Below are positions 1-32,847 of a stretch of DNA of 32,847 nucleotides, piece after piece. The position numbers and the translations under genes were made by a program. Position 1 is the stretch's first letter, and each line of letters opens with the position of its first letter. This DNA comes from Blastopirellula marina (GTDB lineage Bacteria > Planctomycetota > Planctomycetia > Pirellulales > Thermoguttaceae): positions 1 to 32,847 of the forward strand of contig DYLT01000015.1 in NCBI GenBank assembly GCA_020721945.1, in the 5' to 3' direction. The notes under the pieces are model-generated. The model worked only from the letters and a program-made list of their open reading frames with translations, did not search any database and had not been told where the DNA came from.

Positions 1-1219
1 CGGGACCGTCGGCGATATCGAGAGCCTGCCGTTTCTCGAGGCGATCCGCCAGTTCGCTCTCGACGTCGGCAAGGAGAACTGCCTGTACCTGCACCTGACG
101 CTGGTGCCGTACCTCAAGGCGGCGGCCGAGCTGAAGACCAAACCCACGCAGCACTCGGTCGGCCAGCTCCGGCAGATCGGCATCCAACCTGACGTGCTGG
201 TTTGCCGCACCGAACGATCGCTCAGCCGCGACGAGCGAGCGAAAATCGCGTTGTTCTGCAACGTACCGATCGAAGCGGTGATCGAGGAGAAGGACAAGGA
301 CTTCTCGGTGTACGAAGTGCCGATGAGCCTGGTCGAGCACGGACTCGACGAGCTGGTGGTGCGCAAGCTGGGCCTGAAGGCGGGCAAGGCCGACCTGTCG
401 CGATGGCGCGACCTCCTGCACCGGCTCCGCAACCCCGAACACGAGGTGAGCATCGCGGTCGTCGGCAAGTACTCCGAGCACCGGGACGCCTACAAGTCGA
501 TCTACGAGGCGATCGACCACGGCGGCATCGCCAATCGGGCCCAGGTCCAGATTCAGCGAATTCACAGCGAGGCGGTGGAACGCGACGGACCGGAGCGCCT
601 GCTGTCGGGAGTCGATGGGGTCCTCGTGCCGGGGGGATTCGGCGAGCGGGGCATTGCAGGCAAGATCGATGCCATCCGCTACGCCCGGCAACGCGGGATT
701 CCCTTTCTAGGCATTTGCCTGGGCATGCAGTGCGCGGTGATCGAGTTCGGGCGGAACGTGGTCGGACTCGCCGGGGCGCACTCCAGCGAGTTCGACAAGA
801 ACACCGATCACCCCGTCATCTGCCTCCTCGACGAGCAGAAGAAGGTCACGAACCTCGGGGGAACCATGCGCCTAGGCGCCCATCCCGCGGTGCTTGCCCC
901 CGAGAGCCGGGCGGCCGAGTGCTACGGCACGACCGAGATCTCCGAGCGGCACCGCCATCGTTACGAGTTCAACAACCACTACCGGCAACACTACGTGGCC
1001 CGCGGGATGCGGATTGCCGGAACGAGCCCCGACGGGACGCTGGTCGAGATCGTCGAGATTCCCGAACACCCCTGGTTTGTGGCGGTGCAGTACCACCCCG
1101 AGTTCAAGTCGCAGCCGACGCGGCCCCATCCGCTATTCGCCGGGTTCGTGGCCGCCGCTGTGAAGCGGCGCCAGGCCCGCGCGGATCGTGCCAAGGCCGA
1201 GCCGGTTCCAACCACTTAA
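1..1219 (+). CDS. pyrG: CTP synthase (glutamine-hydrolysing), 5'-truncated by window edge
   Basis: Catalyses UTP + glutamine + ATP to CTP, the last step of pyrimidine nucleotide synthesis, in the cytoplasm. The open frame runs in from the left edge (first full codon at base 2), so the real start lies outside. The visible 405 residues begin with the conserved GTVGDIES stretch of the synthetase domain and the LTLVPY segment. They continue into a complete class-I glutamine amidotransferase domain: oxyanion loop GGFGERG, nucleophile elbow GICLGMQ with the catalytic Cys codon at 716-718, and the QYHPEF motif with catalytic His (1094-1096) and Glu (1100-1102). All three amidotransferase residues are intact, so the enzyme looks functional. 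A DUF1844 gene follows after 14 bases on the same strand and is probably co-transcribed. The family assignment is certain; only the N-terminal part is unseen. Confidence 0.97.
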
Positions 1220-1233
1220 GCGGCAGCGCAGCC

Positions 1234-1650
1234 ATGGCGGAACCATCCCCGAACGAGGCCCCGAGCAAGAAGATCATCGTCGACGAGGACTGGAAGTCGC
1301 AGGTCGAGGCGGAGAAGGAGGCCTTGCGCAAGCAGAGCCAAACCGCCGAGGATTCGAACGCGGCCGGGCCGGCCCAGCACGACCCGCCCCTGCCCCAACC
1401 AACGCTCGAATTCCTGGCCTCGACCATGGCCCTTCAGGCCACGGTCGCGCTGGGCGTGGCGCCGGACCCCGTTACCGGCAAGCGCGAGGTCCGGCTGAAT
1501 CAGGCCCGGCATTTCATCGACACGATCGAGATGCTTTATGAGAAGACCGCGGGCAACCGCACCGCGGAAGAGACCGCCCTGTTGGACCATCTCTTGCACG
1601 AGCTGCGGCTCGACTACGTGACGGTGGCCGGCCGCCTCGACCGGCGGTAG
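1234..1650 (+). CDS. DUF1844 domain-containing protein
   Basis: A 138-residue soluble protein of unknown function. The N-terminal ~50 residues are charged and low in complexity, with a Lys/Glu-rich helix followed by a Pro/Gln linker. The C-terminal ~90 residues match the DUF1844 pattern: FLASTMALQATVALG, then a short loop with DPVTGK, then a helical stretch containing ARHFIDTIEMLYEKT and ending in LDHLLHELRLDYVTV. I see no signal peptide. The ATG at 1234 lies 14 bases after the pyrG stop, and no strong Shine-Dalgarno is visible, consistent with coupling to pyrG translation. A longer open frame extends upstream across pyrG, but it is only the out-of-frame shadow of that gene. The pyrG-DUF1844 order is, to my knowledge, common in planctomycetes, but no biochemical role is established. 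Confidence 0.88.
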   Translation: MAEPSPNEAPSKKIIVDEDWKSQVEAEKEALRKQSQTAEDSNAAGPAQHDPPLPQPTLEFLASTMALQATVALGVAPDPVTGKREVRLNQARHFIDTIEMLYEKTAGNRTAEETALLDHLLHELRLDYVTVAGRLDRR

Positions 1651-1667
1651 CGGTCGGCGGAAAAAGC

Positions 1668-1802
1668 CCCCTGCCCGACCCGCCTGGAAAAAACGGGGCG
1701 CTTCCGTGCGCCCGGGATGTACACCAGTCCTTGGTGAGTTGGTTCCCCTCGGGTGACACGGACCGGGGGGAGCGTCGGGGTGGAAAGGGGGTCGGGCAGG
1801 GG
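1668..1802. repeat. 14-bp inverted repeat spanning a convergent intergenic region
   Basis: The arm at 1668-1681 (cccctgcccgaccc) is the exact reverse complement of 1789-1802 (gggtcgggcagggg), with about 107 bases between. It fills the gap between the convergent DUF1844 and mraZ genes. A smaller hairpin lies inside it (gggcgc, loop ttccgt, gcgccc, around 1695-1712). A long stem with a structured loop could end transcription from both sides, but there is no T-run, so a terminator role is only inferred. Confidence 0.5.
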
Positions 1803-1810
1803 TACGTGGC

Positions 1811-2296
1811 TCATTCCGAGAGCCGGTCGAAGAGCCTCCGAAACCTGGGCATGCGGCGCTCGAGGTACGCGATCCACGCCGAGGGCTTCCAGATCTCGGC
1901 ACACACGGCGGCCCCGATCACGAGGACTTCGGCCCCCGGTTCGACGCCGAGAAACTCGCGGAAGCCTTCGGGAATCAGCAGCCGGCCTCGCCCCGCCAGT
2001 TGAACGGGCCGATGGCGCGTCGAAAGAAGCCGACCGAGCAGTTGAACCTGCCCGATCCGACCTTCGAACTTGCCGGCTTGCACCTTCTGCTCGATCAACG
2101 CCACGCCCGCGTCGAGTTTCGCTTGCCAGACCGGAGCACTCCACAAACTCAGGCAGCCGGGACGCTCCTTGGCAAGGATGCACTCGACCGACTCGGCACA
2201 AAGCACGTCGTACAACTCGCTCGGCACCGAGAGCCGGTAGCGGTCGTCCAGCGTGCGCTGGAATTCGCCGAGCATCAGGGCGTTGGGGCCGGGCAT
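1811..2296 (-). CDS. mraZ: MraZ-family transcriptional regulator (orphan)
   Basis: A 161-residue DNA-binding protein of the MraZ/SpoVT-AbrB fold, which in other bacteria assembles into ring-shaped oligomers and represses the dcw cluster. Two tandem swapped-hairpin repeats are visible: GEFQRTLDDRYRLSVP near the N-terminus, and GRLLSTRHRPVQLAGRGRLLIP in the middle with a following FREFLGVEPGAEVLVIG. The usual D-x-x-G-R motif is imperfect in both repeats: Tyr replaces Gly in the first, and the leading Asp is missing in the second. The chosen ATG at 2296 gives a near-normal family length; ATG 2275, seven codons later, is equally plausible, and neither has a clear Shine-Dalgarno. The gene stands alone: neither rsmH (mraW) nor any murein or division gene follows it; the next downstream gene is the convergent DUF1844. 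Upstream TGGGA motifs suggest autoregulation. Confidence 0.85.
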   Translation of the reverse strand: MPGPNALMLGEFQRTLDDRYRLSVPSELYDVLCAESVECILAKERPGCLSLWSAPVWQAKLDAGVALIEQKVQAGKFEGRIGQVQLLGRLLSTRHRPVQLAGRGRLLIPEGFREFLGVEPGAEVLVIGAAVCAEIWKPSAWIAYLERRMPRFRRLFDRLSE

Positions 2297-2374
2297 CGAA
2301 CGGCATGGGAGGGTTGGTCGAATCCGTTCTCGGTGTGGCTCTACCGCGTTCCTTGCCCCAGGCTTGGGCCGATT

Positions 2375-2504
2375 TCCCACGGATTCGACTCAATACCTGG
2401 ATCCATTGGGCATCCTTCCCACAAGCAAGAGTGTAATCGTTTTCGCTGTCTTGGCAACACCTCGCGGACGTTTTTTCCCGAATTGCCTCTTCTCTTTGTC
2501 CCAC
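2375..2504 (-). promoter_or_regulatory. Three GTGGGA motifs upstream of mraZ (candidate MraZ-binding sites)
   Basis: Read on the mraZ coding strand, the hexamer GTGGGA occurs at 2499-2504, 2417-2422 and 2375-2380, flanking the proposed promoter at 2430-2457. Characterised MraZ proteins bind tandem TGGGN repeats spaced about one helical turn apart. Here the copies are 42 and 82 bases apart, so the spacing is not classical. The motif match is visible; binding and autoregulation are inference. Confidence 0.35.
2430..2457 (-). promoter_or_regulatory. Candidate sigma70-type promoter for mraZ
   Basis: On the minus strand a TTGCCA (-35, 2452-2457) is followed after 16 bases by TACACT (-10, 2430-2435). 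The predicted transcript starts near 2423 and leaves a leader of about 130 bases before the mraZ start. It sits in a locally AT-rich patch. Confidence 0.4.
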
Positions 2505-2627
2505 AATAATTTACGGCGCTCTTTCGAGTCGCGGCCCGAACATCCCGCCGACGCGCTGCGGGAGGCCGTCTCGCGGCGGGCGAAGGCTCGTGGCTGGGCA
2601 TCGGCTCGTGCGAGGTGATTTCCCCCC

Positions 2628-2655
2628 TTGAACGAAGCGCGCTACGTGCGATGAT
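2628..2655 (+). promoter_or_regulatory. Weak candidate promoter for the metalloprotease / CDF pair
   Basis: TTGAAC (2628-2633), a 16-base spacer and GATGAT (2650-2655) match the consensus at four of six positions each. Transcription would start near 2662, which favours a downstream start codon (2696 or 2708) for the protease gene over the ATG at 2651. Confidence 0.25.
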
Positions 2656-2695
2656 GTCTGGATTCGTCACACAACCGTTCCCTCGAGCCGATCGA

Positions 2696-3466
2696 ATGGA
2701 CCTCACGATGCTGCCAGACCGAACCGAAGTGCATGGGACCTTGGCGCGACGCGTTGCCGCGATGCTGGGATGGGCCGCGTGGGCCACCCTCGGGTTGGGG
2801 GCCGAACCGGCGCCGACCAAGACGCCGTACGACCCCACCGACCAGTACGAGGCGCAGCGAATCGAGGGCTGGAAGGTCCTGGTCAATCGGCGGTTCGCCC
2901 GGAATAATGCCTCGTTGTGCGCCGACACCTTGGAGCATCTTCGGCATCAGCTTTACCAGATTCCGCGCAAGGTGCCCGCGCCCGCCGTCGAAAACCTGCG
3001 GAAGATCGTCCTCTGGGTCGAAGAGGCGGAGCCGCACCACCCATGCATGGCCTATCATCCCGACCCAGGCTGGCTTCGCTCGCATGGAATGAACCCGGAC
3101 AAAGCTCGTTCGGTCGAGGTCGCCCACGCCCGAAACTTCCTCCAATGGACTCGACAACAGCCGTGGATGGTCCTGCATGAGTTGGCGCACGGCTACCACC
3201 ACCAGTTCTTGGGGGGCTACGCGAACCCCGAGATCCGGGCCGCCTTCGAACGAATGCAGGCCAGCAAGCGGTACGAGTCGGTGCTGCATATCGGCGGTCG
3301 CACGCAGCTTGCGTACGCGGCGAAGAACCCGATGGAGTACTTCGCCGAGTCCTCCGAGGCGTTTTTCGGCACGAACGACTTCTACCCCTTCGTCTCGGCG
3401 GAACTGAAGCAGCACGATCCGGAGATGTACGGCTTGTTGCAGAAGCTTTGGGGCGCCGGGAAATGA
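2696..3466 (+). CDS. Putative secreted zinc metallopeptidase (HExxH)
   Basis: A predicted exported protein of about 256 residues with a zincin-type active site. Residues 16-36 form a hydrophobic signal-like segment after basic residues (ARRVAAMLGWAAWATLGLGA). The zinc motif is HELAH (residues 161-165) in the context MVLHELAHGYHHQ. About 50 residues further, NPMEYFAESSEAFFG supplies glutamates (E214, E218) in a position suited to the third zinc ligand. This HExxH plus EYFAE layout resembles the anthrax-lethal-factor-like (ATLF) and related zincin families, but I cannot name the family firmly. The start is uncertain: ATG 2696, 2708 and 2651 are in frame and none has a good Shine-Dalgarno; 2696 gives a reasonable signal peptide. 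The CDF transporter follows 18 bases later, so the two are probably co-transcribed. Substrate unknown. Confidence 0.75.
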   Translation: MDLTMLPDRTEVHGTLARRVAAMLGWAAWATLGLGAEPAPTKTPYDPTDQYEAQRIEGWKVLVNRRFARNNASLCADTLEHLRHQLYQIPRKVPAPAVENLRKIVLWVEEAEPHHPCMAYHPDPGWLRSHGMNPDKARSVEVAHARNFLQWTRQQPWMVLHELAHGYHHQFLGGYANPEIRAAFERMQASKRYESVLHIGGRTQLAYAAKNPMEYFAESSEAFFGTNDFYPFVSAELKQHDPEMYGLLQKLWGAGK

Positions 3467-3484
3467 CGCCTCGGGAGAACGCCG

Positions 3485-4936
3485 ATGTCCAGCATCAAGA
3501 GGCCGGAAGCCTGGCCCGACGCACACCGCGAAAAGCATCGCGTGGCCCTGTCGAGCCTTCTGGCCGCCGTGTTGCTGGTTAGCCTGAAACTGGTGGTGGG
3601 GTGGGCCACCAACAGCTTGGGAATCCTCTCCGAGGCGGCCCACTCGGCCTTGGACCTGGTGGCGGCCGGCATCACGCTCTGGGCAGTTCGCGTCTCCGGC
3701 CAGCCGGCCGACCCAAGCCACACCTATGGGCATGGCAAGTTCGAGAACCTGTCGGCGCTTTTCGAGACGCTGCTCTTGTTGGCCACCTGTGTCTGGATCG
3801 TCTTCGAATCGGTTAGGCGGCTGTTCTTCGCCGAACACGTGGTCGTGCAGGCGAACTTCTGGGCGTTTCTCGTGGTGATCGTCTCGATCGTCGTCGATGT
3901 TTCCCGCTCCCGCGCCCTGCGGCACGTGGCCGAAAAGCACCAAAGCCAGGCGTTGGAGGCCGACGCATTGCACTTTTCCACCGACATCTGGTCGTCGGGT
4001 GTGGTGCTCTTGGGGTTGATCGGCGTCGTGCTGGCCGAGAGACTCGAGGCGCCGTGGCTGGTCAAGGCCGACGCGGTCGCCGCGCTCGGTGTCGCGATGA
4101 TCGTCGTGGGCGTCGGGGTCCGGCTGGGAAAGAAGTCGATCGACGACCTGTTGGATTCGGTCCCAGAGCACCTTCGCGGCCAGGTGGTCGGCGCCGCGTC
4201 GGCCGTCGCCGGCGTCGAAGAGGTCAAACAGGTGCGGTTGCGGCGCAGCGGGCCGGAGGTGTTCGCCGATGTGACCATCTCGGTCGACCGGGGGACCGCG
4301 CTGGAACGCTCGCACGCGATCGCCGACGACATCGAAACGGCGGTCCGCTCCGTTCTCCCCCGAGCCGACGTGGTCGTTCACATCGAGCCCGTGGCTCAGG
4401 AGAAGGAAGACCTCCTCAAGACGGTCCGCGTGTTGGCCGCGCGGCACGGCCTGGGGGCCCACGCCATCCGCACGTACGAGGACAACGACCAGCGCTCGTT
4501 GGAATTGCACTTGGAAGTCAGCGACGCCTTGTCGCTCGACGAGGCCCATCGGCAGGCCACGGAGTTCGAACAGGAACTCCGCCACACCGTGACCGGGCTC
4601 ACGCGGATCGTGACCCACCTGGAGCCCATCGGCGACGCCTCGACGACGCACACGGCGCAGCGGGCGGGCCAGGCCCTGGTGCGCCAGGCCATCGACGAGT
4701 TCCTCAACACCAGCCGCCTGCCGATCGAGCCTCACGATGTCGAGGTGCAGCAGACCGGCGACGAACTGGCCGTCTCGTTCCACTGCACACTCGACCCCGC
4801 CACGACGATCACCGACGCCCACGAGTTGACCCAACGACTGGAAAAGCACCTCCGGGCCCGCGTGCCCGCCGTGGGCCGCGTGGTGATCCACGTCGAGCCC
4901 GCCCCTCGCGACACGCACCGTAGCAAGCCCTCGTAG
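3485..4936 (+). CDS. Cation diffusion facilitator (CDF) transporter with three C-terminal dimerisation-like domains
   Basis: An inner-membrane divalent-metal/proton antiporter of 483 residues. Six membrane segments are visible (about 20-40, 44-68, 91-110, 122-140, 168-188 and 193-212). Both intramembrane metal sites are present: HSALD (H53, D57) in helix 2 and HFSTD (H163, D167) in helix 5. The HxxxD/HxxxD pair is typical of zinc-preferring members. The loop motif HTYGHGKFENL (79-89) is also conserved. Typical CDF proteins end after one ZT_dimer domain (~300 residues); here that domain (~219-297) is followed by two more of similar length (~302-380 and ~398-476), each ending in an HLEP or HVEP-type strand. 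ATG 3485 is preceded by GGGAGA eight bases upstream, which supports this start. The upstream neighbour is a zinc metallopeptidase-like gene; a link through zinc is speculative. Confidence 0.92.
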   Translation: MSSIKRPEAWPDAHREKHRVALSSLLAAVLLVSLKLVVGWATNSLGILSEAAHSALDLVAAGITLWAVRVSGQPADPSHTYGHGKFENLSALFETLLLLATCVWIVFESVRRLFFAEHVVVQANFWAFLVVIVSIVVDVSRSRALRHVAEKHQSQALEADALHFSTDIWSSGVVLLGLIGVVLAERLEAPWLVKADAVAALGVAMIVVGVGVRLGKKSIDDLLDSVPEHLRGQVVGAASAVAGVEEVKQVRLRRSGPEVFADVTISVDRGTALERSHAIADDIETAVRSVLPRADVVVHIEPVAQEKEDLLKTVRVLAARHGLGAHAIRTYEDNDQRSLELHLEVSDALSLDEAHRQATEFEQELRHTVTGLTRIVTHLEPIGDASTTHTAQRAGQALVRQAIDEFLNTSRLPIEPHDVEVQQTGDELAVSFHCTLDPATTITDAHELTQRLEKHLRARVPAVGRVVIHVEPAPRDTHRSKPS

Positions 4937-5028
4937 CGGCGGGTCCACGCCGTGCTTGCCATCGCGCACACCGCGAGACACCCCACCCAAGAAAAGGCGC
5001 AACCCCCCGAAAGATATTAGCGCGCCGG

Positions 5029-5057
5029 TTGCGATTCCCCGACGGGCCGACTATACT
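5029..5057 (+). promoter_or_regulatory. Near-consensus sigma70 promoter
   Basis: TTGCGA (5029-5034), exactly 17 bases, then TATACT (5052-5057). This is the best promoter-like sequence in the window. It lies about 50 bases upstream of a strong ribosome-binding site and the ATG at 5105, giving a predicted start near 5064. Confidence 0.65.
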
Positions 5058-5066
5058 AGAGTCGGC
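5046..5066. promoter_or_regulatory. Palindromic operator candidate over the -10 box
   Basis: GCCGACT (5046-5052) and AGTCGGC (5060-5066) form perfect 7-base arms around a 7-base centre that contains most of the TATACT -10 box. Since transcription should begin at the right arm, the palindrome would not form an intact RNA hairpin. It is better placed as a binding site for a dimeric regulator. No cognate regulator is visible nearby. Confidence 0.4.
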
Positions 5067-5089
5067 AACGGCAGATCGCCTCCAATACC

Positions 5090-5096
5090 GGGAGGT
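5090..5096 (+). promoter_or_regulatory. Shine-Dalgarno that selects ATG 5105
   Basis: GGGAGGT at 5090-5096 lies 8 bases before the ATG at 5105, an ideal distance. It is too close (2 bases) to the alternative GTG at 5099, so 5105 is preferred. Confidence 0.6.
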
Positions 5097-5104
5097 CGGT
5101 GGCC

Positions 5105-5809
5105 ATGAATAGCGCCGATCTGTTGCGGACCCTCTCGGGGTGCAAGTTCTATCGGAGCTATCAGCAGCTCCACGATCGTGCCCAACCCGCAAGGGCCCGA
5201 TCGACAACGCGCCACGGGCACAAGTCGGGCTGTCCCCCAGACCCCCGAACCACGCAGGACGCGAGGAACCGGCTGTTCCTCCGGTACTGCGCCGTGCTTG
5301 GGGCAATGCTCGTCGGGGAGGTCGTGCTTCTCGTCGTGCCGTTGTGGCTGGTCCATCCGCCCTACGGAAAAGCCTGCCTGCTCGCGTTGCCCCCGATGGT
5401 CCTCTGTGCCCTGAGCTGGATGGCGGGCGCATGGTGGGGCAGCAGCAAGAATCAACTCACGCTCATGGCCGTGACGCTCGGCGCCATCCCGGTCCGTGTG
5501 TTTCTCGTGCTGGTCTGGGTGTGGTTGGTTTTCTCGATTCCCGGGATGGTCAAGCTGGTCTTCGTGCTCGCCCTGATGGGCCATTGGATGGTGTTCGCCG
5601 TTCCCGAGGTCGCGATGCTGATCGAGCTGAGCGGCCGTGCGCCACGCGCGTCCTCGGCGGACGAACCGTCGCGCGTGGCATCGACCCTGGGGGTTCACGC
5701 CCATGCCACGCACGAACGCCTCTGGCAACGCCACTGGCGAAGGAACGGGGTCCAGCCGCTCGGGCGTCTGGCAGCGGCCTCAACGCGCAACGGCCCAAAG
5801 CCGCGCTAA
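5105..5809 (+). CDS. Hypothetical four-helix inner-membrane protein
   Basis: A 234-residue protein I cannot assign to a family. Residues 1-55 are polar and rich in Arg, Pro and Thr. Four hydrophobic segments follow: about 58-84 (AVLGAMLVGEVVLLVVPLWL), 90-112 (LLALPPMVLCALSWMAGAWW), 118-146 (MAVTLGAIPVRVFLVLVWVW) and 148-174 (LVFVLALMGHWMVFAVPEVA). The last ~60 residues are again polar and low in complexity. The hydrophobic core shows this is the coding frame in the middle; the polar ends are less certain and could be spurious extensions. The small-helix layout is reminiscent of ATP synthase protein I (AtpI), but no ATP synthase genes are near, so I do not assign that. It has its own strong promoter, a palindrome over the -10 box and a strong Shine-Dalgarno, so it is probably a separately regulated single gene. 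Confidence 0.65.
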   Translation: MNSADLLRTLSGCKFYRSYQQLHDRAQPARARSTTRHGHKSGCPPDPRTTQDARNRLFLRYCAVLGAMLVGEVVLLVVPLWLVHPPYGKACLLALPPMVLCALSWMAGAWWGSSKNQLTLMAVTLGAIPVRVFLVLVWVWLVFSIPGMVKLVFVLALMGHWMVFAVPEVAMLIELSGRAPRASSADEPSRVASTLGVHAHATHERLWQRHWRRNGVQPLGRLAAASTRNGPKPR

Positions 5810-5815
5810 CCGGCA

Positions 5816-5839
5816 GCGGTCGGGTGGCACGGCGACCGC
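5816..5839 (+). terminator. Hairpin after the membrane protein gene
   Basis: GCGGTCG (5816-5822) pairs with CGACCGC (5833-5839) across a 10-base loop, starting six bases after the stop codon. It lacks a T-run, so it is at best a weak or factor-dependent terminator in this convergent gap. Confidence 0.35.
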
Positions 5840-6028
5840 GAAGCGATGACCGTGGGTGGAAAGTCCTGCCCGGCGTTTGACCGTGTCGCGGTGTGTCGGC
5901 CCATGGCCATCGCGATCGTGTCCTTGGGCACCTCCCGACCGACGTATCCGAGCCCTTCGCGCATGACCCACGTTCAGCGCGAGCGACTGGACCGGCCATA
6001 TTGTCTGCGGCTATGACGGGTGCAACGG

Positions 6029-7087
6029 CTACTCGGGCGCCGCGCCGACGGTGTCGACGAGCGGGTCGAAGAGCAAGCGGCCGAGCGCCGCGTGGTAGTC
6101 TTGGTCGGGGGTACTGGCCAGCGCCGCCCCGTTGCGCACGGCGATCAGGTTCAGGCTGGGGATCACGAGAAGAACCTGGTGGCCCGCGCCGGCACCCCAG
6201 AAGGCGTCCTTGGGCAAGCGGGTGTATGGGCCCTCGCGGAGCATCAAGCGGCCCACCGCGGCGACCGCCCTGGCGGTGTAGGCCCCGCCGCCCCACGAGG
6301 CGACCAACGGCAGTCGATCGACCGCCACGGTGGCGCCGTACCCGACCGACCATTGGTTGTCGGGCACGCCGATCGGCCGCATGACGCGTTCGCGCAAGAG
6401 CGTGCGGAGGTCGCGGTGAGGCGCGTCGGCAAGCGCCGCGGTGACGCACCAGCTCAGCATGGCAATACCCGGGTTGCTGTACTGGTGTCGTTCTCCCGGC
6501 TCGAAAAGCAACCGGGTCTGATCGCGCGCGATGGTAAACGGATCGTTCGGCGGCGGCAGCCGCTTCCAGAAGTCGCCTTTCCAGCCTGCGAGCCTCTCGT
6601 GGGGCACGCCGTCGGCCTCGGCATCGTCGAGGCCGGAGGTGTGCGATCCGAGGTGCCGGAGGGTGATCTTCGACTTGCGGGGATCGGCCTGCCACGACGG
6701 GATGTATTTGGCGGCCGGGTCGTCCAGGGCGATGCGGCCGTCAGTCAGCGCCACTGCCAGCGAAACGCCCCCGACGATCGCCTTGGCCAGCGACGCGGTG
6801 TAGTGCGTTTTCGTCGGGCCGTGATCCGCCGCGTACCACTCCAAGACGATCTTGTCGTTGCGGATCACCAGAAGCGCCTTGGTTCCCCGGGCCGACAGAT
6901 CGCGTTCGAGCGCGTCGAGCTTCGCCTTCGACATGCCTTGGCTGCCGGGCGTGGCGGTCTGCCAGCGCTGGTTGAACTCACTCGGGCTTGGACCGGCGCG
7001 CGGCAAACGGCCCGGCGCCTGGGCCCAGACCCCCGAGACGATCAGGTCCAAGGTCACCAAGGCGAGCACATTGGTCCACGCGGTCAT
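6029..7087 (-). CDS. Secreted serine hydrolase of the class C beta-lactamase / esterase fold
   Basis: A 352-residue exported protein of the Beta-lactamase (PF00144) superfamily, which includes class C beta-lactamases, D-alanine carboxypeptidases and EstB-type esterases. It begins with an N-terminal signal segment ending near WAQA (residue ~24). The nucleophile motif S-x-x-K is SLAK (S99, K102) within a YTASLAKAIVGG context. The second motif Y-x-N is YSN (Y203-N205) within HQYSNPGIAMLSW. The third, usually K/HTG or HxG, is not clean: GAGHQV near the C-terminus is the likely equivalent. Environmental members of this kind are usually esterases or peptidases, so resistance should not be inferred. 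ATG 7087 has GGGGAG upstream at good spacing. It lies 33 bases downstream of the Gfo/Idh/MocA gene on the same strand and is probably its operon partner. Confidence 0.9.
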   Translation of the reverse strand: MTAWTNVLALVTLDLIVSGVWAQAPGRLPRAGPSPSEFNQRWQTATPGSQGMSKAKLDALERDLSARGTKALLVIRNDKIVLEWYAADHGPTKTHYTASLAKAIVGGVSLAVALTDGRIALDDPAAKYIPSWQADPRKSKITLRHLGSHTSGLDDAEADGVPHERLAGWKGDFWKRLPPPNDPFTIARDQTRLLFEPGERHQYSNPGIAMLSWCVTAALADAPHRDLRTLLRERVMRPIGVPDNQWSVGYGATVAVDRLPLVASWGGGAYTARAVAAVGRLMLREGPYTRLPKDAFWGAGAGHQVLLVIPSLNLIAVRNGAALASTPDQDYHAALGRLLFDPLVDTVGAAPE

Positions 7088-7120
7088 GACGCACTCCCCA
7101 TGGGCTGCGATCGCAACCGT

Positions 7121-8464
7121 TCAGAGGGTCCATCCCGAACGGTAGGGCGGGTTGACGAACGGGTTGGCCTCGGGGCAATTGGTGAAGCGCATGGCGGCGG
7201 CATCCCACTGGAGCTTCACGCCGGGGAACTTGATGGCGATGACGCCGAGCATGGCGATCTCGGTCAACGGCGCGCCGTATGAGAAGTCGCTCCCCGCCTT
7301 GCGCCCGTGGCGGATCGCTTCGAGCCAATCGTGATGGTGCTCGCGCACCCGGGGGATTTTCGGCTCAGGACGTTTGTACTCCTTCATTTTGGCCTCGGGG
7401 ATGATGCGTACGCCACCGGCTCCGTGCGAGCCGTACATGATCGTCCCCTTGTCGCCGAGCACAACCGCGCCCGTCTCGACCGGCTTGCGGTTCGGTTCGA
7501 GGTCTGCCGGGCGGGGGATGCGCTCCGTGCCGCTGTACCAGTGCATGGTGATCGGTCCCCGGGCGCCCTTGGCCGGGAATTCGTACGTGATGATCTCGCC
7601 CTTGGGGAAGGCGTCGCCTTGGGTCTTGGGGTCGTAGTCTTTCACCTGGGCCGTGATCGTTGCCGGCGCGCCGAGGTCGAGGGCCCAGAACACCGGATCG
7701 ACCACGTGGCAGGTCCAGTCGCCGACCGTGCCGTTGCCGAAAGGCACCCAGCCGCGCCATGCGCCGGGCAGATAGGCCGGGTGATAGGGTCGCGGTTGGG
7801 CCGGGCCTAGCCACATGTCCCAATGGAGTTCGGCCGGAACCGCGTGCTTTTCCTTGAGTCGCGGCAGGGCGTCCAGCCCCGAGTTCACCGCCGCACAGCC
7901 CGCGTGGATCGTGTGGACCTTGCCGATGGCTCCGTCCCAGATCCATTCGCAGAAGATGCGGATCGTCTCGAACGAATGCCCCTGGTTACCCAATTGCGTG
8001 ACGATGTTGCGCTCCTTGGCGGCTTTCATCAGCGCGCGACATTCGTAGACCGAATGGGCCAGGGGTTTCTCGCAGTAGACGTGCTTGCCGCGCTGGATGG
8101 CCGCCATGGCGGCCACGGCGTGGAAGTGGTCGGGCGTGGCCACCACCACCGCGTCGATCTTCTTCTCCATCGCGTCGAACATCTTGCGGAAGTCCTGGAA
8201 CTTCGGGGCGTCGGGCCAGCGCCGGAATGAGTTGGCCGCGCGCCGGGCATCGACATCGCACAGGGCCACGATGTTCTCGCCGCTGACCGCGTTCAGGTCG
8301 CCGGCCCCCATGCCCCCGACACCAATGCCCGCGATGTTCAGCTTCTCGTTCGGCGATGTCTTGCCGCTTTGGGCCACGGCGTGCCGGGGCACGATCGTCG
8401 CCACGGCCACGGCGGCCCCCGCGGTCTTGACCAACTCTCGGCGCGTCAGGGTGGACTTCTGCAT
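7121..8464 (-). CDS. Tat-exported Gfo/Idh/MocA-family oxidoreductase
   Basis: A 447-residue NAD(P)-dependent sugar or polyol dehydrogenase-like protein. A twin-arginine signal (TRRELVK, R8-R9, followed by a hydrophobic AGAAVAVATIV stretch) indicates folded export, presumably with bound cofactor. The Rossmann motif is GIGVGG (46-51), the second strand ends in ALCDVD, and the conserved catalytic-region motif CEKPLAHS contains E132-K133-P134. The C-terminal half has the family's open beta-sheet domain with Trp- and His-rich segments (WDMWLGP, HHHDWLEAI). Planctomycetes carry many such Tat-dependent paralogues, presumably for polysaccharide-derived sugars; the actual substrate cannot be read from the sequence. 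ATG 8464 is preceded by GGAGGAG at ideal spacing. The serine hydrolase gene follows 33 bases downstream. Confidence 0.95.
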   Translation of the reverse strand: MQKSTLTRRELVKTAGAAVAVATIVPRHAVAQSGKTSPNEKLNIAGIGVGGMGAGDLNAVSGENIVALCDVDARRAANSFRRWPDAPKFQDFRKMFDAMEKKIDAVVVATPDHFHAVAAMAAIQRGKHVYCEKPLAHSVYECRALMKAAKERNIVTQLGNQGHSFETIRIFCEWIWDGAIGKVHTIHAGCAAVNSGLDALPRLKEKHAVPAELHWDMWLGPAQPRPYHPAYLPGAWRGWVPFGNGTVGDWTCHVVDPVFWALDLGAPATITAQVKDYDPKTQGDAFPKGEIITYEFPAKGARGPITMHWYSGTERIPRPADLEPNRKPVETGAVVLGDKGTIMYGSHGAGGVRIIPEAKMKEYKRPEPKIPRVREHHHDWLEAIRHGRKAGSDFSYGAPLTEIAMLGVIAIKFPGVKLQWDAAAMRFTNCPEANPFVNPPYRSGWTL

Positions 8465-8514
8465 GGCTTTCTCCTCCGGAGTCAGACGCTTGGATCACCA
8501 GATCACCAGGGCCA

Positions 8515-8543
8515 AGCCTAGCCCCCCACCAGACCGACGTCAA
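8515..8543 (-). promoter_or_regulatory. Candidate promoter for the oxidoreductase / serine hydrolase pair
   Basis: On the minus strand TTGACG (8538-8543), a 17-base spacer and TAGGCT (8515-8520) lie about 50 bases before the ATG at 8464. The -35 box matches five of six consensus positions, the -10 only three. A tandem GATCACCA repeat (8493-8508) sits just downstream, in the leader. Confidence 0.35.
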
Positions 8544-8725
8544 GCGCGACCTGCGGCTGACCCGCGCGGTCCTCCACAACCGGCGCAATGCGCATGGGCC
8601 ACGCAACCGTCGCGATCGTGAGACTCGGCACCATGCGAACGGAGTGGCCCCGCTTTCGCCGTCGCTTCGCCCGCCGCGCTCCTTCACTCGGCGGTGTCTC
8701 GCCGATACGATGCAAGAGACGGGGC

Positions 8726-9346
8726 ATGGTGGCATCAGGATCGAGGGAGATCGAGGATCGCCTCGTGGACGCGCACGGACTGCCAAGCCTGGCGGTGCGG
8801 GTTGGGCTGCCGGTGGGGATTGTGCTGGGCGGACTGGCCGTGGCCTCGCGGTTCCCGCGGTCCGAGCCGGCGGGTCTTTCTGCCACCGATTCCCGCGATG
8901 CGGTCGTGTACCGGCGGCAGGCCGAACCGCCCGACGCCGAGCCGGTGACGCCGGGCACCGAGGCGGCGCGGGTCGAGGCGCGTGTGCCCGGGCCGAACCC
9001 GTTTGTGCCCGGCCGGCCGGCCGCGGTGTTGCGCCCCGTCGAGGCGCGCGAACCTCCCCCGTCGCTGGGCAAGACCTTCCCGCGCGACGACTCGTGGCCC
9101 TCGTCGCGGTGGGGGATCTCGATGGGCATCGGGGTGCCGGGCGCGGGGCCGAGCGGCGTGCGGATCCACAAGATCGCCGACGGCGACACCCTGGCCGGCC
9201 TGGCCGAACGCTATTTGGGCGACGCTGGCCGGGCTGGCGAGATTTACCGGGCCAACCGCGACGTGCTCGCCAGCCCCGAGGCGCTGCCGATCGGCCGGGA
9301 ACTCAAGATACCGGCCGCGCACGACGAGCTTACGGCTTCTCCTTGA
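8726..9346 (+). CDS. Membrane-anchored LysM domain protein
   Basis: A 206-residue protein with one predicted N-terminal membrane segment (about 21-40, VGLPVGIVLGGLAVASRF). A long Pro/Glu/Ala/Arg-rich, probably disordered linker (~45-140) follows, then a C-terminal LysM domain (147-196: IHKIADGDTLAGLAERYLGD to ELKIP). LysM domains bind N-acetylglucosamine-containing glycans such as peptidoglycan, so the protein may tether the membrane to the wall, or act as a scaffold as in other planctomycete LysM proteins. The start is uncertain. ATG 8726 places the membrane helix near the N-terminus; ATGs at 8588, 8594 and 8633 would add basic extensions of up to 46 residues, and none has a convincing Shine-Dalgarno. 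The 3' end overlaps the convergent alpha/beta hydrolase gene by 17 bases. Confidence 0.8.
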   Translation: MVASGSREIEDRLVDAHGLPSLAVRVGLPVGIVLGGLAVASRFPRSEPAGLSATDSRDAVVYRRQAEPPDAEPVTPGTEAARVEARVPGPNPFVPGRPAAVLRPVEAREPPPSLGKTFPRDDSWPSSRWGISMGIGVPGAGPSGVRIHKIADGDTLAGLAERYLGDAGRAGEIYRANRDVLASPEALPIGRELKIPAAHDELTASP

Positions 9347-10394
9347 TCTCGTGCCAAGGGTAGTCCTTCACCACCAGGCGCAGATAGACGAACGACGCGA
9401 TGGCCTGGTAGATTTCCGGACCGCGCGCCGCGACGAGTTTCGTGCCTTGCAACTTCGTCTTGGCGACCGGCAAGATCCAGAGATCTTGTTTTTCGCGGGC
9501 TTCGGCCTCGTCCTCGAACTTGGGGCGTTGCTGCTGGAGCAACTTGTGGATGCGCTCGGCATCGGTCGCCGCCTTGCGGTCGTCGGCGCCGTAGATAATC
9601 TGCACGGAGATCCCCACCCGGGTCGCGCCCCGGATGGCCGGATGGTTCACCGCATCGGAGACGTCGATTCCCTTGAAGCTCCATGGGGGCGAGATGAGCA
9701 CGAGGGCCTTGACGTACTGGCCTTGCTTGAACTCGGGATAGACAGGCCAGTGCCAGTCCCACACGGCCCAGTTCATCGCGACCACGGCCCCCATGTCGGC
9801 CCCCACGACGCATAGCTTCTCGAGGTTTAACTCGCCCGCGTTGTGCCGCTGCACGAGAAACGACTTGAGTTTCTCCATGTCGCGTTTGACCATCTCGACC
9901 AGGTCATTTGGTCCGATCCGGGCGGGGTCGAGTTCGCGTTGTTCGTCGTAAGCCAGCGACTTGCTTTCGCCGTGGGCGCGCAGGTCGGGCACGAGGACCG
10001 CATGACCGATGGATTGCAAGGCGAACGCCAGGCGCGCGTACTCGGTGCGGCTGCCCTTCCATCCGTGCAGCAGGAGGATCGGCACCGCTTCCTTGCCCTT
10101 GTTGCTGGGGAAGAACGTCGCCCGAAGCAGCACCCCGTCGCGCGTGGTCAGCTCGCTGCCCTTGAGTTCGATGGGTGGCGGGGGCCTGTCCTCTTTCTTC
10201 TTGTCGGCGGGTCTCGGCGGCGCGGGGTTCGCCGCGGCCGGATCGGGTCTGGGCGTAGGCTTGGGTTGGGCCGAGGCCCCGGCGGTCCATCCCAGGACGA
10301 CCAGCGCGGCCAGGCCGAGGCCCATCCCGCGCCACGAGGCGACACCGCGAGCCCACGGCGACGACGGCACAATGCGGGGCGGCTGGGCAGACAT
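9330..10394 (-). CDS. Secreted or anchored alpha/beta hydrolase with Asp at the nucleophile elbow
   Basis: About 354 residues. An N-terminal hydrophobic segment (GMGLGLAALVVLGWTAGASA) suggests export or anchoring. A Pro/Lys-rich linker (~45-75) precedes the alpha/beta hydrolase core: oxyanion motif LLLHGWKG, then VPDLRAHGES. The nucleophile elbow reads GADMGA (G200 to A205, numbered from the GTG at 10400) instead of G-x-S-x-G. An acid candidate follows in YGADDRKA, and no clear catalytic His is visible except near the C-terminus (YPWHEIKEKP). Asp at the elbow is the rule in haloalkane dehalogenases and epoxide hydrolases, so the fold may use an Asp nucleophile or be inactive. ATG 10394 was chosen; GTG 10400, two codons earlier, is also possible. 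It lies 94 bases after the DUF58 gene and may be the last gene of that operon. Confidence 0.88.
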   Translation of the reverse strand: MSAQPPRIVPSSPWARGVASWRGMGLGLAALVVLGWTAGASAQPKPTPRPDPAAANPAPPRPADKKKEDRPPPPIELKGSELTTRDGVLLRATFFPSNKGKEAVPILLLHGWKGSRTEYARLAFALQSIGHAVLVPDLRAHGESKSLAYDEQRELDPARIGPNDLVEMVKRDMEKLKSFLVQRHNAGELNLEKLCVVGADMGAVVAMNWAVWDWHWPVYPEFKQGQYVKALVLISPPWSFKGIDVSDAVNHPAIRGATRVGISVQIIYGADDRKAATDAERIHKLLQQQRPKFEDEAEAREKQDLWILPVAKTKLQGTKLVAARGPEIYQAIASFVYLRLVVKDYPWHEIKEKP

Positions 10395-10488
10395 GATCAC
10401 CAGTCTCGCATCACAAGGGGGTAGGATCTTCGGCGGACGGTTCGCCCGACACCTTCCATCGTAAACGCCACGGCGGCGGCCGTCAACG

Positions 10489-11397
10489 TCAACGGTGCCG
10501 CAGCAGGCGGCTGCGAAGATTGAGGTAGTCGGCGAAGACCTGGCCCATGTCGCGGCTGGTATCGACCAGGACCCGTTCGGCCCGGTTCCGCTGGCACAGC
10601 GCCTCCAGCTCGGCGTTGTGGCGATGCATGGCGGCGAGGTACTGGCGGCGCAGTTCCTCGGGCTGGGTAAGCAGTTCCTCGGGCACCTCCAGGCCGACGA
10701 ACTTGACCATGCCGTCGAAGGGGAACTCGAGTTCGTCGTGGTGCATCACCTGGAAAAGCACCACCTCGTGCCGGTGGTAGCGCATGCGCTGGATGGCCGC
10801 TTCCAGGGGGGCAAGCTCGGTGAAAAAGTCGCTGAGGATCATCACGATCTCGCGGCGGCGCATGCGGCCGGTCAGCTCGTTGAGGCAGTCGGCCAGGTTC
10901 GTCTTGTGGACCGGCTCGATCTGGTCGAGGTGCTCGGTAAGGCGGACGATCTGGGCCATCGAGTTGCTCGGGGGGACGAAGCCGAGGAGCTTCTCGTCGA
11001 AGGTGGCCAGCGACACCTTGTCGCTTTGGCGCACGATCGTGTAGGCCAGCGTGGCCGCCATCTGCGCGGCATAGCGCAGCTTCTGTTGCGCCCCGTCGCC
11101 ATAGCGCATCGACGCGCTGACATCGAGCACGAGGTGGCAGACGAAGTTCGTCTCCATCTCGTACTGCTTGATCATATAGCGCTGCCGCGTGAAGTAGACG
11201 CGCCAGTCGATATGCTTGGGGTCATCGCCCCAAACATACTCGCGGTGCCCGGCGAACTCGACGGCGAATCCCGACAAGGGCGACTTGTGCGCGCCGGCGA
11301 GGTTCCCCAAAACCAGCCCGCGAGGCTCGATCCTCCGCCGCGCGATGCGGCTGAGGACCACGGGGTCGATATAGCGGGAGAGGATGCTCTTGGCCAC
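10489..11397 (-). CDS. DUF58 / vWA-like protein, MoxR partner
   Basis: A 302-residue cytoplasmic protein of the DUF58 family. The family signature REYVWGDDPKHIDWR (52-66) is intact and leads into a vWA-like domain with a MIDAS metal site DVSASM (D92, S94, S96) and a later SDFF motif. Proteins of this type occur next to MoxR AAA ATPases throughout bacteria and are thought to act with them as a chaperone pair for metal-cofactor insertion or complex assembly. The start is GTG 11397; it yields the normal N-terminus (ILSRYIDPVVLSRIARR) although no Shine-Dalgarno is obvious. It lies 39 bases downstream of the MoxR gene. Function of the pair here is unknown, but the surrounding membrane vWA genes argue for a periplasm- or membrane-facing substrate. 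Confidence 0.95.
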   Translation of the reverse strand: MAKSILSRYIDPVVLSRIARRRIEPRGLVLGNLAGAHKSPLSGFAVEFAGHREYVWGDDPKHIDWRVYFTRQRYMIKQYEMETNFVCHLVLDVSASMRYGDGAQQKLRYAAQMAATLAYTIVRQSDKVSLATFDEKLLGFVPPSNSMAQIVRLTEHLDQIEPVHKTNLADCLNELTGRMRRREIVMILSDFFTELAPLEAAIQRMRYHRHEVVLFQVMHHDELEFPFDGMVKFVGLEVPEELLTQPEELRRQYLAAMHRHNAELEALCQRNRAERVLVDTSRDMGQVFADYLNLRSRLLRHR

Positions 11398-11436
11398 GGC
11401 AGGAATCCGAGCGGGGCGGTTGGAAATCGGGCGTCG

Positions 11437-12474
11437 TCAAGCCACGGCGGCGGGCTTCTCGTACTTGCGGTCGGCAGGCACCGCCTCCATGAGCATCTCG
11501 ATCAGCCGGTCGCTGGTGGTGTTGTTCGCTTGGGCCGCGTAGTTGCCGGCGATGCGGTGGCGCAGGGCGGGCTTGAGGATCGCCTGCACGTCGCCGATCG
11601 TCGCGTGGTAGCGTCCGTGGAGGATCGCCCGCGCCTTGGCGCACGTCACCAGGGTCAACACCCCACGCGGCCCGGCCCCCCAGGCCACCCAGCGGTCGAT
11701 GAACTCGGCCGACTCCTTGGTGCCGGGCCGGCTCGCCCGCACGATCGCCCAGGCGTAGCCGAGCACCTGATCGCTGACGGGCACGCGGGTCACGAGGTTC
11801 TGCATGGCGATGATGTCCTCACCCGTCATGATCGGCTCGATCGTGCCCATCTGCCCGGTCGTGACGCGCCGGGCGATCTCCCACTCCTCCGGGCCGCTGG
11901 GGTAATCGACCTTGATGTACAGGAGGAAGCGGTCCAACTGGGCCTCGGGCAGCGGGTACGTGCCTTCTTGCTCCAAAGGGTTCTGCGTGGCCAGCACGAA
12001 GAACGGATCGGGCAGCTTGTGGACCTTTCCGCCTGCCGAGACCTGCCGCTCTTGCATCGACTCGAGCATGGCGGCCTGGGTCTTCGGCGGGGTGCGGTTG
12101 ATCTCGTCGGCCAGAATCATGTTGGCGAAGATCGGCCCCGGCAGGAACTTGTACTCGCGCTGCCCCGTCTGAAGGTCCTCCTGGATGATCTCGGTGCCGG
12201 TCACGTCGCTGGGCATGAGGTCCGGCGTGAACTGGATCCGTTTGAAGGTCAAGTGGGTGGCCTCGGCCAGCGAACTGACCAGAAGCGTCTTGGCCAGTCC
12301 CGGCACGCCCTCCAACAGCGCGTGCCCGCGGGAGAAGATGGCGATCAGCACCTGCTCGATCACCCGCTCCTGCCCGACGATCACCTTCGATAACTCCTGG
12401 CGGATCCGGTCGAACGATTCCTTGCAACGCTTCACCACGGCAATATCGTCTTGAGGGATGTTCTCGACGCTCAT
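11437..12474 (-). CDS. MoxR-family AAA+ ATPase
   Basis: A 345-residue AAA+ ATPase of the MoxR subfamily, a presumed ATP-driven chaperone. The Walker A motif is GVPGLAKT (56-63, with the K62-T63 pair) and Walker B is ILADEIN (D123-E124). The MoxR segments VIVGQERVIEQVLIAI, LPGPIFANMILADEINR and LATQNPLEQEGTYPLPEAQLDRF follow in the usual order, and the C-terminal lid helix domain is present. No key residue is missing. The gene sits 29 bases downstream of the giant coiled-coil gene and 39 bases upstream of DUF58, in the middle of a same-strand block with two membrane vWA proteins. This arrangement matches the general MoxR-DUF58-vWA operon plan (as in BatABD-type systems). The client protein is unknown. 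Confidence 0.97.
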   Translation of the reverse strand: MSVENIPQDDIAVVKRCKESFDRIRQELSKVIVGQERVIEQVLIAIFSRGHALLEGVPGLAKTLLVSSLAEATHLTFKRIQFTPDLMPSDVTGTEIIQEDLQTGQREYKFLPGPIFANMILADEINRTPPKTQAAMLESMQERQVSAGGKVHKLPDPFFVLATQNPLEQEGTYPLPEAQLDRFLLYIKVDYPSGPEEWEIARRVTTGQMGTIEPIMTGEDIIAMQNLVTRVPVSDQVLGYAWAIVRASRPGTKESAEFIDRWVAWGAGPRGVLTLVTCAKARAILHGRYHATIGDVQAILKPALRHRIAGNYAAQANNTTSDRLIEMLMEAVPADRKYEKPAAVA

Positions 12475-12503
12475 AGCAGACTCTCGGGTTCTGGGTCCTG
12501 CGG

Positions 12504-15500
12504 TCAGTCGATGTTCTTGAAATAGCGTTCCAGTTTTTCCTCGTAGCCGCGGGGCGGTCGGCGCTGCGAGTTGGCACGGATCGCGCGGCGCAGCTCGGGC
12601 GGCAACTCGGCGTGCCAGGGCTCCTCGCGCCCTTGGCGCATCGCCCCTTGCGGTTCCAGATTGGCCGCGTCGGCCGTGCGGCTGTCGCCCTGCGGCGTTT
12701 GCGCGTTGGGCTTGGCGGGCGCGGGAGGGGCGGGTTGATTGGTGACCTTTTCGCCGGCACGGGCCATGCCGCCGGTCCCCGACGGCGACCCCTGATCGCT
12801 CGGCTGCTCGCCCGGCTTGCTGGCGGGCACCATCGCCGCGGCCTGATCCTGGCCGGCCTCCGCCGCTATGTCCGGGCCCAACTCGCCGGCCATCTGCTCG
12901 GCCAATTGGGCCATCGCATCGCCCGCGTCGGGCTGGGCCGCCATCGCCCCCAGCCGCCGGGCCAGCGCCTGTTCGCGGGCGAGTTGCTGCTCGCGCTGGC
13001 TTAGCTCGGCCGCGGCCTGGTTCATGGCCTCGCCGACGCCTTGCTCGGCCGCGGGGGTTCCCCGCGGCTCCTCCGCCCCTTGGTTCGCCTGGTTCTCGGC
13101 CTGCTGGAGCGCGGCCGTCGCGCCGGCATCGACCGGCATCGACTGGTGCGCCAGCCGGTCGGCCTGCTGGGCCTGGGCAGCCAACTGCTTGGCGGCCTCT
13201 TGGGCCAATTGGTTCATCGCTTGGGCAAGCTCCTCGGCGGCCTGGTCGAGCGACCTGGCCGTTGCCTCCTGCGCCTGACCGGCGGCTTCCTGGTTGCCCT
13301 TCTGGCCATGCTCCTGTGCGGCCTCGGAAGTCTTGGCGGCCTCGCCAAGGGTCTGGGCAGCCTTGGGAGCGTCGGGCTGGGCAAGCTGCTCGGCCTGGGC
13401 AATCGCCTGGCCGGCCCGCTCTTGCGCGCCCATGTCTCGAGGACCAGCCGGCCTCTCGTTCGCCTTCTGGACCTGGGCCTGGGCCAACTGGAGGGCCTCC
13501 TCGAGGGCCTGGCGGGTCTCGGCCCGCGCGTGGCGCGCTTCGTCCTGCTTGTCGCCAAGCATGTCTTTCGAGGCCTCGCGGGCGGACTGTTCGGCCCGAC
13601 GGAGGACGTCGGCCACGGGGTTTGGGTCGCCCCCGCCTTGCTCCGGCTTGGCCTCGGATTTCTCGGGGCTGCCGGGCTTCTCCTCCGGCTTGCCTTCTTC
13701 CTTGGCCGCGGGCTTTTCGTCGGACTCGGGTTTTGGGTCTACTTGGCCCGCCGCTTCTTTCTCGGTTCTTGACGCCTCCTGGCGCGCGGGGCTTCCAGCG
13801 GCCAGTTGAGCTAGATCCGCGGCGGCTTGAGCGACCTCGTCTTGCTTGGCCACGGCCTCGGCGGTTCGCGCGCCGGGTTGGTTGCGGGCCGCGGCCTCCG
13901 CGGCCTGGTCCGCCGCGTTCTGCATCTGGAGGGCCCTGCGGATTCCGGCAGCCAGTTGCATGGCCTCGGCGGCCTCGGGATGCCCGGCTGCCCTGGCCTG
14001 CTCGGCTTGGGCCTCTTCGACTTTTCGGGCGGCCTCGGCCAGGCGCTCGAGGCGCTGGCCGAGTGGCTCGGGCCGGTTGGCGATGGCGTTTTCGACGGCC
14101 TGTTGGGCCTCGTGGGCGGCTTGGCGTTGCCGGGTCGTTTCGTCGGCCAGTTGCTGGGCCGACCGGCCGGCGGCCTCGCGCAACGCGGCAGCGGCCTGGG
14201 CGAGTTTGTCGGCGGCGGCGGCGGCTTGCTCGGCCGCCTCGGCAGCGGCTTGCTTGGAACGCTCGCCCGGCTGCTTCTCGGCCGCCTCGAACTGGTCGGC
14301 CACGCGCTGCATGGACGGACCGGCTTCTTGAACCAGTGCGGCCGCTTGGGGCGCGGCCTTGTCGATCCGCTTCGCCGCCTGCTCAGCGGTCTGGCGCGTG
14401 CCGGCCTGATCCTCCCCAAGCTGCCGGGCCTCGTCGGCCTGAAGGCCGGATTGCTGGGCCGCCTCGTGCGACGCTTGCGCGATGGCCCGCTCCTGAGCCG
14501 CGGCTTGTTCGAGCATGGCCGCGGCCTGGGCCATTGGGGCGATCTGCTCGGCCATTTGCCGGCGCGTCAGGTCGGCTAGCGCCTCGCGGATCTCGGCGAT
14601 GGCGCGTTCGATGGCCTGCTCGACGTTCTCCGCGGCGTGGCGCCGATCGGCGGCTTCGGGCCGATCCATCTGCCGCGCGGCGTGCTCGGCCGCGTGCTCG
14701 GCCTGTTCGATGGCGGCATCGACAGGGGCTGGCAGATCGCGGTTTTCCGAAACCTTCGCCAACTCCTCGGCGATCTGGGCCTCCATCGGCTTGGCCTCCT
14801 GCGGCTTCGGTTCGGCCGCCTGGCTCGCCCGCGCTTGGTCCTTCTGGATCTTCTCGAGGTCCTTCCGGGCGGCTTCGAGATCGCGGATCGTCTTATCGAG
14901 ATCCTGCGGCGCGTCGGCCAGTGCTTGTGGGGCCGCATCGCGGACCTGCTGGGCGGCCTGTTCGAGGCGGTCGACCACCTGGTTTTGCCGTTCGACCGCG
15001 TCGGCCTGCTTGCCCTCGAAGATCTTCTCGGCGGCTTGGCCGGCCGCCTCCTCGGCCTGCTCCAGCGTCGCGTGGGCCTCGGGGACGTTTTCAGCGGCCC
15101 GGGCCAACTCTTCGAGCTGCTGCTCGATGGCGCTTTGCTCCTGGGCAAGCTGTTTCGATGGGTCGGGCTGCGACAGGTCGGCCCGCTGGGTCTCGGCACG
15201 GACGTTCTTCTGCTCTTGAGCCAGCTCGCGGATGCGCTCCTCGACCGACTCCCGGCTGCTCTCGGGGGTCAAGAGCCCCTGGGCCCGCTCAATGGCCTGG
15301 AGCAACTCGAGGAGGGCCTTGATGACGGCATCCTGGTTCGTCACGGCGTCGGCGAACCGGGTCTGTTCGAGGTTCCGAACCGAGGCATCCAGCGCGTCGT
15401 CCACCCTTCGGCTGGCGAGGATTTCCATGCCCTTGGTCGCCTCGGCGCCGACCGGGCCACCCCAACCGGCGACTTCCTCCAGCAGGTCCTTCAGACGCAG

Positions 15501-16064
15501 GTACAGCTCCTTGACATCGCGCTGGTCCTGGGCGGTCGACAGGGTCACCTCGTCGCGTTGGGTCTGGGCCAACTCGGGAAGGCCCTGCGTGAGCTTGAGC
15601 ACCTTGCGCTGCGACTCGATGATCTGGCGCACCTGCGCCGCCATCTCGGCCATGCGGAGGCGCCGCAAGAGATTCTGCCGCTCGATCAGAAGCTGGATGA
15701 GCACCTCGCGGCTTTTCTGGCGGGCGGCCACGAAGGTCGTCGAGCGGGTGTCGCCCGCCTCGGCCTGCAACCTCCTCAGCAGTTCGACAACCCGGGGCAT
15801 TTCGGCCTCGATCAGCTTGTCGAGGTTCGCCCGCATCGACCGCAACTCGCGGTAGAGGTCGCCTTTCTCCATGCCGTTCTCTTCGAGTTGCCGGATTTGG
15901 AGATCGACGATGCCGGTGACGAGTTCGCGGGCCATCGCCCGCACGCGCTGTTGCTTTTCCTGTTTGTCGAGGATGCTCGCGCGTTGGAGGGTTTGAGCCG
16001 GGGCCGCCACGGCGGCAACGAGCCAGAGGACCGCTCCGAGCATCCTTGGGCGCCGCGTCGTCAT
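12504..16064 (-). CDS. Giant Ala/Gln/Glu-rich coiled-coil protein, exported
   Basis: An 1186-residue protein with a signal-like N-terminus (RMLGAVLWLVAAVAAPAQT). Residues ~28-270 are ordinary helical sequence (QQRVRAMARELVTGIVDLQI and similar). Residues ~270-1080 are almost continuous low-complexity helix made of Ala, Gln, Glu, Lys and Arg, interrupted by a Pro/Lys/Glu-rich stretch in the middle (SDEKPAAKEEGKPEEKPGSP). A conserved-looking tail follows: LPPELRRAIRANSQRRPPRG, then YEEKLERYFKNID. The start ATG 16064 follows GGGGGAAT and overlaps the stop of the DUF4175-like gene (ATGA); the open frame extends far upstream, but only as a shadow. It resembles the C-terminal coiled-coil half of DUF4175-type proteins made as a separate polypeptide. 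It probably forms a long periplasmic rod or scaffold; this is inference from composition and context. Confidence 0.85.
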   Translation of the reverse strand: MTTRRPRMLGAVLWLVAAVAAPAQTLQRASILDKQEKQQRVRAMARELVTGIVDLQIRQLEENGMEKGDLYRELRSMRANLDKLIEAEMPRVVELLRRLQAEAGDTRSTTFVAARQKSREVLIQLLIERQNLLRRLRMAEMAAQVRQIIESQRKVLKLTQGLPELAQTQRDEVTLSTAQDQRDVKELYLRLKDLLEEVAGWGGPVGAEATKGMEILASRRVDDALDASVRNLEQTRFADAVTNQDAVIKALLELLQAIERAQGLLTPESSRESVEERIRELAQEQKNVRAETQRADLSQPDPSKQLAQEQSAIEQQLEELARAAENVPEAHATLEQAEEAAGQAAEKIFEGKQADAVERQNQVVDRLEQAAQQVRDAAPQALADAPQDLDKTIRDLEAARKDLEKIQKDQARASQAAEPKPQEAKPMEAQIAEELAKVSENRDLPAPVDAAIEQAEHAAEHAARQMDRPEAADRRHAAENVEQAIERAIAEIREALADLTRRQMAEQIAPMAQAAAMLEQAAAQERAIAQASHEAAQQSGLQADEARQLGEDQAGTRQTAEQAAKRIDKAAPQAAALVQEAGPSMQRVADQFEAAEKQPGERSKQAAAEAAEQAAAAADKLAQAAAALREAAGRSAQQLADETTRQRQAAHEAQQAVENAIANRPEPLGQRLERLAEAARKVEEAQAEQARAAGHPEAAEAMQLAAGIRRALQMQNAADQAAEAAARNQPGARTAEAVAKQDEVAQAAADLAQLAAGSPARQEASRTEKEAAGQVDPKPESDEKPAAKEEGKPEEKPGSPEKSEAKPEQGGGDPNPVADVLRRAEQSAREASKDMLGDKQDEARHARAETRQALEEALQLAQAQVQKANERPAGPRDMGAQERAGQAIAQAEQLAQPDAPKAAQTLGEAAKTSEAAQEHGQKGNQEAAGQAQEATARSLDQAAEELAQAMNQLAQEAAKQLAAQAQQADRLAHQSMPVDAGATAALQQAENQANQGAEEPRGTPAAEQGVGEAMNQAAAELSQREQQLAREQALARRLGAMAAQPDAGDAMAQLAEQMAGELGPDIAAEAGQDQAAAMVPASKPGEQPSDQGSPSGTGGMARAGEKVTNQPAPPAPAKPNAQTPQGDSRTADAANLEPQGAMRQGREEPWHAELPPELRRAIRANSQRRPPRGYEEKLERYFKNID

Positions 16065-17791
16065 TGGGATTCCCCCACGCTGATCTGGGTTTGGATCATG
16101 GTATCGACCTGGCGGAGCGATTCGCGTTCCTGTTCGGCCATCGCCGCCAGCACGCCCTGTTCGTCGGTCACCTGAAAGACCATCGGGTCGCTGAGGGCCG
16201 ACCTGCCGCGTTCGGGGTCGCCGCGGAAGTCGATCGCCCGAAGCGTCACCTTGACCTGGTCGCCCTTGACAGCCCCCAGCGGCGCGAGGTGGAGCACGAA
16301 CTTCGCTTCGTGCTCGTCCGGCTTGGGAAGGCTCTTCGGCGGCATGTCGCCAGGGCGAAGTTCGAAGACCGTGATTTCGGGTTTTTCCTCCTCGCGCCCG
16401 TCGGCATGGAGGATCTCCGGAATCAACGAGATCTTCGCCAGGCCGTAGTCGTCGGAGGCCGCATACCGGATCGTCGGCCGTGCCGTCGGCACGACATAGT
16501 GGGTGACGATCGAGGCGGTGACCTGCGGCGGATGGTCGGTCTTGATACGCACGACCCCTTCGATGGGCCGCTCGAGTTGCAGGCCGTCGATGTCGGTTAC
16601 CTGAAGGACGTAGCGCACCGGCTCGACCACGTGGGCCAAGGGGAAGGGGTTCTGAGGTTTTTCCGTGGCGGACGTCTGGTACAGCTCGTCGGGAAGCCCC
16701 CACTCGTCCCTGCCGCCTTCCGGCTTCGGGCCGTGCCGGCACAGGGCAAACGACCGGACGTCGATCGCCAGGGTGGCTTCGTGAAGCTCCTTGTCGGAAA
16801 ACACCCGAAGGCCCACCCGCGAGTTCTCGATCACCGAGATTTGCCGCAGGTCCTTGAACACCTCGGGGGCAGAGCCCGCGTACCCGGGCGGCGAGACTTC
16901 CAACTGCACATCGACGGTGGGCCGGGGCACCAGCTCGATGCGGACCGGCTCGGTCCAGGCGTCGCCGAGGTAGAGCAGGCACTCGGCCGAATCGACCAGG
17001 CGCGCCAGTTCGCCGCGGTACACGGCCGACTCGTCGCTGGCGCGTTCGAGGGGCACCAAGGCCGCCAGGCCGTGCTCGCCCTTGAGCCGGGCCGAGCCCG
17101 AGGCCGGAAGGGTTCCCGCGCAGCGCACCTCGAAGCGCACGGGCTGGCCATAGGGGCACTTGACCCTGGTCGCACCCCAGGCCAGGTCGAGTTCGTGGCC
17201 GTTGATTCTGGCCGTCTCGATCGTCGTGGCGGTCGGATAGTGTGCCGCGCCGAGCAGGAGGCGGTTGAAGAAAACCGCCACGTGCTGCGGGAAGACCGCC
17301 GCCAACACGCCCAGCACCAAACAGGTAGCGGCCAGCAGGCCCACGCGGCGTTTCAGGGGCGTTTCGGGCACTTCGGCCTGGGGTTCGACCTGGGCCACGG
17401 TTTGCGCGGTCTCGTCGATGACCGCCTGCTCGAGTTGGACGGAGCCCCAGCGCGGGGCCTCGGGCGATTCGAACTCCAGGGCGGCGATCACGTCGGTGTC
17501 GATGTGCCGCTGGCGCTCGATCAAGAGGGCCATGTCGAGATCGTCCTCCGCGTGCCCCAGCCAGGGAGCGGTCACCCGGCGACAGGCCCACCCCACGACG
17601 CCGGCGGCGAGGACCGCCAGGACGATCCGCTCCGGCTTGCCCATGCGCAGGCTCCAGTCGGCCGCGAACAGCACGGCGAGTACCCACAGGACCACCAGCG
17701 TCAGCCCACTGTAGGCGATGACCCAGCGGGCCAGCCTTCGGCGGCGGCGGAGTCGGACCAGGCGGCGGCGGAGTTGTGAGAGTCTCGTCAT
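16061..17791 (-). CDS. DUF4175-like membrane protein (N-terminal half type)
   Basis: A 576-residue membrane protein. A very basic N-terminus (RRRLVRLRRRRRLAR) precedes two adjacent membrane helices (about 24-46 and 54-72). A ~75-residue soluble loop with MALLIERQRHIDTDVIAALE leads to a third helix (about 149-167). The remaining ~400 residues should lie outside the membrane and contain several Ig-like beta segments. This helix pattern and the recurrent VQLEVSPPGYAG-type phrase resemble the N-terminal half of DUF4175 proteins, whose C-terminal coiled coil is here encoded by the next gene. ATG 17791 overlaps the stop of the upstream vWA gene by four bases (ATGA), and its own stop overlaps the downstream start in the same way. 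The family name is my best match, not verified by profile search. Confidence 0.8.
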   Translation of the reverse strand: MTRLSQLRRRLVRLRRRRRLARWVIAYSGLTLVVLWVLAVLFAADWSLRMGKPERIVLAVLAAGVVGWACRRVTAPWLGHAEDDLDMALLIERQRHIDTDVIAALEFESPEAPRWGSVQLEQAVIDETAQTVAQVEPQAEVPETPLKRRVGLLAATCLVLGVLAAVFPQHVAVFFNRLLLGAAHYPTATTIETARINGHELDLAWGATRVKCPYGQPVRFEVRCAGTLPASGSARLKGEHGLAALVPLERASDESAVYRGELARLVDSAECLLYLGDAWTEPVRIELVPRPTVDVQLEVSPPGYAGSAPEVFKDLRQISVIENSRVGLRVFSDKELHEATLAIDVRSFALCRHGPKPEGGRDEWGLPDELYQTSATEKPQNPFPLAHVVEPVRYVLQVTDIDGLQLERPIEGVVRIKTDHPPQVTASIVTHYVVPTARPTIRYAASDDYGLAKISLIPEILHADGREEEKPEITVFELRPGDMPPKSLPKPDEHEAKFVLHLAPLGAVKGDQVKVTLRAIDFRGDPERGRSALSDPMVFQVTDEQGVLAAMAEQERESLRQVDTMIQTQISVGESQ

Positions 17792-20223
17792 GGCAGATTC
17801 ACCCACTTGCGTCCCAGCCACTCGCCCAGCATCAAGACGGCCACCAGGGCGAACGCGAACCAGGTGTTCCAGAGCGGAATGACCTCGACATCGGTTTCGG
17901 TCCTGGCCACGAGTCGAATTTCGTCGGCCAGGCGCGCGGCGCTGGCCAGGTCGTAGCTCTTGCCCCCGGTGGCGTCGGCCAGGGCCTGCTGGAGCGCGGC
18001 GTTGCGCACCGCGGTTTGCCGCTCGACGGACACGCTGGCCACGCGGAACGTCGTCTCGACGTGCTCCTGGGCGATCGGATCGTGTACGCGCACCCGGTAC
18101 TCGCCGCCCATGAGGACGGGAAATCGGGCCTCGAACACGCCGTCGCGAAGCTGTGTGACGGCCAGCGCGCGGCGACCTGGCTGGTCCGAGGCGCCAAGAG
18201 GAGGCACGATCAGTTCGGCGGCCAGCTTCCGGCCAGGAAGCCGCGACTCGGCCAGCGGCTTGTAGTTCTCGTCGTAGGCCTCGACGGTCAACAGGACCTG
18301 GTCGTTGGCCTGGTACTGCGGCCGGTCGGTCCGCACGACGAACCGCTTGCCGGCCCCCAGCGCGTGGCGCGAGGCCAGGCGGTGGATCAACTGGCCCCAG
18401 AACTGCCGGTAGTAACGCTCGCCCTGAGCCCGGCGGAGCCGCCACATCTCGTTGAAACCGAGGTACACCACTTCGCCCCGGCCGTAGCTGCGCACGGCGA
18501 TCAACGGTTGCGGGGTCTTGCCGTCGACGCACGTGTCGGTGGGGTGTTCGGCCAGGGCCGTGGCCACCGAGTGCAAGCGTTCGACGGGCTGGTACCAGGT
18601 CAGGCCGACCAGATTCGCCCAGGCGCGATCGTTTTCGGCGCCCGGCGACTCGATCTGCATGAAGTCGTATTGCGCGGCCTCGGGGGTGCGGCGGAGCCCA
18701 AAGGGCACCGGGCGGTCGCGCACGTGGAGGTTGGGATCGACCTTGACCGGCAGCATGTCGCCCAGGGGCGTCAAGGCCAACTGCCCGGGGCCGAACCGCG
18801 GCCCAGACACCACGACCAATCCCCCGCCGAGCTTATCGACGAACTCCTCCGTCATCTGGCAGAACCGGGGGCTCAGGGCCGAGGCCGGCATGTCGCCCAA
18901 GATGATCACGTCGTGCAGGAAGAACTCGTGGCGCGGCGGGCTGAGCGTCGGGACGAACAGCTCGTTGGTCTGCCGGACCTTGGGGTCGGCCGAACGGAGG
19001 AAGGTGCGGAACCCCTTCTCGCCGACCAGCTTGTCGCGGTGGAAGACCTCCTTGACGAACCGCCACTCCCACGACGGCTCATAGTCGACGTACAACAGCC
19101 GGATCACATGGTCGTGGACGATCGTCTCGCACTCGGCCTGGTTGTTCTGCGAGACGACTTCTTCCGAGAACGGCTCGACCTCGGCACGGAACGCGAAGCA
19201 CCCGGTTTCCTTGGGGACGTGGGGCACTTCGACGACGTGGGTGCCCTCGGCGAGCGTCACGTCACGCTGGTCGAATTCGCGCCACCGCGCGGCCTCGGCG
19301 GCGCCGCCGATCTGCCGGGCCGAGAACCGCACCGTGACCGTCCGGCCTGCAAGCCCCTCCTGCCGCAAGGTGACCAGAAGCGGATAGCGCTCGTCTTTCT
19401 TCATCGACGGGGGACATTGGAGGTCCACGGCGAGGTCGACGGCCGCCAGCGGACCCACCCCCACGGTGTAGATGCTTGCGCCCAGGCGACGCGCGGCCTC
19501 GACGGCTGGCGGCCCGGCGTTCTGGTTGAAATCGCTGAAGACCACCACGCCCGCCAGGTTGCTCGTCGCTTGACGCCGCGCGAGGTCGCCGAGCGCGGCC
19601 CCGACCGCGGTCACCTGGCCGGCGGTGGTCCATTGGGCCACCAGCGCCTTGGGGTCGAGCGCGTCGGTGCCGTCGGGCGACAAATCGAGCGAACGCACGC
19701 CGTCGGGCCGGTCGAAAACGAACGCCCGTAACCGGAACTTCTCCCGCAATTTCTGGAGGAGGTTATCCTCGTCGCGGGCAAGGAAGGCCTGAACATGCTC
19801 GACCCGCGTGGGGCGCGCCGACGGGCCGGCGGCGAGCCCGGTCGCCTCGGCCAGTTGCGCCCGGTCCGCCTCCGACAGTTCGTCGGCGATGCCCATGCTG
19901 TCGGTGCCGTCGAAGACCAGCCACAGCGCGGGTTTAAGCTGGCTGGTCACGCGCACCGTCAGCACGGGTTCGGCGAGGATGACCAGGACGAGGCTCAAGA
20001 GCACGGCCCGAACCACGGCCAAGGCCATGCGCGCCTTGGCCCGGCGCGCGTACTGGTAGCGGGTGTAGAACAGCACCGCCAGGACGGCGAGGCCCAGGCA
20101 CCCGAGGACCAGCCAGGCCGGGGCGTCGTGCGCCCACGGGGCCGAAAGCGACGGTTCCACGCCGCCGATCTCGGCGGTCCGTTCCAGCCCCAGCAGGCGG
20201 CCGATCAGTTCCATGAGATTCAT
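17788..20223 (-). CDS. vWA membrane protein with class-I amidotransferase-like domain
   Basis: An 811-residue inner-membrane protein. Two N-terminal membrane helices lie at about 36-53 and 67-87, then a vWA domain with the MIDAS variant FDGTDSMG (D105, T107, S109) and VVVFSDFNQN. Ig-like segments follow. A domain around 360-560 (RLLYVDYEPSWEWRFVKEVF, DVIILGDMPASAL, GGGLVVVSGPRFGPG) has the class-I glutamine-amidotransferase-like fold, without an evident catalytic Cys. More beta domains end in a C-terminal membrane helix (WFAFALVAVLMLGEWLG). Such proteins accompany BatA-type partners in Planctomycetota and Bacteroidota. The start ATG 20223 overlaps the previous stop as ATGA; a second ATG four codons on is possible. 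The periplasm-facing vWA domain is probably a protein-interaction module that works with the MoxR ATPase of the same operon. Confidence 0.88.
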   Translation of the reverse strand: MNLMELIGRLLGLERTAEIGGVEPSLSAPWAHDAPAWLVLGCLGLAVLAVLFYTRYQYARRAKARMALAVVRAVLLSLVLVILAEPVLTVRVTSQLKPALWLVFDGTDSMGIADELSEADRAQLAEATGLAAGPSARPTRVEHVQAFLARDEDNLLQKLREKFRLRAFVFDRPDGVRSLDLSPDGTDALDPKALVAQWTTAGQVTAVGAALGDLARRQATSNLAGVVVFSDFNQNAGPPAVEAARRLGASIYTVGVGPLAAVDLAVDLQCPPSMKKDERYPLLVTLRQEGLAGRTVTVRFSARQIGGAAEAARWREFDQRDVTLAEGTHVVEVPHVPKETGCFAFRAEVEPFSEEVVSQNNQAECETIVHDHVIRLLYVDYEPSWEWRFVKEVFHRDKLVGEKGFRTFLRSADPKVRQTNELFVPTLSPPRHEFFLHDVIILGDMPASALSPRFCQMTEEFVDKLGGGLVVVSGPRFGPGQLALTPLGDMLPVKVDPNLHVRDRPVPFGLRRTPEAAQYDFMQIESPGAENDRAWANLVGLTWYQPVERLHSVATALAEHPTDTCVDGKTPQPLIAVRSYGRGEVVYLGFNEMWRLRRAQGERYYRQFWGQLIHRLASRHALGAGKRFVVRTDRPQYQANDQVLLTVEAYDENYKPLAESRLPGRKLAAELIVPPLGASDQPGRRALAVTQLRDGVFEARFPVLMGGEYRVRVHDPIAQEHVETTFRVASVSVERQTAVRNAALQQALADATGGKSYDLASAARLADEIRLVARTETDVEVIPLWNTWFAFALVAVLMLGEWLGRKWVNLP

Positions 20224-22700
20224 GCGGTCCGCTCCCGAGCCAGCATCGGCCAGGCCAGCATCCCCAGTTCCGCGAGAAGGCCGGCAAGTACCGCCAACAT
20301 CAGCCATTTCCAAAGGTCTTGCCCCAGCATCGGCGCGCCGGCCAACTGGAGGGTCTCGCCTTGAGCCACCCAGCGATAGTCGGCCGAGGCCATGCGCTCC
20401 TGAAGATCGACCTGGTCGAGCGTTTTGAGGTCCGACTCGTCGGCCGGGCCGTTGACGGCCAGGATGGTTTCGAACAGCTTGGCGCCCTCGGCGGCCTGCG
20501 GGGTCTGGGCGGTTGCATGCGCCGCGAGGCGGTAGATGCCGCGCTCGGCTGCGGGCGCCAGGCGCACGCCATAACGGTCGCCCCCGAGGGCATCGACCGG
20601 CACCGGCTCGTCGCGGCCATGCGGGCCGGAAAGCGTGAAGCGGGCGTCGCGGAAATCGGCGGGCACGGGCACGACCAGTTCGCGGTGCGAATCGATGGTG
20701 CGCAGCGGCAGCGTTCCCAAAATCAAATCGCGGAACACGCGGTCGAACAGCAACGCGGCATTCGTGGCCGTCAAGGTGTTCCACTCGCGGAACACCCCCG
20801 TGGTGAAAAACAGCACCCGCCCCCGGCCGATGCGCCGCTCGACGAGAAACGGCAGGCCGTTGGTGTAGCGGCCCAAGACGCGAGGTCGCTCGCGCCGGGC
20901 GAGTTCCTCGGGAGAGGCCTGGGTGTCTTCCAGGACGTTCTCCCGCGAGGCCGCCCAGGCAAGCCACGCGGGCACCAGGGCGTCGCGCTCCTGCTGAAGC
21001 CGGATCCGCTCCTGGTGCTCCCCATCGCTGGCGGCACCCTTGGCTTCCAGCGCGGCCAGACGCTTGTCGAGCTGGGCCAGGCGGTCGCGGTCGTTGGCGA
21101 TCCGCTTGGCGACGTTGGCCACGAGGCCGTCGGCCACGTCCTGGCTCCAATCCACCTCGACCGCCTTGAAGAAGAACGGCAAGCGGTAAAGCTCCTCGAG
21201 TTCCTCCCGGGGCGTCTGCTCCAGAAGGAAGTAGTCGTGCACCAGGGTCGAGAAGTCGAGCTGGAAGGGCTTGTAGCGGCCCGAGGAGGTCCCGGGGATG
21301 CCGCCCACCGGGACCGGCTTCAAAGGCGCGGGAAGCACGCCCAGGCCGTCTTGCCAGGCCGCGGTCGTCCACGCCTGGGCATCGAACGCGCCGCCGCAAG
21401 CCAGCACCAGCGGGCCGCCCTGTTGGACATACTCGCGCAACGCGTCGATTTCCGTCTGCGGCTTGGCGACTCCCGCGATCACCACGAGCCGGGCCTCCTT
21501 GAGCAGCTCGCGATCGATGCGGTCGATGCGCACGTGGCGCACCTGGACCAATTGCTTGTCGCCCTGGTTCCGCGCGGTCACCGGCGCCACCAGGCGCCGC
21601 AGGCGGAACGTCTCGCCGAACCGGCCGCGCGGCGGCGATTCCTCGGGCCCCAGCGCATCGGCGAACACCACCGGCAGCGACGCCACGACCGGCGCGGCCA
21701 GGAACCGCTCGTCGTCGGCCGGGAGCCGGTCGCGCGGCAGCGCGACGGAGACCGGCACGAACGTCGGGCGGCCGGGCTCGACCGGCACGTTGAACTGGTA
21801 GGGCGGAAATCGCACCTCGCGCGTCTGGCCGGGCTGCAAGTCGATCGTCTGCGTGGCCACGGTCACGCCATCGACATTCAGCGCCACCTGCACCTCGTTT
21901 CGCGGCGCGGCCCCTTCGAACCGGAGGGTCGCCAGGAACGTGGCGGGGGTCTCGAGGTCCGCGATCTCGTCCTGGAGCCTCAGGTCGGCCACCCAGGCGT
22001 TCTCGACCTCCTCTTCCCTCGGCGCCGTCTGCACCACGTTCAAAGGCGCGGGAAGCCGCCGAAGCTGCGCCTCCAGCGACTGCGCCGGCCAGTTGCCCGC
22101 CTGCTGGTCCGAGAAGAAGTAGATCTGCTTGGCCGGTGGGCTTTTCACCCGGTCGCATGCCTCGCGTGCCAGGTCGATCGCGGCGGAGACCGCGGCGGCT
22201 CGGTCCACGGGTTCGAGCGATCGGAGGGCGTCGAGGGCATCGGCGGGCGTGCTGTACGCGCCGCGGTTGAACTCGCGCGCCGCGCCGCAGGCCGGCAGCA
22301 CGGACATGCGACTCCCCGGCGGCAGGCGGCGGAGGAACTCCTCCGCCCGCGATTTCGCCTGGTCGAGCACGGTGCCGCCGAGCTGCTGGTAGCTCATGCT
22401 GAGGCTGTTGTCGACGACGAGCACGGCGTGGACGGGCTGGTCGGGGTCGATGGCCCCCGACCCGGGCAGAAAGGGCCGGGCCATGGCCAGACCGAACAGA
22501 AGCACCACGGCGGTGCGCAGCGCCAGGAGGATCAGGTCTTGAAGCCGCATCATGCGGCGGCTGCGGCGCACCGCATGGCGGAGGAAGTCCATCGCCGCCC
22601 AAGGCACCACCCGAAATCGCTGGCGGTTGAGCAAGTGAATCGCGATCGGCCCGGCCGCCAGCACGAGGCCAGCCAGGGCGAACCAGGGCGACAGAAACAT
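20220..22700 (-). CDS. BatA-type vWA membrane protein
   Basis: An 826-residue protein with the BatA N-terminal double-membrane domain (residues 1-77: FLSPWFALAGLVLAAGPIAI, then the LLNRQRFRVVPWAAMDFLR signature, then helix LILLALRTAVVLLFGLAMAR). A vWA domain follows with a full MIDAS motif DNSLSMS (D97, S99, S101). Beyond it lie Ig-like segments, an amidotransferase-like segment (LVVIAGVAKPQTEIDALREY, then a Gly-rich turn) and a final membrane helix (WLMLAVLAGLLAELGMLAWP). A short coiled-coil patch lies around 560-610. ATG 22700 is preceded by GAAGAGG at good spacing, only one base after the upstream stop. Its last bases overlap the next gene. An 18-base stretch encoding the LPAPL region is repeated at about 21318 and 22038. 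Role by analogy with Bat proteins: periplasmic or membrane assembly factor. Confidence 0.93.
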   Translation of the reverse strand: MFLSPWFALAGLVLAAGPIAIHLLNRQRFRVVPWAAMDFLRHAVRRSRRMMRLQDLILLALRTAVVLLFGLAMARPFLPGSGAIDPDQPVHAVLVVDNSLSMSYQQLGGTVLDQAKSRAEEFLRRLPPGSRMSVLPACGAAREFNRGAYSTPADALDALRSLEPVDRAAAVSAAIDLAREACDRVKSPPAKQIYFFSDQQAGNWPAQSLEAQLRRLPAPLNVVQTAPREEEVENAWVADLRLQDEIADLETPATFLATLRFEGAAPRNEVQVALNVDGVTVATQTIDLQPGQTREVRFPPYQFNVPVEPGRPTFVPVSVALPRDRLPADDERFLAAPVVASLPVVFADALGPEESPPRGRFGETFRLRRLVAPVTARNQGDKQLVQVRHVRIDRIDRELLKEARLVVIAGVAKPQTEIDALREYVQQGGPLVLACGGAFDAQAWTTAAWQDGLGVLPAPLKPVPVGGIPGTSSGRYKPFQLDFSTLVHDYFLLEQTPREELEELYRLPFFFKAVEVDWSQDVADGLVANVAKRIANDRDRLAQLDKRLAALEAKGAASDGEHQERIRLQQERDALVPAWLAWAASRENVLEDTQASPEELARRERPRVLGRYTNGLPFLVERRIGRGRVLFFTTGVFREWNTLTATNAALLFDRVFRDLILGTLPLRTIDSHRELVVPVPADFRDARFTLSGPHGRDEPVPVDALGGDRYGVRLAPAAERGIYRLAAHATAQTPQAAEGAKLFETILAVNGPADESDLKTLDQVDLQERMASADYRWVAQGETLQLAGAPMLGQDLWKWLMLAVLAGLLAELGMLAWPMLARERTA

Positions 22701-22701
22701 T

Positions 22702-23907
22702 TTACCTCTTCTCCTTCACGCCGTACCTCGCGCGCAGGCTGTCGATCCGGCCTTCCTGGAGGATGGGCAGGTAGCGGTTGGGGATCGCCAGCACGAAGCA
22801 GCACACCGCCGTCTGGTACAGTTCGCCGGGGCGCCCGCTGACGTGCCCCTGGGCGTTCCACACGCCGTCGCGTTCCGAGCCCGGCTCCTGCACCTGGCTG
22901 GCGGCGACCCCATCGCGGAGCTTGGGGTAGCCCGTACGCCAGGGGTCGCCGCCCACCTGGTACAAGGCCTGGGCGACATACCAGAGCGTATAGGCATCGA
23001 ACGGGGCGCGGCGTTGGCGGGCGAGTTGCTCGGGCCGGTGCTTGTCGATCTCTTCCAGCAGGATCGTGATGTTCTTCTCGATGCGCCAGTCGTCGTACTG
23101 GGCGAACTCCTGGAGGCAGACCACGCCCGCCGCCGCCATCGCCGTCGTGGCGTTGCCTCCGCCCTTGGAGTAAGTGAACCGGCCGGGATGCTTCTTCTGC
23201 TCTTCTTCCGAAGCGTTGCGGTCGCAGCCCTGGGGCGTGTAATGTTCGCGCACGCTCTTGATGGCCAGTTCGACGGTTTCGGGCGGGACCTCGAGGCCGC
23301 TATCGACCGCGCTGCGCAGGGCCAGGGCCTGCATGACCGCCAGGCTGAGATCGTGCCCGTGCTGCTGCCGCTGCGCGAGGTAGTCCCAACCGCCGTCGTC
23401 GCACTGGGTCTGGCAGATGATCTTCAGCGCGCGGTCCAGGACCGGGCCGAGGCGAGGGTCGTTGCTCATGCCGTACAGTTGGCCCAGCGCGAAGGTCGCC
23501 AGGCCGTGATTGTACATGCCGCGCCGCGGCTCGGAGATGTTCAACAAGCCGAACGGCTTGCCCGAAATACGGGCGGCACCGCGCCGGGCGCCGGCGGGGG
23601 CATCGGCATTGCGAAGGATATAGTCCATCGCGCGTTGGACGTTTTCGCCGTACCGCCCGCGGCCAGGCAAGTGCCCCGCCGACATGAAGGCCAGCATGCC
23701 CGTGCCCACCAGCCCCAAATCGTTCGATTGCCAGTTGCCCTCGGGACCTTGGTTGCGGGCGAGCCACTGGAGGCCGCGGGCCAGCGCCTGCTCGCTTTGC
23801 GGGGTGATTTCCCAGTCGCCTTGGGCCCACGCGGGGGCAGCGATGCCGGCGACCATGCACACCACGGCGATGCCGATCGCCACGCTGCCGAGGGAGGTTG
23901 GTTTCAT
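22702..23907 (-). CDS. Secreted alpha/alpha-toroid (prenyltransferase / squalene cyclase fold) protein
   Basis: A 401-residue exported protein, signal peptide about 1-28 (VAIGIAVVCMVAGIAAPAWA). The mature part consists of repeated helix pairs with QW-like turns: GLQWLARNQGPEGNWQ, QTQCDDGGWDYLAQ, GRFTYSKGGGNATTAM and a C-terminal ELYQTAVCCFVLAIPNRYLP. This is the terpenoid-cyclase / protein-prenyltransferase toroid, the same fold as the thioester domain of alpha-2-macroglobulins. I see no DxDD cyclase motif and no CxEQ thioester, so neither enzymatic function is supported. ATG 23907 follows AGG and gives the signal peptide; the longer frame up to 24045 adds an Arg/Ser-rich leader and is rejected. 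It is the first gene of the vWA/MoxR block, one base ahead of the BatA gene. Similar proteins are abundant in planctomycetes with unknown function. Confidence 0.85.
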   Translation of the reverse strand: MKPTSLGSVAIGIAVVCMVAGIAAPAWAQGDWEITPQSEQALARGLQWLARNQGPEGNWQSNDLGLVGTGMLAFMSAGHLPGRGRYGENVQRAMDYILRNADAPAGARRGAARISGKPFGLLNISEPRRGMYNHGLATFALGQLYGMSNDPRLGPVLDRALKIICQTQCDDGGWDYLAQRQQHGHDLSLAVMQALALRSAVDSGLEVPPETVELAIKSVREHYTPQGCDRNASEEEQKKHPGRFTYSKGGGNATTAMAAAGVVCLQEFAQYDDWRIEKNITILLEEIDKHRPEQLARQRRAPFDAYTLWYVAQALYQVGGDPWRTGYPKLRDGVAASQVQEPGSERDGVWNAQGHVSGRPGELYQTAVCCFVLAIPNRYLPILQEGRIDSLRARYGVKEKR

Positions 23908-24099
23908 CCTGGACGGTCCGTTGGAGGGACGATGCAAGGCGTGTCGCTGCTTGCGCATCGAGCGGTGGCCGCTAGACGTACCTCGGGAAGCCGGCGTCGC
24001 GCTAACAGCGCCGCGCCGCCGGCCGGATCGCCGAAGGCCAGCCATCCACCTTCAACACCCAACCACCACCCGATTCGGACCTCTTGCGAGTGTCCACCC

Positions 24100-24129
24100 A
24101 TTGTGGATACGGGCCGAGGCGTTTGTCAA
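24100..24129 (-). promoter_or_regulatory. Candidate promoter of the toroid-BatA-MoxR operon
   Basis: On the minus strand a perfect TTGACA (24124-24129) is followed after 18 bases by CACAAT (24100-24105). The predicted start is near 24093, leaving a leader of about 185 bases before ATG 23907. The -35 box is consensus; the -10 matches four of six. Confidence 0.45.
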
Positions 24130-24283
24130 CGAGGTACGCGGTGCCGGACCAAGAACGCGACCGGCGACCATCCGGAGCCGGCCGCTTTCCCCCAGAAAGC
24201 GGTAACGCGGGCGAAAACCGTGGCCGGGGACCGCTCGGCGTCTGGCCGTCGCGGCAGGAGCGGGGCGGCCCCCGGCCGAGGCA

Positions 24284-24304
24284 CGGCGGCACGAGACGCC
24301 GCCG
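24284..24304 (-). terminator. GC-rich hairpin after the macroglobulin gene
   Basis: CGGCGGC (24284-24290) pairs with GCCGCCG (24298-24304) across a 7-base loop, starting 18 bases beyond the stop codon of the minus-strand macroglobulin gene. No T-run follows on the transcribed strand, so termination activity is uncertain. Confidence 0.35.
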
Positions 24305-24322
24305 CGGGGCACGACAACCCGA

Positions 24323-27300
24323 TCAGTCGCCCACGCGCAGCTTGATCTCGTCCGAGTTGGCCTTCAGCTCCGGGGCGTACATGGCCCACGCCTTGGTGGG
24401 CAGCGCGCTGAACATGCCGGGAATCTCGGCCCTCATGCGGTAGGCGACGCTGTGGTTGCCCCGCGCCAGGCGCTGGACGAAGAACACCACGCGGTTGTCG
24501 CGAAACTCCATGTAGGCCCCCAGGGCATTCCCCGTGTACCCGCTTTGCAGGTCCACCGGCTCGAAGCCCGCGGGCTTCATGTCCTCGAAGACCAGGTACT
24601 CGTAGTCGTTCTTGCTTTGGATCTCCAGCTCGATCTCGACGAGTTCTCCGCTCTTGAGTTCCGCGAGGTTCTTCAGTTCCTCGCGCTCGTAGCGTTCGAC
24701 CTTCTGGTCGACGACCTGGCCCCGCGAGCCGGCCGCCTGGACCGCCTTGTCGGCCTTCTTGAGGCGGTAGTACTTGCGATCGACCTTGACCTCCAGGCCC
24801 GCCTTGGCGATCGGGTCTTCGAGGGTGAAGTTCGTCAGGTAGGCGTTATAGTAGAGTGGACCCGTGCCTTTCTTGCGGAGTTCGATCGTGTGCGGGCCGT
24901 CGGTCACGGCCGCGCCCTCCAAAACAAACTGGTTGTCGAAGCTGAAGAGCACTGCCGGCGTGATCTCGACCGCCTTCTGGAGCTTGCCGTCGTAGAAGAC
25001 CTCGACGGTCAATTCGGGCTTCTCTTCGCCGCTGGCCCGCAGGAATTCGGCGAATGCCTCGATCACGATCGCCGTATCACGGGTCGATTTCCAGTACGTG
25101 GCGTGCTTGCGGTTGTTCAACAGGTACTTGACCAGGCGCCGGGCCGTCTCGCCCTTGGGATCGGTGCGGGCCAAGAGCTTCAGGTAATACGCCTGGGCCT
25201 CGTACTCGCTGCCGTACCACCACCACCAGATGCCCTCGGGCAGATTGAGCCAGGCGGTCTGATTCTCGTCGTCCTGCTGGAGGTACTGGCCGATGTTGCG
25301 CAGGATCATGTCGAGCTTCGCCTTGTCGCCGAGGCGCTCGACGGCCAGGCCGTACATGGCCATCGCGTAGACCGACAGATCGAGGCGGTCGCGGTAGAGG
25401 AACTCGTGCATGTCGGGGTTCTTCACGCCCGCGTCGACCAGCACCATGTACACGAAGGCGTCGAGATTGTCGGCCGACGACTTCCATCGCAGTCCTGGCG
25501 GCTTGTCTTTGATCGCCGCGTTCTTCAGCAGCACGACCTGCTCGTCCTGATAGCGTACCAGCCATTGGAGCCCGCGTTCCAGCACGCCGGGCACGAGGGC
25601 CACGTCGTTCTGTTGGGCAAGCTGGAGGCCGTGGACGACCAGCGCCGTGGTGTGGGCCGAGGGATGTTCGCCGAAGCCCGAGAACCAGCCCCAGCCGCCG
25701 TCGGAAAGCTGCATTTCCGTCAGCCGCGCCACGCCGTCCTTGACCATGCGGCGGACCTCGTCTTCGTCGAAGACGGGGTTCCGGTCGAGCCTCTTCCACT
25801 GCGCCGCGCGCTGGCGGTCGTCGCCGATCTCCTGGGCGTTGAGGTTCGTGCGCTTCTTCTGGATCTCCTGGAGATCCAGTCCCATGCGGAGGAGCACCTT
25901 TTGGGTGATCACCGTGGGCAGGAAGCGGTTGAGCGTCTGTTCGGTACACCCATAGGGATAATCGACCAGGTAGGGCAAGGCATCGACCATCGCCCCGGCC
26001 AGGGTCGGCGAATAACGGACCTCGATCCGCGTCTGCGCGGGCCGGCGCTCCGTGGGCACGGTGACCGCGAGCTTGCCGGAATCGCGGTCGGGCCGGATCA
26101 CGCCGGACCAGGCCTCCATCTTGAGCATCCCGTGGAGGTGGCACGGGAACTTCTGTTCCATCGCGTCCGACTCTTCGTCGGTCAGCGCCTTCATGCGCAC
26201 CGTGGCCTCGCCCTCGTCGAGCACCCGCACGCGCCAATCGACGCGGGCCTCTTCACCAGCCGCGATCTTCACGGTGCGAACCAGGTGGTCCAGGGGCTGG
26301 AGGGTCTTGCCCTCCAGCTCCAAGGCGACTTGGACGCGCTTCTCGGCCTTGAGGTAGTTGTGGACGTTGGCCGAAAGCACGACCTCGTCTTTCTGCACGA
26401 AGAACCGCGGGGCCTGGAGGCGGATGATGAGGTCCTTGCGCGTCAGGACGTCGGTCACTCCCTCGCCGACCTTGGTGCCGTGGCCCATGCCCCAGACCTT
26501 GATGCGCCAGGTGGTGAGGTTTTCGGGCATCGAGAGCGCCACCTCGGCCGTGCCGTCCTTGCCGGTCGCGAGGGCCCCGACCCAGAGGGCCGTGTCGGCG
26601 AACTGCTTGCGCACGGTCGGCTGGACGAGCGGGGCGCCGGGGGCGGCGTCGGCCTTGTGGCCCAGCCCCCCGTCGGTCTCCGCGGCGGCGTCGCGCAGGG
26701 CCATGGACGCCGCCGGGGCTTCCAGCCTCTCGCGGGCGGGGACGGCGAACGAGTCGATTCCGTTGGCCATCCCCGGGGCCGACTTGAAGGCCCGCCCCAT
26801 CGCCCCGCCGAACCCCGCGGCGCCCATGCCACCCGCCAAGCCCCGGCGAAACTCCCCCTTGGCCTGCTCCACCGTATTGAGATCGTCAGCCGAACTGGCC
26901 CCAAACACCCCGATGTCGGCCATGGGCTTGGCATGGGGTGGAACCGTCGGACCCGTCAAACGCTCGAGGCTCGATTCGGTCTGCGGGTGGTGATGCCGCC
27001 GCCACTTCCAGAAGAACGCCTTGATCTCCGGCACGTTCGTGCCGCCCGAAATGTACTCGACCGACTTGTCGTAGATCGCCACGACGGTCGAGCCCTCGAA
27101 AGGCTGGCCGTCGAAGTCGGTCAGCTTGAGTTTCACCTGGGCCTTCTGCCCGGGCCGGTATGCCGTGGCGGACGGCTGGACTTCGACGTTCAGCACCCGT
27201 TTCTCCGGCGGCACGGCGATCTCCTTGACCTCGGTGTGGACCCGGCCGTCGGCGATCGTGACCGCCTCGACGAAGAAATTGGGCATATCGCGTTTGACCA

Positions 27301-30300
27301 CGGCGATCTCGGCCACCGTGCTCTTGCCCTCCAGGCGGATCGGCTTGGGTGGCAAGTACACGCCGCTGGGGCGCACGAAAAGCATGACCGTGCCGTCGGC
27401 GCGGTCGCGGTTGATCAACAGTCGCACGGTCTGGCCGGGCTGGTACTCGCGCTGGTCGGGGATCAGCTCGATCGCGTTGTAGCGGAACTCGTCACGGCCG
27501 GTCGCCTGGCCCAGGATGGTAAACACATAGCCCCCCTCGATCGTGTGGCCCTTCGCATCGGTCAATTGGTACGACAGGCGGAACTGGCCCGGTCCGGCCG
27601 CCCGAATCTGCTGTTGGGCCAAGCCCTCTTCGTTCGTCGAAAGGTCCAGGGCGAAGCCCTGCTTCTCGACCGGCTTGCCCTCTTGGTAGGCGACTCGATA
27701 CAGCGTGAGCTTGCCTTGGCCTTGCACTGGCTTGCCGTCGAGCGTGCGCGCGGCAAAGTGCGCGTGAATCGTGTCGCCCACGCGGTAATAGCCCCGGTCG
27801 ACCCAGGCGGTTACCGTGAACGGCTTGCGGGCCACCAGCACGTTGCCTGCGCCCACGATCGTGCGCCGCGATCGATCGACCACCTCGGCCGTGATCGCGT
27901 ACTGATGGTCGCGGTCGGGATACAGGGCCTTGGCCACGCCCGTGTCGATCTCGACTTTCACCGTCCCGTCGGGGCCGATCTCGACCTCGCGGTCGGCGAC
28001 CACCTCGGGCGGTCGATGCGCCCGCGGATACCAGAACGGCATCGGACGCCGCCAGCCCCAGTCCTTCCACCCCGGATACCACGGCATGTCGTACGCGAAC
28101 CACCAGTAGCCCGGCCCGTAGAACCAGTCCCACGGCGCCCAGGGGTACCACGGGTCGCTCACGTCGGTGCGGGTAACCTTGTACTTCACCTTGGCCTTGG
28201 TGACTGGCGAGCCGAAGTAGTATTTCGCCTGGATCGTGGCCGTGATCTTCTCGCCGAGCATGACGGGCTCCTTGGGAGCCTCGACGGTGACTTCGTACTC
28301 GGGTTTCTTGTACTCCTCGACGCGGAAGCCGCCTCCCCCAAGGTTGGCGATCGAGAGGCTATACGCGCCCAGCATCGCGTCGGCCGGCAACTCGTACTTG
28401 CCCTCAATACCGCCATAGGCATCGGCCTTCGCCTGCGTCTCGACCATCTTCTCGCCCTTGGGATTCTGCACAAGCACCGTGAACGTCTGGCCGGCAAAGT
28501 CCGAGGTGTCTTCCTGATCGTACTTGGCGTGCCGCACCCAGAACTTGTAATGAACCGTCTGGGCGGGCCGGTAGACCGGCCGGTCGGTGATCGTAAAGAC
28601 CTTGACCTGATGGTACTCGGGGTCATGGTGCCGGCCGTACCATACGCCGGTAAACCCCAAATAGGCGAATCGGCCCTGGGGCGTGCGCGCGATGACCAGC
28701 CATTGATAGTCCTGGGGCTGGTCGTTGGGGTTGGGCATCACCTGCCCGTCGGCATCGCTCCACTCGGCGAACTGCTTGGTGAGGATCTCGATCCGGTTCG
28801 GGGCCCGGTGCTCTTGTTTCCAGCCGAAGAACTCGACGTTGGCCCTGGGCACGGGCTTGCCCGTGACCGCGTCGGCAACGAAGTACCAAGTCTTCCCGTC
28901 GAGCGGCTTCTTGGCGATCGCCGTGTCGGCGACCCAGACCACGAGGTGCATCGTGTTGCCGCCGTCCATCTTCGCGGTCACCAGATAGGCCCCCGGCTTC
29001 TGGAGCGGCGTGGTCACGGTGACGCGCCGGTCGAAGTGGTTCTCCCGCGGCTGGAGGTCGAGTTTCCACGAGGCCACCTGCCCGATCACATACCGCCGCT
29101 GGTTCCTGTGCACCAAGCGCCAGCCCAAATCGCCGAGATTCACCTGATCCCAGTCCAGTTGTCTGGGGCGCGACTTGATATGCGTCTTGAGATCGTCGAG
29201 GAGCTTGGGGACATCGATCTCCTCGGCGGTGAACTCGACCTGCTTGCCGTTGCGGTAGCGGAACTCGAGGGTCGCCCCCTGCCCGGCCGGCTGCGTGTTC
29301 GTGGGCTCGAAGCGTCCCCAGTTGCCCGTGATCTGCTCGAGCCGCTCGCGGAACGACCGCTTCTGGTTCGCGTCGCTGGCGGCCTCGATGGCCTGCCGCC
29401 AGTAGTCGGCCGCCTTGGGGTACTGCCGCCGGTTCTCGAAAATCTGTGCCAGATGCACCAGCGCGTCGGTTCGGTAATGGTCTTTCGCCTCGGCGGCCAC
29501 CTGCTGGTAGACGCGGATGAAGTTGAACTCGTCGGGCAGATCGAATCGTTGGATGCCCGTGGCCAGCCGGGCGATGGTCTCGGTCTCTCGGAGCGTGTGC
29601 AGGGCGTACCTGCCGCCTTGGTCCTTCGTGTCGTCGGTGTCCATGCGGCCGAAAAGCCAGCCGTAGTAGGCCATGGTCTGAACGCCGAACTGGTTGTGGA
29701 GGAAATCGGCGAACTGCATGCGCACCGGGGTAAGCTGGCTCGGATCGGCCTCGGCCGCCTGGACCAGGCACCAGCGCCACCGCTGGCCGTCGCTGGTGGC
29801 GTCCGCCCAGCGCTTGGGAACGCGATGGTAGACCGGCTTGCCGTCCTCATCGACCGGGGCGCCGCGGACCTCGCCACGATAGTAGCCCCAGCCGGGTTCG
29901 TAGTCGGGCAGCGTGCCAAGGTCGGTCAGGTACTGAAGTCGCCACGACTCCTGATAACCGCGGTAGTTCAAGAGCATCTGGCCCAACTCGAGGTAAAACC
30001 GACCAACGGCCCCGCGGTCGGCATCCTGGTGCGCCAAGGGCATGGCCTGAACCATCAGTTGGAGCGCCCGCACCCGGTCGCGCTCCACGGCATGGGCCAC
30101 CTGGCCGCCGCCACGGTGGGGTCCACGCTCGAACTTCCCGGCAATGATGAACCCTTGGTGCGGCATCTGCATATAGTTGCGGGCCGCCGCCCACAAGAGC
30201 CGCCAGTTCGCTTGGTGCACGTCGATCACCGCCTCGCGCAAGGCGTCGATTTCATGGACCCGGTTCAGCCTCTGGAGGCATTGCGTCGCCAGATGAAGGT

Positions 30301-30508
30301 CGTCGCCGACCCGTTGCGGGTCGCTCTTGGCATCCAACGCGAGTTTGCGGAACAACGCGTAGGCATCCTTGAAGTTGCCCTGTTGCATGGTCCTTCGCGC
30401 TTGCTCCCGCAGGACGTGATCGCCTCCCGACTCGTCGGCTTGGACCGTGGTCATGCCAAGTACCATCCCCAAAAAAGGAACCATCAGGATCGATCGCCAT
30501 GCGCGCAT
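24323..30508 (-). CDS. Alpha-2-macroglobulin-like protein with intact thioester motif
   Basis: A 2061-residue exported protease-trap protein. Signal peptide about 1-24. Residues ~30-420 are helical, TPR-like. Macroglobulin beta domains follow: TDRPVYRPAQTVHYKF (~640, MG2-type), YYRVGDTIHAHF (~905), EYQPGQTVRLLI (~1030) and AYRPGQKAQVKL (~1115). A Gly/Ala-rich flexible linker (~1168-1297) precedes the A2M domain (~1305-1395, SMPENLTTWRIKVWGMG). The thioester domain starts with YPYGCTEQ (C1521, E1523, Q1524; Cys codon 25946-25948) and runs to ~1800; C-terminal beta domains end the protein. An inserted Trp/Tyr-rich patch lies at 787-827. ATG 30508 has AGGAG seven bases upstream. Bacterial relatives (YfhM type) defend the periplasm against foreign proteases, usually beside pbpC; no pbpC is present here. 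The first cysteine, normally lipidated in E. coli YfhM, is absent, so it is probably soluble. Confidence 0.95.
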   Translation of the reverse strand: MRAWRSILMVPFLGMVLGMTTVQADESGGDHVLREQARRTMQQGNFKDAYALFRKLALDAKSDPQRVGDDLHLATQCLQRLNRVHEIDALREAVIDVHQANWRLLWAAARNYMQMPHQGFIIAGKFERGPHRGGGQVAHAVERDRVRALQLMVQAMPLAHQDADRGAVGRFYLELGQMLLNYRGYQESWRLQYLTDLGTLPDYEPGWGYYRGEVRGAPVDEDGKPVYHRVPKRWADATSDGQRWRWCLVQAAEADPSQLTPVRMQFADFLHNQFGVQTMAYYGWLFGRMDTDDTKDQGGRYALHTLRETETIARLATGIQRFDLPDEFNFIRVYQQVAAEAKDHYRTDALVHLAQIFENRRQYPKAADYWRQAIEAASDANQKRSFRERLEQITGNWGRFEPTNTQPAGQGATLEFRYRNGKQVEFTAEEIDVPKLLDDLKTHIKSRPRQLDWDQVNLGDLGWRLVHRNQRRYVIGQVASWKLDLQPRENHFDRRVTVTTPLQKPGAYLVTAKMDGGNTMHLVVWVADTAIAKKPLDGKTWYFVADAVTGKPVPRANVEFFGWKQEHRAPNRIEILTKQFAEWSDADGQVMPNPNDQPQDYQWLVIARTPQGRFAYLGFTGVWYGRHHDPEYHQVKVFTITDRPVYRPAQTVHYKFWVRHAKYDQEDTSDFAGQTFTVLVQNPKGEKMVETQAKADAYGGIEGKYELPADAMLGAYSLSIANLGGGGFRVEEYKKPEYEVTVEAPKEPVMLGEKITATIQAKYYFGSPVTKAKVKYKVTRTDVSDPWYPWAPWDWFYGPGYWWFAYDMPWYPGWKDWGWRRPMPFWYPRAHRPPEVVADREVEIGPDGTVKVEIDTGVAKALYPDRDHQYAITAEVVDRSRRTIVGAGNVLVARKPFTVTAWVDRGYYRVGDTIHAHFAARTLDGKPVQGQGKLTLYRVAYQEGKPVEKQGFALDLSTNEEGLAQQQIRAAGPGQFRLSYQLTDAKGHTIEGGYVFTILGQATGRDEFRYNAIELIPDQREYQPGQTVRLLINRDRADGTVMLFVRPSGVYLPPKPIRLEGKSTVAEIAVVKRDMPNFFVEAVTIADGRVHTEVKEIAVPPEKRVLNVEVQPSATAYRPGQKAQVKLKLTDFDGQPFEGSTVVAIYDKSVEYISGGTNVPEIKAFFWKWRRHHHPQTESSLERLTGPTVPPHAKPMADIGVFGASSADDLNTVEQAKGEFRRGLAGGMGAAGFGGAMGRAFKSAPGMANGIDSFAVPARERLEAPAASMALRDAAAETDGGLGHKADAAPGAPLVQPTVRKQFADTALWVGALATGKDGTAEVALSMPENLTTWRIKVWGMGHGTKVGEGVTDVLTRKDLIIRLQAPRFFVQKDEVVLSANVHNYLKAEKRVQVALELEGKTLQPLDHLVRTVKIAAGEEARVDWRVRVLDEGEATVRMKALTDEESDAMEQKFPCHLHGMLKMEAWSGVIRPDRDSGKLAVTVPTERRPAQTRIEVRYSPTLAGAMVDALPYLVDYPYGCTEQTLNRFLPTVITQKVLLRMGLDLQEIQKKRTNLNAQEIGDDRQRAAQWKRLDRNPVFDEDEVRRMVKDGVARLTEMQLSDGGWGWFSGFGEHPSAHTTALVVHGLQLAQQNDVALVPGVLERGLQWLVRYQDEQVVLLKNAAIKDKPPGLRWKSSADNLDAFVYMVLVDAGVKNPDMHEFLYRDRLDLSVYAMAMYGLAVERLGDKAKLDMILRNIGQYLQQDDENQTAWLNLPEGIWWWWYGSEYEAQAYYLKLLARTDPKGETARRLVKYLLNNRKHATYWKSTRDTAIVIEAFAEFLRASGEEKPELTVEVFYDGKLQKAVEITPAVLFSFDNQFVLEGAAVTDGPHTIELRKKGTGPLYYNAYLTNFTLEDPIAKAGLEVKVDRKYYRLKKADKAVQAAGSRGQVVDQKVERYEREELKNLAELKSGELVEIELEIQSKNDYEYLVFEDMKPAGFEPVDLQSGYTGNALGAYMEFRDNRVVFFVQRLARGNHSVAYRMRAEIPGMFSALPTKAWAMYAPELKANSDEIKLRVGD

Positions 30509-30588
30509 TGCCGTGCTCCTGGATACGAGACGCCCTCTCCCCTAGTAGACGGACCAAACGGCCCGAGCGTTTCGCCAGACCTCACGAG

Positions 30589-30652
30589 TCTTGCGGCCAA
30601 GCATATCGCGCCAAGCCGGCGAAAACAGCCCCATCTCGTTGAGACCGCAAGA
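30589..30652. repeat. 8-bp inverted repeat between the DUF362 and macroglobulin genes
   Basis: TCTTGCGG (30589-30596) and CCGCAAGA (30645-30652) are perfect inverted arms about 48 bases apart in the 162-base gap between the two minus-strand genes. It may help terminate the DUF362 transcript or mark the macroglobulin control region. I found no convincing -35/-10 pair for the macroglobulin gene here. Confidence 0.35.
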
Positions 30653-30670
30653 TTTGCGTGGGGCGCCCGT

Positions 30671-31909
30671 TCAGCCCAGGCTGACCGCGAACGGCCGGCG
30701 ATACGAGAGGGGATGCACCACCTTCTTGCGCTGAGGATTGAAGGGGAACAGCGCCTGTCGGACGGACACTCCGCGAACCTCGATCTGCGCGGGGTCGATC
30801 ACGCCCGCCCCCATCCGTGCCAGCAGCTTCAGGTGATTATCGCCCTGGAACGGGAACTGCCCATGGTCGGCCATCGGGTCGTACCCCATGACCGCGCAGC
30901 AAATCGCATCGGTGCAGACCGCGTTGCGCCCCACGAGCAGAAGTCGGGGCGCCAGCGGCTCGACCCCCTCGACCCAGGGCCCTTCGCCACCGCGATTGGT
31001 CTCGATGCCGTCGATCACGGCCAGGTCGATGGGCCGGGCGCCAAAGCAATCGGCGGTGACCCGAGGCACGCGCTTGCGCCAATCGCCGACGGCCACCGCG
31101 TGCTCGACCTCGCCGGGCACGCCCGCAGGCACCTTCTTCTTGCCGAAATGCAGGATGTCGCCACGGTAGTGGGTCGTCTCTTCATTCGGGGCATCGCCAC
31201 CATAAAGCGACGTGGGCGGCATGCCAAACAGGTTCTTGACCGCCATCGTCACCCCGGCCTGGGCATGATCCTTGAGCTTGGCCAGCGAGATGAACACGTC
31301 GGTCTTCTCATAGGACGAATTCACGTCGAACGAGGGGTAAAGGTAGCCGCCCCAGGCGACCTTCAGCCGGCTGTACTTGGGCCACCGGCCCCGGTTGCGC
31401 GTGTCTTCCCAAGACACGGTGCCGCCCGACGCCGAGTCGATCATTGGGATGTCCCAACCCGCCGCGGCGTAAACTTCTTCAGGCCGTTTGCGCGAGTAGT
31501 GGCTTTCGAGCAAGTAGATGCGCCGAGCGCCCGCGTCATGCACGGCCGCACACAGGGCCGCCACCACGTGGGGGTGCACGTGGTAGGTGCGGTGCGGGGG
31601 CAGGCCCGCGAGTTTCTGGCCCGGCCCGCCGGTCAGGTTCATCTTGACGGCCACGGTCTTCCCTTCGACCAAGGGACGAAGCCCGCCCACGAGGTTCAGG
31701 GCCGCATCGAGCGCGCGGCGCACGAGCGGGGGTTCGTAGGACTCGCACCGCTGGATGGCCACCGGCAGGCTGGGTGCATCCTTCGAACGGTCAGGTCGGG
31801 TGTACGCGGGGTCGGCCTCCGCCGCTTGCAACGGTAGCCCCGCTGCCAACAACCCCGCCGCGCCCAACCCGTGAGCCAGCAACTCCCGCCGAGATACCTT
31901 GTGGGACAT
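30671..31909 (-). CDS. Tat-exported DUF362 protein
   Basis: A 412-residue protein with a twin-arginine signal (SRRELLAHGLGAAGLLAAGL, R7-R8) followed by a DUF362 domain. Recognisable DUF362 segments are VAVKMNLTGGPG, HVVAALCAAVHDAGARRIYL, DVFISLAKLKDHAQAGVTMA with KNLFGMPP, and AVIDGIETNRGGEGPW, then LLLVGRNAVCTDAICCAVMG. No four-cysteine ferredoxin motif follows, unlike some DUF362 proteins. The family has no established biochemical role; the pattern suggests metal or cofactor binding. ATG 31909 has AAAGGTG upstream at suitable spacing. The gene stands alone, 162 bases upstream of the macroglobulin gene on the same strand. Tat export agrees with a folded, possibly metal-loaded, periplasmic protein. 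Confidence 0.93.
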   Translation of the reverse strand: MSHKVSRRELLAHGLGAAGLLAAGLPLQAAEADPAYTRPDRSKDAPSLPVAIQRCESYEPPLVRRALDAALNLVGGLRPLVEGKTVAVKMNLTGGPGQKLAGLPPHRTYHVHPHVVAALCAAVHDAGARRIYLLESHYSRKRPEEVYAAAGWDIPMIDSASGGTVSWEDTRNRGRWPKYSRLKVAWGGYLYPSFDVNSSYEKTDVFISLAKLKDHAQAGVTMAVKNLFGMPPTSLYGGDAPNEETTHYRGDILHFGKKKVPAGVPGEVEHAVAVGDWRKRVPRVTADCFGARPIDLAVIDGIETNRGGEGPWVEGVEPLAPRLLLVGRNAVCTDAICCAVMGYDPMADHGQFPFQGDNHLKLLARMGAGVIDPAQIEVRGVSVRQALFPFNPQRKKVVHPLSYRRPFAVSLG

Positions 31910-32019
31910 CGATTCACCTTTCCTACGTTGTCCAGAATGACACGGGAGCGAGCGTGGAGCGCACCATCAGCCGAACGGCGTATCTGCCGGTCGCCGGCAT
32001 GGTGACCCGAATCGGCCGA

Positions 32020-32048
32020 ATGATATGCGCCGACACCGCGTCGATCAA
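32020..32048 (-). promoter_or_regulatory. Candidate promoter for the DUF362 gene
   Basis: On the minus strand TTGATC (32043-32048), a 17-base spacer and TATCAT (32020-32025). The predicted start is near 32013, about 100 bases before ATG 31909. The -10 box matches five of six consensus positions. Confidence 0.45.
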
Positions 32049-32070
32049 GTTCCACGACGCACGTACGGTC

Positions 32071-32120
32071 GCGTGGCACGCCCTGAGGAACGAAGGGCGT
32101 GGTTTGTGCGTGCCACGCCC
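32071..32120. repeat. Nested inverted repeats with two mutually exclusive stems
   Basis: The outer arms GCGTGGCACGC (32071-32081) and GCGTGCCACGC (32108-32118) are perfect over 11 bases. Inside, CGCCCT (32079-32084) can pair with AGGGCG (32094-32099). Alternatively GGGCGTGG (32095-32102) can pair with CCACGCCC (32113-32120) across a 10-base loop, which excludes the outer stem. It could be a small repetitive palindrome of the genome or an RNA structure; only one copy is in this window. Confidence 0.55.
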
Positions 32121-32313
32121 GTCGCCTCGCTCCGGGCGTATTACCCAAGGCTGACAGGGGTTGGGAAGGTTGATAGGCTTAACCTCTTGTAGCGCCAGGA
32201 GTTGCACGTCGTTCCTGCTCGGGGCTTTACCGGGCAGTAGAGGTAGTGCCGCAGCGACTGTTCTCTGGCAGGGTCTGGTTTCTAACCGCCCCATCCATCC
32301 CAGGAAAACAGCC

Positions 32314-32544
32314 ATGATTCAGGCAAGGAAGCCAGACCGGCCTCGCCCCTGGGCAAAGTCGTTGTGGGAATCGCTTCGGGAGTCTCTCACGCCGGGGGTT
32401 TCGAAGCACGTCCGAGAAGCCTTCAAGGATCATCAAGAGCCCGACTTCGTCGGCGACCTCGTCGTGCAATCTGGGCAGGGCTGGGTATGGGTGCGGAAGG
32501 CCACGCACCCCGCCCGCCGGTTTGCCTGCCGGCGGAGACCTTGA
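32314..32544 (+). CDS. Small hypothetical protein, possibly a transposase N-terminal remnant
   Basis: A 76-residue frame with ATG 32314 preceded by AGGAAA at good distance, which favours this start over upstream ones in the same frame. The N-terminal part is basic (MIQARKPDRPRPWAKSL), the middle reads SLWESLRESLTPGVSKHVRE and then GDLVVQSGQGWVWVRKA, and the end is Arg-rich. The LWxxLRxxLTP pattern vaguely recalls the first residues of some planctomycete transposases, but nothing downstream continues such a protein, so it would be a fragment. A 7-base hairpin (CCGCCGG / CCGGCGG, 32514-32535) covers its 3' end. I do not recognise a family with confidence; it may also be a chance frame. Confidence 0.3.
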   Translation: MIQARKPDRPRPWAKSLWESLRESLTPGVSKHVREAFKDHQEPDFVGDLVVQSGQGWVWVRKATHPARRFACRRRP

Positions 32545-32799
32545 GGCGCGTCGGGCCGAGGTCGAGCACGCTGCGGCCTCGGTCTTCGACGACGGCCGGG
32601 CGAGAACACCCCGGTCCAGTCGTGACAGCCGAGCGCCAGTTCGTTCGGTCACGAGATGTTAGGGACCTTGGGTTGACAAACGCGCGGCCAACGGGCAGCA
32701 TGGCGCGATCGGCCGCTGGTGGTGCCTCGGCCGTCGTTGGGGATGGACCCCCAATCGTGCGATTGCCTTTTCGCCCGTCCTATTCGCTTGCCTGCCTCG
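32545..32799. other. Intergenic region before the right-edge gene
   Basis: No supported gene. It contains a TTGACA at 32674-32679 with only a poor -10 (CAGCAT, 17 bases on) and a 6-base hairpin (TTGGGG 32737-32742 / CCCCAA 32749-32754) followed by a short T stretch. Either could belong to the boundary between the small ORF and the edge gene. Confidence 0.35.
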
Positions 32800-32847
32800 A
32801 TGCCGACTCTTTGCCGCTACTGCGCCGCCGCCTGCCAGTTCGATCTT
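32800..32847 (+). CDS. Probable molybdopterin oxidoreductase, N-terminus only (3'-truncated)
   Basis: Only 16 codons are visible before the window ends: MPTLCRYCAAACQFDL. The three cysteines form C-x2-C-x3-C directly at the N-terminus, the start of the [4Fe-4S] cluster motif of bis-molybdopterin-guanine-dinucleotide oxidoreductases (formate dehydrogenase and nitrate reductase type). The frame is also open upstream and no strong Shine-Dalgarno is seen, so the start is provisional. The call rests on one short motif. Confidence 0.4.
   Translation, partial: MPTLCRYCAAACQFDL

What the first reader, a model, noticed from the sequence alone, without database searches (positions are those of the whole stretch)
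28028..28156. Tryptophan/tyrosine-rich insertion in the macroglobulin
Residues 787-827 of the macroglobulin contain 11 Trp and 6 Tyr in 41 positions, with Pro, Gly and few charges, between two macroglobulin beta strands (KYKVTRTDVSDP before and HRPPEVVADREVEIGPDGTV after). The flanks are ordinary macroglobulin sequence, so it reads as an inserted loop. Such an aromatic loop could bind glycans, insert in a membrane, or bind a partner protein.
Basis: seen in the sequence. Interest (0 to 1): 0.55.

Follow-up and report, generated by a model that had tools for sequence, protein, structure and literature searches.

The report
Tryptophan-rich loop in a protease trap
A bacterial protease-trapping protein carries a 55-residue loop packed with tryptophan and tyrosine that is kept across a large family of these proteins in planctomycetes and some relatives, which suggests a real working part whose job is still untested.

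Summary
Residues 787-827 of a 2061-residue bacterial alpha-2-macroglobulin (A2M; gene 30508..24323, minus strand) hold 11 Trp and 6 Tyr in 41 positions; 2000 shuffles never exceeded 12. The stretch is the C-D loop of domain MG3, residues 781-835. It is not a variable low-complexity loop: six Trp plus D794, G800, Y801, P812, P822, P834 and E835 are the same in 60 of 60 aligned orthologs. Most related A2Ms read have a shorter, often aromatic loop there; seven paralogs have almost none. The long form makes up nearly one branch of the tree. The loop profile matches 55 of 294 genomes of the window's phylum and 35 of 240 of the phylum of a Verrucomicrobia-labelled genome, mostly in A2M-sized frames. 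In human A2M the same loop (267-289) bridges subunits through Cys278; in human A2ML1 it is proposed to help hold the prey protease. My best reading is an ordered aromatic lobe on the MG3 wall of the prey chamber, opposite the thioester domain. A subunit interface and a membrane or glycan contact remain open. New variant of a known kind; no function was shown.

The parts
24323..30508 (-). A2M gene, 2061 aa, N-terminal signal-like segment without lipobox cysteine (first Cys is residue 77)
   Evidence: ORF; Pfam MG2, MG3, A2M_BRD, A2M, TED_complement, bMG10; Cys positions
28349..28603 (-). MG2 domain, residues 636-720
   Evidence: Pfam PF01835, E 8e-26
27824..28315 (-). MG3 domain, residues about 732-895, split by the loop
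   Evidence: Pfam PF17791 matches residues 732-773, profile 1-43 of 84, stopping before the loop; model strands; right boundary from the model, approximate
28004..28168 (-). MG3 C-D loop, residues 781-835 (55 aa), the inserted aromatic element
   Evidence: Alignment of 115 homologs between R780 and V836; counts by length class
28028..28150 (-). Residues 787-827, the Trp/Tyr-rich core named in the finding
28109..28132 (-). Residues 793-800 WDWFYGPG, the most widely kept motif; short helix 792-795 in the larger model
   Evidence: D794, W795, Y797, G798, G800 in 17 of 17 diverged orthologs, 16 of which were found with the loop profile; helix
28052..28054 (-). Residue 819: Trp here, Cys in 55 of 60 aligned orthologs
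27059..27472 (-). Bait region domain, residues 1013-1150
   Evidence: Pfam PF07703; the variable, low-confidence stretch 1209-1302 that follows is the likely bait
25043..25984 (-). Thioester domain, residues 1509-1822, motif GCTEQ at 1520-1524
   Evidence: Pfam PF07678; sequence and motif alignment

Best explanation
The element is an expanded, ordered aromatic lobe built from the C-D loop of domain MG3 in a thioester-type bacterial A2M. SHOWN: its place, its length conservation, its invariant aromatic, Gly and Pro positions, and that the protein has the other recognisable parts of a covalent protease trap. INFERRED: in A2ML1 the prey is thought to be held between the thioester domain on one side and MG3 plus MG4 on the other. 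The lobe packs on neighbouring domains of the macroglobulin ring and forms part of that wall. It would shape the chamber and hold the prey after the bait is cut, until the thioester has captured it.
For: Present in all 60 orthologs aligned across it, with six Trp the same in 60 of 60. Against a congener the 41 codons carry 0 replacement and 1 silent change, while the rest of the 55-codon loop carries 6 replacements. In those 60 no invariant Trp is swapped for Phe or Tyr, which suits specific packing. Same place as the A2ML1 loop Thr264-Gly274, proposed to help hold the protease in a cavity walled by TE on one side and MG3 plus MG4 on the other (passages of PMC9156758; mapping). Mean model confidence over 790-809 is 44-54 in MG2-MG4 alone and 60-70 when MG1 and the domains up to residue 1420 are present, as expected if it packs on the ring. 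CxEQ thioester in 54 of 56 orthologs read at both places. No conserved neighbour gene seen, so a role inside the molecule is economical.
Against: No coordinates were available, so facing the cavity is not shown. Confidence of the lobe stays moderate (block means 60-83) and the two models differ in alignment depth too (33 and 29 rows). Averaged over its positions the loop is no more conserved than its MG3 flanks (mean entropy 1.19 against 0.81 and 1.00; window 787-827 ranks 549 of 2020). In 17 diverged orthologs the second half erodes and W787 is Trp in only 8 and Tyr in 6. Two orthologs without CxEQ, L012 and L024, keep the loop, so it is not strictly tied to covalent capture. The E. coli loop at this place, aligned by eye, has no Trp, so aromatic residues are not a general need of the trap.
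Confidence: 0.42

Rival explanations
1. Subunit interface. The loop reaches into a second A2M molecule and holds a dimer, as the same loop does in human A2M; in most orthologs Cys819 could seal it with a disulfide.
For: Human A2M residues 267-289 of MG3 stretch across subunits and Cys278 bonds Cys431 of the neighbour's MG4 (passages of PMC8167298 and PMC13069473); the family profile aligns to human residue 271 at about P0001 residue 781. Cys is at 819 in 55 of 60 orthologs. It does not go with Cys77: 10 of 52 rows with C819 lack C77, and 5 of 6 rows without C819 keep C77.
Against: The window protein, its congener and L049 have Trp at 819. No column between 819 and 1338 holds Cys in six or more rows, so the human MG3-MG4 bridge is not copied. 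E. coli and Salmonella A2M are monomeric as far as I recall (not from a call).
Confidence: 0.25
2. Surface contact: the exposed aromatic lobe binds membrane, peptidoglycan or another glycan and places the trap, replacing the lipid anchor of E. coli A2M.
For: No lipobox cysteine in P0001.
Against: Invariant W/D/G/P positions and near-constant length look like a fold, not a greasy patch. No carbohydrate- or cell-wall-binding family matches.
Confidence: 0.17
3. Purely structural: the loop stabilises MG3 or the MG2-MG3 channel through which the bait's C-terminal part is threaded, with no contact to prey or partner.
For: In native A2M-family proteins the channel is formed by MG2, MG3, their linker and the LNK region, and the paper supports its emptying and collapse as the trigger (passages of PMC9352918). 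R780 and E835 at the loop base are kept in 77 of 77 long loops.
Against: Seven paralogs and TEP1 keep an MG3 with only a short loop; 55 residues is costly for local stability.
Confidence: 0.16

Closest known systems
Human alpha-2-macroglobulin MG3 loop 267-289
   Same: Same place in MG3; long loop extending from the domain; carries a cysteine, as 55 of 60 orthologs here do.
   Different: Not Trp-rich as far as I recall (its letters were not read here). Its Cys278 pairs with Cys431 of the neighbour's MG4, and no Cys is conserved in the corresponding part here. The window protein has no Cys in the loop.
Human A2ML1 MG3 loop Thr264-Gly274
   Same: Same place, on the cavity wall of a monomeric thioester A2M.
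   Different: The named stretch is much shorter and, by the paper, dynamic; here 55 residues with invariant aromatic positions.
E. coli YfhM (type I bacterial A2M; structures 5a42, 4ziq)
   Same: Fold of the modelled part (Z 22.8, rmsd 8.2 over 622 residues for 5a42; Z 24.2, rmsd 7.7 over 677 for 4ziq); thioester A2M; an arginine stands before the loop (by eye).
   Different: Loop has no Trp (by eye); lipoprotein next to pbpC. The window protein has no lipobox Cys and neither direct neighbour is a PBP.
Related planctomycete A2Ms with 31-48 residue loops
   Same: Aromatic loop with [WYF]DW[FLYC][YF] core in 22 of 29; CxEQ thioester in 14 of 14 checked.
   Different: Most lack the second half GYWWFAYDYxWYPGWxxWGCxRPxPxWW, the part that makes the window clade's loop Trp-rich. 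Two of the 29 are shortened members of the long-loop branch.

Membership tests
Alpha-2-macroglobulin family (thioester, type I bacterial) | MG2, bait region domain, A2M, thioester and bMG10 domains in order | tested here: met
   All above Pfam's curated cut-offs
Alpha-2-macroglobulin family (thioester, type I bacterial) | CxEQ thioester motif | tested here: met
   GCTEQ at 1520-1524
Alpha-2-macroglobulin family (thioester, type I bacterial) | Flexible, variable bait | tested here: inconclusive
   Residues 1209-1302 have pLDDT under 50 and 1151-1305 is the most variable of the segments listed; cleavage not testable
Alpha-2-macroglobulin family (thioester, type I bacterial) | Neighbouring PBP1c gene (in a number of bacteria, not defining; passage of PMC5764988) | tested here: not met
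   Neither direct neighbour is a PBP; no PBP among the eight frames scanned, some of which may not be true genes
Alpha-2-macroglobulin family (thioester, type I bacterial) | Protease trapping | not testable with these tools
   Needs protein
Human A2M-type disulfide-linked dimer | Cysteine in the MG3 loop and a partner cysteine in MG4 | tested here: not met
   W819 here; Cys in 55 of 60 orthologs; no column from 820 to 1337 with Cys in six or more rows
Carbohydrate- or cell-wall-binding modules | Match to such a profile in the loop | tested here: not met
   35 loop sequences against Pfam at E up to 5: only one match, an astrovirus family at 0.6, taken as chance
Aromatic MG3-loop A2M subfamily (named in this report) | R, then 51-66 residues containing DWx[YF][GENS]xG and ending in E | tested here: met
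   77 of 77 long loops, the window's among them; the definition was drawn from the same set

The most novel reading that the evidence does not exclude
Planctomycetes and their relatives have a distinct A2M subfamily in which the MG3 loop has become a rigid aromatic grip that is a working part of the protease trap. It may also be the dimer contact, sealed by Cys819 in most members and by Trp stacking in the window's genus. These traps would then hold prey with a geometry unlike E. coli, insect or human A2Ms.
Probability: 0.22. Interest if true: 0.52.

Novelty: new variant of a known kind. Interest (0 to 1): 0.38.

Why it matters
The solved bacterial A2Ms that these searches returned are from E. 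coli and Salmonella, and the E. coli loop at this place has no Trp. A large family from planctomycetes and relatives, with a conserved aromatic lobe exactly where human A2M joins subunits and A2ML1 is thought to hold prey, gives a clear test of how such traps keep hold of a protease. It also offers a sequence signature for naming the subfamily.

Tried and rejected
Low-complexity or variable loop: rejected; 58 of 77 long loops are exactly 55 residues, and 13 positions within the loop are the same in 60 of 60 orthologs. Frame or assembly artefact: rejected; in frame, one match in the genome, conserved elsewhere. Separate mobile module found in other proteins: not supported. Loop-profile matches lie mostly in frames of about 1800-2500 codons, with shorter ones that look like gene fragments; the clear exception, an 87-codon frame at E 8e-4, is probably chance. 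I confirmed six of these loci as A2M with the MG2-MG4 profile, besides those aligned, not the rest. Sampling bias: one of the six peptide patterns comes from the loop, and one search used the loop itself. I therefore repeated the phylum search with the C-terminal 772 residues only. Of 48 genomes whose best listed match there was at least 45% identical (counted by hand, own genome included), 47 also have the loop match; the miss, G108, is a 927-codon frame. Below that identity the loops I read were mostly shorter.

Cys819 paired with Cys77: not supported by the table. The Trp patch in the thioester domain (1761-1764) as a special partner of the loop: rejected, a similar patch occurs in members with shorter loops. 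Neighbour genes as a partner: outside the congener only one weak match (L007), and no neighbour family in more than five of 36 loci (one an ABC-transporter-like frame in five, another antisense frames). Loci from the genome search carry only short flanks, so this rests mainly on the genome-contig loci. The VIA rows show the A2M fold only and say nothing about the loop. Weak PDB matches of the loop (a retroviral receptor-binding domain at E 0.14, antibody heavy chains) are taken as chance. Searches of papers for such a loop; none of the titles or abstract starts listed describes it. Several listings were capped (25 of 34, 12 of 23, 25 of 5,207, 12 of 205), and the library lacks most subscription papers. 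Of the papers cited I saw passages only.

Script errors: the codon comparison lost its anchor and is void, redone. One search picked antisense frames for about half of the 20 loci and is replaced. The motif search missed L079, which does have CxEQ (GCNEQ); one search corrects this. Twenty of 135 frames were dropped before the loop counts (listed): eight short-loop paralogs, six loci and six partial or split frames.

Full report
WHAT IS THERE. The gene at 30508..24323 (minus strand) encodes a 2061-residue A2M. Pfam finds MG2, MG3, bait region domain, A2M, thioester domain and bMG10 above their cut-offs, with GCTEQ at 1520-1524. Residues 787-827 contain 11 Trp, 6 Tyr, 3 Phe, 7 Pro and 4 Gly. The maximum W+Y in any 41-residue window of 2000 shuffled proteins was 12, against 17 here. 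The Pfam MG3 match covers residues 732-773 and 43 of 84 profile positions, breaking off just before this stretch. Both AlphaFold2 models have strands at 772-783 and 835-843 with no strand between. The stretch is therefore the C-D loop of MG3.

CONSERVATION. From (35 loci; 30 loci, the window's own included, from 99 genomes) I extracted homologous frames. I aligned them as 63 rows, thinned to 62 for the entropy figures. Sixty rows span the place and all have the loop. R780, W787, D794, W795, G800, Y801, W803, W810, P812, W817, P822, W826, P834 and E835 are the same in 60 of 60; W793 in 58 of 60; Cys at 819 in 55 of 60. Taken over all its positions the loop is not exceptional: mean entropy 1.19 against 0.81 and 1.00 in the two MG3 flanks and 1.35 for the whole protein; window 787-827 ranks 549 of 2020. 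The signal lies in the fixed aromatic, Gly and Pro positions and in the length. Against the congener the 41 codons show no replacement and one silent change, while the rest of the loop (781-786 and 828-835) shows six replacements.

WIDER SERIES. I collected more distant relatives in two ways: by the loop profile (55 of 294 genomes of the phylum, the window's own among them) and, to avoid bias, by the C-terminal 772 residues alone (203 of 294). I read the loop in chosen members of both sets, 18 regions of the first and 32 of the second. Of 135 frames 115 covered MG2-MG4 well enough to align (the 20 dropped are listed). Loop lengths: 51-66 in 77 rows (58 exactly 55), 31-48 in 29, 15 and 25 in two rows from plasmids of Parabacteroides and Deinococcus, and 3-8 in 7 paralogs. 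The core [WYF]DW[FLYC][YF] is in 77 of 77 long and 22 of 29 middle loops; the arginine before the loop is in 77 of 77, 28 of 29, 2 of 2 and 0 of 7. Eight paralogs at about 23% identity have a short loop, mostly of the form RFPPWWYWCFWWRP (not in the 115). A tree of 75 of the 115 rows (every third of 60 typical rows, and all 55 others) was built without the loop columns. In it the long class needs three changes: it lies in one branch of 39 rows, 37 long and two shortened (support 92, not starred). So the window's loop looks like a lineage-wide extension of an older aromatic loop, not a fresh insertion; the root is not inferred, so the direction is my reading. In 17 diverged orthologs D794, W795, Y797, G798, G800 and E835 are kept 17 of 17 while the second half erodes. 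Sixteen of those 17 were found with the loop profile, so this figure is biased towards the motif.

SPREAD. The loop profile also matches 35 of 240 genomes of the phylum of the genome that holds L006 (record title: Verrucomicrobia bacterium). It matches only 2 of 198 of the phylum of the genome that holds L023 (title: Desulfobacteraceae). Both counts include the genome itself. Some of the 35 are weak (E up to 8e-4). Six of these loci were confirmed as A2M. A Lentisphaerae-labelled sequence sits inside the planctomycete tree. Transfer or mis-binning cannot be told apart here.

STRUCTURE. For MG2-MG4 alone (residues 620-1010, 33 rows) mean pLDDT is 83.9. The loop blocks 780-789 to 830-839 read 71, 44, 54, 82, 64, 84. 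For residues 400-1420 (29 rows; mean 79.0, pTM 0.71) the same blocks read 78, 60, 70, 83, 67, 81, with short helices at 792-795 and 814-817. The first half of the lobe is thus better defined when the rest of the ring is present. That is suggestive of packing on the ring and no more, as no coordinates were held. The fold matches listed are A2M and complement family members.

COMPARISON WITH KNOWN A2Ms. The MG2-MG4 profile aligns to human A2M up to residue 271 at profile position 162, about P0001 residue 781, and to human A2ML1 up to chain index 250 (about residue 268) at position 170 (offset). The loop there in human A2M, 267-289, stretches across subunits to form the Cys278-Cys431 bond (passages of PMC8167298 and PMC13069473). 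[quoted passage not shown] In E. coli the MG5 and MG6 domains form one of the two arms said to entrap the protease, and human MG2 corresponds to bacterial MG4 (passages of PMC4498604), so human MG3 would be MG5; that last step is my inference. E. coli's own loop there, aligned by eye, has no Trp.

CYSTEINE 819. Cys is present at 819 in 55 of 60 orthologs. It is absent in the window protein, its congener and L049 (Trp), L016 (Ser) and L024 (Thr). Neither Cys77 nor the thioester Cys varies with it in a way that suggests a bond. A lone conserved cysteine in a protein with a signal-like start leaves room for a bond between molecules.

THIOESTER. Of 56 orthologs read at both places 54 have CxEQ; L012 and L024 do not, yet keep the loop. 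In the shorter-loop grade 14 of 14 checked have it.

VERDICT. Confirmed observation, real conserved element, function inferred. I favour an aromatic lobe that forms part of the trap's inner wall (0.42), then a subunit contact (0.25), a surface contact with membrane or glycan (0.17) and local structure only (0.16).

Noticed in passing
L004 and L045 (congener), residues about 662-667 of P0001: In the sister genome of the same genus the A2M is read in two frames that meet near residue 662-667; either a frameshift or an assembly error.
   Followed up: no
L012, L024, L030 (thioester position): Three of 57 members read there have lost the CxEQ motif (GTTDE or DTTDT); L012 and L024 keep the aromatic loop, L030 is not read across it. 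Possible non-covalent traps in this subfamily.
   Followed up: partly
window 11437-24045: Downstream of the A2M lie a weakly squalene-cyclase-like frame, a BatA/VWA protein, a DUF7408-like frame and a MoxR ATPase. Most of this string was found again only in the congener; MoxR was not found in any flank.
   Followed up: partly
window 25214-25228 (residues 1761-1765): A second aromatic patch, WWWWY, in the thioester domain; Trp-rich also in members with shorter loops.
   Followed up: partly
L014, L023, L029, L028, L006: Copies in MAGs labelled Lentisphaerae, Desulfobacteraceae, Deltaproteobacteria, Kiritimatiellia and Verrucomicrobia; L014 sits inside the planctomycete tree; transfer or mis-binning.
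   Followed up: partly
L066-L070, L075, L076, L083: A second A2M family in the same order has its own short Trp-rich loop in MG3, mostly of the form RFPPWWYWCFWWRP.
   Followed up: no
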